Of a stretch of 59,036 nucleotides of DNA, positions 1 through 59,036 are shown piece by piece. Source of the DNA: a virus; IMG/VR virus record IMGVR_UViG_3300047548_001221, positions 1 through 59,036 of that record. One strand, written 5' to 3'. The notes under the pieces were generated by a model that worked only from the letters and a program-made list of their open reading frames with translations, made no database searches and was not told where the DNA came from. The translations under genes were made by a program, and so were the position numbers. Numbering within the stretch: the first letter of the stretch is position 1; each line of letters begins with the position of its first letter.

Positions 1-1502
1 CCCGATGTACCACTCCAACCGCTAATACCACTCCAACCTGAAGTTCCACTAGTGCCTGAAGTTCCACTAGTGCCTGAAGTACCAGAAGTACCACTAGTTC
101 CCGAAACACCACTCCAACCACTGACTCCTGTGAATCCGCTAACACCTGAAATGCCGCTAGTACCAGACCATCCTGATATACCAGATATACCAGAAACACC
201 CGACGTACCACTAATTCCCGAAATACCAGACCAGCCACTTACGCCTGTAATACCTGATGTACCGCTGGTACCTGAAATGCCACTGGTTCCCGAAACACCA
301 GACCAACCACTGACTCCTGTGAATCCACTTATACCACTTATACCTGATATACCTGAAGTGCCACTGAAACCTGATATACCAGATTCACCCGATATACCCG
401 ATGTACCACTAAACCCACTGATACCTGATTCACCTGTAAAGCCACTGATACCTGATTCACCACTAAAGCCACTTGTTCCACTAAAGCCAGAAGGTCCTTG
501 TAATGGTCCTATGTTAGACCATGTATTGTTACCGTTACTTACTGCACCGTCACCTGCATTGTATCCTCCACCTGCATTTAGTATGATAAATACCACTCCT
601 TGTGGTTGTCCATTTGGAAGAAATGTATAATCAAATACGCTTCCTGCAAGTTGAATACCTTTACCTGAAAACCCACTAAATCCAGATGCACCTGAAAACC
701 CGCTTAATCCTAATCCACTAAATCCTGATTTACCCGATACACCTGTTAAACCACTAGCGCCAGACCAACCCGACAATCCCGATCTGCCTGAAAAACCTGA
801 CAATCCTGAAAAACCTGATATGCCTGAAGTGCCACTTATACCTGTAAATCCTGATATACCTGAACCAGAATAACCACTTAATCCAGATAGACCACTTAAT
901 CCAGATAGACCTGAAAAACCTGACCATCCTGAAGGACCACTATAACCTGATTTACCAGAGCTACCAGATATACCTGATATGTTTGTTAAATTACTACCAT
1001 CACCATAGAAATATTCTGCATATACATTACCACTAGACGTAATTGTATTTGCTATCAAATCTCCTGTTACGGTGGCATCAAATGTCACTAATCCATTGGT
1101 AATAACATTTCCAGGTACATTTAAATTGCCAGTTGTTTTATCAAAAGTAAAGCCGGCAAATCCACCAAACTCACCTGCATCGTTAAACTGTACTTGAGTA
1201 TTCGATCCGCCGGGTGTTCCATTGCCACCACCACCATTGCCGCCGGCGGCCCAAGTTAAATTGCCTGTTCCGTCTGTCTGCAAGAAATAGCCATTATCAC
1301 CACCATAAATTGTAACATTTAAAATGTCACCTAAATTAACATTATCTGTTACAACAAAATTGTTAGTAGATATGTTATTAGCAACTACGTTGCCGTTAGG
1401 TATCATTACGTTTGTAACGACATTGCCGTTTGCGTCGATAACAGTGTTAGCTGGTATGCCTACACTAAAGCCACCCGCAGAATTGAATGGTTCAGATGCC
1501 AT
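1..1502 (-). CDS. collagen-like tail fibre / structural protein, 3' end cut by window edge
   Basis: An open frame runs without a stop from an ATG at 1502-1500 to the left window edge, so the C-terminus is missing. The first ~165 residues are fibre-like (Asn/Thr/Val/Gly rich, with motifs such as [13 protein letters not shown] and [12 protein letters not shown], common just before fibre repeats in aquatic phage proteins). Then come Gly-X-Ser triplets ([10 protein letters not shown] style) in two blocks, about 980-663 and 495-1, separated by a non-repetitive island of roughly 55 residues. The Gly-X-Y periodicity implies a collagen-type triple helix, but the repeats lack proline and Ser fills most Y positions. 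A GATAAATA box lies 29 nt upstream and a strong hairpin separates it from the capsid gene, so it is probably its own late unit. It could be a tail fibre or a head decoration; fibre is favoured by composition only. Confidence 0.8.
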
Positions 1503-1531
1503 ATTTTATCCTAGAATGTATCTCAATAATA

Positions 1532-1539
1532 TATTTATC
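1532..1539 (-). promoter_or_regulatory. late-promoter-like box GATAAATA
   Basis: GATAAATA on the minus strand, 29 nt upstream of the ATG of the collagen-like fibre. It resembles the T4 late promoter TATAAATA read by gp55, which this phage encodes. Transcript start is inferred, not seen. Confidence 0.55.
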
Positions 1540-1619
1540 TAAACCAATCAAATAGATTTAAGGAAAAAAGCACTAAGGATATCTTTTCGTGTTGACTGCT
1601 CAAACTAAAAACATACCCA

Positions 1620-1649
1620 ACAAAAGGGGCACTTAAGTGCCCCTTTTGT
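1620..1649 (-). terminator. perfect hairpin terminator after the capsid gene
   Basis: A 28-nt perfect palindrome (1621-1648, arms ending in CAAAAGGGGCAC, centre TTAA) extended by one A-T pair. It lies 40 nt downstream of the capsid stop and upstream of the fibre promoter-like box. The G/C core next to a T run on both sides fits a factor-independent terminator that may work in both directions. Confidence 0.8.
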
Positions 1650-1688
1650 GTTGTTAATATCTGTAAAGATATTAAAATGTACTGAATT

Positions 1689-2885
1689 TCACTGGAAGGT
1701 GAGGTTCTGTACGGCAATCTCACCAACATAGTCAGCAGCATTACCGAATGATGATGCTGTGTTTGTTAATTCGATGTAGCCATAACGTGTCATGAACGAT
1801 ACGACTGGTTCGAATGTTGATGGATCTAGAACAACACCACTGCTCATCAATGGAATGTATGGGCAATAGAATGCTGCTGCGTCAGTTTCGCTAGAACCCT
1901 TATAACCAACTAACACAGGTGTTGTGTCAGGAGCATAAGAGTCAACGAACACGCGCATTGCACCGTTCAATGTACCAACAAACTTAGTATTTGTTGGAGC
2001 TTCAAATGTACCTTCTGTTGTACGTGCAAATGCAGAAGTTGTAGCACTTTGTAGTACTGTCAACGCTGCGCTTGAAACAACTGCCCAGTTACCTGCACCA
2101 CGGCGAGTGCGTTGAGCAATCAAGTTAGCAACACGGTTGATTAGAACTGCTAGAGCAGCATGTTCATCACCAACATATGTAGCAGTACCGGAAACAGTTG
2201 CTTGGTTGTATGTGAACTCTGTGCTTGCTAGAGTACGTAGAGACAATAGAATTTCTTGGTCGATTTCAGCAGTAATTTCTTGTGCTAAAGCGGCCATGAT
2301 TTCTGCTTCGACGTCAATGCCATGCTGACTTTGTGCGTCTTGAGCAGCTTCGAATGTCCAACGTGCTTGTAACTTACGTGACTTAGCTTCAACAGCTTGA
2401 CGTAGAATCTGTACGCTAATTTGCTTACCACCGTTGCCTTCAAGAGCTGCAGTATCATTAGCAGTATAGAAGTTGGTTGATCCGGTATTCTGAGGTACAC
2501 GTGAGTATGCCTGTGCAATCTTGAACGGACTTAGTGCTTCTTCACCTGCTGTTACGCTTGTCTGTGCGGCACTGTTGTCTGTCAATGACTGAGCATAACG
2601 AACACGTAATGTGTGAATCTGACCAACTGGACCTGTCATTGGCTGAACGCCTACCAACTCGTTAGCAATAACTGTTGGCATTACACGACGGATAACTGGA
2701 AGAATAACACGGTTAAGTGTAGCAATGTTACCTGCTGTAGTTGTGCCTGCTGAAGATTCCTTCAACAGAGCTTTTTTGGTGTTTTCTAGAATAACACCCA
2801 TTGTTGAGCGGCGAGTGCCCTTTAAGCCTTCTAACAGGGCCTCTTTGGTCTCGTCCCAACGGCTTTCTAATAGAACTTTTGACAT
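1689..2885 (-). CDS. 23: major capsid protein (T4 gp23-like)
   Basis: 398 residues, shorter than T4 gp23 (521) but of the same type. The N-terminus is basic and helical, followed by NRVILPVIRRVMPTVIANEL and a QPMTGPVGQIHTLRVRYA stretch, the conserved start of the gp23 fold. It forms the hexamers of the head shell and is cut by the gp21 protease during maturation. A site matching the T4 prohead rule (Leu/Ile-X-Glu) occurs at residues 41-43 (LKE, then SSAG), so roughly the first 43 residues may be a removable delta domain; this is inferred. AGGAG lies 9 nt before the ATG. The gene follows scaffold and protease in the T4 order 20-67-68-21-22-23. A strong hairpin follows it. No clear late box precedes it, so it may be read through from upstream. 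Confidence 0.93.
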   Translation of the reverse strand: MSKVLLESRWDETKEALLEGLKGTRRSTMGVILENTKKALLKESSAGTTTAGNIATLNRVILPVIRRVMPTVIANELVGVQPMTGPVGQIHTLRVRYAQSLTDNSAAQTSVTAGEEALSPFKIAQAYSRVPQNTGSTNFYTANDTAALEGNGGKQISVQILRQAVEAKSRKLQARWTFEAAQDAQSQHGIDVEAEIMAALAQEITAEIDQEILLSLRTLASTEFTYNQATVSGTATYVGDEHAALAVLINRVANLIAQRTRRGAGNWAVVSSAALTVLQSATTSAFARTTEGTFEAPTNTKFVGTLNGAMRVFVDSYAPDTTPVLVGYKGSSETDAAAFYCPYIPLMSSGVVLDPSTFEPVVSFMTRYGYIELTNTASSFGNAADYVGEIAVQNLTFQ

Positions 2886-2910
2886 TTTATCTTTCTCCTA
2901 TATATGTCGT

Positions 2911-4020
2911 TTATAGCCCTGCCAAACGCTTAAAGTCGATAAGGTTATCATTACCTTCTTCTACTTCAGTTTGTTTCTTGGCAGCTTTATCACCAGTAAT
3001 TTCACTAATCATTTTTGATTCTGATAATGATTGCTTTGCAGCAACTTTCTTTTCAGAACCTGTATTAAGAACTGCTGGTAAATACTTGTCGAAAGCAGAC
3101 TTTAGCTTTGGAGTCTGTACGCTTTCTAGTAAATTTTTCATCACATTAGCCTTTTCCTCATTCAATGGAGCTAGCAATTCTGCCATTGTCTTTTCACGTA
3201 GGTTAGACTCTTTAATGATTCGGACCTCGCGGTCTTTACTTTCAACTAATCTTTTAGCATTATCCAAAATTTGTTTAGCTTCTGCTAACTGTTGATCTTT
3301 TTCTTGTAGCTGTGATATTAACTTGCGTGTTTCTGCTTTCTCGTTAAGATGTGTAACAGAAAATTCGCTTGCAAAACTTTCAAAAATTTTGCGTCCAAAA
3401 TTATTTTCACGTGCTGCTTGAATATCTTCTTTAAGTTGTGATAACTCACCCCTTAGATGATTAGCAACAGCGCCGCTTACTTTTTTTGCACTTTCAGCAA
3501 CAAATTTTGCTTTTAGTGTTTCTAATTGTCTGCGACCTTCAGCAACTAACTTAACCTTAGCTTCCACAACTGCTTTTTTGTCTTGTGTGAATTCTTTGAT
3601 TTCACGTGCTAATGCATGAACAATGAATTGTTCCAATTTTTGTTGGCTTTCTTTCATTGATACACGATCTGTACGTAGTTCACGAATTTCTTCTGCAAGT
3701 TTTGTGACCATAAAGTCATTAAATTTTGCAGCATTTTCACGCAACTTGTGCTGTGCTTTAACACGTTCTTCGTTTAGTGCCTGTCTTTCAGAGTGAAATT
3801 CTTCAATTTCTCCTGATAAACTTTCTGTTACCATCTTATCGAGGGCTTCAACCATCACACTTCTATCATGCTCGTAACGTTGTGCAAATTCTTCACGTAG
3901 TTCTGCACGAACTTGTTCGCGTGCCTCATTCAACTTAATTTCCCAGGCTTCATTAATTTGTTGCCCGATATCTTCGTTGATTAAGCCGCTCTCAAGTAAT
4001 GGTTTGATAGCATCAAACAT
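2911..4020 (-). CDS. 22: prohead scaffolding core protein (T4 gp22-like)
   Basis: 369 residues, larger than T4 gp22 (269). Composition is that of a long charged coiled coil: Glu, Lys, Arg, Gln and Ala rich through most of its length (for example EEFAQRYEHDRSVMVEALDK and KQILDNAKRLVESKDREVR), with few aromatic residues and no membrane segment. The last ~50 residues are Lys/Glu rich. The protein should form the internal core on which capsid protein assembles and then be degraded by the gp21 protease. Identification rests on the coiled-coil character together with its place between protease and capsid genes, exactly as in T4. It sits 14 nt downstream of the protease gene and 25 nt upstream of capsid, so it is clearly co-transcribed. 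Confidence 0.88.
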   Translation of the reverse strand: MFDAIKPLLESGLINEDIGQQINEAWEIKLNEAREQVRAELREEFAQRYEHDRSVMVEALDKMVTESLSGEIEEFHSERQALNEERVKAQHKLRENAAKFNDFMVTKLAEEIRELRTDRVSMKESQQKLEQFIVHALAREIKEFTQDKKAVVEAKVKLVAEGRRQLETLKAKFVAESAKKVSGAVANHLRGELSQLKEDIQAARENNFGRKIFESFASEFSVTHLNEKAETRKLISQLQEKDQQLAEAKQILDNAKRLVESKDREVRIIKESNLREKTMAELLAPLNEEKANVMKNLLESVQTPKLKSAFDKYLPAVLNTGSEKKVAAKQSLSESKMISEITGDKAAKKQTEVEEGNDNLIDFKRLAGL

Positions 4021-4033
4021 TTGATGTTCCCCT

Positions 4034-4675
4034 TTATTTGATTTTGAGATCCTTGATGAGGCGCTTTACTTCCTCAGCTAGAAATCTTTGTACTTTTTTG
4101 TCACCTTTAGCTTCTTTTGCAATATCTAACAATCTATGACCATGACGCATATTCATCATACCTTCATAAATTGCTTTAGGATACGCATTAGGAGCACTTG
4201 GTTGAGCGACAATATCCACAGTGACAATTTCAAAGTCACTGACACGGCCATCTAAATCGTTGACGTTACCGCTGCCACGACTAGATACACCTAGCTTAAC
4301 ACCACTCTCCAACATTGTAGTTACTAACTGCCCCATTGGAGTTGGTAGAATCTTTAATTTTCCAAAACCATTAGGACCGTCCATCCACATACTTGTTATC
4401 ATATGTGATACACGATCCAAATTAATTTTTAAATCATCTGGGTGATCTACTTCACCTAAAACTGAGTAACCTTCTTGTATTTGTTTATTAAGAGTGTCTA
4501 CAGCAGTTTCAATTTCAGAAACGGGGTAAACACGCTCATTAGCGTTTTTTACCCCACCCTGAATGAAGATACCTTTCATATATAGGCTCTTCAAACTACC
4601 GTCACCTTCCTTAACCGATTCAACAATTATGCCGGCTCGGTCAAAAGTTAGATGTTCTTTTAAATAAGTTGCCAT
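4034..4675 (-). CDS. 21: prohead core protein protease (T4 gp21-like)
   Basis: 213 residues, nearly the same length as T4 gp21 (212). The expected serine-protease signatures of this phage prohead family are visible: GEVDHPDDLKINLDRVSHMI carries the likely catalytic His, and GVKLGVSSRGSGNV carries the likely nucleophile Ser. It cleaves the scaffold core and capsid N-terminus inside the prohead. The ATG overlaps the stop codon of the upstream GIY-YIG gene (TGATG), so translation is probably coupled. Family and role are well supported by motif plus synteny; the exact catalytic residues are inferred from family knowledge. Confidence 0.92.
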   Translation of the reverse strand: MATYLKEHLTFDRAGIIVESVKEGDGSLKSLYMKGIFIQGGVKNANERVYPVSEIETAVDTLNKQIQEGYSVLGEVDHPDDLKINLDRVSHMITSMWMDGPNGFGKLKILPTPMGQLVTTMLESGVKLGVSSRGSGNVNDLDGRVSDFEIVTVDIVAQPSAPNAYPKAIYEGMMNMRHGHRLLDIAKEAKGDKKVQRFLAEEVKRLIKDLKIK

Positions 4676-5298
4676 CAGTGATTACCTTTCGGTTGAAATG
4701 ACCAACCATTTGTATTATTTTTTGCCCATCTACGGACTGTAGTAGCAGCTACTTTATGTTTTTTAGCAGCTTCCCAAGATGATGAGTATTTTTGATTTTC
4801 AGGTGATATATAATATCCTAAAAATCTAGAAGTTTGCTCACCTTTGCGATTTTTTACTAAATCCGAATTTTTCAAACCTGTTCTAATTGCGTCACGATGA
4901 GCATTAGATTTAGATACACCTAATCGTGATGCACTCATTTTATTTTTTGTAGCAGCAGAAGCGTTGACTCCAGTAGAAGTAAATTTTCCGTCGCCGTTGT
5001 GTCTATTAAAACACATTGGATCATTTTTAGCATCTGTTGATATCAAATAACTAGTTTCTAAATCAAGAATATATTTTGAATCACCTATAGCTAATATTTC
5101 TCTTGACCATTCGGATGATTTAGAAACAATCATAGGTTTTACAATCTTACTGGAACAAAAATAACCATCGGACGGATTAGATCCGAAAGCAGTACGGGAT
5201 CCCACATACCATTTTTGTGTAGGTATGTGGGTCCATTTGTACAGATACGCTTGAGTATTAGCACTCAAACGATCTTTTGCTCGGAGATACAAAGCCAT
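4675..5298 (-). CDS. GIY-YIG-like homing endonuclease
   Basis: 207 residues. Near the N-terminus AYLYKWTHIPTQKWYVGSR matches the GIY-YIG core (Y-x-Y ... YVGS-R), with a later acidic segment (ILDLETSYLI) that could supply the catalytic Glu. The middle, ASAATKNKMSASRLGVSKSN, resembles the small DNA-binding modules (NUMOD3 type) that follow nuclease domains in homing enzymes, and the C-terminus (SSSWEAAKKHKVAATTVRRW) looks like a helix-turn-helix module. It is free-standing, not inside an intron, and sits between the core protein and prohead protease genes, overlapping the protease start by one base. It plays no evident part in head assembly and is best read as a selfish insertion like the T4 seg genes. 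Confidence 0.82.
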   Translation of the reverse strand: MALYLRAKDRLSANTQAYLYKWTHIPTQKWYVGSRTAFGSNPSDGYFCSSKIVKPMIVSKSSEWSREILAIGDSKYILDLETSYLISTDAKNDPMCFNRHNGDGKFTSTGVNASAATKNKMSASRLGVSKSNAHRDAIRTGLKNSDLVKNRKGEQTSRFLGYYISPENQKYSSSWEAAKKHKVAATTVRRWAKNNTNGWSFQPKGNH

Positions 5299-5312
5299 TG
5301 CTCTCAGTTTCC

Positions 5313-6197
5313 TTATCTAACAATTTTCTTTACAGACTTCTTAGTCTCAGACACCGGGCTCTTTGTGTTTACGCCACTAGCTTGTGACTTAACTGCTGCT
5401 GGTGCCTTTTCTAAGTCTTGTCCTGCTTGAGCAGGAGCATTTTTCCATTGCTTTGCATGTTTAACTTCGGTTTCACCCTTAGAATATGCATTGCTTGGAT
5501 TTTTGGGACTTGTTGGAACTGCTTCAGATTGACCAGAGAATCTTACTGGCTTGCTGTCCATTCCTGCTTGTCCGCTATTTTGAAGGCCTGGGCTTTTGGT
5601 TTGCGCACCATTGTCGCCCATTTTTCCAAATGTGTTATATGTTTGTCCGCCGACTTTTTTCAATGTGATAGCTTCCATGACAGATTCTTCACCTTCTTCT
5701 TCGTCGCCTTCTTCGCCTTCTTCGTCACCCATGTCAGCAACATCTTCTTCGTCACCCATGTCGTCGTCATCACCCATGTCGTCGTCATCACCCATGTCGT
5801 CGTCACCACCCATGTCGTCATCACCGCCGCCCATGATTTCTTCGAACTCAGCCATTAATTGGTCTAACTTATCTTCAATACGGATAACAGCATCTTCAAC
5901 TTCGCTGCTTTCTTCACCCATATCATCTGGTTCGATGTCAACTGTTTCTTCATCATCGATTGCTAGTTCATCTTCTTCGGTCATACCACCGGCTTCTTCT
6001 GCATTGATTTCATCCATTAAATCACCGACTTCACCAACCATGCCTGGTTCGCCCATTTCCATCATTTCTTCATCCATGATAGATTCGTAGATTTCTCTAG
6101 ATTTTTCGACAACTATTTCGTGAAATAATTCACGTGCTTGTTCTTCGTTCTCATTGATAATAAGATCAATGAGCTTTTCAAATTTTTTGTTATCCAT
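5313..6197 (-). CDS. acidic prohead core protein in the gp68 position
   Basis: 294 residues in two contrasting halves. Residues 1-170 are extremely acidic and contain near-perfect tandem repeats of the type MGDDDD (DNA about 5745-5835, 18-nt units), preceded by a helical segment (LIINENEEQARELFHEI). The last ~120 residues are Lys/Ser/Pro/Gln rich, basic and probably unstructured. Highly charged, low-complexity internal proteins sit between portal and protease in T4 (gp67, gp68); this gene has the gp68 place but is about twice as long. Role in the core is inferred from position and composition. A weak AT-rich box (GTAAATAA at 6242-6235) and a GGAG motif precede the ATG. It shows no enzymatic motif. 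Confidence 0.7.
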   Translation of the reverse strand: MDNKKFEKLIDLIINENEEQARELFHEIVVEKSREIYESIMDEEMMEMGEPGMVGEVGDLMDEINAEEAGGMTEEDELAIDDEETVDIEPDDMGEESSEVEDAVIRIEDKLDQLMAEFEEIMGGGDDDMGGDDDMGDDDDMGDDDDMGDEEDVADMGDEEGEEGDEEEGEESVMEAITLKKVGGQTYNTFGKMGDNGAQTKSPGLQNSGQAGMDSKPVRFSGQSEAVPTSPKNPSNAYSKGETEVKHAKQWKNAPAQAGQDLEKAPAAVKSQASGVNTKSPVSETKKSVKKIVR

Positions 6198-6339
6198 TTG
6201 TTAGTTTCTCCTGAATAGAATGGCTTTGTAATAATTATTTACACTATATCTTAGAAAAGTGCTCAATAAGCATGTATTTTTTACGTTTTAGCTTAAAATA
6301 TAACCAAAAGTTACCTAATACTCCCGTATAACTTATTTG

Positions 6340-6564
6340 TTACATATTAGAAGCAGCTTCGGGTTTAGGACCATATTGAGTATGCACTCTTTTGAGATGT
6401 TGCTTCTTTTCGTAATTTCGAACATCTAGCATCTTACGTAATTTTCTAATTTGTTTTAGTGTTAATTTTGTTTTTCTAGATTGTTTCCATATAGGTTTAC
6501 TATTATCTTGATTTACATCTTGATATCCAGCTACAGGTGGATCAAACATTTCTAATAATTTCAT
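6340..6564 (-). CDS. small basic protein in the gp67 position
   Basis: 74 residues, strongly basic, with a helical Lys/Arg/Leu segment (TLKQIRKLRKMLDVRNYEKK). It lies between portal and the acidic core protein, where T4 has gp67 (about 80 residues), and is similar in length. T4 gp67 is acidic whereas this protein is basic, so homology is not claimed; I do not recognise the family. A GATAAATA box 19 nt upstream, overlapping the end of the portal gene, suggests a late promoter serving this gene and those downstream. A DNA- or core-binding head role is a guess from context. Confidence 0.65.
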   Translation of the reverse strand: MKLLEMFDPPVAGYQDVNQDNSKPIWKQSRKTKLTLKQIRKLRKMLDVRNYEKKQHLKRVHTQYGPKPEAASNM

Positions 6565-6583
6565 TTTGATATTTCCTATAGAA

Positions 6584-6591
6584 TATTTATC
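6584..6591 (-). promoter_or_regulatory. late-promoter-like box GATAAATA
   Basis: GATAAATA on the minus strand, directly after the portal stop codon and 19 nt before the ATG of the 74-codon gene. Spacing leaves room for a short leader with the GGAA ribosome-binding motif. Confidence 0.55.
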
Positions 6592-8385
6592 TTACATTGG
6601 TGCACCTACTGGGCCGCCGGGGGCGCCTGGCGCTGCGGCACTACCCGGGGCTGATTGAACCGGACCTGCAACGTCAGGTGCCATTGGTTCTTCACCTTCT
6701 GGTGCTTCTGGTTCACTCATTTCTTCGCCGGACTGTTCGTCAGATTCTATATCCCCTACACTAATACCCACATTACGCAAATCTTGCCCTTCCGGTTCAT
6801 CATCTTTAGTTTCATCGTTTTCTTCACGCCATAATTTTTCATTTTTAGTAATTTCTTCTTCTGTCAATCCTAAAAATCTTTCCAGTGCAAACCGTTTGGA
6901 CATGTAGGGGAAAGCTTCCATTGTACTGAATGTAGAAACTCTAGCAGTATCTAATTCACTTTGACGATATGCGGCAAAATTTTGCGGTGGATTAAACTTT
7001 AATTGGAACAATCCACTATCAATATTAAAACCTCTCCAACGTAAGAATAATTTAAATTCTTCATCAAGTTTCAATGCAACATAATTTTGCAATCGTTCAC
7101 AATACTGATTGAAACGAAACTCTTGTATCATTGCTGTACCCACACGACCATCGCTCAATGGTGTAGTATTATCATCAGGACCTGTAGGTAAATAGGAACT
7201 AGGAACACGCAAGCCGCGCGCTAATCTATTATTGAAATAACGTAGGTCGTCAATTTCACCCAAATTTTGTCCGCCTGGTAAAACTTCTACACTAGAACCT
7301 CTGCCATCAGCCGTGACCGGAAAGAAGTAATCTTCGTTCATTGAAAGTGGGTTGTATGTGGCGTCGACAATTGATTGACCACCGTAGAGTGATGGAATTC
7401 TACGTTGGTGAATCTCGTTCTTGATGCGTTCTACGAATGCCATAGCCATATGACTTGGCATGTTTCCAACGTCAATTTTGAACATCCTACGTTCGGGGGC
7501 GCGTTGAACACGATAGATTAGAACAGCATCTTCTAATAATTCTTTTTGTTTATATACTTTGAAAATATTTTCTAATATGGATTGACCGAAAGGCCAAAAG
7601 CGATCCAACCCTTCTGTCAAACTTAGATGAACGATATGTTTTGCATCTATGGCGGACTCGCTCTGGCCTAATGTAAATCGACTTCCAGTTGTATTGTATG
7701 GCATTGCCGGAACAGTGTAGGGCGTATTAGTTCCTCCTCCTGTTCCACCCAATCCAGTTGCAGGATTGGCAGCGAAGTCTGTATTTGTTTTTTGTGCTAC
7801 ACTTAAATTTTGTAGGTTAATATTAATGTCTTTTAATACGTATTGTTCTGGCTTCTTGCCTTCACTCTCATTAACAATAACCTTAATAACTTTGACCATA
7901 TCGACCCAATACAACTTGAAGTTTTCTGGATCACGAACAAATACTTGATCTCCGTACTTAATAACATTACGAAAAATTTTAAACAACCTTACGTCAAATT
8001 CGTTTAATTTACACCACTGTTGTAACTGAGTTTTTAATAATTCCACTTCGTGTGGAGTAGGATCTTCTTTAAATTCAAACATGAAGGGAGTTTTGTTCTG
8101 TTCATTTTTCATTGTGCTGAATTCTGAAATAATGTCTAAACATGCGTTAATTTCAGCATCAACGTCCATCATTTCATATTGATTATATCTTTCAATACGA
8201 TTTGGATGACCTGTATAAACTTCAGGGAGCCTACTCATATAGTTTCTATAACCCCATTCTAGGTTATCTCTGGCTCCTATACTCATGTTATTTTCACTAT
8301 TATTCCATGAGCCAGAAGTACTATTAGCACCCGAAATGGGACTAGAAACACCACTTCTATTTAAAAATCGTTTTTTATACGTCAT
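6592..8385 (-). CDS. 20: portal vertex protein (T4 gp20-like)
   Basis: 597 residues (T4 gp20 has 524). Segments typical of the T4-type portal are visible: MSRLPEVYTGHPNRIERYNQYEMMDVDAEINACLDI near the start, then IVHLSLTEGLDRFWPFGQSILE, the YRVQRAPERRMFKIDVGNMP motif, SLYGGQSIVDATYNPLSMNEDYFFP, and RGLRVPSSYLPTGPDD. The protein forms the dodecameric ring for DNA entry, starts prohead assembly and docks the tail. The C-terminal ~85 residues are an acidic then Pro/Gly/Ala-rich tail, probably disordered and unusual in length. It begins 28 nt after the tape-measure gene, behind a CTAAATA box. The large terminase and tail tube/sheath genes that flank gp20 in T4 are not in this window. Confidence 0.94.
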   Translation of the reverse strand: MTYKKRFLNRSGVSSPISGANSTSGSWNNSENNMSIGARDNLEWGYRNYMSRLPEVYTGHPNRIERYNQYEMMDVDAEINACLDIISEFSTMKNEQNKTPFMFEFKEDPTPHEVELLKTQLQQWCKLNEFDVRLFKIFRNVIKYGDQVFVRDPENFKLYWVDMVKVIKVIVNESEGKKPEQYVLKDININLQNLSVAQKTNTDFAANPATGLGGTGGGTNTPYTVPAMPYNTTGSRFTLGQSESAIDAKHIVHLSLTEGLDRFWPFGQSILENIFKVYKQKELLEDAVLIYRVQRAPERRMFKIDVGNMPSHMAMAFVERIKNEIHQRRIPSLYGGQSIVDATYNPLSMNEDYFFPVTADGRGSSVEVLPGGQNLGEIDDLRYFNNRLARGLRVPSSYLPTGPDDNTTPLSDGRVGTAMIQEFRFNQYCERLQNYVALKLDEEFKLFLRWRGFNIDSGLFQLKFNPPQNFAAYRQSELDTARVSTFSTMEAFPYMSKRFALERFLGLTEEEITKNEKLWREENDETKDDEPEGQDLRNVGISVGDIESDEQSGEEMSEPEAPEGEEPMAPDVAGPVQSAPGSAAAPGAPGGPVGAPM

Positions 8386-8405
8386 ATCTTTACCGAATTA
8401 TTATA

Positions 8406-8412
8406 TATTTAG
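8406..8412 (-). promoter_or_regulatory. late-promoter-like box CTAAATA
   Basis: CTAAATA on the minus strand, 20 nt before the portal ATG, overlapping the spacer after the tape-measure stop codon. It has the same core (TAAATA) and spacing as the other boxes in this window. Confidence 0.45.
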
Positions 8413-8413
8413 T

Positions 8414-11400
8414 TTATATCCTGGATACTTGCAATAACTTGTCCTGTATAGAGTTACTTTGCGATATTTTTTCAGCAATGTTTCCCAAAAGATCAACAAC
8501 TTCTGACATAGAATTGCTGCCAGTATTACCTTGATTTCCAATATTTTCATCTATATTTGGTATTAATTTATCTACAAGTGTTGTTAATGCATCTCTAAAT
8601 TCTTGTGCTAACTTTTCAACTGATGAATTAACCGTATTTCCTTCATTGATCATTTCTTGTAACCTATCACCCAAAATATCTCCTACATCTCCACCAAAAG
8701 CTTTTGTACCTACGGTAGCTGGACCTAACTGATAATTTGTTGCTATACCGGAGTGTAATATGCTTTTCCATGCATCAGTGTCTGTGATATTTTTAGTTTT
8801 TTCATCATACGCACCAATTTTACTAGCTATTTTTTGTATAGCCGTTAAATCAGTTGTCATGTTCCCTTGATTAAATCCAGTGTATTCATTCACACCAAAT
8901 GCAGTTGGACCCATTTCGTCAGAAAATAATTTAACAGATTTCTTAGCTATAGATGCAATTTTTTCGGTTGGTATTACAGTTTCATTGCCATGTAATTCTA
9001 CTATGTATCCTGACTCAGGTCCTTCGAAAACACCTCCTTTTTCTGCTTTTGGTATTTTATCTTTATTAACTCCTGCAACCATTGTATCTGCTGAAGGTCG
9101 AATACCCTGTATTGCACCGGAAGATGAATAACTTGAAACTTTTTGCATCGTTTCATTTGCTAAAAATCCTCCTGCTTTTCTAACATCAATTCCTGCAATT
9201 TGACTTGTTGCTAACAAATTGGCTTGTTCTTGGGTCATGTTTCTTTCATCAAACCCCATTTTTGTAGCCATTTTTGTTTTACTACGTTCCATATACCAAG
9301 CAACGACATCTGCTGCTATCTTAGGATCATTAACTAAATCAGGATTTTTAACAAGTCTATCATCACCGAATATAGCACGTGATGCTGAAGCATAATTTGA
9401 TTTACCGGTTAATTGAATGTACCCTCTACCTCTATATTTCCATCCATCACCAGGTTCTAAATTGCCCATTCGTTTACCAATAGCAGTGTCTTTGCCATAC
9501 ATAAACTCACCCATAGATTCTGGATTTGATTTAATTCTGTTCAATTCTTCATCTGTTTTTCCTGCTGCTCTTGAACCGAATATTGATCGGATTCTTTCGT
9601 TTTTTGTTTTACTATAGTCTAGGTTTTCGTTGATGACTTTGCCACCAGATTCTTTCATGACGTTGCCTAAAACAGCATTTAAATAATTGCTATCCGTCAC
9701 ACCTCGCTTCATTAATGCAGCTTTGACTTCACCTAAATTCTGTTTTACATCTTGTTTGACTGAAGGAGGTGCTGACGGTGCGCTAGGTGCTGACGTATTT
9801 GCACTGGAATCTGGAGCAGATGATTCACTTTTTAAAGCTTCACGCAATCTTGAAGTGTCACCCACGCCGGCCCTAAGTGCATCTTCCATTGCCTCTTCAA
9901 TATTTTCTGGAATCTTCTTGATTCTATTATCAAATTTTGTAAAAGATGCACCAGTTGAACCCATGTCTTCAAGTGCAGTATCAAGTATTTTTGTAAATTC
10001 TTCAAATGTACCTGAAAGTTCTCTACTTGAGGTAGACAATCTACCAAAAATACCATCAGACGTTTCGTTAGGAGATCCAATGCCTCGCTGTACTGTAAAT
10101 GGATTCTGTTCTCCTAATTGTTTACGTAAATTTTCTTGTGCTTTGCGTAGTGCTTCTGCTTGCCCGGGTTCTGCAATTATACCTTCATCGGTGAGTCTTC
10201 CTGCAAGTTTTCCGTTTATAGTTATAGGTATGCCTTCTTCATTTTTCTTTTCACTTATTTCTTTTTTAGCTTTATCAATTTCTTTATTTGCATTATCGGT
10301 CATCTTAGCAATGCTGCCGCCAGCAGCTTCACCTATAGCTTTTCCACCTTTACTACCTAACCATCCGCCTACTGCTGCACCTATTATGCCACCAATTGCT
10401 ATTCCAATGGGGCCTCCGGCGGCCCCTAACACAGCACCTGCTTTGGCGCCTGCTAATGCTCCCCCTGTACCTGCTGCCGCGGCACCAACTCCTCCACCTA
10501 CTGCCTCACCTTTTTTCTCTCTAGCTTCTTCTTTAGTAATTTTACCTTCTTTTAATTCTTTTTCGGCTGCTTTTATTCCTTGATATATATCAACTACTCC
10601 TCCACCTACAGCAGCCGCTGTACTCACCACTGGTGCTGCGCTTGCTAATTTACTAAGAGGACCAGCTAAATTTGCTAAAGCTGTTCCAGCGCTTGTGGCC
10701 GCCGATGCTGCAGACGCGGCTCCAGACACAGTTGTTGCACCGGTTATTACTTTTTCTGCGTTTACTCCAGGTAACTTAGGTCCTCCACCTCCGCCACCAG
10801 GTGAAACTGTGCCACCTGTGCCCGGCAATCCACCTCTTGCTGCGCCACGCGCAGCATCAATTGCGTCTTTACCCCTAGAAGCCAACCCTCCTAATATTTT
10901 ACTTCCCTGTCCGAGTGCAAGTGCACCTAGGGCGGCGGCCGCTAATGTTGCTGCTATAGTGAGGCTATTGAATCCGCTTAGTAATGGGTTAGCCTCAGCT
11001 ACTAAATTATCAACAAATTTACCAAATTTTTGTTCGTATGTAGTTAACGCTGCACGTGCATCCTGTGAAGGATCTTTGCCGGCTTTTTTAGCAGCTTCTA
11101 TTCTATCCTTTTCAGCCTTATTTGCTTCTTTGAAATTTGTATCTCTTTGTTGATTAAATTTTTCTAATGCACTTTCTGAAATACCAAACAGTCTAGCAAC
11201 CTCTTTAGAAATTTGAGCTGCAAAACCAACATTGTCAATAGTTTCACCAAATTTTTTATTATATGCGTCTTGAAATTTAGACGTAGCCTGTTGTACATCA
11301 GCCCCATTTTGTATTGCTTGGCGCAGTTCTGTAAGGTCTTCCATGAGACCCATTCTAGTTAACGCTTGTGCTTCTTCACCTGATATAGTTCCTGTAGCTA

Positions 11401-12517
11401 AGAACGATCTAGCTCCTTTAGTTACTGTTTCATTACCTAACGCTGAGATTCTATCAAGTGTCTGCTGCCGTGCTTTTGCTTCGTCACGTAATTTTTTAGC
11501 TTCTTCTGTTCTTCCTTCTGCTTCTAATTTTCTTGCTTTGTTTTCTAATTGAATTTGAGAAATTTGCCATTCAACTGCTCTGGATGCTTCTTGTTGTTTT
11601 TTCTTTACAGCTTCGACGTCTTGACCTGTTAATGTAGCAAGTTCTAATAACGTATCTTGATATTCTAAGGACGCTCTTTGAAGCGCGGCCCTATCTTTCA
11701 TTTCAGCTTTTAGGTTTCTACCCGCCATGCTTTGCAAGGCAACATAGTCAGCCTGAGTTTGCAATAATTCTTCTTGACTTACACCTAATCTTTGGTATTC
11801 TTCACGTTGTTGATATGATATCTTTGCTAAGTCAGCAAAAGCTTTAACACTATCACCGGTATTTTTACCCAACAACATCATGTTAGAACCCATAGATGCT
11901 ATTGGTTTAGTAAATAACTCTAAGTTTTTAGATGTAAGATTGGCACCATGTGCCATCTGTAATAATTCTTTGCTTGTGAAAGAACCTGCTGTTCCGAACT
12001 TTGCTAATTGATCATTGGCTTTTAAAACTCGGTCAGCCTGTTCCATATATACGGAACTTAATTTACCAACTACATCAACTGTTGCTCCTAATGCTTTTCC
12101 TAAAAGACCAAATGTAGATAGAAATTGACCTATTGCCCCGGTAAATCCTTCGACAGATTTACCATATTTTTCAAAACCTGCTTTTTGACTAAGTAATTCT
12201 TTGCTAAAATCTTTTATAGCACCGGTACCGGCTTTTAGTGCTTCAGCTTGTGTCTTTAATTTCTTTTCGTATTCGTGTGCTGCTTTTAATTGATCAATTT
12301 GTGCTCTTGTCAACCCACGTGAACTATACCCTAGTTCTTCTAATTCTTTATCAACATCTCCTGCTGTGTTACCAAGACGATTAAAATATTTGATGGTATT
12401 TTCGCTAGGTGTGCTTGCTGCTCCAGGCATACGTGATGTTCCCAAAATCGAACTTTGGTCACGCATTGCACGTAACTCATCCAACATTGCAAGTAATATT
12501 TGTTTTTCTTCATCCAT
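8414..12517 (-). CDS. tail tape-measure protein with embedded GH19-like cell-wall hydrolase
   Basis: 1,367 residues. The N-terminal half is long helical and coiled-coil sequence with repeated Lys/Glu/Ala runs, as in tape-measure proteins; hydrophobic/glycine-zipper segments lie near residues 515-535 and 675-730 (GAAAAGTGGALAGAKAG, GIAIGGIIGAAVGGWLG). Residues about 925-1150 resemble a glycoside hydrolase 19 (chitinase-like lysozyme) domain: GNVMKESGG, YGKDTAIGKRMGNLEPGDG, and the family signature GRGYIQLTGKSNY near residue 1030. The C-terminal ~200 residues are non-repetitive. The protein should set tail length, be ejected ahead of DNA and cut peptidoglycan locally. T4 gp29 (590 residues) has no such domain. 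It is transcribed away from the gp26-like gene with a two-way promoter region between them. Confidence 0.85.
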   Translation of the reverse strand: MDEEKQILLAMLDELRAMRDQSSILGTSRMPGAASTPSENTIKYFNRLGNTAGDVDKELEELGYSSRGLTRAQIDQLKAAHEYEKKLKTQAEALKAGTGAIKDFSKELLSQKAGFEKYGKSVEGFTGAIGQFLSTFGLLGKALGATVDVVGKLSSVYMEQADRVLKANDQLAKFGTAGSFTSKELLQMAHGANLTSKNLELFTKPIASMGSNMMLLGKNTGDSVKAFADLAKISYQQREEYQRLGVSQEELLQTQADYVALQSMAGRNLKAEMKDRAALQRASLEYQDTLLELATLTGQDVEAVKKKQQEASRAVEWQISQIQLENKARKLEAEGRTEEAKKLRDEAKARQQTLDRISALGNETVTKGARSFLATGTISGEEAQALTRMGLMEDLTELRQAIQNGADVQQATSKFQDAYNKKFGETIDNVGFAAQISKEVARLFGISESALEKFNQQRDTNFKEANKAEKDRIEAAKKAGKDPSQDARAALTTYEQKFGKFVDNLVAEANPLLSGFNSLTIAATLAAAALGALALGQGSKILGGLASRGKDAIDAARGAARGGLPGTGGTVSPGGGGGGPKLPGVNAEKVITGATTVSGAASAASAATSAGTALANLAGPLSKLASAAPVVSTAAAVGGGVVDIYQGIKAAEKELKEGKITKEEAREKKGEAVGGGVGAAAAGTGGALAGAKAGAVLGAAGGPIGIAIGGIIGAAVGGWLGSKGGKAIGEAAGGSIAKMTDNANKEIDKAKKEISEKKNEEGIPITINGKLAGRLTDEGIIAEPGQAEALRKAQENLRKQLGEQNPFTVQRGIGSPNETSDGIFGRLSTSSRELSGTFEEFTKILDTALEDMGSTGASFTKFDNRIKKIPENIEEAMEDALRAGVGDTSRLREALKSESSAPDSSANTSAPSAPSAPPSVKQDVKQNLGEVKAALMKRGVTDSNYLNAVLGNVMKESGGKVINENLDYSKTKNERIRSIFGSRAAGKTDEELNRIKSNPESMGEFMYGKDTAIGKRMGNLEPGDGWKYRGRGYIQLTGKSNYASASRAIFGDDRLVKNPDLVNDPKIAADVVAWYMERSKTKMATKMGFDERNMTQEQANLLATSQIAGIDVRKAGGFLANETMQKVSSYSSSGAIQGIRPSADTMVAGVNKDKIPKAEKGGVFEGPESGYIVELHGNETVIPTEKIASIAKKSVKLFSDEMGPTAFGVNEYTGFNQGNMTTDLTAIQKIASKIGAYDEKTKNITDTDAWKSILHSGIATNYQLGPATVGTKAFGGDVGDILGDRLQEMINEGNTVNSSVEKLAQEFRDALTTLVDKLIPNIDENIGNQGNTGSNSMSEVVDLLGNIAEKISQSNSIQDKLLQVSRI

Positions 12518-12529
12518 GGTTTTTGCACA

Positions 12530-12536
12530 CTAAATA
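12530..12536 (+). promoter_or_regulatory. late-promoter-like box CTAAATA, plus-strand member of a divergent pair
   Basis: CTAAATA 53 nt upstream of the gp26-like gene. With the reverse copy at 12544-12550 it forms a near-palindrome in the gap between two divergent genes. Confidence 0.5.
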
Positions 12537-12543
12537 TAATTAG

Positions 12544-12550
12544 TATTTAG
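12544..12550 (-). promoter_or_regulatory. late-promoter-like box CTAAATA, minus-strand member of a divergent pair
   Basis: CTAAATA on the minus strand, 26 nt upstream of the tape-measure ATG, separated by 7 nt from the plus-strand copy. Confidence 0.5.
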
Positions 12551-12589
12551 TATTGGGCAAATACCAATTTTTAACTTAGAGGAAGATAA

Positions 12590-13420
12590 ATGTCACTATC
12601 AAATAACCCGCTAAAACAGTATTTTCGTAGACCAGCAGTCTATATTAAACTACCTAGTGGTGGAAAATACTATCCACCGGGTGTAATAGATATACCAGAA
12701 AACGGAGAATTACCAGTATATCCAATGACTGCAATTGATGAAATTACCACCAAAACTCCTGATGCACTATTCAATGGGTCAGCAATGACCGAGTTGATAA
12801 AGAGTTGTGTACCTAATATCAAGGATCCGTGGCAAATTAATAGTATGGACTTAGATGCAGTATTAATAGGTATACGTGCTGCTGCAAATGGCACAGATTT
12901 AGAAATAGAATCCACATGTCCTTCATGTAATGATTACGGAAAATATGGTATCAATTTGATTAACATGCTTGTTCAAATGAAACCCGGTGATTATGAAAAT
13001 GAATTTGTTATAAATGATCTTTCTATTAAATTTCGACCACTAAACTACAAAGAAATGAATGAAGCTAGTTTAGGACAATTTGAGTTACAACGTCTTTTTA
13101 TCGCGTTGGAAGATGAAAAAGATGATGAAGTTAAGAAAGAAAAAGGTCAAGAAGCACTGAAACAAGTAACACAGTTAACTATTAAGTTGTTAACTGGAGC
13201 TATCCAATATATACAAACACCAAGTATACGAGTTACTGAAAAAGAATATATCATGGATTTTTTGAATAATTGCGACAAAAATATGTACGTTGCAATTCGT
13301 GATCATAATGCTGTTCTTAAATCTACAACCGAAATAAAACCACTCAAAATAAAGTGTGTGCATTGTGGTCATCAATACGATCAACCATTCACATTAAATA
13401 CCGCTGATTTTTTCGGATGA
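12590..13420 (+). CDS. 26: baseplate hub / tail-assembly protein, T4 gp26-like
   Basis: 276 residues (T4 gp26 has 208). The start VYIKLPSGGKYYPPG followed by PVYPMTAIDEI and a long helical middle fits the gp26 family of T4-type phages. Two Cys pairs, CPSC near residue 110 and CVHCG near residue 260, suggest a zinc ribbon, a feature of this family in many T4-like genomes. AGAGGA lies 9 nt before the ATG. gp26 is required for hub/tail assembly in T4 and is not clearly present in finished virions, which fits a chaperone. The 3' end carries a -1 slippery heptamer six bases before the stop codon and overlaps the next ORF by ATGA, so a longer fusion of about 351 residues may also be made. It is transcribed divergently from the tape-measure gene, the usual partner of tail-assembly chaperones. 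Confidence 0.8.
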   Translation: MSLSNNPLKQYFRRPAVYIKLPSGGKYYPPGVIDIPENGELPVYPMTAIDEITTKTPDALFNGSAMTELIKSCVPNIKDPWQINSMDLDAVLIGIRAAANGTDLEIESTCPSCNDYGKYGINLINMLVQMKPGDYENEFVINDLSIKFRPLNYKEMNEASLGQFELQRLFIALEDEKDDEVKKEKGQEALKQVTQLTIKLLTGAIQYIQTPSIRVTEKEYIMDFLNNCDKNMYVAIRDHNAVLKSTTEIKPLKIKCVHCGHQYDQPFTLNTADFFG

Positions 13421-13456
13421 CGCTTCTTCGTCTCGATCCCGAGAGACTACAGAAGC
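13408..13456 (+). promoter_or_regulatory. predicted programmed -1 ribosomal frameshift signal
   Basis: The heptamer T TTT TTC (13408-13414) is in the correct phase of the gp26-like frame (GAT TTT TTC GGA TGA). After a 7-nt spacer a stem-loop follows: outer stem 13422-13427 with 13451-13456 (6 pairs), inner stem 13431-13435 with 13440-13444 (5 pairs), loop ATCC. The following ORF is in the -1 frame and open across the site. These are all the parts of a classical -1 frameshift site as in tail-assembly chaperone genes (lambda G/GT). Function is inferred. Confidence 0.65.
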
Positions 13457-13644
13457 TAATCGATGACTACGAAAAAGCAGTAATCGAGATTAAAAAAAAT
13501 GCCTTGCAAATGGCATGGTATATGCGGGGTGGTGCGACATATGAAGATATCTTAAATATGTCCGCCACCGAACGACAGCAAATCAATCAAATAATAGAAG
13601 GTAATTTAGAAGCCACTAAGAAATCCGGAATGCCGTTCTTCTAA
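13417..13644 (+). CDS. short helical protein, likely C-terminal extension of the gp26-like protein
   Basis: 75 codons from ATG 13417, which overlaps the gp26-like stop codon (ATGA). It is alpha-helical, with LIDDYEKAVIEIKKNALQMAWYMRGG, then YEDILNMSATERQQINQII and a C-terminal ATKKSGMPFF. Such short proteins occur next to gp26 in T4-like genomes and are sometimes named for hub-assembly gp51; I do not claim homology with T4 gp51, which is much longer. Two ways of expression are possible: coupled reinitiation at the overlapping ATG, or a -1 frameshift giving a fusion with residue Arg (CGG) then Met at the junction. The fusion reading would make this the T domain of a G/GT-type chaperone that binds the tape measure. 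Confidence 0.75.
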   Translation: MTLLRLDPERLQKLIDDYEKAVIEIKKNALQMAWYMRGGATYEDILNMSATERQQINQIIEGNLEATKKSGMPFF

Positions 13645-13698
13645 ATTTACCCATAACTATTCATTTATCTAATTTTTTTACGTTTATGTTTCTACTAA

Positions 13699-13764
13699 AG
13701 ATGTCCTTCGGACATCTAAGAATTCGCTGACGCTCATTCTTATTTTCTTAACTCTTTTTACTCT
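13699..13764 (+). terminator. tandem hairpins with T-rich tail, end of the gp26 operon
   Basis: Hairpin one: 7-bp stem 13699-13705 with 13711-13717, loop CTTCG. Hairpin two: 6-bp stem 13718-13723 with 13736-13741 plus two inner G-C pairs, followed by a T-rich tract to about 13764. They lie 55 nt past the last stop codon and fit a plus-strand terminator. Confidence 0.6.
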
Positions 13765-13805
13765 GTATTCTCATATAGGTCATTTTAGTTACTCACTGCA
13801 CTTGA

Positions 13806-13840
13806 AGCCATGGTAGTGCTAATTAGCACTACCAATGGCT
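13806..13840. repeat. 35-nt near-perfect hairpin
   Basis: A 22-nt perfect palindrome (13812-13833, arms GGTAGTGCTAA) extended by six more pairs (AGCCAT with ATGGCT) across one bulged A at 13834. There is no T tract on either side, so it is not a simple terminator. It sits in the gap between convergent operons. Confidence 0.7.
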
Positions 13841-14140
13841 AAGACTAATCATGCCCGTCATCCATAGTTGTCTATCCCCCAGTGTTTAACTATTTCTGTT
13901 AACATCTGCTACCGGTTGCCCTGTAAAGTTTATGGGACTGTAGTGAAGCTATATCATTTAGTGATACTCTTCGGCAACGCACATTCTATATCATCAAGAC
14001 AAAGTAGATATAGACTTGTTGAGTGTTCGCTTTGTCGATTGCACTCTCGGTATTCCAAGAAAATTAATTCTTGCTACTCCAGAATCCGACGGCACAGCAC
14101 TACCTGTACAATCTCAAGGAGAGTCGAGGATCCCCGACCA
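13841..14140. other. non-coding gap rich in local hairpins; possible structured RNA
   Basis: No convincing gene lies in 13645-14162. Besides the hairpins above, stems are visible at 13915-13920/13973-13978 (6 bp), 13952-13956/13962-13966 (5 bp), 13985-13992/14007-14014 (8 bp), 14021-14025/14042-14046 (5 bp), 14056-14061/14068-14073 (6 bp) and 14123-14138. The last pairs fully only as minus-strand RNA (G-U where the plus strand has A opposite C), a weak hint that the RNA is read leftward after the nuclease gene. No tRNA T-loop, tmRNA or group I core was recognised. A 100-codon plus-strand frame across it looks like chance. Confidence 0.35.
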
Positions 14141-14162
14141 AACAAATTTAACGACAAAAAGG

Positions 14163-14726
14163 TTATTTGAGTAAGTTTATTACTGATATGTTTTCGATAG
14201 ATGACTTGGTGTCTGTTTTGGATCTTGAGTATGTTTTAAGTAGGTCTTTGTTGTGTTTGAAAAAATGATCGAATTCAATTATGAGCCAATCATTATATTT
14301 TTTAGATGTATAGTACAAAAATTGGTCTGTAATCCAAGTTAGTTTAGATTGCACGCAAACAAACTTTCCTTTTCTATTAAATTTCATAAACAGTATGTTC
14401 AAATCATGTGGTTCTGATACTGTCATTACTTGATCTATCCAACTGTCTAATATCTTACAGTCTCCTGTTAATACTAGATGAAAAGGGAAATCCGCGTAAG
14501 ATTTGCATTCAGCGTTAAAAAATGAAAAGCTTTGTCCCGGAACAATGTCACCCTTAAAACTGCGAACTTGTCCCTCATGTAAGAATTCTTTTCGACTTTG
14601 ATTCTTACCGCCCACATAGGCTCCAGACCCCGGTGCTCGTATAAACGATTCGCCGTATGTTTTTGATAGATATGTTGCGATTTCTCGCTCAAAACTTGAT
14701 CCTTTTGCTTTCTGTGGACTGACCAT
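14163..14726 (-). CDS. PD-(D/E)XK nuclease, resolvase-like
   Basis: 187 residues. The N-terminus GSSFEREIATYLSKTYG with Glu13, then RAPGSGAY, Asp60 in KGDIV and Glu73-x-Lys75 in NAECKSY, reproduces the order of the PD-(D/E)XK active site seen in archaeal-type Holliday junction resolvases and related phage nucleases. The rest (WIDQVMTVSEPHDLNILFMKF) continues the alpha/beta core. It lies downstream of the gp47-gp46 recombination pair in the same direction, which supports a role in resolving or trimming recombination intermediates, a job done in T4 by the unrelated gp49. The ATG overlaps the HNH stop codon by one base (TAATG). Substrate is inferred, not seen. Confidence 0.75.
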   Translation of the reverse strand: MVSPQKAKGSSFEREIATYLSKTYGESFIRAPGSGAYVGGKNQSRKEFLHEGQVRSFKGDIVPGQSFSFFNAECKSYADFPFHLVLTGDCKILDSWIDQVMTVSEPHDLNILFMKFNRKGKFVCVQSKLTWITDQFLYYTSKKYNDWLIIEFDHFFKHNKDLLKTYSRSKTDTKSSIENISVINLLK

Positions 14727-15373
14727 TATGTTGACTTTTTGTTTTTACAGTTATCACCGTGCCAACGATGAAACATATTAATACTTATGCTCTTGTCGCA
14801 GTGCCTGCAAGTTTTTTTTATTTGTGAAGTATGTTTACCTTCGGCTAACATTTTTTGATTAATATCACCGCCTAAAAAATGATGTTTACCTTCAACCACT
14901 CGTTTTTTTGCTAGTTTTCGTTGGATCACCCCGCCAACAAACGGATTGGTTCCTTCTTCTACTCTTTTTAAATTTCTTGCTCTAGTAATTTCCCCGCTAT
15001 TTAAAAAATGGTGGGTTCCGTTCTTGACACGATCAGAACTAACACTAGTTCCATCATGTCTTTTAAGCAAATGATGTGTACCATCGGCAACTCTTTCTTG
15101 TGCCTGTTTAGATGAAAGATTTGATCTTTCTTCTGGTGTCAGATTCACTCTACTGCCGATCAAATTACATGCTCCCCAATCACCCTGATGATAATGTATA
15201 TCATAGTGTTCTTGTATTGTAACTAACTTCAAATTAGATATATTATTGTTATCATGGTTGCCGTCAATATGGTGTATGTCCATTGGTCTACCGTCTTTAT
15301 CTTTTGGAATAGATCCAAAATGCTTTTTGTAGATATCCCGATGATTATTAGGTTTGTTATGTGAACTAGGCAT
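14726..15373 (-). CDS. HNH homing endonuclease
   Basis: 215 residues. An HNH core is clear: MDIHHIDGNHDNNNISNLKL followed by VTIQEHYDIHYHQG. Behind it run several repeats of the kind DGTHHLLK, NGTHHFLN and EGKHHFLGG, which recur in free-standing phage HNH enzymes and probably contact DNA. The C-terminus holds a Cys/His cluster (CRHCDKSISINMFHRWHGDNC pattern, C-x2-C then H and C), likely zinc binding. It is inserted between gp46 and the PD-(D/E)XK gene and overlaps the latter, so like the GIY-YIG gene it is probably a selfish insertion. The ATG follows a CATAAATA box by only 5 nt. Confidence 0.85.
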   Translation of the reverse strand: MPSSHNKPNNHRDIYKKHFGSIPKDKDGRPMDIHHIDGNHDNNNISNLKLVTIQEHYDIHYHQGDWGACNLIGSRVNLTPEERSNLSSKQAQERVADGTHHLLKRHDGTSVSSDRVKNGTHHFLNSGEITRARNLKRVEEGTNPFVGGVIQRKLAKKRVVEGKHHFLGGDINQKMLAEGKHTSQIKKTCRHCDKSISINMFHRWHGDNCKNKKST

Positions 15374-15378
15374 ATATT

Positions 15379-15386
15379 TATTTATG
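15379..15386 (-). promoter_or_regulatory. CATAAATA box immediately before the HNH start
   Basis: CATAAATA on the minus strand ends 5 nt before the ATG. If used as a late promoter the transcript would begin at or near the ATG. The 16 bases TAAATAAATATATGCC are identical to those at the gp25 start (26661-26676). Confidence 0.3.
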
Positions 15387-15397
15387 CTTAGTTAAAT

Positions 15398-17152
15398 TTA
15401 TTCTATCTCGGTGGCTGTACTATAAGTAGTGAACCCTTTTTCTTTGATAACTTTCAAAACGCTAGGTACACGTCCTGCTAACTCTTCCCTGTGTGAGACT
15501 AACCAAATAGACTTGTTTCTTCTTCTGGACATGTCCTTGAGAATAGCAATAGAATTTTCAACACCGATTGTATCCAATCCACTGTCAATCAACTCATCAA
15601 TAAACAACGTATTGATTGGACTATACAAGTTTTCCCAAACATCACGGAAAGCAAAACTTAGACCTAAAATTAATCGGTTACGTTCACCTCTGCTGAGATT
15701 GTCAAAATCAAGTTCTCTACCTAATTCGGTAATCTCAACAGTTAAATCATTTTGGAATACTACTTGGTGAGGTAGACCTATCTTATCCAAATAATAAGTC
15801 AGTCTAGCATTTAGATAACTCAGGTTCTGATCAATAATCTTTTTACGAACGAAACTATCCTTGCTTGTTAGTATTTCAAGTAAGAATTTTTGGTGATCTA
15901 ACGTCTTTGTTAATTCATTGATCTTGTCAAAATTGATTTCTTGCAAAGCCTTACTTTCCATTTCAACAATCTGCTCACCATATGGATCTGCTTCGTTTGC
16001 TTTTTGTTCTATCTGCTTGATTAAGTTTTCTAGCTGCGAACTATGTTTAACTGCCTCAGCTTCAGTTTCGTAGTGAGTAACAGGCATATCCATAACCGTA
16101 ACAGGATTATCAATTAATGCATCTAACTGAAAATTTAAATCTTTGACATGTGTTTTACTCTCACCAAGTAACTCTTGTTTTTTCTGCAAAACCGTTGTAT
16201 GCTGTTCATCGTGTAATTCATGACCACAAGCGTAACACTTGTGATCTTTCAACATCTTTACTTCAGCGTCAAGTTTTTGTAAATTCTTATCTTCTTTTGC
16301 TATTTCTTTACGTAAACTTTCTACCTTACTATCGTAAGCAGTTTTTAGTTGAACTTGATGATTATACGTCACGAGGTCTTTATGCGCCTGCAACTCAGTA
16401 ATAATATCTATCTCGCTCAATTGCTCATATTCAGTGGCAATTCTAGACAAATCTTCTTCATGTTTTGTCTTCCAAAGCTTTTGTCTACGTTTCAATGCCT
16501 CGATTTGTTCTTTGACTCGTTTGTTTGCTTCTTCAATTGCTTTAACACGAAATTCTTCTTGTTGAATGTTATCTTTACTTTGGCGAATCAGTTCTTTAAT
16601 CACTTCAGCCTTCTCACTCAACAACGTAATACCCAACAATTGTTCGATAATATTGCGTTGTTCATTAGACTTAAGTGCTAAGAACGGCTCACTATAAGTA
16701 TTCAATGCTATGATATGCCTAAACATATCAGAGGACATGTTTAGTACACGCTCAATATTTGCCTGTGTTTCTTTGTTCTCGCCTTGGGCATCATCTGTGC
16801 CTTTTTGTAGCTTATTGTTTACATAGAATTTTAGTATGTTTGGCTTTCGACCACGTTCTATTTTGTAGTCTGTGCCGTTAACATTAAAGTCTAATGTGAC
16901 TATCATGTTTTTAGCGTTGGTTCTATTAACTAGATTATCTTTTCGAATATTGTTAATAGGAACACCAAACAATGCATAGCACAAACCCTGGATCAATGTA
17001 GTTTTACCTGTGCCGTTTCTAGCACCGTCACCACCCAAATCAAGATTCTCCCCTAAGATTAGAGTAAGTTCTTTTTTGTTAAAATCGACTGCTTGTGTTA
17101 CCTGCCCAATCGATAAAAAATTTCTCAATGTTATATTTTTTAGTACAATCAT
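15398..17152 (-). CDS. 46: recombination endonuclease subunit gp46 (Rad50/SbcC-like ATPase)
   Basis: 584 residues (T4 gp46 has 560). Walker A is ARNGTGKTTLIQ, the ABC signature LSRGERNRL and Walker B INTLFIDELIDSGLD, followed by a conserved SHREEL histidine switch. The middle is coiled coil with a zinc hook Cys pair in HKCYACGHEL. With gp47 it forms the nuclease that resects DNA ends for recombination-dependent replication. It is the last of a gp47 / small ORF / gp46 unit joined by ATGA overlaps, so the stoichiometry is probably kept by coupled translation. All key motifs are intact. Confidence 0.96.
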   Translation of the reverse strand: MIVLKNITLRNFLSIGQVTQAVDFNKKELTLILGENLDLGGDGARNGTGKTTLIQGLCYALFGVPINNIRKDNLVNRTNAKNMIVTLDFNVNGTDYKIERGRKPNILKFYVNNKLQKGTDDAQGENKETQANIERVLNMSSDMFRHIIALNTYSEPFLALKSNEQRNIIEQLLGITLLSEKAEVIKELIRQSKDNIQQEEFRVKAIEEANKRVKEQIEALKRRQKLWKTKHEEDLSRIATEYEQLSEIDIITELQAHKDLVTYNHQVQLKTAYDSKVESLRKEIAKEDKNLQKLDAEVKMLKDHKCYACGHELHDEQHTTVLQKKQELLGESKTHVKDLNFQLDALIDNPVTVMDMPVTHYETEAEAVKHSSQLENLIKQIEQKANEADPYGEQIVEMESKALQEINFDKINELTKTLDHQKFLLEILTSKDSFVRKKIIDQNLSYLNARLTYYLDKIGLPHQVVFQNDLTVEITELGRELDFDNLSRGERNRLILGLSFAFRDVWENLYSPINTLFIDELIDSGLDTIGVENSIAILKDMSRRRNKSIWLVSHREELAGRVPSVLKVIKEKGFTTYSTATEIE

Positions 17153-17382
17153 GAATCAGCGTATCCTAAATTATGTGCGTAATCTACAATTGTTGTAGCA
17201 GCATTCAAGCCATCTTCGTCAGTAAAAGTTGGGTTACTAAGATGAATATAACCACCTTTATGAAATTTAATATACCAGCTTGGCTCACCATATGATTTAC
17301 AAAATTTTGCCATAGATATTTGTTTACCGTTAACATGTGGCAATCTATTAATACTTCTTATGTATTTTTCTACGTCATTCAT
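17149..17382 (-). CDS. small protein between gp47 and gp46, unknown
   Basis: 77 residues with ATGA overlaps at both ends (with gp47 and with gp46), which makes it a true gene. The sequence is mixed alpha/beta: MNDVEKYIRSINRLPHVNG, then PSWYIKFHKGGYIHLSNP and DGLNAATTIVDYAHNLGY. I recognise no family. Position in the recombination operon suggests a helper of DNA end processing or simply a conserved filler; T4 also has small ORFs (46.1, 46.2) between genes 46 and 47, without visible similarity that I can test. Confidence 0.75.
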   Translation of the reverse strand: MNDVEKYIRSINRLPHVNGKQISMAKFCKSYGEPSWYIKFHKGGYIHLSNPTFTDEDGLNAATTIVDYAHNLGYADS

Positions 17383-18392
17383 AAACTATTGTAAATTTCT
17401 AGAAGTATCTTCTTGTCAAATGACTTGCTTTCGATAGCATTGATTTGATCAACAATGATTTGGTCTACGCTTTCAAATTTTAGACCATCGGAATTTGATT
17501 GTTCCATCTGATCTAACTTCATAGGAATTAGTGTCATTTCACGTAAATGATATTCTGGGATCCATGTTTCACGTAAAAAGTTTGCCTCTTCATAACTTAT
17601 TTCAATGTCTAAGTTAACTCGTACATGACTATCTATCAGTAAATAAGCTTCAGGCTTTTCGATAATGTCACTGAGTTTGTGAATTCTAAAAATAGGTTGT
17701 CTTGGCCAACTATAAAATTCTGGATCTTTGCCCCATTCTATAATTGCCATTCCTCTTGCATCGTCACCTGCATCTGCATAATTGTGTGGGAACGCATTAC
17801 CAACATACCAAATATTTTTACGTGCTTGTCTTTTGTGAAAGTGACCACTGAATGCTTTATCAAATCCAACTAAATGGCTTTCATTGATTTCCCCGTAATC
17901 AGGCATCTCAACCATGGCATTCATGTAAAAGTGTGGAAGTTCAAGGTGTCCGAACAAATATTTGCCAGACATTTTTTGTAGTTTCTTATAATCTTGTTGC
18001 ACCAACCACGGGGCAATAACAACATCACCTTCCTTGAGGAAATCATTTACGATTCGAACATTGGGTAGATGTTTAGCCCATTCGACACTATGTATATCCC
18101 TTCGATCCCTATAATATAGATCGTGATTTCCGGGAATAAAATACACTTGGTCAAAAGCTTTACTTAGTTTTTCTAATGCCAATAAACCGAATTGCAAGGT
18201 GTGAATGTTGATACTTGCCCTATGATGATTCCAGTCACCTAGAAAAAGACAAGTCTCGCAATTTTCTTTTTTGGCTTTCTCAATGAACCAGTCTACAAAA
18301 TTTAAACAATCTTGGTTGTGTTGTAGGCTGTTTGACTTGAGGCCAAAATGTATATCTGTAAATATAGCTGCTTTTTTGAAAAGATTACTCAT
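17379..18392 (-). CDS. 47: recombination endonuclease subunit gp47 (Mre11/SbcD-like)
   Basis: 337 residues, matching T4 gp47 (339). The metallophosphoesterase motifs appear in order: AIFTDIHFG (D-x-H), CLFLGDWNHH (GD), YFIPGNHDLYY (GNHD), LFGHLELPHF and FSGHFHKRQ (GHFH). It is the nuclease partner of gp46 in DNA end resection and recombination-dependent replication. It begins 44 nt downstream of gp55, so replication and late transcription genes share one operon. No missing catalytic residue was noticed. Confidence 0.96.
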   Translation of the reverse strand: MSNLFKKAAIFTDIHFGLKSNSLQHNQDCLNFVDWFIEKAKKENCETCLFLGDWNHHRASINIHTLQFGLLALEKLSKAFDQVYFIPGNHDLYYRDRRDIHSVEWAKHLPNVRIVNDFLKEGDVVIAPWLVQQDYKKLQKMSGKYLFGHLELPHFYMNAMVEMPDYGEINESHLVGFDKAFSGHFHKRQARKNIWYVGNAFPHNYADAGDDARGMAIIEWGKDPEFYSWPRQPIFRIHKLSDIIEKPEAYLLIDSHVRVNLDIEISYEEANFLRETWIPEYHLREMTLIPMKLDQMEQSNSDGLKFESVDQIIVDQINAIESKSFDKKILLEIYNSL

Positions 18393-18436
18393 CTTTGTAT
18401 TATGATCAATTCTGCATGATATATCAAGTGCATTGG

Positions 18437-19333
18437 TTAATTTTCTTCATAGAACGCAGCAGCACTTGCAGTTCCTTGTCTGGACCAACTTGGATTTAAT
18501 CCATTAATTTCAAGAATATCATCACGGATGTTTTGGTTTCTTTTTTCCGTGTTTAACACCCTACAGAAACTGTTTGTAATAGCAGCAGTGTAATATGCAA
18601 AAGGATTACTAGATTTGGCTTCGTTGAATCTTAATCCCACGTAAGTCAATTGCAATATTGCACTATTTCTCATTTCATCATTGTATGTGTATCCTCGCCA
18701 GTTATATTTCATGGCGTATTTTTCACACATCATAATATACATACGTGCTAATTTATTAGTGATTTGTCCATGGTCCTTACTAAAATAACCATCTGTTAAA
18801 GAACCTACCCAATGACTTTTACCTACACAGTAAAAACTATTATTTTCATCGATTTTAAAATGCTGAAATGGGGGAAAGTTTACTTTTACATGAACCATGT
18901 CATCAACTTCAGCTTTAGTCATAGAGTCTTCTAACTCAGCAAAAATTTCATCACTTTCATCTTCAAAATCAAAAATATCTTTTGCAGTTTTTTTCTTAGT
19001 AGATTTTCTAGGTTGTTTTTGCGATACAGGAATATGATCCCAAGTCATAACTCTAAAAACTAAACTAGTTAACGGAATAGAATCTGCTGTAACTGTGTTA
19101 CCAGTTTCCTGAGTTAGCCTATTCGCTCTGTTTTCTTTAGCTTGCTGCACTACTTCAGGTTTCAAAGCATATTCAAACGACTTTTCTAGTGATTCCTGCG
19201 GCATGTCAATGATGACATCATACCTATGATAGTCGGGTTTTGAAAAGTAGCAGTATGTTGATTTGCTTTCGTGAATCTCTTTTAAGATATCCTTGTTATT
19301 AAGGTAGTTGACGGGTTTTTTGATTATAGACAT
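18437..19333 (-). CDS. 55: late-transcription sigma factor, T4 gp55-like, with long N-terminal part
   Basis: 298 residues against 185 in T4. The C-terminal half holds the gp55-type sigma region 2 segment: YAMKYNWRGYTYNDEMRNSAIL, then RFNEAKSSNPFAYYTAAITNSF and CRVLNTEKRNQ, close to the pattern in T4-like phages. It binds host RNA polymerase core and reads TATAAATA-type late promoters; this window has many GATAAATA/CTAAATA boxes. The N-terminal ~150 residues include a basic run (QPRKSTKKKTAKD) followed by an acidic one (FDFEDESDEIFAELED) and are not expected from T4. AAGGAA precedes the ATG. A GATAAATA box lies 87 nt upstream, so the gene may also be late-expressed and self-activating. Confidence 0.88.
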   Translation of the reverse strand: MSIIKKPVNYLNNKDILKEIHESKSTYCYFSKPDYHRYDVIIDMPQESLEKSFEYALKPEVVQQAKENRANRLTQETGNTVTADSIPLTSLVFRVMTWDHIPVSQKQPRKSTKKKTAKDIFDFEDESDEIFAELEDSMTKAEVDDMVHVKVNFPPFQHFKIDENNSFYCVGKSHWVGSLTDGYFSKDHGQITNKLARMYIMMCEKYAMKYNWRGYTYNDEMRNSAILQLTYVGLRFNEAKSSNPFAYYTAAITNSFCRVLNTEKRNQNIRDDILEINGLNPSWSRQGTASAAAFYEEN

Positions 19334-19420
19334 AATTTCCTTGTGATTTTGCTAAAATGTTAGCATAACAGTTGCATAAAAGCAACATATATGGATGTGA
19401 AAAGGTGAAAGGTATACTTG

Positions 19421-19428
19421 TATTTATC
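19421..19428 (-). promoter_or_regulatory. late-promoter-like box GATAAATA upstream of gp55
   Basis: GATAAATA on the minus strand, 87 nt before the gp55 ATG and facing away from the plus-strand box at 19484. It could drive late re-expression of gp55, gp47 and gp46. Confidence 0.45.
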
Positions 19429-19483
19429 TCTCAATTTTTGACCAATAGTTATTAACTTTTCTAAAAAATGATTTTTTTGGCAC

Positions 19484-19491
19484 GATAAATA
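19484..19491 (+). promoter_or_regulatory. late-promoter-like box GATAAATA for the baseplate operon
   Basis: GATAAATA 19 nt before the first baseplate gene, with AAGGA (19497-19501) between. It has the best context of all boxes here: first gene of a long late operon. Confidence 0.6.
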
Positions 19492-19510
19492 TAGATAAGG
19501 ATAAACTAAT

Positions 19511-20383
19511 ATGGCACAGCGTGGACTACAAGGACAAATATTAAACACTAGGCAACAAGCAACTGCTCAGGATGAGTATAATTATGCTTCTCAACGTGAT
19601 TGGCGTGTAGTGTTAAGCTTGGCGCCACAGGCTAATTATCTGTATAGAGCCCAAGATCCAGGCATATTGCTTCCATTAGTGGATACAGATGGTGTTGTTT
19701 TCCCTTATACACCGCAAGTTCAAGTACAATATACTGCTAACTATGACACATCTGATATTGTCCATAGTAATTACAAAATATTTCAATACAAAAACAGTTA
19801 CGTCGATTCTGTTAACATAACCGGTGAATTTACTGCTCAAGACACATACGAAGCCAATTACCTATTAGCAGTTATACATTTTTTTAGAAGCGTGACAAAA
19901 ATGTTTTATGGGCAAGATAGTAACCCAGTAAATGGAACTCCTCCGCCACTCTGTTATATTTTTGGTTTGGGTGAGTATCAATTTAATAAACATCCTATTG
20001 CAATTACAGGTTTTACTTATAATTTACCAAACGACGTAGATTACATTAGAGCTGATGTGGGGAGTTCTTCTGGTTTATCCAGTGGTTCGCAAATATCAAA
20101 TTTTAGATTTCAAAGTACATCCAATCCCTCTAACCTAAGATTAGGATCTGCAGGTGTTGAACCGGGAGGATTTGCACCGCCACCAGCATGGGAAGGTATT
20201 AGAAATGGAAATTCTCAAGGTTCTATTCAACCCACATATGTCCCTACTAAGATGCAAATTCAAATATCAGCGATACCAATCGTATCACGCCTAGATATAT
20301 CCAGTAGATTCAGTCTTAAAGATTATGCTACAGGTAACTTAATGTTAGGTGCGCGAAATAGCAAAGGTGGAGGTATTTGGTAA
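19511..20383 (+). CDS. baseplate tail-tube cap / initiator (gp48/gp54-like)
   Basis: 290 residues. VVFPYTPQVQVQYTANYDT followed by VDSVNITGEFTAQDTYEANYLLAVIHFF and SLKDYATGNL resembles the tube-fold proteins that top the baseplate and start tail-tube growth in T4-like phages (gp48 and gp54). Whether it equals gp48 or gp54 cannot be settled by eye; it may do both jobs, since no second candidate is in the window. It opens the plus-strand baseplate operon behind a GATAAATA box. A Ser/Gly-rich stretch around residues 193-235 looks like a surface loop. The stop codon overlaps the next start (TAATG). Confidence 0.72.
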   Translation: MAQRGLQGQILNTRQQATAQDEYNYASQRDWRVVLSLAPQANYLYRAQDPGILLPLVDTDGVVFPYTPQVQVQYTANYDTSDIVHSNYKIFQYKNSYVDSVNITGEFTAQDTYEANYLLAVIHFFRSVTKMFYGQDSNPVNGTPPPLCYIFGLGEYQFNKHPIAITGFTYNLPNDVDYIRADVGSSSGLSSGSQISNFRFQSTSNPSNLRLGSAGVEPGGFAPPPAWEGIRNGNSQGSIQPTYVPTKMQIQISAIPIVSRLDISSRFSLKDYATGNLMLGARNSKGGGIW

Positions 20384-20697
20384 TGTCTACAATTAACGGT
20401 GTATATCCCCCAACTAGTCCATATTATATCACAGATATCACAAATAGAAAATATTTGGATATAATGAGTAATAGAGTTATACCTGCGTTAGGGTCAGATA
20501 TATATTGGACTATAACTCCTGTCTATGAATATAGACCAGATACATTGGCATATGATTTGTATAATGATTCTAGGCTTTGGTGGGTGTTTGCTCAAAGAAA
20601 TCCCAATAGATTAAAAGATCCATTATTTGATTTTGTCACCGGAGTTCAAATTTATCTTCCTAAAATGGACACATTAAAACTATCGTTAGGTTTATAA
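20383..20697 (+). CDS. 53: baseplate wedge subunit gp53-like
   Basis: 104 residues from ATG 20383, which overlaps the previous stop (TAATG); a TTG six bases earlier was not chosen because the ATG gives the tighter coupling. DTLAYDLYNDSRLWWVFAQRNPN followed by DPLFDFVTGVQIYLP is the LysM-like gp53 signature found in T4-type wedges and in many contractile injection systems. It joins neighbouring wedges around the hub. It is shorter than T4 gp53 (196) and lacks most of the extra region, as in simpler baseplates. Confidence 0.87.
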   Translation: MSTINGVYPPTSPYYITDITNRKYLDIMSNRVIPALGSDIYWTITPVYEYRPDTLAYDLYNDSRLWWVFAQRNPNRLKDPLFDFVTGVQIYLPKMDTLKLSLGL

Positions 20698-20698
20698 T

Positions 20699-22978
20699 AT
20701 GGAATTTACTGGATACGAATCTGCATTTATACCTACCCCACCCGGTACAGTGTCGCAAGACGAGACTCCGACACAACAAACCCCTGCACCTGAACGTGCA
20801 GTATATGGATCAACGTATGCAGAAACATTACGTAGAAACATACGAAAAAATCCATTAGCAGCCTATTCTAGTTATACATATCAGTTGTCACTTTATATGA
20901 TAACTCCTGATGCTTATGATGTGTTTGTTAGAAACGGTAGAAAAGACATAGAAATAGTAAATCAAGCAGGCTCAGGTTGTGATCGAGGTGCATATCTAAT
21001 TGCACAGAGTGGTGGTATTAATAACACAACAACTATCCGAGCCCCTGGCTTTCATTATGATTATTTGATAGATGATTTAGTCATCAATGCTGTAGTTAGT
21101 CCAACTGGAACATCCGCACCAACTACTAATGCTGAACTAACCTTTACTATCTATGAACAATATGGTTTTTCATTTATATCTAATTTGAAACGTGCTAAAG
21201 ATGAACTTAATCTATATAGTACAACACCCAATATAAGAGATGCTACAAATGCCAGTAGGCAATTTTTTATATTGGGTGTTCAATTTTTAGGATACGATGA
21301 AAATGGGAATATATTCACTGGTTTAGAAAATACCTTTAAAAGATATTATGATATTCTTTTTACAAAAATAGATTTTAAGATTGATGGTAGAGCAACAACA
21401 TATAAAATTACTGCAGTAGCAATTCCTCCTACTATAGCGTTTGGACAAAAAAGAGGTGTTATTGATAAGGGTGCCAATCAATTGATAGGATCCACAGTTA
21501 AAGAATTATGTGATGCGTTATGCGCCAAGCTCAATAATGACCAAAATATTCAGGTACCAAAAGATCGAGAGTTTGCAAATAAGTATACAGTAGATTTTTC
21601 TTTGGCTCCTGAGATAGGTCAATCTAAAATTATTAGCACATTGGACGTAGACAAAATAAAATGGCCAATGGCAGTAGCTAATAACAAGACTAATATAAAT
21701 CCCGGACTTGAAATTAAAGCGCAGCCCAACAAAGACGCAAGAATAGTAGCATTCAATAGAGATACACCTATCATACAAGCGATACAAACAATTATTAATC
21801 AAAGTAATTTTTTAATAGATGGATTGCAATTGGCATACAGCACTAAGCCACAACCCAATAAAGAAGGCAATAGAGAAGACATTGAAAGTAATAAAAGAGC
21901 AAAATGGTTTAATATTTCTACAGTGGTATCCAATGCTAAATGGGATACAAAATTAAAAGACTTTGCGTTTGACATCACTTACGTGGTTAAAACTTACGAA
22001 ACACCCTTTGTATTATCAGTAGCTGCGGATAAAACTTCTGAGTATTATGGACCATTCAAACGTTATGAATATTGGTTAACTGGTCAAAATTCTGAAATTT
22101 TAAGATACGAACAAACCATGAACAACGCTTATTTTACTGTTGCTATAGATACAATGGGCGCCGACTCTACCACAGGCAATACAGCTACAGGTGGAAATGC
22201 AAATATACCGATTGGTTTGAACAAACGAACTCCTGGACAACGAATTAATAAATTAGATTTGGGTATGGAAGCTCAAAACAATTATGTTACTAATTTAATA
22301 GATCCAGGAGCCTATGCAAAGGCTAGTGTATTAATTTTAGGCGATCCGGATTTGTTAAGTAACGACATGCCTACAGGAAATCCTGAGTTAGATAAAAAAA
22401 ACACACCATTTTATGGACCAGATGGATACAGTCTTGATTCTCGCAGTGGTCAAACGTTTATCGAAATAGATTTCAGAGAAGCAATTGATTACGATCATAG
22501 TCAAGGATATATGCGGGTAAACGATAAAATATTGTTTTGGGATTACCCACCTTCAGTGAAGAAAAATATTCAAGGAATAGTGTTTTATCTTACCAATGTA
22601 AAAAGCATATTCAGAGCTGGCAAATTTACACAAGATTTAGATTTAACAATGGCGACATTTGGATTTACTAGAGATTATGGTGGATCGGATCAAGGGCGTG
22701 AGGATGCTAGACAGCAGCAATATAATGACAATGAGATAGCTAGACTGCAAAAAAGAGGTAATCCTCCTGTGGGTCTACGTGAAGATTCACCACCGACTGG
22801 TGCATCTTCAGGTGGAGATCCTTGTGGCCCGGCAGCACTTCCGCAACAAAATAATCAACAAGCTACTTCAAAGGGCGTAGCAGATGATGATGCTTCATCT
22901 AACAGCGTAATCATAACAGGTGAAGCAAACCAAGACGTTAACGGAAATACAATAAATTCATTAGGGGCAGCACCATAA
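20699..22978 (+). CDS. baseplate hub protein, gp27-like
   Basis: 759 residues. It starts with a Pro/Thr/Gln-rich leader, then SSYTYQLSLYMITPDAYDVF, DLVINAVVSPTG, TFTIYEQYGFSFISNLKRA and IDFKIDGRATTYKITAVAIPP, consistent with the tube-like domains of gp27-type hub proteins. A later segment (GQTFIEIDFREAIDYDH) continues the beta-rich core; the last ~90 residues are Gln/Asn/Ser-rich and probably flexible. It directly precedes the gp5-like spike gene, its expected partner, with one base between stop and start. It is about twice the size of T4 gp27 (391). Assignment is by position and fold-like segments. Confidence 0.72.
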   Translation: MEFTGYESAFIPTPPGTVSQDETPTQQTPAPERAVYGSTYAETLRRNIRKNPLAAYSSYTYQLSLYMITPDAYDVFVRNGRKDIEIVNQAGSGCDRGAYLIAQSGGINNTTTIRAPGFHYDYLIDDLVINAVVSPTGTSAPTTNAELTFTIYEQYGFSFISNLKRAKDELNLYSTTPNIRDATNASRQFFILGVQFLGYDENGNIFTGLENTFKRYYDILFTKIDFKIDGRATTYKITAVAIPPTIAFGQKRGVIDKGANQLIGSTVKELCDALCAKLNNDQNIQVPKDREFANKYTVDFSLAPEIGQSKIISTLDVDKIKWPMAVANNKTNINPGLEIKAQPNKDARIVAFNRDTPIIQAIQTIINQSNFLIDGLQLAYSTKPQPNKEGNREDIESNKRAKWFNISTVVSNAKWDTKLKDFAFDITYVVKTYETPFVLSVAADKTSEYYGPFKRYEYWLTGQNSEILRYEQTMNNAYFTVAIDTMGADSTTGNTATGGNANIPIGLNKRTPGQRINKLDLGMEAQNNYVTNLIDPGAYAKASVLILGDPDLLSNDMPTGNPELDKKNTPFYGPDGYSLDSRSGQTFIEIDFREAIDYDHSQGYMRVNDKILFWDYPPSVKKNIQGIVFYLTNVKSIFRAGKFTQDLDLTMATFGFTRDYGGSDQGREDARQQQYNDNEIARLQKRGNPPVGLREDSPPTGASSGGDPCGPAALPQQNNQQATSKGVADDDASSNSVIITGEANQDVNGNTINSLGAAP

Positions 22979-22979
22979 T

Positions 22980-25900
22980 ATGGCAGAGGATATCTTTAAA
23001 CCAGCTGGCGCAACTAAAGCAAGTAAACCCGACGCGGGTGGTGGCGTCATTAGAAGTGTTCCAGTATACGGTATCGTTAAAAATAATATTGATCCCACAC
23101 GTTCAGGAAGAATACAAGTTTATATTTCTGATTTAGGCGGCAATGATCCTGATAATCCTGCTAATTGGGCTACTGTTTCCTATATGTCACCTTTTTATGG
23201 TTTTGTTCAACCCACAGCACCTAATCAAGGTGAGGGAGATTTCGTAGCAAATCCTGCAAGTTATGGAATGTGGTATAGTCCGCCAGATTTAGAATCACAA
23301 GTTATATGCATATTCATCAACGGAGATCCTAACTACGGTTACTATATAGGAGCAGCACCAAAACCCGAAGCATTGCATATGGTACCTGCTATCGGCTCTT
23401 CGGATAAAATTATCACAAATAACAGTTCTGAATCACAAAGCTACGGCGGCGCCTCTATTCTTCCAGTAACTAATATAAACACTAATAATACATCTACTTC
23501 TGACGATGATAATTTCTTGGATTTACCCAAACCTATTCATAGTTACCAAGCTGCTATACTTTTTAAACAAGGTATAATAAGAGATACTTTGCGCGGCCCC
23601 ATTACATCTAGTGCTAATAGAGAGTCTCCTAGTAGAGTAGGTTGGGGAGTTAGCACTCCTGGTAGACCAATTTATGCAGGTGGATTTACTGACGCTAATA
23701 TTGCTCAAGCTGCTAGTGAAGGGAAAAATGATGAAAGTTTGCGTGTTATTTCTCGTGTGGGAGGACATTCTATTGTTTTAGATGATGGCGATTTGATAGG
23801 CAGAGACAATCTAGTACGAATACGTTCATCTGCGGGACATCAGCTATTAATGAGTGACGACGGGCAAACAATTTTTATAATACATAGCAATGGTCAATCT
23901 TGGATCGAGATGGGCAAAGAGGGCACCATTGATCTGTTTTCTACAAACAGTTTTAATATACGAACACAAGGTGATATTAATTTTCATGCAGATAATAACA
24001 TAAACATCCACGCTAAGAAAAAACTTAATATCAAAGCAGAAGATATCTATATTCAATCTGAAAAGAGTACATGTCACAACATAGGATCTGATTATAAATT
24101 ACAAACTTCAGGTAAATATTCGCATAAAATTGCCGGAATAATGAGTATGCAGTCCGGCGGTGATGCTTCGTTTGAAAGTGCAGGAACTTTGTATGTTAAT
24201 GGAAGTAGAATCAATTTAAATTCGGGTTCGGGTCCTAGTGCAGATGATGTGCAACCTTTACAAGATATCGCACATACTGATACATTATTCGATAATGTCA
24301 AGGGTTATTTAGCAGCTCCTGGACTACTGAAAAGTATAACTTCACGTACTCCTGCACACATGCCATGGGTAAATGCAAATCAAGGTGTGAATGTAGAAGT
24401 TTCACCCTCAACCGATGATAATTTACCATCTGCTCCTAATGCAGCATTAGAAAGAGCTACACAAATAGCAGAGAGTTCAACATCAGCAAGTCCGTTAAGT
24501 GCAGCAGGACTAGCAACTGTACCTTCAGTAAAACCAGTAAGTAATAGTATAGATGGTCCCACAACAAGTGCTATTGTGGGCGCATTAGCAACCAATGCTG
24601 CTAACGGTCCCGCATCACTCGCAGTAAAAACAGGCGCCGGTGTAGTTCCTACTTCTGATGGACCAGTTGTAGCTTTGGGCTCTTTGGCACAAACACCAGC
24701 ACAATTAGAAGCTGCCGGATTTTTAAAACCCGGCGCTGCAGTGTTGGTAGATGCATTAATTAAAGCAGGTCAACCGTTAAACAGTGCTTTAACTAAAAAT
24801 TTGTTTACCGGCAAAAACGGTGTTGGTGATCTTAATGCATTCTTGAACAATCCGGCAGCGCAAATTTCAGGAATGGTCGATAATTTACAAAAATCACAAA
24901 CATCGTTGACTAATGCAGGAATATTGACAGGAAGTGAATCACCGGTTGCTATTGCAGGACTAGTAATGTCGGGATCAACATGTGGTGTACCCGAAACATT
25001 AGCTGCAGTTAAAAATGTAACGGGAGGTACAAATCAACCTGCTAATGCAGGACTACCTGGAGTAACTAATCCAGTCTTTAATGCCTTAAATTCAGGTAAT
25101 TTTGCAGCAGGATTGTCACAATCTAGTACATCAGGATTGGGATCTATTGTTGGTGCTGTTGCAGCCATGGGCGCCGCTTCTAAAATTATGGGTAATAAAA
25201 ATAAAGGCGCTACAGCAATGGCAGTTGCAGCAATAGCCACAACAATGTTACCACTCCCAAATAAAAAACCCGCTAATCTAAAGACTATTAGTGCAGAAAA
25301 TATGGCTATAGCAGAAGCTAGATCATTGCGAGTTGCAGATCCATTTAAAGACGCAAAAGATTTCTTAAAATTAACTGGAAGAATAGGTGGGGGTAAAGTT
25401 AATCAAATAGCCGGAGCTGTTATAGGTGGATTAAATGCTGTTAATAGGTATAACAATGCTAAAAATCCACAACAAACTATAGGTGCAATTACTGGAATAA
25501 TAGGAAGTGTAGGCAGAATAGGTTCAGCGACTGGAAATAATAATCTTGCAAAACAGACGAGACAAGTAAACACTGTAATAAATGCGGCTAACCAAATCAA
25601 CAATTCACTCAATACAATTAGTAACGCAAAAACAGTAGTTGGACAATTAGGTGGGTTAGGAAGAATATTGGGTTCTGTTGGTCAAGTAGGCCGAGCGTTC
25701 GGAAATAAAAACTTAGTGAGAAGTACACGTAAGGCGGGCACAATAATATCAAGTTCTCAGGGAATATTACGCGGAGTAGATAAACTTACTACTAGTAAAA
25801 ATATCAATACAACTTTAGGTGCATTAAATTCTATTGTTAGAAACGCAAGTAGAATTAAAGGCACCGTAGGTAGATCAAGTAAGGCTAGTGGAATGTCTAT

Positions 25901-26663
25901 GATACCTGGTGGTAATTTGAGTATAGGATCAGTAGTAAATAAATCTTTAGGAAAACTTGGTATTCCTAGAAACCCAGCGTTAGCAAGTATTATTACAAGT
26001 GCTGTAACAGCCGCAATAAATGACATTGCATATCCTAAAGCAGTTAAAGCTGGTGCCGGATTACCTCGAGGAATTGCAGGACCAACCAATTTTACAGGAC
26101 CAACTAATTTTGACTCTCTAAACGGAATTCAAACAGACATAACTAAATCTTTAAGTGGAATCCAATCGGATATAGTTAAATCTTTAAGTGGAATTCAATC
26201 ATTAGGTAAAAACTTAACAACACTTTCTATCAGTGATTTAAATGCAGGAGAAGCTGCTCAATTAAATGCTGCAATGGGCGCTATTGGATTCGGTGGTGCA
26301 GGCGCAGTAAAAATGCCAACTGTTGGGGAAAATACTTTTAATGATTCTGCAGTCAATGCACAATTAAATTCATTACTTGAAGATTCAAGAATTCCTGCTA
26401 TCAACTTTGGTGACGAACCCGATTCTGGAGGTATAGCGGCGTTAGAAGCAGCAATACAGGCTAATAACGCAGTCGATGCAGAATTCAATTCTTTAGAATC
26501 ACTATTCTCACAAGTAGAAACAGCTAAACAAAAATTCTATGATTTGGAATCATCATTGCCAACTGGTTCTCTTGAAATAATAGAAGCACAAAATGAATGG
26601 TTGCAATTGCAAGAAAAAGCTAATAGGTTATTAGACAGCATTGAGAATAAAATTAATTACTAA
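22980..26663 (+). CDS. 5: baseplate central spike protein, gp5-like, no lysozyme domain, long C-terminal extension
   Basis: 1,227 residues. Residues ~20-130 form an OB-fold region as in gp5/VgrG (VYGIVKNNIDPTRSGRIQVY, LESQVICIFINGDPNYGYYIG). Residues ~260-415 are a spike beta-helix: GHSIVLDDGD, HQLLMSDDGQTIFIIHSNG, then short strands such as INFHADNNINIHAKKKLNI. No T4-lysozyme-like domain lies between them, unlike T4 gp5. After the helix an unusual ~800-residue Ala/Gly/Asn-rich part follows, including three related ~55-residue units (about residues 800-965: TIGAITGIIGSVGRIGSATGN, VVGQLGGLGRILGSVGQVGR, TTLGALNSIVRNASRIKGTV) and a short IQTDITKSLSG/IQSDIVKSLSG repeat. The helix should trimerise and pierce the outer membrane; the role of the tail is unknown. 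Confidence 0.82.
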   Translation: MAEDIFKPAGATKASKPDAGGGVIRSVPVYGIVKNNIDPTRSGRIQVYISDLGGNDPDNPANWATVSYMSPFYGFVQPTAPNQGEGDFVANPASYGMWYSPPDLESQVICIFINGDPNYGYYIGAAPKPEALHMVPAIGSSDKIITNNSSESQSYGGASILPVTNINTNNTSTSDDDNFLDLPKPIHSYQAAILFKQGIIRDTLRGPITSSANRESPSRVGWGVSTPGRPIYAGGFTDANIAQAASEGKNDESLRVISRVGGHSIVLDDGDLIGRDNLVRIRSSAGHQLLMSDDGQTIFIIHSNGQSWIEMGKEGTIDLFSTNSFNIRTQGDINFHADNNINIHAKKKLNIKAEDIYIQSEKSTCHNIGSDYKLQTSGKYSHKIAGIMSMQSGGDASFESAGTLYVNGSRINLNSGSGPSADDVQPLQDIAHTDTLFDNVKGYLAAPGLLKSITSRTPAHMPWVNANQGVNVEVSPSTDDNLPSAPNAALERATQIAESSTSASPLSAAGLATVPSVKPVSNSIDGPTTSAIVGALATNAANGPASLAVKTGAGVVPTSDGPVVALGSLAQTPAQLEAAGFLKPGAAVLVDALIKAGQPLNSALTKNLFTGKNGVGDLNAFLNNPAAQISGMVDNLQKSQTSLTNAGILTGSESPVAIAGLVMSGSTCGVPETLAAVKNVTGGTNQPANAGLPGVTNPVFNALNSGNFAAGLSQSSTSGLGSIVGAVAAMGAASKIMGNKNKGATAMAVAAIATTMLPLPNKKPANLKTISAENMAIAEARSLRVADPFKDAKDFLKLTGRIGGGKVNQIAGAVIGGLNAVNRYNNAKNPQQTIGAITGIIGSVGRIGSATGNNNLAKQTRQVNTVINAANQINNSLNTISNAKTVVGQLGGLGRILGSVGQVGRAFGNKNLVRSTRKAGTIISSSQGILRGVDKLTTSKNINTTLGALNSIVRNASRIKGTVGRSSKASGMSMIPGGNLSIGSVVNKSLGKLGIPRNPALASIITSAVTAAINDIAYPKAVKAGAGLPRGIAGPTNFTGPTNFDSLNGIQTDITKSLSGIQSDIVKSLSGIQSLGKNLTTLSISDLNAGEAAQLNAAMGAIGFGGAGAVKMPTVGENTFNDSAVNAQLNSLLEDSRIPAINFGDEPDSGGIAALEAAIQANNAVDAEFNSLESLFSQVETAKQKFYDLESSLPTGSLEIIEAQNEWLQLQEKANRLLDSIENKINY

Positions 26664-26666
26664 ATA
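26660..26666 (+). promoter_or_regulatory. CTAAATA box at the gp5 stop, 5 nt before gp25
   Basis: CTAAATA contains the gp5-like stop codon and ends 5 nt before the gp25 ATG. As a promoter it would give a nearly leaderless transcript; it may be chance in A+T-rich DNA. Confidence 0.25.
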
Positions 26667-26671
26667 AATAT

Positions 26672-27121
26672 ATGCCACAATACATAGGTTTCAGCACACG
26701 TGGAGCGAATAAACCAAAAACTACTAACCAACCTACCGGCAATGATGGGGGTGTAGGTACAATAAAGAAATCATTAAACACTGGTAGAAAATTTCGTTTG
26801 GTTGATGAAGCGTTGGTCATTAATGATTTTATAAACGCCATAAACATTAAACAAGGTGAAAAAGTAGGACAACCTGGTTATGGAACAACATTATGGGGAT
26901 TTGTTTTTGAACCAAATACATCTAGCGTACAGTTTCAATTAGAAACTGAAATTCGCAGAATAGCTAATTTAGATCCTAGATTAATACTTAACTCAGTAAA
27001 AGCTTTTCCTCAAGATAATGGAATTCTACTTGAAATTGAAATTGCTGTTGCCCCATTCAACCAAGCACAAGTTCTAAGTCTATTTTTAGACCAAGGAACT
27101 AATCAAGCTATTATTCAGTAA
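26672..27121 (+). CDS. 25: baseplate wedge subunit gp25-like
   Basis: 149 residues (T4 gp25 has 132). VINDFINAINIKQGEKVGQPGYGTTLWGFVFEP is the gp25 core with the sheath-initiator style EP motif (here EPN), followed by ETEIRRIANLDPRLILNSV. The protein sits in the inner baseplate and templates the first sheath ring; homologues occur in all contractile injection systems. About 40 N-terminal residues precede the core and are basic and polar. No ribosome-binding motif precedes the ATG, which lies 8 nt after the gp5 stop. A terminator-like hairpin follows. Confidence 0.9.
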   Translation: MPQYIGFSTRGANKPKTTNQPTGNDGGVGTIKKSLNTGRKFRLVDEALVINDFINAINIKQGEKVGQPGYGTTLWGFVFEPNTSSVQFQLETEIRRIANLDPRLILNSVKAFPQDNGILLEIEIAVAPFNQAQVLSLFLDQGTNQAIIQ

Positions 27122-27143
27122 ACCGAAAAAAATACGGTTTTTA
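27120..27143 (+). terminator. short hairpin terminator after gp25
   Basis: AAACCG (27120-27125) pairs with CGGTTT (27135-27140) across a 9-nt A-rich loop and is followed by more T. It lies between gp25 and the next late box, so it may separate two transcription units. Confidence 0.5.
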
Positions 27144-27148
27144 GGTAT

Positions 27149-27156
27149 GATAAATA
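27149..27156 (+). promoter_or_regulatory. late-promoter-like box GATAAATA before gp6
   Basis: GATAAATA 18 nt before the gp6 ATG and just after a terminator-like hairpin, with AGAGA between box and start. Confidence 0.6.
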
Positions 27157-27174
27157 CTTAAAAGAGATAAACCT

Positions 27175-30100
27175 ATGGCTACAAGTTCACGACAATCTGC
27201 AATTTTTGGGGTAAATGACTGGCAAGCAATCTACCAGACGTTTAGGGAAGCCGATTTCAGAAGCTACGACTATGAAACTTTACGTAAAAGTTTTATAGAT
27301 TATTTGCGGGTGTATTATCCTGAAACATATAATGATTTTATCGAATCAAGTGAATTTATAGCATTACTAGATGTTATTGCATTTATGGGACAGGGTTTAG
27401 CGTTCCGTAACGATTTAAACACACGTGAAAATTTTATAGATACAGCCGAGCGCCGCGATAGTGTAATTAAGCTAGCCAATTTGGTTAGTTATAATCCAAA
27501 AAGAAATTTAGCCGCGCAGGGATATTTAAAAGTTGTTAGTATTCAAACTACACAGAATATTAGTGATTTGAATGGAACTAATTTAGGTAATTTACCTATT
27601 CTTTGGAATGATCCAGCTAATCCAAATTGGTTAGAGCAATTTAATACCATTATTAATGCAGCATTAGTCGATACACAACGTGTAGGTAGACCAGCGAATG
27701 TTGCGGATCTTTTAGGTGTAACTACAAGCGAATACACACTAAGAATTCCAAACACTACATTACCTATTGTACCGTTCACATCTACTGTCGATGGTATAAA
27801 CATGAACTTTGAATTATGCAGCGTTACTAGTGTTGATGCTGATTATATGTATGAAATTCCTCCTGCACCTAGTGGTCGTTTCAATATGCTATATCGAAAT
27901 GATAAGTTAGGATATGGTAGTCCAAACACTGGGTATTTCTTCTATTTCAAGCAAGGTAACTTACAAAATTACGACTTCACGTTAGAACAACAAATAGCTA
28001 ATCAGGTTGTTTTTATTGGAGACATCCAAGGTATCAATAATGAAGATACATGGTTGTATCAATTAAATGAAAATAATGGTACTAGAACTCTATGGACAAA
28101 GGTAGAAAACATCTATGCTGATGCTTACCTACAAACTGAAACAAGTAACAGAACAATATTTTCTGTAAGTTCTAGATTCAATGATCAGGTAAGTTATGTT
28201 TTCGGTGATGGAGTTTTCAGTCAGATTCCTGTAGGCACGTACCGAGCATATGTACGTGCAGGAAACGCACTAACTTATACTATCGATCCTACTGAAATGC
28301 AAGGTATTACAGTGTCTTTTACCTATATCAATAGGTTGGGTAAAGCAGAAATACTCACCGTAGGTTTAGAGTTACAATTACCGGTTAGCAACGCACAAGC
28401 ACGTGAACCAATAGCACAAATTAAACAACGTGCTCCTACTAGATATTATACGCAGAACCGTATGGTTAATGGTGAGGACTATAATAACTTCCCCTATACA
28501 TTGTATAGCTCTATCATAAAATCGAAGGCAATAAATCGTAGTAGTATTGGTGTTAGTAAAAATCTAGATTTACTGGATCCTACTGGAAAATATTCCAGCA
28601 TTAATAGTTTTGCTAACGATGGTGCATTATGGCAAAACACAGATGATGGTTTCCTAACACTAACTATAAGCACTATCGGTAATATCATTACGTTCCTAAC
28701 AGATTCATTGGGAAATGTTTTATCTGGCAATAGAGTGGTGCAGTATTATACTCAAAATTTCACACAATATTCTATTAATAGTGCATCAGGAGATGGTACT
28801 GTTTATTGGAATACTAATTCAGTAGATACCAATTCGTTAACTGGATATTTTTACAACATTACAGATAATAGTCCATTGCCAATTCCAATTGGTACTTATT
28901 CAACAAACAATGTAAAGTATATTACACCTGGTGCATTGATAAAATTTGTGGCTCCTAGTGGTTTCTATTTTGATGCTAATAATCGCTTAGTCGCAGGAAT
29001 TCCTGGACCAAGTAATCAAACGTATATTTGGACAACTGTTTTATCAGTAATAGGTGATGGATATAATAACGGTCAAGGTGGATTCGCAAATGGTACAGGT
29101 CCAGTAACATTAAATGGATATGTACCAAATGGAGCAATTTTAACTACAGTATTACCTGCTTTTGATAATTCTCTTTCTAATGAAATAGTACAAGAATGTA
29201 TCATTAGAATGGAATTGCAACAAAACTTTAGTTTAAAATTTGACAACTCATTAACTGTTGCGCAAGATAGATGGAGTATACAACTTTATAATGACCCTAA
29301 TTGGTTTGTCAGATTTGAAAGTCAAGCCGGCGGAAGATATACAGTCACGTACCGTTCACTAAGATATTATTTTGGTAGTGTAGAAGATACAAGATTTAGT
29401 TTCGAAAGAGACAAGCTTGTATATGATCCACTGAGTGGTAAAATTCTTCAAGATTTTATCAAGGTGTTAGCAACCAATACACAACCAAATAATAACAACG
29501 CATTAGCCAAAGATGTGCAAATTAATATCGTTGGACAAACCGTTGAAAGCGACGGATACATAAATGACTTTGAGGTAGAAGTTGCTAGCAATGATATCAA
29601 CAATAGAGGATTGATTGTTAACCCTGATTTCTTCCAAACTGTTACTGGGTACGTGACCGGATCTTCGAATATTGGTGTGTATGTATTTTTTGAGTTAATT
29701 GAAGATGCGATTAATCTATCTAGGTTACAAATAGTTCCGACTTCTGACGTTGTGCAATATCAAACAAAAACACAAATTGAAGTATCAAAGTATGATTATC
29801 CACTAGGACAATTATTTTATGCATATGGTGAAAATACTTTTTGGAAAACTATACAGGACAATACTGTAACAACACCTTTTTATAATCTTGTTGCACAACC
29901 ACAATACTCAATTAAATATGGTCGCCAAGGATTACAGTTTCAGTACCGTCATAATAGTAATAATACCACACGCATCGATCCTGCTACGACTAACATTATT
30001 GATTTATATGTAGTTACTCAAAGTTACTATACGCAATATCAAAATTATATTCAAGACACTACCAATACAGTTCCTATGCCTCCTAAACCCACAATCAACG

Positions 30101-30546
30101 AATTAAGTGAGGAATACGGACAACTAAATAATTATAAGATGCTTAGCGATAGCGTAGTTTTAAACAGTGTCGTTTTTAAACCATTGTTTGGACCTAAAGC
30201 AGCACCAAACTTGAGAGCAACGATTAAAGTGATAAAATCATCAAATACAAATGCAAGTAATAGCGAAATTAGAAGTTCGGTATTGGCCGCGATGAACACG
30301 TATTTTGACATTAATAATTGGAACTTCGGGGACACCTTCTATTTCTCGGAGTTAAGCGCATACCTACATGATCAATTGGGCGAACTAATTAGTTCGGCAG
30401 TGTTAGTTCCAAACGATCCTACAATGAAGTTCGGAGACCTTTATGAAATAAAATGTTCACCCTATGAAATCTTTGTAAACGCTGCTACTGCAGATGACGT
30501 AGTAGTAATAGCTGCACTAACACCAGCTGAATTGCAAATCGCATGA
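27175..30546 (+). CDS. 6: baseplate wedge subunit gp6-like
   Basis: 1,123 residues, much longer than T4 gp6 (660). The N-terminus is typical: YDYETLRKSFIDYLRVYYPE, SSEFIALLDVIAFMGQGLAFRNDLN, TRENFIDTAERRDSVIKLA and ANLVSYNPKRN. REPIAQIKQRAPTRYYTQNRMVNGEDYN and a C-terminal segment with FGDTFYFSELSAYLHDQLGEL complete the family pattern. gp6 forms the ring that holds the wedges together and changes shape on contraction. The middle (~residues 430-900) holds beta-rich inserts that account for the extra length. It is followed after 10 nt by the giant gene. Confidence 0.9.
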   Translation: MATSSRQSAIFGVNDWQAIYQTFREADFRSYDYETLRKSFIDYLRVYYPETYNDFIESSEFIALLDVIAFMGQGLAFRNDLNTRENFIDTAERRDSVIKLANLVSYNPKRNLAAQGYLKVVSIQTTQNISDLNGTNLGNLPILWNDPANPNWLEQFNTIINAALVDTQRVGRPANVADLLGVTTSEYTLRIPNTTLPIVPFTSTVDGINMNFELCSVTSVDADYMYEIPPAPSGRFNMLYRNDKLGYGSPNTGYFFYFKQGNLQNYDFTLEQQIANQVVFIGDIQGINNEDTWLYQLNENNGTRTLWTKVENIYADAYLQTETSNRTIFSVSSRFNDQVSYVFGDGVFSQIPVGTYRAYVRAGNALTYTIDPTEMQGITVSFTYINRLGKAEILTVGLELQLPVSNAQAREPIAQIKQRAPTRYYTQNRMVNGEDYNNFPYTLYSSIIKSKAINRSSIGVSKNLDLLDPTGKYSSINSFANDGALWQNTDDGFLTLTISTIGNIITFLTDSLGNVLSGNRVVQYYTQNFTQYSINSASGDGTVYWNTNSVDTNSLTGYFYNITDNSPLPIPIGTYSTNNVKYITPGALIKFVAPSGFYFDANNRLVAGIPGPSNQTYIWTTVLSVIGDGYNNGQGGFANGTGPVTLNGYVPNGAILTTVLPAFDNSLSNEIVQECIIRMELQQNFSLKFDNSLTVAQDRWSIQLYNDPNWFVRFESQAGGRYTVTYRSLRYYFGSVEDTRFSFERDKLVYDPLSGKILQDFIKVLATNTQPNNNNALAKDVQINIVGQTVESDGYINDFEVEVASNDINNRGLIVNPDFFQTVTGYVTGSSNIGVYVFFELIEDAINLSRLQIVPTSDVVQYQTKTQIEVSKYDYPLGQLFYAYGENTFWKTIQDNTVTTPFYNLVAQPQYSIKYGRQGLQFQYRHNSNNTTRIDPATTNIIDLYVVTQSYYTQYQNYIQDTTNTVPMPPKPTINELSEEYGQLNNYKMLSDSVVLNSVVFKPLFGPKAAPNLRATIKVIKSSNTNASNSEIRSSVLAAMNTYFDINNWNFGDTFYFSELSAYLHDQLGELISSAVLVPNDPTMKFGDLYEIKCSPYEIFVNAATADDVVVIAALTPAELQIA

Positions 30547-30556
30547 GTAAGTAATT

Positions 30557-33500
30557 ATGGCAACAAGAATTAGAACACTAAATTTTCTTCCTGAAATATT
30601 TCAGACACCTACAAACGCACAATTTTTAGCGGCTACTTTAGATCAAGTGGTAGCACAACCAGAAACTAAAAAAATTCAAGGATATATAGGAAGTAAATTT
30701 GGTTATGGTATAAATGCAAAAGACTATTATGTAACTGAACCTACTAAGGTAAGAAAAGATTACCAGTTAGATCCTGGTATTGTATTCACAAAAAAGAATG
30801 AAGCAGTAGCGCAAGATTTTATTAGTTATCCTGGTATATTAGATGCGTTAAAATTGGAAGGTGGATTAACGAAAAACAACGATCGGTTATTTAACAGTGA
30901 ATTTTACTCATGGGATAGCTTTACCAATCTAGACAAAATAATTAACTTTAATCAATACTATTGGATACCAAATGGTCCTGATAGTGTTATAGTTTCAAGT
31001 GAAACAGTTTTTTCTAGCAATGATTATATAGTTAAAAGTTTATCCAATGGATATAGCATTGTTCCATTGACTGCTAGTGAAGGTGCCAGCAGCACCAACC
31101 CAACAATTATTTTACTTCGTGGAGGCACGTATACATTTGAAGTAAATCAAGATTCACAATTTTGGATTCAAGGCGAACCCGGGGTAACTGGTTATAGTGC
31201 AACTCAACCAAATTTACAAACAAGAGATGTGTACGGAGTTAACAACAATGGCGCTAGTGTTGGCATTGTTACTTTTAATGTTCCTCCAAAAGACGCACAA
31301 GACGAATACAATTTCCCAGGAAATAATTTAGTTGATGTTGTATCTACTCTACCTTTCTCTGAGATAAATGGCAAACCATTAAGTGAATTAGGTAATATAG
31401 ACGGTATATCATCGTTAGAAAATCTAACAGTTATGTTTTATAACACAGGTGATGTAAACGAAATTGGGTACATATCTAACTTTTTTGATTCTACGGCATA
31501 CGATGTTAATAACGGATTAGTTGGCCCACAAACAGTAACTGTTACATCAACATCTGGTACTACGAATCTAGTTACTTGCGCTAACACTAATAATTTAACC
31601 GTAGGAGGTACAGTAACCTTCACTGGTTCTCCCTTCGGCGGGCTTTCTGCGTATTCTCCTACACTACCTAGTACTATATACTACATCACATCCATAGTTA
31701 ATGGTACTCAATTTACGGTGTCTACACAGCAACCTGATATTGCTCTTGCCACTCAACTAGTAGCAGGAAAAATATACATCATCACAAGTCTAGGAACTAC
31801 CGATTTTACTATATATGGCGCACCCACTAACGTTGTTGGAACTATATTTACAGCAACAAGTTCTGGTATAGGTACAGGCACAGCGAGAGAGTTAACAACT
31901 GGACTAAATTTTGAAATCGGAGAAACATACACCATCACGTCATTGGGAACTACAGATTTTACCCTAATGGGTGCAGCTAGCAATACAGTTGGATTAACAT
32001 TCATAGCAACCGGTAGCGGAGTAGTTACTGCAGGATCTTTCGTGCCGGGATTGAATTATGTTATTACATCACTGGGAACTACAGATTGGAATGCTGTAGC
32101 AGGAACAACAGGTCTTTCCTATATAGTAGGTGATATCATAACAGCAGCCACATCAGGTAGTGGTACCGGTCAGGCAAATCAAATGACAACTGGTTCAGGT
32201 ACTGGTACTGCGTATGTTGGAGCAACGAATGCAGTTTTAAGTTCTTCCAGCGGGTCAATGATATTAAATTACAATTTAGGATTATATGAAGAAGGATATT
32301 ATACAAACGTTAGTGATTATTTTTATCGTATAACCTATATAGGAGATCCTTCTAATCCTGTAATTAGATTAGTAGAAGATTCTCAAATACCTACTAACGA
32401 AAAAATTACAGCAGTATATGGTACACAATGGATATCTAGAAATTTTTATAAAAATGACGCCGGAACCATTTTATTAATACCATACATTACTGCTCCATTA
32501 GATACTTTATATTACCAAGACGGTACGTCACCTAATAAAGTCGGTACAATTAGAATTATCGAAAGTAACATTCTCAACACATTAGATGTAGAGCGTGATA
32601 TTTTAGGAAAAACGCAATTTACTGCTACTAATGGGGTCGTGTTTACAAATGGGTTAAAAGTAAAGTTTCAAGGAGATGTAGTACCTAGAAGTTATCTAAC
32701 AGGAGAGTATTATGTAGAAGGTGTAGGTACTAGTATAGAATTGCTCCCAGTAGAAAATTTTGTTTCTCCTGAAGGATTTACTTCTGGTAAATACGATCCA
32801 TGGGATACTATTCCATGGGACACTGCAGCATGGGAAGGTGATTCCTACATACCTGTTACCCCTGATTACATTACTATATCTAGAAATTCAATTGATAAAA
32901 ATGCTTGGTCACGAAGCAATAGGTGGTTTCATATTGATGTAATAAATGCAACTGCAACTTACAACAATAACCCTAATTTAGTAACACTATATACTCTACC
33001 CGAGTATAAAGCAAAACGTCCTATTATTGAATTTTATCCTAATCTAAAATTATTCAATTTAGGTATCGAAGGAAAAAATCCAGTTGATTTTATCGATCAA
33101 AGAACTACGGATGCATTTGGTTTAGTAGCAGGACAACAGAATTATTATCCAGACGTTGAAGTATACACCAAATATGCTGGAACTATTAGTGCTACTAATT
33201 ATTCTCCTACTCGATCACTAACATCATATAGTTTGTCTACAAACGAATTTACAGTAAATTCTACTGCAGGTTTTAGAGTGAATGATCTTGTTGTCTTTAA
33301 CGATACTCCACCTGCCTTAGGAATTACAACTGGTTCAGTTTATTATATTACTGAAATATTAACAGGAACAACCTTTAAAATATCATCTACTAGAGGCGGA
33401 GCTAGTGTAGGTTTTACTATAGATTTGCCAGATCCACCTACTTATACTGGTCCATGGTCAATGACATGGACTCCTCAAAGTACTACAATCACTATTTCTG

Positions 33501-36500
33501 CTGATGATGTCATCGGGGCGTTTACAGTAGGACAATACATTACTGATTCTACTAATCAACTTCCTAAAAATTCTCAAATTGTGGCTATTTCAGGTACAAC
33601 AATTATTACACTGGAAGTAGAATGGGAAGTTGGATCTTCGGTATACATACCGATTACAAGTAATGCATCATTAATAGCTACGGACACAACCAATGACAAT
33701 TATGCACTGTTCGAAGGATCAACTATTATTTTTGCAGCAGATAATGATTTAAATGTAAGAAATAAGATTTACGTTTCACGTTTTTCTGACATTGCAGGGT
33801 CATCTATTCCCGTAATTACATTAACAGAAATTCAAGATGGTAATGTACTACCGGAACAGCAAACAGTTGCACTCAGAGGTTACTTTAATCAAGGAAAAGA
33901 ATTTTGGTTCAATGGAGATAATTGGATTGATGGTCAACAAAAAACTGACGTAAATCAACCACCACTCTTTGATATTTTTGACAGCAATGGCATAAGCTTT
34001 GGTAATTCTGATATATACCAAGGTACATCCTTCATTGGTTGCAAACTGTTTGGATATGGAATAGGAACAGGACCTGATGACTCTATTTTGGGATTTCCGA
34101 TAAGATATAGCTCAGTAGAAAATTTAGGAGATATAAGTTTTGATGTATCATTAAATTTGGATACGTTTGATTATGTTAGTGGAACTTCTCCCATAACACA
34201 AAAAGTTAACACAGGTTATGTATACCAATATAACACACCTAACCAACCTGTACGTCAGATAGGTTGGCAGACAGCAGTAGCTCCTAGCGTCCAATATCAA
34301 TTGTTTGAATTTGAGTATGATGTTTTAAAACCTACATTAGAATTCGTATGCGACATTAATACTATAAATTCTACTGATATTGCATGGCCAGTTATTAAGG
34401 TTGCAATTAACAATGTAATATTGTCAGATTCAGAATATACAGTTTCTTCAACAAATGTTTCTACTACTATAACGTTGAATAGCAGTCCTGTCACTAATAC
34501 GATAATTCAAATTGCTTTATTAAGCAATCAAACAAGTCAACAGGCTTTCTATTCAATACCAATTAATTTAAATAATAATCCATTAAATGCAGACATCGTT
34601 GTTGCTAATGTGGGTGACATTCGCGGGCAATACCAAAGTATGTTTTACAACAATCCAAATACAACTGGAGAAGTATTTGGATCAAACAACTTTAGAGATT
34701 TAGGTAACATGGTTCCCTGGGGGGACAAGATTATTCAGAATAGTGCAAGTTTAGTTCTTCCTGGCACATTGTTGCGCAAGACAGAACATAACCTATTTAA
34801 TGCATTGATGTTCAATAGCAAAGAATATGTAAAATTCAAGAATTTATTAGTTTACACAGTGCAGAATGCTGATTATCAGCAAAGATATGACGCAGCTACA
34901 ATGTTGGATGACGCACTTGACTATATAACGGCAACTAAAACTGATAGCCAGCCGTTCTTTTGGTCAGATATGATACCGAACAAAGCTGCTTATATTGTTA
35001 ATACATATTCATTTGCTAATAGTTTAGATGTTAGTATCTATCCGTTATCGAAAACATATGACTTTACAAAAGCAAATTACTATGGTGTGCTTGTTTACCT
35101 AACTCGCGCTGTCAATAATATTTTAGTTACACGCCAACTAATTAAAAATACAGATTACACCATAAGCACAGATTCTCCTTCATTAACGATCACCTTAGAT
35201 TTATTGCCTGGTGACGTAATTACTATAAAAGAATATAACCAAACATATGGAAGCTATGTTCCTAACACACCTACAAAATTAGGTCTGTATCCAGCACATA
35301 TACCACAAGTCATTCTAGATAGTAACTACTCTACCCCTACATATTTTATTAAGGGTCACGATGGATCATATACAAAATTATACGGTGAATATGATCCTAA
35401 TACAGGTATTTTAGTTGACTTTAGAGATCAGGTACTATTAGAATTTGAGTTGAGAATTTACAACAACTTAAAATTAAGTGCGACAATTCCTATTCAAGAG
35501 TACGAAATAGTTCCTGGATTCTTTAGGGAAACAGACTACACATATGAAGAATGGTTGTACATGTATAGTACAGCATTCTTGAATTGGGTAGGTCAAAACC
35601 GTTTAGATTTCAAGACACAAATCTATAACGCTGCTGATCCATATACGTATAATTATTCTCAGAGTGGTAACGCATTAAACAAGAAACCAATATCACAAGG
35701 ATATTGGAGAGGTATATACCAATACTTCTATGATACAACCAATCCTAATACAGCACCGTGGGAAATGCTAGGCTTTACAGAAATGCCAAGCTGGTGGACA
35801 TCACGTTATGGTCCTGCCCCATATACAAGTGACAACTTAGTGTTGTGGGAAGATTTAGCAAATGGTATCAATTGGAATAACGGCAATCCTATAGTTATTG
35901 AACAGGCCGTGCGCCCAGGTCTATTAGATGTTATTCCAGTAGACAGCGCAGGAAACTTATTAGAACCATTGAATTGTATTGTAGGAAACTACAATCAAAA
36001 TCTATTCAGACGTGATTGGAAAGTAGGAGATGATGCGCCGGTAGAATTCAGCTACAGACGCAGCAGCACATATCCATTCGATCTAGTAAGATTGATGGCA
36101 TTGATGAAGCCAGCGCAATTCTTTAACTTAGCAGTAGATTTAGACAATTACAAGTATAATGAAGAATTCAATCAATATCTAGTAAACGATAGAAGCCATC
36201 TTGTTATTAAAGATGTAGAAATTTACGGGGATGGAACAGCTAAAACCAGTTATTTAAACTGGATAGTAGATTACGAAAAACAAATAGGAATAGCTGCTAC
36301 TGAAAACATAAAAACTCTCTTTGACAATTTAGATGTTCGTTTAATTTACAGACTAGCAGGATTCAGTGACAAAATATTATTGCAGTTCTTTGTAGAAAAA
36401 GGAACCCCAAACTCTAATAATGCAAGTTTATTGATTCCTGACGAAAGCTATAGTGTATTGTTATATGACAATCAACCATTCAATAGGGTAATGTATTCAA

Positions 36501-39500
36501 GTATTATCGTTCAGCAAGGTAATGCCGGCGAATATATTGTATATGGAAATTCACAAAGTTCTGCATACTTTACAACATTAAAACCTAAATTTAGTGGGAA
36601 CTGGAAGACCTTCGAGGTAGAAGACGCAACTGTTCGTATTACAACCGAGCATTTTGAACAAGAACAAATTATTCCATATGGAACAAAATTTTATTCTATA
36701 CAAGAAGTAGCTCAATTTGTTTCTGATTACGGTGCATATTTAGAATTTTTGGGTATGCAATTTACAGAACAAGAAAATGAACTTACTATTAATTGGGATC
36801 AGATGATAGCTGAGTTCTTGTATTGGTCTCAGACAGGATGGGAAGCAGGTAGTATAGTAACGTTGAACCCTGCAGCTAAGATTCTTGTCATCAATAAAGA
36901 TAGCAATATTGTTCAGCCATTGACACTTCAACAATCTAACTTTGTGTTGAATCAGAATTTATATCCTGTACAACTCACAGATTTGGCTATAGTACGCGAT
37001 GATACATTGTTCTCCGTAACAGCACTAAACGACGGAGACACAATATCATATGGACAGTTTAATTTAAGTAATTTTGAACACGGAGTTGTGTTTGATAATG
37101 TAACTGTATTCGGTGATATTATCTATAACCTTATTACCGGATTACGTCAAACACGTATTGCAGTACGGGGTACAAAATCAGCAGCATGGAACGGCACAGT
37201 TAACGCAGCTGGATTCATTTACAATCAAAACAATATTAAAGAATGGAACAAATTTACCAAATATACAAAGGGTGAAATTGTAATATATAAAAATAAGTAT
37301 TGGGTAGCTACTAAGGTTATACAGGCTAGTGAAATTTTCAAGGAAGAAGATTGGAAACGCACAGACTACAATGAAATACAAAAAGGATTGTTAGCTAACC
37401 CAAGTACTAGAAGTTATGAAAGTACACTGTATTATGATACAAACCAAACTAACTTAGAAAAAGATGCGGATCAATTGTCATTTAGTTTAATAGGATACAG
37501 ACCTAGAGATTATTTGGCATTGGCAGATTTAACAGATATAACTCAAATCAATGTATACAAAAACTTGATAAAAAATAAAGGAACAAGAAATTCTACAAAT
37601 GCCTTTAAGGGAGCCAATTTACCTCAAGGTGGTATAGATTATGACGTATACGAAAATTGGGCTATTAAGTCTAGTCAATTCGGTGGTGTTTTAAACAATA
37701 ATTTTATAGAGGTTAAGTTAAATGAAAAATATTTGACCGGTAATCCATCAATAGTAGGGTTAACCAATGGAGTATATAATTTAGGAGTACAACAAGAAAT
37801 TCCGTTGTACTCAATATTCAATTATGAACGACCAGTTACAGATGTAAACATACTATCTACTATATCACCTGATGAACCATCAGTAATATATCCTACTGCA
37901 GGATATGTGAATTTTAATGACGTAAAATTGACATCATTCTTTTATTCACAGTTACCAATTGGAGTAAACAAAAATGGCATAGTAATTCCTATACAAGAAT
38001 TTTATGTTAGAGATTACGCATGGGTAGCAAATTATAAAGAAAGATGGGAAGTATTTACACCATCTTCTATTGGAAGAGTAGTCAATGCAAAGAACAATTT
38101 AAATGAAACTGTAACTTTAACATTTGACGTTCCGCACAATTTGCGACAATATGATCCTTTTGCAATTGTTAACTTTGAAGAAAATATAGATGGTTATTAT
38201 ATAGCAACAATTGTTATAGATCCATACCGAGTTATGGTTAATAAAGTTCTTGATCCAAGTATCAAAACTATCACTGGTCAGGGCGTTGGATTAAGATTAA
38301 AAACACAAAGAGTTGCTACTCCGGCGGATATTGCTTCTCTGCCTTTGTTAAACACAGAATTTACAAAAAATACAGTTTGGGTAGATACCAATACAGATGG
38401 ATCTTGGGGAGTTTATCGTAAAGGTATTAATTATCAATTACAAGATCAATTAACAAAAACTTCATCTCAATCTTTAGGTAGTGCAGTAGCTATAGGAGAG
38501 AATTTAGGTTACCTAATAGGCGATGCAGATGATGGTAAGGTTTATAGATATACTTTTAATGATTTAACACAAACTTATCAATTAGTACAAACACTAACAG
38601 GTGGCGCTAGTTTTGGTAGCACTATTGCATATGCCGATGATTTATATGCTATAGCTGAAACAACTGGGACAACCAGAAACATTAAGTTATACCAGCTACA
38701 AAATACAACTGAATCTGATGACTTGGTATTATACCAAACTTTAAGTGTACCCGGCGTATCAACCACAAACTGGGGACAGTCGATATCTATATCCGGTGAC
38801 AAATATTGGATTTATGTTTCTGATATTGTTCAAAACACAGTTTACGTGTATCGCCGTTCACATGTTACTACCCCAGCGGGTAATTTTACAATAGGACAAA
38901 CATACACGATAGCTGAATTGGGTGACACTGATTTCAAACTTGTAGGTGCAACGACCAATGTAGTTGGAATATCGTTCATAGCTACAGGAGTTGGTAGTGG
39001 TACTGGTGTTGCAATCAAATCAACATATGTTGAGGCTGCAATAATCGATGCTGATGCATTGTCATTAACAACTGCAGGAGACAATTTCGGAACTTCAATA
39101 AGTACTGACTATTCAGGTGATCGTGTGGTTATAGGGGCACCTAATCAAAATTATGGAACAATCGACAACTGGGGTTATGCTTATATCTTTAACAGATTAG
39201 TTCAAAATATAGAAATACAAAACAATGTAACTCCTACTACATTACAATTAGCTTGGACTCCTACAACTGTTCAAAAAACCGTATCTGCTACAAACGGTGC
39301 ACCAAATTATACGATCACATTAAACGATGTGGTTGGATTGAATGTCAATGATCCTGTAGTGTTTACTGCTACAGGAAGTGGCCTCAGTGGTACAAATATT
39401 GTTTCTGATCAAATTTATTATGTCCACAGCATTCCTTCGGGAACTGAAATAAAAATTAAAGAAACTAGGTTCGCAACATCACCATATGCTGTTACTACCA

Positions 39501-42500
39501 ATGCATCCGTCAGTGCCACATTGCATGTTCAAACAGAAAGCTTATTAGTTTACAGGAATGGTACTATCGTTGATGACAACAATTATGCCGTTATAAACGA
39601 TAAATTATTATACACGGGAGCTTTAAGTGCAGGAGACATTGTAACAGTAAGTAGTAATGAAATAATTTATACCCAGACATTAACTACTGAAGAATCACCT
39701 CAAATTGGTTCTCAATTTGGTATTAGTTTAGATGCAAATACCTACGCTAGTGAAATATTAATCGGTGCACCATTTCAACTTAATTCACAAATTCAAGAAG
39801 GTGCAGTATATAGATTTACTGATGGCGGCGCAAAATACGGTACAATTATAGGTACGGGAGAATGCAATGTCACTACTGCAAGAAAAATTTTGATTAATGG
39901 ATATTTAGTTTATTTGGCAGCAGGAAATGCAGAGGACAGCGCAAATATTATCAAAGCATCAAACATTACAAATGTTACTGCAACCGCAATTAACAACAAA
40001 TTGGTTATATCTTTGATAAACATTGATCTAGCACCAAATAACGAAAAGCTATCATTGAGTGTTGATGATTATGTAACTTTGCAAGAATTAGGTATTAGCA
40101 TATTCACAAAAACACAAGAAATTTTGTGCCCGCATACAGAAGGACCTACACAATTTGGAACTGTTGTTAAATTTAATCAATACGATAGTTTTATAGCAAG
40201 TGCGCCAGCTGGTACACGTTATAGTGCAACCACTTTTGATTTTATTGATGATGAAAATCAAGATAATGACACTATTTTTGATAACAATGCAACTCAGTGG
40301 ATAGACCAATCTCCTAATTTTGGTGCAGTATACATGTTTGATTTTATACCGCAATATCAGTCAAACATTTTAAATCCAGGTAAATTCATATACGCTCAAA
40401 GTGTGAATTCCCCAAATATTGTTTATAGTCCATTTAATACTTACGATCAAGATACGGATGTGACAGAAAACAATCAACCTCGTTATGGAACTGCATTAGA
40501 TTTCAATGGTTACTCATTGATTGTGGGAACTCCGGGAGACACAGGTTCTACTTCAGGAACTACATATTCTGGTTCTATTACAACATACAATAATATCTTA
40601 AATGTAAAAGATTGGACATTATTTAGATATTCTGCTCCGGTAGTAGATGTGAATAAACTATTCAACATACAACTGTTTAGTGCAGAAACTAATAATACAT
40701 TGATTAATATGGACTATATAGATCCATGGCAAGGTAAAATATTAGGTGCAGCTAGAGAAAATATAGATGTCATTTCTAATGACGATCCAGCAACATACAA
40801 TAATACGGGAACCGCACCAGGCGGGATAGTTTGGGGCGCAGCACAAATAGGAAAAATATGGTTTAATACGTCAAATATTAGATATGTAAATTATCATCAA
40901 AACAATGATGTTGTGTACAATAGTCAATACTGGGGAACATTGTTTCCTGGTAGTGATGTTGCAATATATACTTGGATAGCAAGTAACGTATTACCCGCAG
41001 ATTATCAAGGTCCCGGAACGCCGTATCAAATAGATTCGTATTCAATTCAATATGTAATTAACTCAGCCGGAGCATTAACTCCTGTATATTACTACTGGGT
41101 AAGAGATACTAATATTATTTTTGCTGACAATGGAAAAACTCTAGCAGATTCTATAATTGCATCATACATTGAGAATCCCAAAAATTCAGGTGTAAGTTAT
41201 TTTGCTCCATTACTACCGAACGTTTATGGATTATATAACAGTGGAGAATACATTAATGCAACTGATAGTGTGTTGCATTTAGGGTTCGCAACTGGTAAAA
41301 ATGATGATCCATCTCATCAGCAATTTAATTTAATACGTGATGGGTATGCAAGTGATTTCTTACCAGGTGTTCCATTATTACCTGAACAACTACCTGAAAA
41401 TCTTTATGATAGAATGTTAGACAGTTTATGTGGTGTAGATGAAACAGGTCAAGTTGTTCCTAATCCATATTTGCCACGCGCAGTTCAAACTGGTGTTCTT
41501 GCAAGACCTAGACAAAGTTTCTTCTTTAACCGTTTCACCGCGTTACAAAATTATCTACAATATGCTAACACGGTGTTAGCACAATATCCTATCAGTGAAA
41601 TTAGACAATCATTGTTCTTGAACTCATCTGGTCCTTTTTACGAAACTGCTGATTACTGGCAATATGTAAATTGGTGGGCTCCTGGCTACGATAATAACAC
41701 AAAGTCTGCAATGCAGGTTTCAATCTACGCTGATTTGTCAACTCTTACTGTTCCGGTAGGAACTATTGTAACTGTATTGACTAATAATGAAGGTAAGTCT
41801 GAAACATACGTTTATGAAGCAATCGGTAATTGGAACCGCATAGGATTAGAAAATGGTACAATAGAATTTAAATCTTCATTGTGGGATTACGCTAGCGTGA
41901 GATTAGGATACGGTGACAATTTCTTTGACACAGACATATATGATCAGTATCCTAGCGAAGAAACAAGAAAAATTATACGTGCGCTGAACGAAGAAATTTA
42001 TGTTCAAGATTTATTAATTCATCGCAATAAGAGTTTGATATTGTTGTTTGAATATATTCAAAGTGAAACAAGTGAAAATCAAAATTATTTGCCGTGGTTA
42101 AATAAAACATCGTTGATAGATGTATCTCATACCATACGTGAATTGAGACCGATAGAAGTATTTCAAACTGACAATCAAGAATTTTTGGCAGGATACTTGA
42201 ATGAAGTAAAACCATATCACGTTGTAATTAAAGAGTTTGTATTTAAATACACCGGTGAAGAGTTATATACTGGTAACATTACAGATTTTGATTTGCCGGC
42301 AAAATATAATAAATCGTTGGAGCAATTTGTCAGCCCGCAGTTGGTGTATAGCAATCCAAGCGGTTCAACTGAATTTTTACCAAATAATACGATTTGGCAA
42401 GAACCTGAATATTCTCAGTGGTTTGAAAATAAAGGTGTAAGTATCACAGGTGAAAAAGATTTCCAGTTAACAACACTGGCATCATATATTTCATTGAATA

Positions 42501-45500
42501 CTGCATCTTTTGCAGTTGATAATGCCCAGGGATTCCCTACTAACGGCGTAATAACGATCGGTACTGAAAAAATAGGTTATTCTTCTGTAGATCGTGCTAC
42601 TAATATTATTTCCGGATTAACGCGCGGAGTCGACGGAACCAATGTGTCTACACATATACCAGGCGCATTAATTTATACCGATTTACCACCTGTATTACTA
42701 TTGAATGGTGGTAGAGGATATACAGAACCTCCTAAGGTTGTTGCATACTTGGATACAACAATATATCCAGCTCCTACAAGAACTGCGGTATTAGAGGCAG
42801 TAATGAGTTTGGACAGTGTATTAAGAATTGATGTAATAGATCCTGGCCAAGGATATGCTGCGTTACCTACAATTAAAATAGATCCGGCAATTACAATTAA
42901 TTTTTCTAGTGAAGACGTAAATCCTAACATTGATACAATTAGATTGTATGCTCCATTATTAGAAACAGGGGATTTGGTTCAATATAAAGTCGGAGCAAAC
43001 AGCACTGCAATAGGTGGATTAGAAAATAATCAATGGTATTATGTTAATGTATTAGAAACGGTACCGACAGTTGTTGTGGGTTTATATACAAATTATTTAA
43101 ATTCATTGGTTGACCATGACAGAATTGCAATCTATAATGCAGGAACAGGTGTAAATCATTCACTTAATTTAGGTGCAAGAGCAAGTGCAATTTCAACTGC
43201 GTATCCAATTAGAGAAAATGATATAACATTAAGATTTGACAGAACTACTTACAATTCTGATATTATAGAATGGATTGCAGGAAGATATTACGGTGCTTTC
43301 TATGCAGGTAGCTATTCTAATAGTGAATCAGTAGCAAGTTCTTCAATAACTCTACAAAGTACACAACCTCCTATTGCAGACATATTGGCAAGTGCACAAG
43401 GTGTGGCATTTGAAATTACCGATTTAAGGAATGAAAGAGTAATTACTTATAGTTCCTTTGTTCGTAACGTACAAAGCACTGAAAATTTTGATAATTCAAT
43501 AAGATTAATACTGCAAGATGATGGATCAGGCAATCCAAATGCTTCAGGAGGTACATTAGGTTTCTACGTAGGAATGCCTATAAAATTTAAAGGAGCTACC
43601 GGAACAAGTAATTTAATTAACGATACCGTTTACTATGTAAACAGTATTATCAGTTTGACTGATTTTACTATTTCTGCAAATTCTTCAGGCAGTCCTATAC
43701 TTACACTTAATGATTTCAACCCCACAACAGTAGGAGGATTAGAATGTTATGTTGGTGAAGTAACTGATACTGCAGTAATTACTGTTAATTATCCAGGTAT
43801 TAGAAATATAACAGCCACCACTGCAATAACAAACAAAGTAACGATACCGTTTAACATTACTGGAACCGGTGGAACAGAAGGATTCTATATTGACCTTCCT
43901 ATTTTCTTTACAGGGACAAACAACACTTTACCTCAGAACGGTGTATTCGGTGGAATTGTAGAAAATCAAGTTTATTACGTCACGACAGTAGTTGACGAAC
44001 AAACGTTTACAATGTCTACTACTACCAATCCACTAGTATTTACAGTTTTATCTACTGATGCAGGTACTGATGCAGTATCTATCGACGGCGATACTTCTAA
44101 ATTGTATATCAATGAGCCTATAATCTTCAATACAATGGTAATTTCAGGCTCTAAAGCAACATCGTTTGGAAACATCGTATCAGGTAAAACTTATTACGTT
44201 TCTGCTATTACTTCACCTAGCACTTTCCAAATATCTGAATCTATAAACGGTCCGGTATTTGCACTATCTACTGTATCGGCTGCTAATAACACCTCATCCT
44301 TAGTAACGAGCCAAAAAGATACTGTACCTTTGGATACAGCTACAGGTTCTACTATGGTTGTAAACATCAGTTTACCAGTAAGTCCTGGACAGGTTAATGG
44401 CCAACTATTCACAATGTATGAAACTTCAGAACAATATCCTAATTTAGTAGGTAATGATGGAAGTTTAATTACTAGAGGAGTTGCATCTTTAATTGGACAA
44501 AGAATTATTGACGGTAATCCAGTAGATGTTAACAGAATAGTTTTGACTAATTTTAATGCTGGAACTAATGTAGCATTATTATTAACCAATCTATATGTTA
44601 ATATGCCAATGGAAATATCAGAAGATTTATTTGATAGCAGTTCATATTTGACTCTAGGCACAACGTATTACATAGTAGATATGGATATAATTGAGGTTGA
44701 AGTTACAAACACATCTCAAGTTACAACTGGAGTAACAGTTACTGCAGGCAATTTTGTTACAGGTAGTACATACATAATTGTAACTTTAGGAACTACAGAT
44801 TTTACCTTAATCGGTGCAACATCAAATACTATTGGATTAAAATTTACTGCAACAGGTCCAGGAGTAGGTACAGGAACTGCCAATGTTGTAAGAAATCAGC
44901 TAACATGTGATACTACAGAATCATTATTTGCAGATATGCCAATTAGTTTTACTGGTGCAGGCATAGGCGGAGTGAATATTGACGTTGAGTACTATGTCAA
45001 AGAAGTAGTAGATGATCACCATTTCACGATAACAAACACGCCTGGTGGTTTAGAAATTGTAGTTCAAACTGCTAATGGATTGATGACAGGCATTGGGTTA
45101 CCTTATATTAAGTTGGCTACAACTATAGGTGGAACAGATGTTAATCCAGGAGACACAGAACAGGCAGCATCAATCAATGTAGCAAGCCCTGCGGTTGTAA
45201 CTGTAACCGAAGCTCCACAAAACGGAAATACCATTATATTTAGAAATGGTAATGTTCCTAACGGCGTAGCATTGAATACTACATATTATGTACGTAACGC
45301 ATCCTCAACAACATTTAATATATCTTTAACTCCCGCCGGCGCATTAGTTAATTCATCTGGTTCTTCTGGATCTACAACGATGATTAATACTACTAGCGCA
45401 ACAATGGATCAAACACCATCAGGTATTCCTGAATTTGATGTAAGTTACATTTTAGGAGGATATAGAGCTATTATCAGTTCTCCAGGCTCAGGATATGCGA

Positions 45501-48500
45501 TTGACAATAAAATTACTATTTCAGGTACTGATATGGGAGGGGTATCTCCAGAAAATGATTTGACCTTGACAGTTAATTCTATAGATAGTTTAGGTGAAAT
45601 TACTAGTGTAATTTGTGCAGGTACTGTACCCGGACAAAACAATCAATACTACTTGAAAGTTATTTCTCCTACGGAGTTTGAAATATATCAAAATGCGTTA
45701 ATGACAGTTCCGGTTAGTGGATTGGGATTACCTTATAAAGGTGTAACGCAGTCTATAGTTAATAATTTAACTTCAGGAACAGAAACGTTAACATTAGATG
45801 ATGCTTCAGGATTTGCTGTTAACGATGCGGTTGTCTTCACCGGAAACCTAACACCTACAGTAGGCTCTAATCCTACAATAACTGCAGGAAAAACATATTA
45901 CATAACAAGTATTGTAGGCAATGATATCACTATTTCCGATGAGCCCGGTGGCACTAATGTTGATATTTTAACTACTGTGGCAGCCGATTTCACAATAGCA
46001 AAATCTGGATCATTTGTATTGTTACCAGAACCGTTCATATTCAATCAGAGTATTGTGAAATATAATAATCGTGTTTATGTCTGTATCATTTCTAACAATG
46101 ATGATGAATTTGTTTTTGGTAAATGGGAATTATTAACAAGTGGAGATAGAAGATTAAATGCTATGGATCGTGTTATAGGGTATTATGATCCTACAAGTAA
46201 CATGCCTGGTGTTGATTTAAGTCAATTGTTCGAAGGAATAACATATCCAAATAGCATTTATTTAGGAAATCCATTCCAACCTGATGAACAATTCCCAATT
46301 GATACTATACTACAAGATCAACCATTTTATCCAACTGATGTTGATATAAAAGCGGTAGCGTGGGATGGTACAAAATATTTTGCCCCAGCTGACACGCCGG
46401 AATATTCAGCAGTCATCACAAGCGAAAATACCAATGAATGGGAAATTTCAAAATTAGCAAATACTCCATTGGGCGTTACTGATATAATTTATGCAGGTGG
46501 TTTTTACATCATAACGACTAACAATAATGCTACTCCTATATTCAGAAGTAATGACGGGGTAACATGGACCACAAACAGTACTGGTCTAAATGTTGCATCA
46601 ATTTCTTTAAATTCTGTGTCATATCTCAATTCTCTTTGGGTAGCGGTAGGAGAAAATATTGTTTCTAGCGACGATACTTATATTTGGAGAGAAAGATTTG
46701 AATTTTCTAATCCATCATTAGAAAATATATTATACGGTGTCTTAGGTATATCTCTAACAAATTATACAGGATTTATCGCTGTAGGTAAAGGACAACAATT
46801 TGACTATTCTACAGGAATAACTTTACAAGAAGATATCAACTTGATTGTAACCAGTACTGATGGTATAATATGGAATCAATTAACACCGGTCTCTGCAAAA
46901 GGCTTATACGGAATAGCATATAATGCTAACAATATTGTTGTCGTAGGTGAAGACGGAATTATTTATACTTCAACTAACGGTAATAATTGGTTGGGAGTAA
47001 ATGAAGTAAAAATTATAAGTGCTAACAGCGTTGCAAATGAATTGAACGTAACCAACACTAGTGGTTTTACAGTAGGAGACATTGTTTATTTCAGTGAATC
47101 ATTTAACGTTATTGTAGCCGGTACTCCATATTATGTTGTTAACATAATTTCTTCAACTCAGCTTCAAGTAAGCTTAACATCAGGAGGCCTTCCAATTACG
47201 TTAAATTCTAATGATCCACTTGTAAACACCTATATGCATTTGGCATATACTTCGTCTTTACGTGACGTTGCATATTCAAATGGAGTTTACATAGCAGTAG
47301 GAGATAATGGATTAATTAAAACATCTACTACTGGATCTGGATTGTGGAATACTCAAATTTCAGGTACAACAAAAAATCTCAGAGGCATAACATATAACAG
47401 TGATGATGGCATTTGGATAACAGTAGGAGACGATAATACAATATTAACAAGTGTTGATAATGGAATCACTTGGATCGCTTCGTCAATTTTTGCTCCGCAA
47501 TCAACTATTTACGATGTTCAAGGTGCAGAATTCACATTTGGTTATGGACCAGAAGAATTAGTTCCTGGAGTAGTTACAGATAACCTTACTATGATTGTTG
47601 CTACTAGACCAGGTACAAACTGGAATGAAACTATATATCAACACGTAGGGTATAATGTTGCCTCATTGGAATTATCACCACAATCAGGAACACAAATAAC
47701 CTATAGTTTTGATGTGGCCAATGTCAATAATATTCAAACACCAGCCAAACTATCAGTGTTTGTAATAAACGGAACAACTGGACTATGCACAACCATTTAT
47801 GAAGGATTAGATTACAGTATAGATTGGATCACATTGACAGTAACATTGAATACTCCGTTGGCATTTACACCTGTCGCCGACAGATTAAGAATAGACATAT
47901 ACGAAGTAGGAAATGGTAGTCAATTAGTGAAAGCAAGCACTAAAACCGATCCTATCAGAATAAATGAAACAACTGGATGGAATGAAATTTATGTCAATTG
48001 TAATTATTCAGGGGAAATATACCAAGGTTCAGGAGTAATTAGACCAGGAACAAGCCCAATAGATGCAGTGTGTGTTGAAACTGATGCTGTTTCTAATTCT
48101 ATTTTGTGTGAAGATGTATCTGGTTTTGTTTTAAATAATGCAATTACGTTCCAGGGAACTACATTTGGTGGTATACAAGAAGATACAGTTTACTATGTAA
48201 AAACAATTAGTTATGTAACCAATAGGATTACTATTTCTACCACGTTCAATGGTGGCACAGGAACAGCAGGACCTACATTATCTCTAACTGATGGTTCTGG
48301 GTACATGACAGCTATTATATCTACAGGTACTGGGTTAGTATGGACAGACCCTATAATTTATCATAATGGAAACAAGTTGTTATTAGGGACTACCGGCACC
48401 GTCACTAGAACAAAAGCAGCACCATTTAATACAATAACATGTAGCACTACATCATCATTGGCTATAGGTGAACGTGTGGTATTTAGTGATACTATGTTTG

Positions 48501-50800
48501 GTACTGTAGTTCAGCCACAGATTACGTATTACGTTGCTTCGATATATGATTTTAATGAATTTAGAATTTCAGAAAACAGTTCTGCAACTGTAGCAGGAAG
48601 CTTTGTAATAGGAAAAGAGTATGTTATTATAGATCCGGGCACAACAAACTTTACGTTGATTGGTGCTTCAAGTAATGTTGCAGGAACCATATTCACTGCT
48701 ACTGGAAACGGAACAGGTAATGGCACCGCATGGGAAATCCTACAATTATCTGATGCAACCGGTGGTGCAGAGTTTATTTCTAATGATTATACATTTGGAA
48801 TTGCCGATAATGGAATTTCTGCATCGTTAATTTTCGCAACAGGTGCATATGATGCAACAGTGGATTATATAACATATACTTTATTCGGTGAAACTGTACC
48901 TATCCAATACGGATACACAATACCGGAAATGCAATTATTTACCGGCGACGGATCAACTACAACGTTTAGTTTAGTTAATTTTGTAGGTGATGATAATGCA
49001 AACAATGCAATTGTTGAAGTTAATGGATTAAGGCAAGATATTAGTGATTACACTATCAATACAATTACTAATGAAATTATTTTTGGAACAGCTCCATTGA
49101 ACGGAGACACTATTGCTGTTACGACTTACAATCAAACCGACAGGCAATATTTCAATACTCAATATAATATTACAGGTTCTACTGTAGCTAAAATAACTAA
49201 CATTAACAATAACATTGTTAATCCTATAGTAGTATCAATAACTGCAACAACATCAGGAACCAATGTTATCACATGTATTGATACTTCATTATTTGTTGCA
49301 GGTCAAACCATTGTGTTCAAAGGAATAAGCTTTGGTGGATTAGCAGTAGATGGTACTGTTTATTTTGTTAGAAACATTTTAAGTTCTACAACGTTTACGA
49401 TCGAGGATGAAAATGGAAACATCATTGTATTAAGTAATGGTTCAGGATCAATGTTTGCTGAAATAGGTGGTCAACCTTCTGTCAGAATTATAACAGTTAA
49501 TCCACACAATTTCAGTTCTCCGGTTAATGGCAATCAATTAATAAGAATTGACGGGGTGTTTGGATCAACACAATTGAATAACAAAACTTATTACGTGCAC
49601 GTAATAGACAGCTATACAGTAGATTTATATGAACAACCATATGATTCTGCGTTAGCGGCTATAAATTATCCTGTAACAAATGTAAGCACTTATACCGGCG
49701 GAGGATATATTTTCAACAATGATCTGTATACTATTGTAACTGTAAACGTGACATCTACAACAACAAGTCCTACATTAGGAAACAGATTAATTGTAGCAGA
49801 TACAAGCATGTTGATTGAAGGTACACCGATAATTTTCACAGGAACTTCATTAGGTGGAATAAGCTTGAACACAACTTATTATATTAAAGAAGTAGCTACC
49901 CCAACAGCATTTACTATTTCTGCCACTCGCGGTGGAGATGAAGTAATTCTAGCCAATGATTCAGGTTCTATGAATGCTACCCAATGGGAGCAAACCAATG
50001 TAGATAGACTTTGGGTAACGGTTAACGGTTATCGTGTTCCATCTTCATCACTGGTGTTAAATGAAAACAACCAATTAAGTATTTTAACAGAAATCAATCC
50101 TGCTGATTCAGTAATTATTACTAGTATGATGCCTAGTGCAACACCCAACGAAGAAGTATATTTATTAAACGTGGAACAAAATAATGCAGGAGTTGTATTC
50201 CGAGCAAATACGCAAACTAGAACTTGGTTAACACAACCATTAAGTAATACTAGTTCTACGATTTATGTTCAGGATGTGACAAGGTTGACAGATGTGATTA
50301 CACAAAATGTAACTGCACCTACTCCGGTAAATAACATTTATAACATCGGGTTGACATCAGATAAGAACATCATTTCTAGTGTAACAGTTGTTAATAATAC
50401 AACAGGACAAACAATATCTAGTTCTAATTTCAATGTAGCTGTTATTAGTTTGGCTCCAGTTTTACAAATCACAGATGGATCATATATAAATCCAGGTGAC
50501 TCTCTAACTATTATAGTATTAGAGGGCAACTTAATTTATGTTAACGGAGAGCAAATTAAATTTACTTCGGTTGATTTAGTCAACAACACATTAACAGGAT
50601 TACAGCGGGGAACTAATGGTACAGGTGAACAACAGTTTATTCCTAAATATGCTGAAGTTTACGGATTGCTATCTAATAACCAAATGAGTGATCCAAATTA
50701 TTCTAAAACATGGAATTCTAATGTATATTCAAATGACGGAGATCCATTGCAAATAAGTGTAACTGATTCGGCAATATTCTTGCGAACCGATATAAGTTGA
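30557..50800 (+). CDS. giant 6,747-residue baseplate/fibre structural protein (gp7 position)
   Basis: One uninterrupted frame of 20.2 kb. The N-terminus (MATRIRTLNFLPEIFQTPTN, then QLDPGIVFTKKNEAVAQDF, FNQYYWIPNGP) and blocks near residues 1800 (NLFRRDWKVGDDAPVEFSYR) and 3880 (FLAGYLNEVKPYHVVIKEF) recall large virion proteins that follow gp6 in T4-like phages, where T4 has gp7 (1,032 residues). Around this scaffold are six copies of a ~45-residue GTTDFT-type module, about 15 copies of a ~65-residue beta module with a YYV/I-x-x-I and FTIS core, FG-GAP-like repeats (residues ~2630-3340) and BNR/Ycf48-like repeats (~5310-5655). The C-terminus repeats a NGEQIKFTSVD ... GLQRGTNGT module also seen near residue 3990. 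It should be a wedge component carrying large outward appendages. No signal peptide or membrane segment seen. Confidence 0.85.
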   Translation: MATRIRTLNFLPEIFQTPTNAQFLAATLDQVVAQPETKKIQGYIGSKFGYGINAKDYYVTEPTKVRKDYQLDPGIVFTKKNEAVAQDFISYPGILDALKLEGGLTKNNDRLFNSEFYSWDSFTNLDKIINFNQYYWIPNGPDSVIVSSETVFSSNDYIVKSLSNGYSIVPLTASEGASSTNPTIILLRGGTYTFEVNQDSQFWIQGEPGVTGYSATQPNLQTRDVYGVNNNGASVGIVTFNVPPKDAQDEYNFPGNNLVDVVSTLPFSEINGKPLSELGNIDGISSLENLTVMFYNTGDVNEIGYISNFFDSTAYDVNNGLVGPQTVTVTSTSGTTNLVTCANTNNLTVGGTVTFTGSPFGGLSAYSPTLPSTIYYITSIVNGTQFTVSTQQPDIALATQLVAGKIYIITSLGTTDFTIYGAPTNVVGTIFTATSSGIGTGTARELTTGLNFEIGETYTITSLGTTDFTLMGAASNTVGLTFIATGSGVVTAGSFVPGLNYVITSLGTTDWNAVAGTTGLSYIVGDIITAATSGSGTGQANQMTTGSGTGTAYVGATNAVLSSSSGSMILNYNLGLYEEGYYTNVSDYFYRITYIGDPSNPVIRLVEDSQIPTNEKITAVYGTQWISRNFYKNDAGTILLIPYITAPLDTLYYQDGTSPNKVGTIRIIESNILNTLDVERDILGKTQFTATNGVVFTNGLKVKFQGDVVPRSYLTGEYYVEGVGTSIELLPVENFVSPEGFTSGKYDPWDTIPWDTAAWEGDSYIPVTPDYITISRNSIDKNAWSRSNRWFHIDVINATATYNNNPNLVTLYTLPEYKAKRPIIEFYPNLKLFNLGIEGKNPVDFIDQRTTDAFGLVAGQQNYYPDVEVYTKYAGTISATNYSPTRSLTSYSLSTNEFTVNSTAGFRVNDLVVFNDTPPALGITTGSVYYITEILTGTTFKISSTRGGASVGFTIDLPDPPTYTGPWSMTWTPQSTTITISADDVIGAFTVGQYITDSTNQLPKNSQIVAISGTTIITLEVEWEVGSSVYIPITSNASLIATDTTNDNYALFEGSTIIFAADNDLNVRNKIYVSRFSDIAGSSIPVITLTEIQDGNVLPEQQTVALRGYFNQGKEFWFNGDNWIDGQQKTDVNQPPLFDIFDSNGISFGNSDIYQGTSFIGCKLFGYGIGTGPDDSILGFPIRYSSVENLGDISFDVSLNLDTFDYVSGTSPITQKVNTGYVYQYNTPNQPVRQIGWQTAVAPSVQYQLFEFEYDVLKPTLEFVCDINTINSTDIAWPVIKVAINNVILSDSEYTVSSTNVSTTITLNSSPVTNTIIQIALLSNQTSQQAFYSIPINLNNNPLNADIVVANVGDIRGQYQSMFYNNPNTTGEVFGSNNFRDLGNMVPWGDKIIQNSASLVLPGTLLRKTEHNLFNALMFNSKEYVKFKNLLVYTVQNADYQQRYDAATMLDDALDYITATKTDSQPFFWSDMIPNKAAYIVNTYSFANSLDVSIYPLSKTYDFTKANYYGVLVYLTRAVNNILVTRQLIKNTDYTISTDSPSLTITLDLLPGDVITIKEYNQTYGSYVPNTPTKLGLYPAHIPQVILDSNYSTPTYFIKGHDGSYTKLYGEYDPNTGILVDFRDQVLLEFELRIYNNLKLSATIPIQEYEIVPGFFRETDYTYEEWLYMYSTAFLNWVGQNRLDFKTQIYNAADPYTYNYSQSGNALNKKPISQGYWRGIYQYFYDTTNPNTAPWEMLGFTEMPSWWTSRYGPAPYTSDNLVLWEDLANGINWNNGNPIVIEQAVRPGLLDVIPVDSAGNLLEPLNCIVGNYNQNLFRRDWKVGDDAPVEFSYRRSSTYPFDLVRLMALMKPAQFFNLAVDLDNYKYNEEFNQYLVNDRSHLVIKDVEIYGDGTAKTSYLNWIVDYEKQIGIAATENIKTLFDNLDVRLIYRLAGFSDKILLQFFVEKGTPNSNNASLLIPDESYSVLLYDNQPFNRVMYSSIIVQQGNAGEYIVYGNSQSSAYFTTLKPKFSGNWKTFEVEDATVRITTEHFEQEQIIPYGTKFYSIQEVAQFVSDYGAYLEFLGMQFTEQENELTINWDQMIAEFLYWSQTGWEAGSIVTLNPAAKILVINKDSNIVQPLTLQQSNFVLNQNLYPVQLTDLAIVRDDTLFSVTALNDGDTISYGQFNLSNFEHGVVFDNVTVFGDIIYNLITGLRQTRIAVRGTKSAAWNGTVNAAGFIYNQNNIKEWNKFTKYTKGEIVIYKNKYWVATKVIQASEIFKEEDWKRTDYNEIQKGLLANPSTRSYESTLYYDTNQTNLEKDADQLSFSLIGYRPRDYLALADLTDITQINVYKNLIKNKGTRNSTNAFKGANLPQGGIDYDVYENWAIKSSQFGGVLNNNFIEVKLNEKYLTGNPSIVGLTNGVYNLGVQQEIPLYSIFNYERPVTDVNILSTISPDEPSVIYPTAGYVNFNDVKLTSFFYSQLPIGVNKNGIVIPIQEFYVRDYAWVANYKERWEVFTPSSIGRVVNAKNNLNETVTLTFDVPHNLRQYDPFAIVNFEENIDGYYIATIVIDPYRVMVNKVLDPSIKTITGQGVGLRLKTQRVATPADIASLPLLNTEFTKNTVWVDTNTDGSWGVYRKGINYQLQDQLTKTSSQSLGSAVAIGENLGYLIGDADDGKVYRYTFNDLTQTYQLVQTLTGGASFGSTIAYADDLYAIAETTGTTRNIKLYQLQNTTESDDLVLYQTLSVPGVSTTNWGQSISISGDKYWIYVSDIVQNTVYVYRRSHVTTPAGNFTIGQTYTIAELGDTDFKLVGATTNVVGISFIATGVGSGTGVAIKSTYVEAAIIDADALSLTTAGDNFGTSISTDYSGDRVVIGAPNQNYGTIDNWGYAYIFNRLVQNIEIQNNVTPTTLQLAWTPTTVQKTVSATNGAPNYTITLNDVVGLNVNDPVVFTATGSGLSGTNIVSDQIYYVHSIPSGTEIKIKETRFATSPYAVTTNASVSATLHVQTESLLVYRNGTIVDDNNYAVINDKLLYTGALSAGDIVTVSSNEIIYTQTLTTEESPQIGSQFGISLDANTYASEILIGAPFQLNSQIQEGAVYRFTDGGAKYGTIIGTGECNVTTARKILINGYLVYLAAGNAEDSANIIKASNITNVTATAINNKLVISLINIDLAPNNEKLSLSVDDYVTLQELGISIFTKTQEILCPHTEGPTQFGTVVKFNQYDSFIASAPAGTRYSATTFDFIDDENQDNDTIFDNNATQWIDQSPNFGAVYMFDFIPQYQSNILNPGKFIYAQSVNSPNIVYSPFNTYDQDTDVTENNQPRYGTALDFNGYSLIVGTPGDTGSTSGTTYSGSITTYNNILNVKDWTLFRYSAPVVDVNKLFNIQLFSAETNNTLINMDYIDPWQGKILGAARENIDVISNDDPATYNNTGTAPGGIVWGAAQIGKIWFNTSNIRYVNYHQNNDVVYNSQYWGTLFPGSDVAIYTWIASNVLPADYQGPGTPYQIDSYSIQYVINSAGALTPVYYYWVRDTNIIFADNGKTLADSIIASYIENPKNSGVSYFAPLLPNVYGLYNSGEYINATDSVLHLGFATGKNDDPSHQQFNLIRDGYASDFLPGVPLLPEQLPENLYDRMLDSLCGVDETGQVVPNPYLPRAVQTGVLARPRQSFFFNRFTALQNYLQYANTVLAQYPISEIRQSLFLNSSGPFYETADYWQYVNWWAPGYDNNTKSAMQVSIYADLSTLTVPVGTIVTVLTNNEGKSETYVYEAIGNWNRIGLENGTIEFKSSLWDYASVRLGYGDNFFDTDIYDQYPSEETRKIIRALNEEIYVQDLLIHRNKSLILLFEYIQSETSENQNYLPWLNKTSLIDVSHTIRELRPIEVFQTDNQEFLAGYLNEVKPYHVVIKEFVFKYTGEELYTGNITDFDLPAKYNKSLEQFVSPQLVYSNPSGSTEFLPNNTIWQEPEYSQWFENKGVSITGEKDFQLTTLASYISLNTASFAVDNAQGFPTNGVITIGTEKIGYSSVDRATNIISGLTRGVDGTNVSTHIPGALIYTDLPPVLLLNGGRGYTEPPKVVAYLDTTIYPAPTRTAVLEAVMSLDSVLRIDVIDPGQGYAALPTIKIDPAITINFSSEDVNPNIDTIRLYAPLLETGDLVQYKVGANSTAIGGLENNQWYYVNVLETVPTVVVGLYTNYLNSLVDHDRIAIYNAGTGVNHSLNLGARASAISTAYPIRENDITLRFDRTTYNSDIIEWIAGRYYGAFYAGSYSNSESVASSSITLQSTQPPIADILASAQGVAFEITDLRNERVITYSSFVRNVQSTENFDNSIRLILQDDGSGNPNASGGTLGFYVGMPIKFKGATGTSNLINDTVYYVNSIISLTDFTISANSSGSPILTLNDFNPTTVGGLECYVGEVTDTAVITVNYPGIRNITATTAITNKVTIPFNITGTGGTEGFYIDLPIFFTGTNNTLPQNGVFGGIVENQVYYVTTVVDEQTFTMSTTTNPLVFTVLSTDAGTDAVSIDGDTSKLYINEPIIFNTMVISGSKATSFGNIVSGKTYYVSAITSPSTFQISESINGPVFALSTVSAANNTSSLVTSQKDTVPLDTATGSTMVVNISLPVSPGQVNGQLFTMYETSEQYPNLVGNDGSLITRGVASLIGQRIIDGNPVDVNRIVLTNFNAGTNVALLLTNLYVNMPMEISEDLFDSSSYLTLGTTYYIVDMDIIEVEVTNTSQVTTGVTVTAGNFVTGSTYIIVTLGTTDFTLIGATSNTIGLKFTATGPGVGTGTANVVRNQLTCDTTESLFADMPISFTGAGIGGVNIDVEYYVKEVVDDHHFTITNTPGGLEIVVQTANGLMTGIGLPYIKLATTIGGTDVNPGDTEQAASINVASPAVVTVTEAPQNGNTIIFRNGNVPNGVALNTTYYVRNASSTTFNISLTPAGALVNSSGSSGSTTMINTTSATMDQTPSGIPEFDVSYILGGYRAIISSPGSGYAIDNKITISGTDMGGVSPENDLTLTVNSIDSLGEITSVICAGTVPGQNNQYYLKVISPTEFEIYQNALMTVPVSGLGLPYKGVTQSIVNNLTSGTETLTLDDASGFAVNDAVVFTGNLTPTVGSNPTITAGKTYYITSIVGNDITISDEPGGTNVDILTTVAADFTIAKSGSFVLLPEPFIFNQSIVKYNNRVYVCIISNNDDEFVFGKWELLTSGDRRLNAMDRVIGYYDPTSNMPGVDLSQLFEGITYPNSIYLGNPFQPDEQFPIDTILQDQPFYPTDVDIKAVAWDGTKYFAPADTPEYSAVITSENTNEWEISKLANTPLGVTDIIYAGGFYIITTNNNATPIFRSNDGVTWTTNSTGLNVASISLNSVSYLNSLWVAVGENIVSSDDTYIWRERFEFSNPSLENILYGVLGISLTNYTGFIAVGKGQQFDYSTGITLQEDINLIVTSTDGIIWNQLTPVSAKGLYGIAYNANNIVVVGEDGIIYTSTNGNNWLGVNEVKIISANSVANELNVTNTSGFTVGDIVYFSESFNVIVAGTPYYVVNIISSTQLQVSLTSGGLPITLNSNDPLVNTYMHLAYTSSLRDVAYSNGVYIAVGDNGLIKTSTTGSGLWNTQISGTTKNLRGITYNSDDGIWITVGDDNTILTSVDNGITWIASSIFAPQSTIYDVQGAEFTFGYGPEELVPGVVTDNLTMIVATRPGTNWNETIYQHVGYNVASLELSPQSGTQITYSFDVANVNNIQTPAKLSVFVINGTTGLCTTIYEGLDYSIDWITLTVTLNTPLAFTPVADRLRIDIYEVGNGSQLVKASTKTDPIRINETTGWNEIYVNCNYSGEIYQGSGVIRPGTSPIDAVCVETDAVSNSILCEDVSGFVLNNAITFQGTTFGGIQEDTVYYVKTISYVTNRITISTTFNGGTGTAGPTLSLTDGSGYMTAIISTGTGLVWTDPIIYHNGNKLLLGTTGTVTRTKAAPFNTITCSTTSSLAIGERVVFSDTMFGTVVQPQITYYVASIYDFNEFRISENSSATVAGSFVIGKEYVIIDPGTTNFTLIGASSNVAGTIFTATGNGTGNGTAWEILQLSDATGGAEFISNDYTFGIADNGISASLIFATGAYDATVDYITYTLFGETVPIQYGYTIPEMQLFTGDGSTTTFSLVNFVGDDNANNAIVEVNGLRQDISDYTINTITNEIIFGTAPLNGDTIAVTTYNQTDRQYFNTQYNITGSTVAKITNINNNIVNPIVVSITATTSGTNVITCIDTSLFVAGQTIVFKGISFGGLAVDGTVYFVRNILSSTTFTIEDENGNIIVLSNGSGSMFAEIGGQPSVRIITVNPHNFSSPVNGNQLIRIDGVFGSTQLNNKTYYVHVIDSYTVDLYEQPYDSALAAINYPVTNVSTYTGGGYIFNNDLYTIVTVNVTSTTTSPTLGNRLIVADTSMLIEGTPIIFTGTSLGGISLNTTYYIKEVATPTAFTISATRGGDEVILANDSGSMNATQWEQTNVDRLWVTVNGYRVPSSSLVLNENNQLSILTEINPADSVIITSMMPSATPNEEVYLLNVEQNNAGVVFRANTQTRTWLTQPLSNTSSTIYVQDVTRLTDVITQNVTAPTPVNNIYNIGLTSDKNIISSVTVVNNTTGQTISSSNFNVAVISLAPVLQITDGSYINPGDSLTIIVLEGNLIYVNGEQIKFTSVDLVNNTLTGLQRGTNGTGEQQFIPKYAEVYGLLSNNQMSDPNYSKTWNSNVYSNDGDPLQISVTDSAIFLRTDIS
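31759..32210 (+). repeat. three tandem GTTDF modules inside the giant protein
   Basis: Residues ~401-552 hold three consecutive ~45-residue units with the pattern G-x-x-Y-x-I-T-S-L-G-T-T-D-F/W, a G-A-x-x-N-x-V-G core and a G-x-G-T-G-x-A end. The third is more divergent (TTDWNAVAG). Single copies recur at 38875-39020, 44743-44886 and 48592-48735. Confidence 0.85.
38460..40580 (+). other. FG-GAP-like beta-propeller region inside the giant protein
   Basis: Residues ~2634-3341 contain repeated units beginning with FG/WG-x-S/T-x-x-x and ending GAxYxF: SLGSAVAIGENLGYLIGDAD, NWGQSISISGDKYWIYVSD, NFGTSISTDYSGDRVVIGAP, QFGISLDANTYASEILIGAP, QFGTVVKFNQYDSFIASAP, RYGTALDFNGYSLIVGTPG. The spacing suits a seven-blade integrin-like propeller interrupted by other modules. 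Confidence 0.65.
46340..47520 (+). other. BNR/Ycf48-like beta-propeller region inside the giant protein
   Basis: Residues ~5262-5655 hold repeats of the form S-x-D-G-x-x-W (SNDGVTWTTNS, STDGIIWNQL, STNGNNWLGV, SVDNGITWIAS) alternating with VAVGENI, VVVGEDGIIYTS, IAVGDNGLIKTS, ITVGDDNTILTS. This is the Asp-box/Ycf48-like propeller pattern, often used for binding or for sugar recognition. Confidence 0.75.
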
Positions 50801-50802
50801 AA

Positions 50803-50810
50803 GATAAATA
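50803..50810 (+). promoter_or_regulatory. late-promoter-like box GATAAATA after the giant gene
   Basis: GATAAATA starting 2 nt after the giant gene's stop codon and ending 6 nt before the ATG of the 50-codon ORF. Confidence 0.4.
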
Positions 50811-50816
50811 ATTACT

Positions 50817-50969
50817 ATGAATGAAAAACCCTCACAAAATATAAAAACCGAGCAAAAACCTGCTGAAAAAAAACCAAATGAACACGGTGGGTTTTACTTT
50901 TCTTCGTACCTGAAGATTTTTGATCCGAACACTAAACAAGTACTAGTTGCAAAAAGAGGTGATTCCTGA
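50817..50969 (+). CDS. 50-residue protein resembling the start of the next gene product
   Basis: A short frame from ATG 50817 to TGA 50967-50969, overlapping the next ATG (TGATG). The first 22 residues are Lys/Glu/Pro-rich; the rest, GGFYFSSYLKIFDPNTKQVL, matches the N-terminus of the following protein (IEGFLKIYDPNNGEVFVDKK) at many positions. It looks like a duplicated and truncated copy of that N-terminal strand. The coupled stop/start argues that it is translated. Function unknown; it might cap or join the same structural interface. Confidence 0.65.
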   Translation: MNEKPSQNIKTEQKPAEKKPNEHGGFYFSSYLKIFDPNTKQVLVAKRGDS

Positions 50970-51589
50970 TGTCAGTCATTACTTTATCATACAAAATTGA
51001 GGGTTTTCTCAAAATTTACGACCCTAATAACGGAGAAGTATTCGTAGACAAGAAAAATGCTATCAATTATGAAAACATGTCAGAAGCTATAGCTGATACA
51101 TTGAGCAGCCGTGGTTATGGGGAAATTTATGAAATGGCATTTGGTAACGGTGGCGCCAGTGTAGACGAAACAGGAGTTATTACGTATCTTCCCCCTAACA
51201 CTACAGGGCAAAATGCTGCACTTTATAACCAAACTTACGCCAAAATTGTAGATGATACTAGCGTTTTTAATTTAGATCCTACAAGAAATAAGATGACAGT
51301 TTCTCATACAACAGGTCGCGTATACACCGATATTTTAGTGCAATGTTTATTAGATTATGGCGAACCGGCCGGTCAGTCCGCCTTTGACAATAGTACTCAA
51401 ACTGATGGAGAATATGTTTTTGATGAATTAGGATTGTTGGCGAATTATGGTACAGATAATAACGGAAATGTAATTACTAGGTTACTGACTCATGTCATCT
51501 TTCACCCAGTACAAAAATCATTGAATAGACAAATTCAAATTGACTATACTGTTAGAATTCAGGCTTTAACTAATTTGGTAACTATATAA
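50969..51589 (+). CDS. structural protein, probable baseplate or fibre connector
   Basis: 206 residues. The N-terminus has LKIYDPNNGEVFVDKKNAINYENMSEAIAD, followed by Gly/Asn-rich beta sequence and a C-terminal LLTHVIFHPVQKSLNRQIQIDYTVRIQ. No signal peptide or enzymatic motif. It follows the giant baseplate gene and precedes fibres, so an adaptor between baseplate and fibre (the area of gp8 to gp10 in T4) is a fair inference; I do not recognise a specific T4 counterpart. Overlaps the 50-codon ORF by one base. Confidence 0.75.
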   Translation: MSVITLSYKIEGFLKIYDPNNGEVFVDKKNAINYENMSEAIADTLSSRGYGEIYEMAFGNGGASVDETGVITYLPPNTTGQNAALYNQTYAKIVDDTSVFNLDPTRNKMTVSHTTGRVYTDILVQCLLDYGEPAGQSAFDNSTQTDGEYVFDELGLLANYGTDNNGNVITRLLTHVIFHPVQKSLNRQIQIDYTVRIQALTNLVTI

Positions 51590-51597
51590 GATAAATA
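51590..51597 (+). promoter_or_regulatory. late-promoter-like box GATAAATA
   Basis: GATAAATA directly after the preceding stop codon and 24 nt before the fibre ATG, with GGAG (51608-51611) between. Confidence 0.55.
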
Positions 51598-51621
51598 AAA
51601 TAATAGTGGAGTGATTTGAAA

Positions 51622-52839
51622 ATGGCATATACAATCGTTAAAAGTGATGGAACAGTTTTAACTACCATACCTGACGGCACAATAAATACGACAAGTACAT
51701 CTATAGGTCTTCCCGGAAGAAATTACGCAGGATATGGACAAACTTTAGATACTAATTTTGTCCATCAATTAGAAAATTTTGCAGACACCACTCCTCCCTC
51801 AAATCCATTAAGAGGTCAACTTTGGTTTAATACGAACAACAGTACTCTGTATGTTTGCCCTACTGACGGGGAAGCAAACGCATTAGCTTGGTTAGCACTT
51901 TCATCTACTAGTTCAGGTGGAACAACTACTTTCGGCGCTGTAACAGTTACTGGAAATGTCCAGGCTAATAATCTATCAGCAACTAATAATATAACAGCTA
52001 ACGCCGCATCTTTGAGTTATGTTACAGTATCTGCGAATGCGAACATTGCAGATGCAAATATAACTACAGCCAATATCGGGACTTTAACTACAACGCTAAT
52101 AACAACAGGTGCAAATACAACAACTGGATCATTGGTTGGTACTTGGACTATTAACGGTGGCGCCGGCGGCAATGCCTGGGTTATAACCAATGGTAATATT
52201 TTTATCGGTAATTCGGGCGGAGCTAATTTATACGGCATAAGAACAGACAAATACATGTATGCGAATGGTGATCCAATATCTTTTGCAGGTACATACGGTA
52301 ATAGTAATGTAGCAGGTTACTTACCGGTTTATAATGGAAACATTCTAACAGTTCAAACCCAAGCTACTGTAATCACTACTGGTGCTAATACAACACCTGG
52401 AAATATTACTGGTAACTGGACATTAACTGCAGGATCAAGATTTAATGCTACTTATGCTGACTTGGCAGAAAGATTTGAAGCAGATTCTGTCTACGATGCC
52501 GGAACTGTTGTCGAATTGGGCGGTGAAAAAGAAATTACTGCAGTTCAGTATGAATTAAGTGAAGATGTATTTGGGGTAATTTCAAATACTGCTGCATACT
52601 TAATGAATTCAGCCGCAGGTGACGATGAAACACACCCAGCAGTAGCAGTTTCAGGACGTGTAAACGTTAAAGTTATAGGCAAAGTTAAAAAGGGACAAAG
52701 ATTAGTAAGTGCTGGAAAAGGAATTGCCCGTGCAGGGAAAGCCGGTGAAGTCAATGCATTTAATACTATCGGAAGATCCCTACAGTCAAAAACAACAGAT
52801 GGAATTGGCACAGTCGAAGCCATTGTAATTATCAGATAA
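51622..52839 (+). CDS. tail fibre protein with conserved C-terminal YADLAERF domain
   Basis: 405 residues from ATG 51622; a TTG two codons earlier would lie only 4 nt from GGAG, so the ATG is preferred. The N-terminal ~75 residues (LPGRNYAGYGQTLDTNFVHQLENFA, NPLRGQLWFNT) are the attachment-type domain seen at the head of many T4-like fibres. The middle is Thr/Asn/Ala repeat shaft (TGNVQANNLSATNNI). The C-terminus ATYADLAERFEADSVYDAGTVVELGG, ending in VKVIGKVKKGQRLVSAGKGIA, is a module common on aquatic phage fibres that resembles the peptidase G2-type intramolecular chaperone; self-cleavage is possible but not shown here. Confidence 0.82.
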   Translation: MAYTIVKSDGTVLTTIPDGTINTTSTSIGLPGRNYAGYGQTLDTNFVHQLENFADTTPPSNPLRGQLWFNTNNSTLYVCPTDGEANALAWLALSSTSSGGTTTFGAVTVTGNVQANNLSATNNITANAASLSYVTVSANANIADANITTANIGTLTTTLITTGANTTTGSLVGTWTINGGAGGNAWVITNGNIFIGNSGGANLYGIRTDKYMYANGDPISFAGTYGNSNVAGYLPVYNGNILTVQTQATVITTGANTTPGNITGNWTLTAGSRFNATYADLAERFEADSVYDAGTVVELGGEKEITAVQYELSEDVFGVISNTAAYLMNSAAGDDETHPAVAVSGRVNVKVIGKVKKGQRLVSAGKGIARAGKAGEVNAFNTIGRSLQSKTTDGIGTVEAIVIIR

Positions 52840-52848
52840 GGATCAATA

Positions 52849-53799
52849 ATGAGTTACGCACAGTATGGCTTAATAGAAGCAGCAGACTTCAATAACTTAG
52901 TAGGTGGGAACCCTGTAACTGCTAGTGGTAAATTAAATACTGTCTGGGCTACGGGCGGAACAAATGCAGGATATGGACAGACGGCAGTCGCAAACGTCAG
53001 TGCAGGATCACCTGTAGCTGCATCTAATTGGGCTTCTTTAGTAAACAATACAGCAAATGCCGCAACACACCAAGGATCTAGTATTACTAGCGTTACGGCC
53101 CCTTCATCTGGTGGAACAATAACCTTTCTTTCTGCTATTCCTACTAACCTTACTACAATTTATAATAATAGATTGAACGCAGGAAGTCAAGGTTCAACCA
53201 CTTCAAATACTGCAACTTATGCAAGTACGTGGAGTTCAGCAATAACGTTTACTCATACTGCTACATTTGCAAACGGTGACGCTGCTAGATATTTTTTTAA
53301 TGCAGGTGGACAGTTAGCTATTACGTGTTCACACCCTAGCGGTACCGGTATTAACTTACTCTTAAACAACTTAGCCAGCAATATCGGTACAGTAGTTTTA
53401 AGCGCCCCAACATCAGGTACAGCAACCATCGCAGGTACAGCATACAACGGAATTACTAAAGTCGGTGGAGGTGGAAACTCACCTACGACTTCTCCGAATA
53501 CTGGATACTACGCACTTACAACTGCAAATGCTACAGTATTCACACAAACAGCCAGCACAGGTCCTAGTGGATATTTAGCTACATTTATTCGTGTAATTAT
53601 TAGATCAAACGGTACACAAGGTTCTAATGGTGACGCCGGCAGTGTAATTACAATTCACACAGTTTGGGATGAAGTTCCCGACGGTTTAGTAGCTTCTGCA
53701 AACTCAGCTACTACCTTAACAGTAAGACCCCCATCGACTACTAACATAGCAAATAGTTGGGGATCAATAACATTAACCGGAACTGTCACGGGATCATAA
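52849..53799 (+). CDS. fibre-like structural protein
   Basis: 316 residues, Ser/Thr/Gly/Ala/Asn-rich and beta-type throughout. It opens with MSYAQYGLIEAADFNNLVGG and NTVWATGGTNAGYGQTA, then long low-complexity beta stretches (TASTGPSGYLATFIRVIIRSNG) and ends with SWGSITLTGTVTGS. No catalytic motif, signal peptide or membrane segment. AAGGA lies 6 nt before the ATG, and the gene starts 9 nt after the fibre, so they are co-expressed. A receptor-binding tip or fibre partner is likely; exact role unknown. Confidence 0.75.
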   Translation: MSYAQYGLIEAADFNNLVGGNPVTASGKLNTVWATGGTNAGYGQTAVANVSAGSPVAASNWASLVNNTANAATHQGSSITSVTAPSSGGTITFLSAIPTNLTTIYNNRLNAGSQGSTTSNTATYASTWSSAITFTHTATFANGDAARYFFNAGGQLAITCSHPSGTGINLLLNNLASNIGTVVLSAPTSGTATIAGTAYNGITKVGGGGNSPTTSPNTGYYALTTANATVFTQTASTGPSGYLATFIRVIIRSNGTQGSNGDAGSVITIHTVWDEVPDGLVASANSATTLTVRPPSTTNIANSWGSITLTGTVTGS

Positions 53800-53822
53800 T
53801 TTTTAAGTAAAAAAATATCCAT

Positions 53823-53829
53823 CTAAATA
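53823..53829 (+). promoter_or_regulatory. late-promoter-like box CTAAATA before the glycosyltransferase operon
   Basis: CTAAATA 16 nt before the ATG of the 101-codon gene that starts the operon, with AGGAG (53835-53839) between. Confidence 0.45.
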
Positions 53830-53845
53830 CTTTTAGGAGTGCTTG

Positions 53846-54151
53846 ATGGATACAAAAAACCTAATTAATGAAGCTAAGGCTCGTTTTAACCACAATTCTG
53901 CCAAAGCTTATCTTAAAGAAAAATACCAAACACGACTGATTATTGCTGAGCAAGGCGGTCTTTGGCGTGCCAATATCGAAACTATTAACTTTTTGAGTAT
54001 AGCCAAAAGTGATCGAGTAATTTTAATAGATACATTTGAAAACCCTGTTGAAGTTAATCGAGAAGAATTACTATCTAAGTTGCTGGAAGTATACAATAGG
54101 GTGATGAAAGAATGGCACCAAGAATGGTCAGAACTTGAGAAAAAAAGATGA
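53846..54151 (+). CDS. small helical protein at the head of the glycosyltransferase operon
   Basis: 101 residues from ATG 53846 (AGGAG 6 nt before; an in-frame TTG one codon earlier is too close). It begins KNLINEAKARFNHNSAKAYLKEKYQTRLIIAEQGGLW, has a middle beta part (DRVILIDTFENPVEV) and ends in a helical charged tail (KEWHQEWSELEKKR). I do not recognise a family, although similar small proteins follow fibre genes in T4-like aquatic phages. Its stop overlaps the next start (ATGA), so it is translationally tied to the first glycosyltransferase. Confidence 0.75.
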   Translation: MDTKNLINEAKARFNHNSAKAYLKEKYQTRLIIAEQGGLWRANIETINFLSIAKSDRVILIDTFENPVEVNREELLSKLLEVYNRVMKEWHQEWSELEKKR

Positions 54152-54957
54152 GTCGCGGCGCAATTCTTTTTGCTTTTAACTCTACAAAATTTAATTATTA
54201 CACAATGGCAGAATTTACTGCTAAGAGAGTTAATCATTTTTTAGGTCTGCCGGTAACTCTAATCACAGATGAAAATAGTTTGCCAGAAGTACCTAATTTC
54301 AATTTTGACAACATTGTATTAGTAGAACCCGATAAAAGTAATATCAGAGATTATTCAGTTTGGATTAATAAAGGTAGGTATCAAGCATATGAGTGCAGTC
54401 CGTATGATGAAACTATATTACTTGATACTGATTATGTGGTAAACTCAGACAAGCTACTAAAAACATTTGATTTAGATACAGATTTTTGCTGTCATGATAC
54501 AACATCCTTTTTAATGCACCCTAATGCACCACAAGAAGTGTTAAGTGCATATAGTTTTAAAACATTATGGGCAACGGTTATAACGTTTAAAAAAACTAAA
54601 CGCGCAAAACAAATTTTTGAATGTTTAGAAATGGTTCAAAAGAACTATGAGCATTATGCTAACATACATAGTTTTATTGCAGGTGTTTATCGCAATGATT
54701 ATGCATTGACATTGGCACTTAGAATCGCAAACGGGCACCAATTATTACCTAACGATATTATTCCATGGAATTTATTACATGTTGGTAAAAATACATCGGT
54801 CTACGCAGATAGTAACGATGAATTTAATACTGCATATACCGTAATGTTTGATAACTGGCAAAGAGGTAAAATACGTAAAGAGTATATCAACATAAAAGAT
54901 ATGGACTTTCACGTGATGAATAAAGAATCGTTTATGGAGTTAATCAACAATGAATAA
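54148..54957 (+). CDS. GT-A-type glycosyltransferase 1
   Basis: 269 residues. It opens with a Rossmann-like strand (GAILFAFNSTKFNYYTMAEF) and reaches a clear DxD motif, Asp93-Thr-Asp95, in YDETILLDTDYVVNSD, which binds the metal and nucleotide-sugar in GT-A enzymes. The middle AYSFKTLWATVITFKKTKRA and an acceptor-side segment (HSFIAGVYRNDYALTLALRI) fit the GT8-like fold. It overlaps its neighbours on both sides. The SPYDETILLDTD block resembles SPYEYTIKLESD in the next protein, so the two are probably duplicates. Donor and acceptor are unknown. Confidence 0.72.
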   Translation: MSRGAILFAFNSTKFNYYTMAEFTAKRVNHFLGLPVTLITDENSLPEVPNFNFDNIVLVEPDKSNIRDYSVWINKGRYQAYECSPYDETILLDTDYVVNSDKLLKTFDLDTDFCCHDTTSFLMHPNAPQEVLSAYSFKTLWATVITFKKTKRAKQIFECLEMVQKNYEHYANIHSFIAGVYRNDYALTLALRIANGHQLLPNDIIPWNLLHVGKNTSVYADSNDEFNTAYTVMFDNWQRGKIRKEYINIKDMDFHVMNKESFMELINNE

Positions 54958-55756
54958 AGGGTTCGTAATTATTTCTCAAGATGAAGGTGCTACAGATACG
55001 TATCAGAAATGTGCAGAAGCATTGACAATCAGTATTAAAAATGCTATGCCAGAAGCCAAAGTATCTATCATCACAGATAACAAAATTAAAAATGTTAAAT
55101 TGTATGACAAGATCATACCATTACCCTACGGTGATTTAGCACCTAAAAAATATTGGAAACTTGTAAATGATTGGCAGGTGTACGATGCTAGCCCCTACGA
55201 GTATACAATTAAATTAGAGTCAGATTTATATTTACCAAAATCTATCGATCATTGGTGGAATGTGTTAGTACAAAGAGACCTTGTAATTTCTACTACGGTA
55301 AGAGATTTTAAGCAGGATATTAGTCAATCGAGAGTATATCGTAGATTTATCGATGACAATAAGTTACCTGACACATATAACGCAATCACATACTTTAAAA
55401 AATCTGATACTGCTAAAAGGTTTTTCGAGATAGTGAAAAATATTTTTGAAAATTGGGACGAATATAAAGCAATTTTGAAGTGCAATGCACATGAAGAAGC
55501 TACGACTGATTTCGTGTACGCACTAGCAGCACACATTGTGGGAATAGAAAATTGTATATTACCTGATTTTAACGAAATGTCCATGGTGCATATGAAACGT
55601 TTAATTAACAATTTGCCTACTGAAGATTGGACAGATGCATTAGTGTATGAAATATTACCACACAGTTTAAGAGTTAATACTTGCCCGCAACAATATCCCT
55701 TTCACTACCACGTTAAATCTTTTTCTGATAAGATACTACAAGCATATGCAAAATAA
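54950..55756 (+). CDS. GT-A-type glycosyltransferase 2
   Basis: 268 residues. GFVIISQDEGATDTYQKCAEALTISIK gives the first Rossmann strand and helix; Glu90-Ser-Asp92 in YEYTIKLESDLYLPKSID stands in the DxD position. DTYNAITYFKKSDTAKRFFEIV and LPDFNEMSMVHMKRLINNL continue the fold. It is a likely paralogue of the preceding glycosyltransferase. The Asp-to-Glu change at the first motif position may be tolerated, but activity is not certain. It overlaps both neighbouring genes by about 10 nt, marking a compact operon. Confidence 0.68.
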   Translation: MNKGFVIISQDEGATDTYQKCAEALTISIKNAMPEAKVSIITDNKIKNVKLYDKIIPLPYGDLAPKKYWKLVNDWQVYDASPYEYTIKLESDLYLPKSIDHWWNVLVQRDLVISTTVRDFKQDISQSRVYRRFIDDNKLPDTYNAITYFKKSDTAKRFFEIVKNIFENWDEYKAILKCNAHEEATTDFVYALAAHIVGIENCILPDFNEMSMVHMKRLINNLPTEDWTDALVYEILPHSLRVNTCPQQYPFHYHVKSFSDKILQAYAK

Positions 55757-56087
55757 CGAAAACGATATTGTCATTATTTGGGAAGCACCCAAAATTATTC
55801 CTCCAGAATTTAGATTATATTATGATGATGCGGGAAAAGTAATATGCTACACCTGTGAAAAACTAGAGGGAAATTACATTATTATTGATGCTATAACCTA
55901 CGCGCAGTCAAGACCCGATGTAAGAGTTGTCGACGGTAAGATTTCAACTGTATCTAGTCATTGTATTGTTTCTAAACTAATGCCAAATAATAACGAAGGT
56001 ATAACATGTGAAGAAGAAGATATCAGTATTGTATCGTTAGAAAGTATTGGCACGACAAAATGGAAACTGAATACATATGAACTTTAA
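55746..56087 (+). CDS. 113-residue protein of unknown function
   Basis: The start overlaps the preceding glycosyltransferase by 11 nt. The sequence is mainly beta: PPEFRLYYDDAGKVICYTCEKLEGNYIIIDAI, then a conserved-looking block SRPDVRVVDGKISTVSSH and an acidic C-terminus (GITCEEEDISIVSLESIG). No catalytic motif is evident; the Cys residues are scattered rather than paired. I do not recognise the family. Gene order suggests that it assists the glycosyltransferases or is an acceptor protein, but this is only context. Confidence 0.7.
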   Translation: MQNNENDIVIIWEAPKIIPPEFRLYYDDAGKVICYTCEKLEGNYIIIDAITYAQSRPDVRVVDGKISTVSSHCIVSKLMPNNNEGITCEEEDISIVSLESIGTTKWKLNTYEL

Positions 56088-56105
56088 ATTTTACAGGAGA
56101 CTTAT

Positions 56106-57056
56106 ATGCGCGAAATAGTTGATGTTGCTGATCTTTCTATCATTTATCTTTCTTATGATGAGCCACAAAAAGAAGAATTTTGGCTTAAAATAAAAAACAT
56201 GGTGCCATGGGCAAAGCGTGTAGATGGGGTCAAAGGAAGTGATGCAGCACATAAAGCTGCCGGCGAAGCAAGTGACACAGAACGATTTATTCTTATCGAC
56301 GGCGATAACATGCCCGATGAATCATTCTTTAACATGCAATTAGATTTTACAGACAAAGATCCTGTTTATCAAAAAGCACAATTTCGCTGGAAAGCAGTTA
56401 ATAATATTAACGGATTACGTTACGGTAACGGTGGTATGAGTAGTTGGACAAAGACATATGTTGCTAGTATGAAAACACATGAGGCGCAAACTGAAGGTGA
56501 TGCAACACGTATTGTTGATTTTTGTTTAGATAGCACTGATAATTTATACTGGGCAATGCATGACTGTTATTCAATTACATATCCAAATTATACACCATTT
56601 CAAGCATGGCGCGCCGGATTTAGAGAAGGGGTAAAAATGTGTTTAAATCGCGGCAAAGTTCCTAGTATCGATGAGTTTAGAGAAAATGTATCAAGTCGCA
56701 ATCTAAACAATTTAACTATTTGGCATAATGTGGGCACAGATGTTGAAAATGGTATTTGGGCAATTTATGGTGCACGTATGGGAACGTTATACACATTCTT
56801 TATAGACAGTTGGGATTACAAAGATGTTCAATGGTTTGATAATTATCCTATAATGTTTGAAAAAATTAAAAATTCAGATCCAGCTGAACAAGCTGAAGAA
56901 ATAGGTCATAAATTAAGTGATAAATTGGGGTTACCTATTTGCACAATGAGCCCAGAACAAAGCAAATTTTTCAAACGACATTATGGTGCTGACAAGTATA
57001 ATAGGGGTCCATTGATAAAAGAAATGGATGTTATTAGAGAAATAGAGGGCTGGTGA
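56106..57056 (+). CDS. GT-A-like glycosyltransferase 3
   Basis: 316 residues. ADLSIIYLSYDEPQKEEFWLKI is a GT-A-type first strand; WAKRVDGVKGSDAAHKAAGEA follows, and Asp65-Gly-Asp67 in RFILIDGDNMPDESF supplies the DxD motif. NGLRYGNGGMSSWTK resembles the Gly-rich acceptor loop of GT2-like enzymes. The rest is helical with many Trp and Tyr. ACAGGAGAC precedes the ATG. The protein looks more distant from the first two glycosyltransferases, so it probably acts on another donor or step. Stop and next start overlap (TGATG). Confidence 0.72.
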   Translation: MREIVDVADLSIIYLSYDEPQKEEFWLKIKNMVPWAKRVDGVKGSDAAHKAAGEASDTERFILIDGDNMPDESFFNMQLDFTDKDPVYQKAQFRWKAVNNINGLRYGNGGMSSWTKTYVASMKTHEAQTEGDATRIVDFCLDSTDNLYWAMHDCYSITYPNYTPFQAWRAGFREGVKMCLNRGKVPSIDEFRENVSSRNLNNLTIWHNVGTDVENGIWAIYGARMGTLYTFFIDSWDYKDVQWFDNYPIMFEKIKNSDPAEQAEEIGHKLSDKLGLPICTMSPEQSKFFKRHYGADKYNRGPLIKEMDVIREIEGW

Positions 57057-58435
57057 TGACAACGGAAACTGAACGTATAAAAAAAATAATACCCATTATG
57101 AATGCGGTGAGTCCAACCTTTTGTTTGGCTAAATGGCACCATACAAGTATATACCTTCATACGGGTCAAACGCATAGTTGTTATCACCCTAGACCACATG
57201 ACATATCATTGGAAGAAATAAAAAATAACCCCAGCGCGTTGCACAATACACAAGTCAAAAAACAAGAACGAGCACTAATGTTAGTGGGAGAAAAACCTAG
57301 TGGATGTCAGTATTGCTGGAACGTCGAAAGTCTTAGTGATAGTCACATATCAGATAGAATGATAAGAAATGAATCTATCTTTACACCAGAAAGATTGAAT
57401 GATATCACTAGTAATACTTGGCAGTATGATATTAATCCAGAATACATAGAGCTGGCATTCAGTAATGAATGCAATTTCAAGTGTGGATATTGCCATCCCA
57501 TGTCCAGTACTAGTTTTCAAGCGGAAATAAAACAATATGGGCCGTACGACACTGTAAAAAATCACCGTCTAGCCATTGATTGGTTTAAACCACATGTGGA
57601 AGAAGAAAACCCATACATTGAGGCTTGGTGGAAATGGTGGCCTGAAATGAGTAAAACATTAAACATACTACGCATTACAGGAGGGGAACCATTGATGCAT
57701 AGAAGTACTTGGAGATTATTTGATCATCTTAGAAACGATCCTAAACCAAATCTAGAATTGAATTTGAATAGTAATTTGGGTACAAAATCTGCTATGGTTG
57801 AAAGATTGGCCGAAAATGTAAATGATCTTTTAGTTAATAAAAAGGTTAAAACGTTCAAATTATTTTCAAGTATGGATACATGGGGTAAAAGAGCAGAATA
57901 TCTAAGAACAGGTTTGAATATCGAATTGTGGGAAAAAAACTTAGATATATATGTAACCACTGTAAAAAAACCAGTTACTTTTATGTGTACATTTAATATA
58001 TTAAGTGTCACTAGCTTTACTGAATTTTTAGCTAAGGTATTGGAGTGGAGAAGTAAGTATGATTCTATATTTACGGATAGAAGCAATTCTAGAAAGATAC
58101 GATTTGATACTCCATACTTAAAAGAACCATTGCAATATGATATGCATATTCTTCCCAAAGAAGAATATTTACCTCACTTCGATAAAATCTTAAAATTCAT
58201 CGATGATAACCGTGACGAAGCTGATAGAACAAAGTTTAGTGATTTAGAATATGAAAGATTTCGTAGAGTAAGAGACTATTTTGCAAATGTTCAATATGAT
58301 GAACATAAAGTAAAAGAAGGTAGAATTGATTTTTACAATTGGTTCACCGAATATGATTCTAGACGACAAACTAATTTCCTACAAACGTTTCCCGAAATGT
58401 CTAAATTTTGGTTTACCTGTCAGCAAATAAAATGA
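57056..58435 (+). CDS. radical SAM protein (twitch/SPASM-type cysteine arrangement)
   Basis: 459 residues from ATG 57056, chosen over GTG 57053 because GAGGG at 57045-57049 is spaced 6 nt from it. The 4Fe-4S motif is Cys139-x3-Cys143-x2-Cys146 (NECNFKCGYCHP), followed by ITGGEPLMH, the SAM-binding GGEP motif. Upstream, Cys23, Cys42 and Cys84-x2-Cys87 form a second cluster-like set, an N-terminal twitch-type arrangement. Such proteins occur in aquatic T4-like phages beside glycosyltransferases. They may modify a sugar or a peptide; the substrate is unknown. It overlaps both neighbours. Confidence 0.85.
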   Translation: MTTETERIKKIIPIMNAVSPTFCLAKWHHTSIYLHTGQTHSCYHPRPHDISLEEIKNNPSALHNTQVKKQERALMLVGEKPSGCQYCWNVESLSDSHISDRMIRNESIFTPERLNDITSNTWQYDINPEYIELAFSNECNFKCGYCHPMSSTSFQAEIKQYGPYDTVKNHRLAIDWFKPHVEEENPYIEAWWKWWPEMSKTLNILRITGGEPLMHRSTWRLFDHLRNDPKPNLELNLNSNLGTKSAMVERLAENVNDLLVNKKVKTFKLFSSMDTWGKRAEYLRTGLNIELWEKNLDIYVTTVKKPVTFMCTFNILSVTSFTEFLAKVLEWRSKYDSIFTDRSNSRKIRFDTPYLKEPLQYDMHILPKEEYLPHFDKILKFIDDNRDEADRTKFSDLEYERFRRVRDYFANVQYDEHKVKEGRIDFYNWFTEYDSRRQTNFLQTFPEMSKFWFTCQQIK

Positions 58436-59036
58436 AAAAAATAAATTTGAGGTTTCAACTATGTCAATTGGATGGACCTTGTGAATTTGAACATGCTCCT
58501 ACTATCAATGGCTACAAATTAGGTAACTTGTTGGGTATACACCAATATCATTATAGATTTTCTCAAATAATAGAATCAATGATTGATTTTGATAGAAATC
58601 AAATCAATATTGAAAATTTTGAGGTTGATAACAATTCACCTTATATATTTCCAACTGCGGTTGGCTATGGACCATACGATTATACAGATTTATATGTAAA
58701 CCAAAAATCAGTATTTGAATATTTACCAGAAAAACTATTAAATGATTTGAGAAGTAAAAAAGCACTATTATTATTAGATCAAAGTGTTGAGGGGTATAGT
58801 GATAATAGACTATGGTCTTGGTTTCATGATAAGTGTACACGATATAATTTAAATCCTGAATCTATTATGTATAGTACAGGGGATCAATCTTGTACTGATT
58901 CGTATAATGAATGGTGTGTTGATACAAACTACAATGGACCTAAATTATTGGTATTCCCATCGACAACATTATTCTTTTATGTAAAAAGAAGATACGATTG
59001 GGATAAGATAAATATTGACTTTGATGACATTATTCA
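58432..59036 (+). CDS. unknown protein, runs off the window end
   Basis: An open frame of at least 201 codons starts at ATG 58432, overlapping the radical SAM stop codon (ATGA), and is still open at the window edge. Recognisable segments are NGYKLGNLLGIHQYHYRF, PYIFPTAVGYGPYDYTDLYV, KKALLLLDQSVEGYSDN and a Cys/Trp-rich stretch ending in NEWCVD. The LLLLDQSVEGYSD block with following helices suggests an alpha/beta enzyme, possibly another glycosyltransferase-type protein, but I do not recognise it. Coupled translation puts it in the same operon. Confidence 0.75.
   Translation, partial: MKKINLRFQLCQLDGPCEFEHAPTINGYKLGNLLGIHQYHYRFSQIIESMIDFDRNQINIENFEVDNNSPYIFPTAVGYGPYDYTDLYVNQKSVFEYLPEKLLNDLRSKKALLLLDQSVEGYSDNRLWSWFHDKCTRYNLNPESIMYSTGDQSCTDSYNEWCVDTNYNGPKLLVFPSTTLFFYVKRRYDWDKINIDFDDII

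Follow-up and report, generated by a model that had tools for sequence, protein, structure and literature searches.

A slippery heptamer at the end of a gp26-like gene

The question raised by the 59-kb virus record IMGVR_UViG_3300047548_001221 (59,036 nt, hereafter called the window) is whether a gp26-like gene (ORF1) and the reading frame overlapping its end (ORF2) give two unconnected proteins, or a short and a C-terminally extended product by programmed −1 ribosomal frameshifting, and whether the latter pair would act as tail assembly chaperones (TACs). The initial annotation had proposed such a frameshift signal, and its coordinates, phase, spacer, stem, −1 frame and product sizes were all reproduced when recomputed from the sequence (Table 1). 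ORF1 ends with the codons GAT (13406-13408), TTT (13409-13411), TTC (13412-13414), GGA (13415-13417) and TGA (13418-13420), and an in-phase heptamer of the X XXY YYZ type is thus found at 13408-13414, before the zero-frame stop. After a −1 shift at the slip site the sequence reads TTT TTT CGG ATG ACG and onwards to a stop at 13642-13644, the predicted fusion being 351 residues long as compared to 276 for ORF1. The spacer holds both the zero-frame stop and an overlapping ATG in frame with ORF2 (13417-13419).

Table 1. Features of the frameshift locus and the adjacent tape-measure gene, in window positions
Feature	Coordinates	Strand	Remarks
Tape-measure-like protein	8414-12517	−	1367 aa; phrog_167 tape measure 6e-8, phrog_794 2.5e-6
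ORF1, gp26-like putative short chaperone (TAC-N)	12590-13420	+	276 aa
Slippery heptamer T TTT TTC	13408-13414	+	in phase with ORF1
ORF2, −1 frame (FFRMTLLRL...)	13408-13644	+	putative C-terminal domain (TAC-C) of the 351-aa fusion
Spacer	13415-13421	+	7 nt, between heptamer and hairpin
Stimulatory hairpin (predicted)	13422-13456	+	outer 6 bp 13422-27/13451-56; inner 5 bp 13430-34/13443-47

The bare heptamer occurs 24 times in the window against 24.3 expected, i.e., neither more rarely nor more commonly than by chance, and at such a frequency the sequence alone proves nothing. Its significance therefore derives from phase, position and conservation, the last of which rules out a chance occurrence.

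Elsewhere in the window, an ORF of 6747 residues (30557-50800, +) is exceptionally long for a phage protein, while within 14163-15373 (−) a PDDEXK_15/RusA-like nuclease ORF overlaps by one base an HNH-like ORF (14726-15373) that by eye resembles a homing endonuclease.

Conservation of the heptamer and the −1 frame

Related loci were fetched with ORF1 and, separately, with ORF2, and cultured jumbo phages were added. The end of ORF1 is complete in 165 of the loci thus assembled, and duplicates aside they number 110 (window included). Clustering at 70% identity sorts the set into 52 groups and at 50% into 13, and ORF1 identity to the window drops to about 29%. An in-phase TTTTTTC is present towards the 3' end of ORF1 in every one of the 165 loci (110/110 distinct), those recovered using ORF1 alone included, while a second in-phase copy was found in none of the ORF1 genes. 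The initial annotation had held that a heptamer broken in relatives keeping both ORFs would speak against frameshifting; when this was checked, 110/110 loci retained it.

Among 25 conserved ORF1 columns, codon variation is zero (codon entropy 0) only at the two Phe codons of the slip site, TTT in 100% and TTC in 100% of cases, the other Phe codons of the ORF1 genes being divided between 647 TTT and 289 TTC. Furthermore, the preceding codon has a final T in 109/109 loci, yet encodes Asp, Asn, Ser, Thr or His. The slip site is thus conserved at the nucleotide level beyond what the amino acids need, and a protein-level constraint on Phe-Phe alone is ruled out, as codon choice is also fixed. The −1 ORF that follows the heptamer measures 72-79 codons in the relatives (one locus being truncated by its contig end), and its differences are distributed over codon positions 1, 2 and 3 as 1470, 625 and 3008, i.e., they are predominantly synonymous, third-position changes, because of which the −1 ORF is regarded as real coding sequence. 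An alignment of relatives had been suggested as a check on the heptamer, phase, stem and synonymous constraint, and it upholds all of these except the stem, which is conserved in the window's clade only. Since 110/110 loci have the heptamer and its TTT TTC codons never vary, the ORF1/ORF2 junction is, on comparative grounds, nearly certain to undergo programmed −1 ribosomal frameshifting, as originally proposed.

The same T TTT TTC was observed in the cultured jumbo phages RaK2, CBB, GAP32, PBECO4, SCTP-2, Vibrio 2.275.O, Atu_ph07, Cassandra, BF, Munch and Phosso, as well as in cyanophage S-SM1 and Rhizobium phage IC12. A sub-lineage represented by XacN1 and RAS14 carries TTTTTTT in place of TTTTTTC, Rhizobium phage RL38J1 carries TTTTTTG, the sole other variant seen, and the classical heptamer was not found in SP-15. 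A scan with S-SM1 gp26 alone yielded a cyanophage-like set of 67 distinct gp26 loci, and TTTTTTC is present in 67/67 of these.

The deposited annotations of RaK2, Atu_ph07, BF and CBB omit the −1 domain or place its start too far downstream, in a hypothetical protein of its own, while phrog_18291 resembles a truncated fragment of this domain.

Reinitiation and transcriptional slippage

If the heptamer were incidental, ribosomes could finish ORF1 at its TGA and restart on the overlapping ATG, thereby giving two proteins, a plain reinitiation that the initial annotation had kept as its alternative. The window does possess the necessary ATGA (13417-13420), and in 22/109 loci a start codon lies at most four codons from the slip site, although none of these early starts is preceded by a Shine-Dalgarno-like tetramer (0/22). 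In 78/109 loci, however, the first 12 codons of the −1 frame contain no ATG, GTG or TTG, and in 32 loci the first 20 are devoid of a start codon; typical relatives read TTT TTC GGT TAA GGC TTC, with ATG absent. Moreover, the stretch ahead of the first possible ORF2 start is itself conserved (FFR...LL), and reinitiation gives no reason for the invariance of the TTT TTC codons. Because most relatives are without an ORF2 start codon, reinitiation fails as a general route and is considered extremely unlikely to explain the locus, frameshifting being, as far as sequence comparison can tell, the sole route common to all related loci. Some independent ORF2 product may nonetheless be made in the window itself, via the ATG that overlaps the stop.

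Two products could also arise from mRNAs of two lengths, by slippage of the polymerase on the run of six T within the slip site, a run that is extended to seven in XacN1 and RAS14 (Xanthomonas/Stenotrophomonas jumbo relatives). Such slippage would be expected to favour longer or drifting runs, whereas exactly six T followed by C are present in 110/110 and 67/67 loci of the two sets; the phase and the two-tRNA pattern U UUU UUC suit ribosomal slippage, and the hairpin lies at the distance usual for frameshift stimulators. Transcriptional slippage is accordingly given a very small probability, and ribosomal frameshifting is retained as the preferred reading.

A lineage-specific downstream hairpin

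The two-part stem-loop of the window has a minimum free energy of −13.5 kcal/mol (z −2.83 versus dinucleotide shuffles), and none of 200 shuffles was as stable. For the related loci, a 36-nt region was compared with synonymous-codon shuffles, stretches further downstream serving as controls. The window's clade (83 loci with at least 50% ORF1 identity) exhibits a mean z of −2.89, with p<0.05 in 65/83 loci, as against −0.41 for the downstream controls, while the same test on 27 more distant loci returned a mean z of −0.58. Paired cells of the common stem amount to 77.1%, shuffles reaching 72.9% and slid positions of the stem no more than 54.8%, and its covariation score (named-pair counting) is 0.218 against 0.160 in shuffles, a value reached by 0/500. 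RNAalifold returned no consensus structure for a 70-sequence, 35-nt alignment, probably due to the inner helix changing register by a base between lineages; the inner-helix register of the window is one column off the common one.

A universal hairpin is thereby ruled out, the structure being restricted to the clade whose ORF1 identity is about 50% or higher, so that the stem-loop first noted here is real in the window and its clade but not conserved across the whole family. Downstream RNA structure at 5-9 nt is present in the window and its clade, and distant clades keep the heptamer without it. In −1 frameshifting, downstream structure is common, though not obligatory. The hairpin is thus best viewed, from its distribution among these sequences, as a lineage-specific helper to the heptamer, which is the fixed core. 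It is conceivable, though rather unlikely, that the jumbo clade added its hairpin to a hairpin-free slip site and thereby retunes the ratio of short to long chaperone to suit either a longer tail or a tape measure made from a separate divergent transcript; if true, the heptamer would be the fixed core and the stimulator a lineage-specific dial.

Identity of the two products and their relationship to T4 gp26 and gp51

The gp26-like designation of ORF1 is borne out by its match to Pfam PF12322 (T4_baseplate; 3.7e-17, 63.2 bits against a curated cut-off of 24.5), and it also matches the baseplate hub family phrog_150 (1.5e-17). ORF1 contains a Cys4 zinc-ribbon-like motif (C110/C113, C256/C259). 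Its AF2 model has a pLDDT of 89.9, and that of ORF2, which is helical, 86. Searches of PDB sequences returned no significant match for either ORF, Foldseek against PDB gave nothing below E 0.001 for ORF1, and no significant viral fold match was obtained for ORF2. Over the range 15-245 the ORF1 model aligns to the HK97 tail assembly chaperone 2ob9 with a middling Z of 5.8 (99/107 residues, rmsd 4.4), the other matches being mostly helix-only, and this predicted likeness of fold is suggestive only.

The ORF2 of the window on its own has no significant PHROG match, and its link to T4 gp51 was found only because profiles were used. Both T4 gp26 and T4 gp51 belong to PF12322 (8.8e-64 and 3.9e-52, respectively), and the C-terminal 53 residues of gp51 (197-249) match phrog_634, the family of cyanophage frameshift ORFs (6e-10), as well as the end of phrog_150. 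With hhalign, frameshift-fusion profiles aligned to the gp51 C-terminus across the junction, that of the cyanophage/Rhizobium members with a probability of 95% (E 1.9e-8) and that including jumbo members with 85% (E 6.2e-6), the latter being a single comparison of moderate strength. T4 gp26 keeps Phe-Phe as TTC TTT, its gene ending in GAG TTC TTT GAG TTA CTA TAA. Since gp26 and gp51 share PF12322 and the gp51 C-terminus matches the frameshifted domain, T4 thus appears to have replaced the shift by two genes, with gp26 as the short form and gp51 as the fused long form, and to have lost the slippery codons in gp26.

Gene neighbourhood and proposed role in tail assembly

The tape-measure gene is next door on the other strand, as had been remarked, and is divergent from ORF1 across a 72-bp gap. 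Its product also matches phrog_181 endolysin (1e-32) and Glyco_hydro_19 (1.1e-6), and a glycoside-hydrolase-19 (chitinase/endolysin-like) domain is located near residues 1024-1076. Two opposed CTAAATA motifs lie in the gap (12530-12550) and could be divergent late promoters; CTAAATA is not enriched in the window (15 seen, 19.2 expected), and a shared late promoter motif was therefore dropped.

While the window locus adjoins a divergent tape-measure gene, the order in SP-15 is tube, gp26-like gene, small ORF and tape measure, and S-SM1 has the similar order tube, gp26, gp51 and a large 'endolysin', to which the window's tape measure gave no BLASTP match. As in G/GT-type pairs, the overlapping downstream ORF is without a start of its own in most relatives; the window retains its ATG. 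The synteny in SP-15 and S-SM1 agrees with that of a tail-chaperone locus. In the preferred reading, to which we assign a probability of roughly 0.94, one gene would give a pair of tail assembly chaperones by −1 frameshifting, with ORF1 as the short form (TAC-N), the fusion as the long form (TAC-NC) and a lambda-like role for both. The G/GT-like interpretation of the initial annotation thus stands, by analogy and through the T4 gp26/gp51 kinship, the short/long architecture and the synteny of relatives.

Comparison establishes the heptamer, its phase and codon conservation, the missing ORF2 starts, the −1 ORF, the clade hairpin and the gp26/gp51 kinship, whereas that ribosomes slip, how often they do so, and that the products act as chaperones on particular partners is what we infer. 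Most ribosomes would finish ORF1 at its TGA, releasing the TAC-N, while the hairpin would stall a minority at a moment when the P and A sites are both occupied by tRNA-Phe. These would move back by one nucleotide on U UUU UUC, such that UUU and UUC both re-pair as UUU. The slipped ribosomes would then read through CGG AUG and beyond to produce the TAC-NC, whose added C-terminal domain comprises 76 residues and is modelled as helical. If lambda gpG/gpGT is a guide, the tape-measure protein of the divergent neighbour gene may be coated by a large number of short chaperones and a few long ones, the extra C-terminal domain may recruit tail-tube subunits, and both chaperones would depart before the tail is completed. 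A lambda-type mechanism of this kind, in which many short and few long chaperones act on the tape measure and the long form recruits the tube, is outlined in a recoding review (PMC5009743).

It could be argued that the frameshift is real but that the fusion serves a purpose other than tape-measure chaperoning, for instance as a part of the baseplate hub, since databases name gp26-like proteins 'baseplate hub' and some T4 genetics, as related in a T4 tail review, places gp26 in the hub (PMC3004832). The same review, however, describes gp26 and gp51 as hub assembly chaperones, with gp51 missing from the final particle. The arrangement of a short and a long form built on a common N-part matches tail assembly chaperones, as do the gene orders of SP-15 and S-SM1. 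A role of the fusion other than tape-measure chaperoning is consequently judged very unlikely, and the chaperone reading is preferred.

The tail-chaperone frameshift thus appears to be firmly held across jumbo T4-like phages and cyanophages, in which databases call the two halves 'baseplate hub' and 'hypothetical protein' or, as for RaK2 and Atu_ph07, omit the second half. It supports T4 gp26 and gp51 as the short and long tape-measure chaperones, and offers a natural series for what sets the chaperone ratio, in which the heptamer is kept with or without a hairpin, or is replaced by two genes as in T4.

Comparison with known systems

Frameshifting is reportedly conserved in several groups of T4-like phages, with T4 using separate genes 26 and 51, according to the abstract of a 2022 study. 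According to a recoding review of 2016, long-tailed phages 'except T4' have G-T frameshifting as a conserved feature (PMC5009743). The TAC genes of T4-like phages were subsequently identified (Vladimirov, Gautam & Davidson 2022, Virology 566:9-15, PMID 34826709), a study summarized elsewhere as describing a short gene and a fused long gene in some T4-like phages (PMC10274946), and poly-T −1 signals in their TAC-N genes are mentioned in a further report (PMC12846349). The initial annotation knew of no such description for gp26 of T4-like phages, but, to judge by the title of the 2022 study and these two later accounts, a frameshifted T4-like tail chaperone has been known since 2022. New here is a member from an uncultured jumbo-type clade, and the detail added consists of the codon invariance, the missing ORF2 starts and the clade-specific hairpin. 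The T4-like TACs of the 2022 study, as far as these accounts describe them, belong to the same gp26/gp51 family, with the same TAC-N/TAC-NC logic and poly-T −1 signals, the window differing as an uncultured jumbo-type relative.

For the TAC of Vandenendeviridae/Andersonviridae (phage Adele, PMC12846349), too, a conserved −1 frameshift is described, in which a poly-T motif occurs and every allele has its −1 frame open, although the motif given there is GTTTTT and the phage family differs from that of the window. In cyanophage gp26/gp51 pairs such as that of S-SM1, gp26 likewise has T TTT TTC at its end and the −1 ORF is annotated as gp51, but the −1 domain is shorter (mostly 60-71 residues) and has little identity to the window's ORF2, and the large tail gene lies downstream on the same strand, unlike in the window. 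T4 gp26 and gp51 are, like ORF1, members of PF12322, and gp51 consists of this N-part plus a C-terminal domain matching ORF2, whereas the short and long forms are two genes on opposite strands in T4 and the heptamer is absent.

The slippery heptamer of lambda is GGGAAAG. The lambda gpG/gpGT system shares with the window a heptamer that lies in phase towards the end of the short ORF, a −1 shift, a C-terminally extended product and an adjacent tape-measure gene, while no sequence relationship between the two was detected; the window differs in its TTTTTTC slip site, its hairpin and its tape-measure gene on the opposite strand.

Follow-up and report, generated by a model that had tools for sequence, protein, structure and literature searches.

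The stretch of viral DNA that we analysed, 59,036 nucleotides in length and called the window below, carries a baseplate operon in which the genes for a hub protein and two wedge proteins are followed by one very large gene and, behind it, by two small ones:

22980..26663, plus strand: gp5-like hub protein of 1,227 aa (profile matches)
26672..27121, plus strand: gp25-like wedge protein (GPW_gp25)
27175..30546, plus strand: gp6-like baseplate wedge protein (phrog_10646, E 2.6e-262; phrog_219, E 2.8e-22)
30557..50800, plus strand: giant gene
50969..51589, plus strand: 206-aa partner gene (phrog_11259, profile match), which adjoins the giant gene in most relatives
51616..52839, plus strand: 407-aa Peptidase_G2 protein of the intramolecular-chaperone-type autoproteolytic kind (domain match)

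The ATG of the giant gene starts 10 bases past the end of the gp6-like gene, and the order gp5/hub, gp25, gp6 and giant agrees with the gp7 position assigned to it in the first-pass annotation. The partner gene of about 200 aa is kept beside the giant, being nearby rather than adjacent in RaK2 and GAP32, and the 407-aa protein is probably a fibre or spike. Since the window also encodes gp23-, gp20- and prohead-protease-type head genes, SbcC/D and a late sigma factor, it derives from a T4-type myovirus. In its capsid protein it shows 66-68% identity to Vibrio phage 2.275, Phosso and PA5oct, whose genomes measure 285-470 kb, and relatives of the giant gene sit on viral contigs of up to 367 kb; the source is therefore most probably a jumbo phage, of which the window is a 59-kb fragment.

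Elsewhere in the window, a 1,367-aa protein with a GH19 chitinase/endolysin domain and weak tape-measure-like profile matches is encoded between the portal and baseplate genes (8414-12517, minus strand), and a collagen-repeat protein of at least 500 aa, which runs off the window and adjoins the major capsid gene (3-1502, minus strand), is a candidate capsid or tail fibre. A radical SAM protein downstream of the tail genes (57053-58435, plus strand) gave a weak prokaryotic-viperin profile match (PADLOC E 8e-6, best at residues 134-226), and next to the SbcC gene (14163-15373, minus strand) a PDDEXK endonuclease and an HNH endonuclease of intron type suggest homing elements.

The giant gene consists of a single open frame of 6,747 codons that begins with ATG and has one stop at its end and none inside, and it encodes a protein of 6,747 residues and about 737 kDa. 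Earlier reading of the sequence had described a single 20.2-kb gene that fills about a third of the window and whose product is more than six times the size of T4 gp7; by computation the gene takes up 20.2 of 59.0 kb (34%) and its product is 6.5 times as long as the 1,032-aa gp7. Length and repeats are the sole points in favour of an assembly or annotation artefact that joins several genes, an explanation whose chances we regard as negligible. Scanning IMG/VR with one conserved block yielded 78 loci, mostly with the frame open up to the edge of the DNA retrieved, which include near-duplicates, so that independent lineages are fewer than loci, yet at least 12 of them differ widely. For 16 contigs the 3' ends were added by joining overlapping pieces contig by contig, and all 16 encode the whole protein without a break, at 5,756-6,752 aa and with 44-78% identity to the window protein; on 12 additional contigs, open frames of 5,728-6,539 aa span the conserved C-terminus. 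Early stops in two loci (L051 and L079) look like breaks of the frame confined to one contig each. Relatives that are shorter, at 4.1-5.3 kaa, and have both ends present also occur, and a second IMG/VR scan with the alignment as query confirmed at least 594 related stretches of all lengths.

Selection on the gene was estimated from two relatives. The protein of L009 is 89% identical to that of the window in pairwise alignment over 3,360 aa, without indels of 8 aa or longer, and dN/dS over these residues in common is about 0.05; comparison with G023 gave a dN/dS of at most about 0.11 in every tenth of the gene, with dS near or at saturation. The giant gene is under purifying selection in all its tenths. 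Together with the 16 full-length intact relatives on other metagenome contigs and the roughly 12 more open frames of comparable length, this selection rules out an assembly join or gene fusion, so that the assembly error considered in the first-pass annotation is excluded for practical purposes. We conclude that T4-type jumbo phages of one environmental clade encode, as a rule and not as a freak, an intact virion protein of about 6-6.7 kaa.

The giant matched phrog_10938, annotated 'virion structural protein', over its core (E 2.1e-195 and 2.2e-59), and by its sequence it belongs to this known family of Rak2-like/PA5oct-like jumbo phages, whose members measure 3.3-4.6 kaa. Isolate homologues are PA5oct gp355 (3,857 aa), those of Atu_ph07 (4,449 aa), Phosso (4,555 aa), SCTP-2 (3,807 aa), Vibrio 2.275 (3,771 aa), RaK2 (3,326 aa) and GAP32 (3,341 aa), and CBB gp236. 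In PA5oct, Atu_ph07, Phosso, RaK2, GAP32, CBB and Vibrio 2.275 the homologue lies directly downstream of gp25-gp6, and in SCTP-2 it occupies the same place but behind a 3.1-kaa gene. The isolate proteins share with the giant the core blocks (about 20-40% identity per block), the place after gp25-gp6 and the nearby partner gene of about 200 aa; they differ in that the giant is 1.5-2 times longer. Residues to about 3950 and the extreme C-terminus can be aligned to them, whereas the remainder, residues of about 3950-6747, is largely unalignable in a reliable manner; membership in phrog_10938 does not require full-length collinearity, and the isolate members themselves vary in length. Related frames of up to 5.3 kaa with 26-33% identity (L197-L205) were also found on contigs binned in Neomarinimicrobiota, Pelagibacter, Porticoccaceae and other bacterial MAGs, which are probably phage contigs co-binned with bacteria.

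Several family members have been detected in virions. PA5oct gp355 was found by ESI-MS/MS according to the note in its sequence record, CBB_236 is represented by 21 peptides in virion MS (PMC5259590), and phAPEC6 gp245, a protein of 382 kDa that adjoins the wedge protein gp244, by 17 virion peptides (PMC7247149); from its size and position, gp245 would be a homologue of the giant. The earlier designation as a virion protein is thus supported by the family, with MS detection confined to relatives of about half the length of the giant. A polyprotein or precursor, cut after translation into separate fibre and wedge proteins, has in its favour the rarity of single chains as large as 737 kDa and the Peptidase_G2 protein encoded two genes downstream. 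We consider this very improbable: Peptidase_G2-type domains act on their own chain, profile searches of the giant found no protease domain, and the virion MS of relatives lists one protein, though such MS does not test cleavage.

Conserved blocks that alternate with repeat modules, and two propeller-like regions, had been proposed for the protein from its sequence. Alignments of relatives and module profile searches bore out the alternation, and both propeller-like regions could be resolved by eye into arrays of seven repeats each. The features of the protein, all on the plus strand, are as follows:

30557..30976 (+), residues 1-140: core block 1, about 70-80% identical within the clade and alignable in all Rak2-like phages
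31547..31732 (+), residues 331-392: F module (profile search)
31748..32182 (+), residues 398-542: three T modules (profile search, alignments)
32354..34876 (+), residues 600-1440: core block 2, with one variable F module at 892-954 (alignments, orthologue model)
35234..37756 (+), residues 1560-2400: core block 3, best conserved, main phrog_10938 match
37577..37585 (+), residues 2341-2343: KGT motif (K in 163, G in 164 and T in 154 of 164 family sequences)
38468..40636 (+), residues 2638-3360: propeller-like region 1, seven FG-GAP-like repeats (by eye; weak FG-GAP_2)
40694..42406 (+), residues 3380-3950: core block 4, partly helical, motif NEVKPYH (alignment, structure model)
42461..42688 (+), residues 3969-4044: beta module with the fold of a phage JBD30 baseplate protein domain (Z 10.2, 2.0 Å, 75 residues)
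43451..43765 (+), residues 4299-4403: modelled F module, E1 (Uba1/Uba6) FCCH fold (Z about 8, 2.2-2.8 Å, 75-83 residues)
43523..45976 (+), residues 4323-5140: series of seven F modules, the modelled one among them, with a T module at 4730-4776 (profile search)
46340..47506 (+), residues 5262-5650: propeller-like region 2, seven BNR/Ycf48-like repeats (by eye)
48077..49972 (+): C-terminal F modules at residues 5841-5917, 5956-6011, 6230-6299 and 6408-6472, and a T module at 6013-6059 (profile search)

Five core stretches are common to the isolates (residues 1-140, 770-900, 1060-1440, 1560-2400 and 3380-3930), and residues 3950-6600 are for the most part confined to the environmental clade, where they are nonetheless conserved, mostly at 45-65% identity. 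Pfam and NCBIfam searches of the giant gave nothing above cut-off, and a PDB sequence search with the core profiles gave no significant relative. An FG-GAP_2 match to propeller-like sequence (E 0.0014) stayed below the Pfam cut-off. Propeller-like region 1, within residues 2400-3380, is common to the giant, Atu_ph07 and Phosso and mostly absent from RaK2. In both arrays, modules appear by eye to be inserted in loops between repeats: those of region 1 hold a T module (2774-2820) and an F module (2916-2982), and in region 2 an F module (5489-5553) stands between repeats 5 and 6.

Profile searches counted 15 F modules of about 70 aa and six T modules of about 48 aa in the giant, as against 0-1 F and no T modules in the phrog_10938 isolates, while across the 16 relatives the counts range from 8 to 18 for F and from 0 to 6 for T. 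Compared with G023 and G018, the triple-T block is a clean 162-aa insertion from residue 392, and L009 has no indel there; among 6,573 aligned residues G023 differs from the window protein by just two indels that reach 8 aa, and one is exactly this block. Residues 451-525 have no counterpart in the 16 aligned relatives, and the single T blocks at about 4726 and about 6009 are missing in other relatives. The T modules are therefore presence/absence modules, seen as clean insertions between close relatives. A search for the T module in isolate phages, run with the low-complexity filter on, gave two partial matches only, one of them in cyanophage S-TIM54, and no convincing F or T module was found in other ORFs of the 59-kb window. 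Module-like stretches were seen in other ORFs of the G001, G003 and G008 genomes (the contigs behind L035, L075 and L059), for example at 177831-181097 of G003 and 307478-308050 of G001, and they hint at a common module pool.

The fold of the modules was taken from an AlphaFold2 model of residues 3365-4560 (63 sequences, pLDDT 77). In this model the F module matched Uba6 with a Z of 8.4 and 2.2 Å over 79 residues; the FCCH fold thus stems from one modelled F module and would extend to the other 14 by sequence similarity among F modules. Likeness to the E1 FCCH domain is one of fold and implies no role in ubiquitin chemistry, and the same fold is matched by phage proteins such as the phi92 endosialidase (Z 6.3). 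A second model covered the first 1,200 residues of the compact orthologue L154 (m4b7e933ee226; pLDDT 79, pTM 0.74), which correspond to about residues 1-1805 of the window protein, and its fold matches were only Ig-like sandwiches of a common sort, from tail and neck proteins of phages (best Z 8.6). With both 1,200-aa models, Foldseek found no match in the PDB at E 0.001, and its strong matches in BFVD include the homologue in Atu_ph07 and unnamed phage proteins. A gp7 chain is absent among the fold matches listed for the two models, lists in which one or two domains account for most entries and which are not evidence of absence.

Proteins of comparable size are known at the same position in cyanophages. 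Gene 106 of Prochlorococcus phage P-RSM4 encodes a virion structural protein of 6,603 aa after gp25-gp6 (NC_015283 60366-80177; L115:367-20178), and other gp7-position giants are those of ACG-2014f (4,225 aa) and S-RIM44 (3,274 aa). They share with the window giant the position after gp25-gp6 and the size class, but the core is not detectably related: hhalign of the core blocks against the cyanophage proteins gave at most 0.3%, and BLAST with the giant gave only short peripheral repeat matches. The cyanophage giants instead carry a T4 gp7-like KG(T/I) anchor and repeats unlike those of the window giant. As P-RSM4 gene 106 has this anchor, giant size appears to extend to the gp7 proteins of cyanophages. 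According to Al-Shayeb 2020 (PMC7162821), huge phages encode proteins of up to 7,694 aa, some annotated as structural; the longest is of the same size class and possibly of the same kind as the window giant. With P-RSM4 at 6,603 aa in the same position, the size of the giant is less singular than had been thought. The analysis adds that lengths of about 6-6.7 kaa are typical across an entire environmental clade, that the protein has grown through identifiable modules set on a core already known, and that some of these modules are gained and lost among close relatives.

T4 gp7, a protein of 1,032 aa and 119 kDa present in six copies (PMC3004832), shares with the giant the gene position directly after gp6 and a presumed role, but it is 6.5 times smaller and its sequence similarity to the giant is undetectable. 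The phrog_964 (T4 gp7) profile did not match the giant at E 10; against a seven-member gp7 or gp7-anchor alignment, hhalign reached a probability of at most 1% with the core blocks and at most about 2% with sliding 300-aa windows of the giant. The P2 gpI and Mu gp48 families (PF09684, PF10076) likewise gave no match at E 10. A comparison of the first 1,000 or so residues with T4 gp7, suggested in the first-pass annotation, gave no match, and the orthologue model of this part only Ig-like sandwiches. The reading as a wedge initiator accordingly keeps its gp7 position and loses a demonstrable relation to T4 gp7; since profile tests fail to demonstrate that relation, 'wedge initiator' rests on synteny. 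The gp6 of the same operon, used as the hhalign control, scored 98% against cyanophage gp6 and 41% against T4 gp6. That gp7 similarity escaped every test while this gp6 is still recognisable (also by phrog_219, E 2.8e-22) would fit a replacement, in which Rak2-like phages gave up gp7 and took on an unrelated protein of fibre or spike type for the outer baseplate, with gp6 and other proteins filling the gp7 site. We hold such a replacement to be possible but doubtful, for conservation of the giant across all these phages and its tight linkage to gp25-gp6 suggest an integral part of the wedge.

The giant could also be a true gp7 homologue. Its core would then share an ancestral wedge protein with T4 gp7 and the giants of cyanophages, would attach to gp6 through a helix that closes with KG(T/I), in this protein the KGT at 2341, and would have diverged beyond detection elsewhere. 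Besides the gene position, an FY..KG(T/I)..S...LF anchor common to T4 gp7 and the giants of cyanophages (hhalign 83%) speaks for this, as does the KGT of the giant, which is near-invariant in the 164 family sequences. Hhalign set KGT over the KGI of gp7 with E 0.054 in the full and 0.015 in the distant set, but at a probability of only 1-3%, with the score equalled by 1-2 of 60 column shuffles; one shuffle gave an unexplained, anomalous score above 130. Moreover, the spacing from FY to KG differs, the residues past KGT are unlike the T4 hairpin, and the motif was selected by eye ahead of testing. KGT at 2341 may thus be the counterpart of the KG(I/T) anchor, a weak lead from sequence, and we judge true gp7 homology, too, possible but doubtful, though it is a refinement of the explanation that we prefer and not its opposite. 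The giant plausibly works like gp7; it can be filed in phrog_10938, while gp7 identity lacks support from the detection tests.

Because of the phrog_10938 match, the gp25-gp6 synteny, the MS detection of relatives and the dN/dS of about 0.05, we think it fairly probable that the giant is the wedge-position virion structural protein of a Rak2-like/PA5oct-like T4-type jumbo phage, with its core in the wedges and its beta modules outside. Its core blocks (within residues 1-2400 and 3380-3950) would fix it in the six wedges next to gp6 and gp25, where, as the synteny suggests, it would take the place of T4 gp7 and like it be present in six copies, one per wedge. The independently folding beta modules (propeller-like, FCCH-like and T) would project from the edge of the baseplate and may act as spacers, host-surface-contact or fibre-docking domains. 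The FCCH and JBD30 baseplate folds, the T insertions at 392, 4726 and 6009 and the variable F and T counts also speak for this explanation as a whole. Repeat modules of this kind are used in tail fibres and spikes, and by that analogy of module type the giant may have the adhesin and fibre functions that were attributed to it; propeller and FCCH-like modules would suit surface contact or the docking of fibres such as the downstream Peptidase_G2 protein. The protein would have grown by insertion of modules into loops, and the most likely description of it is a wedge scaffold with adhesin-type modules on its periphery.

More speculatively, and with low confidence, giant gp7-position proteins might have arisen at least twice, in Rak2-like jumbo phages and in cyanophages, on one gp6-binding anchor by serial insertion of beta modules, with T and F modules exchanged with other genes of the same phages; the baseplate itself, and not separate fibres, would then be the evolvable host-contact surface. 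If the giant is present in six copies in the baseplate, as T4 gp7 is, it would add about 4.4 MDa, and the clean presence or absence of T modules between close relatives makes it a tractable system for the growth of giant phage proteins.
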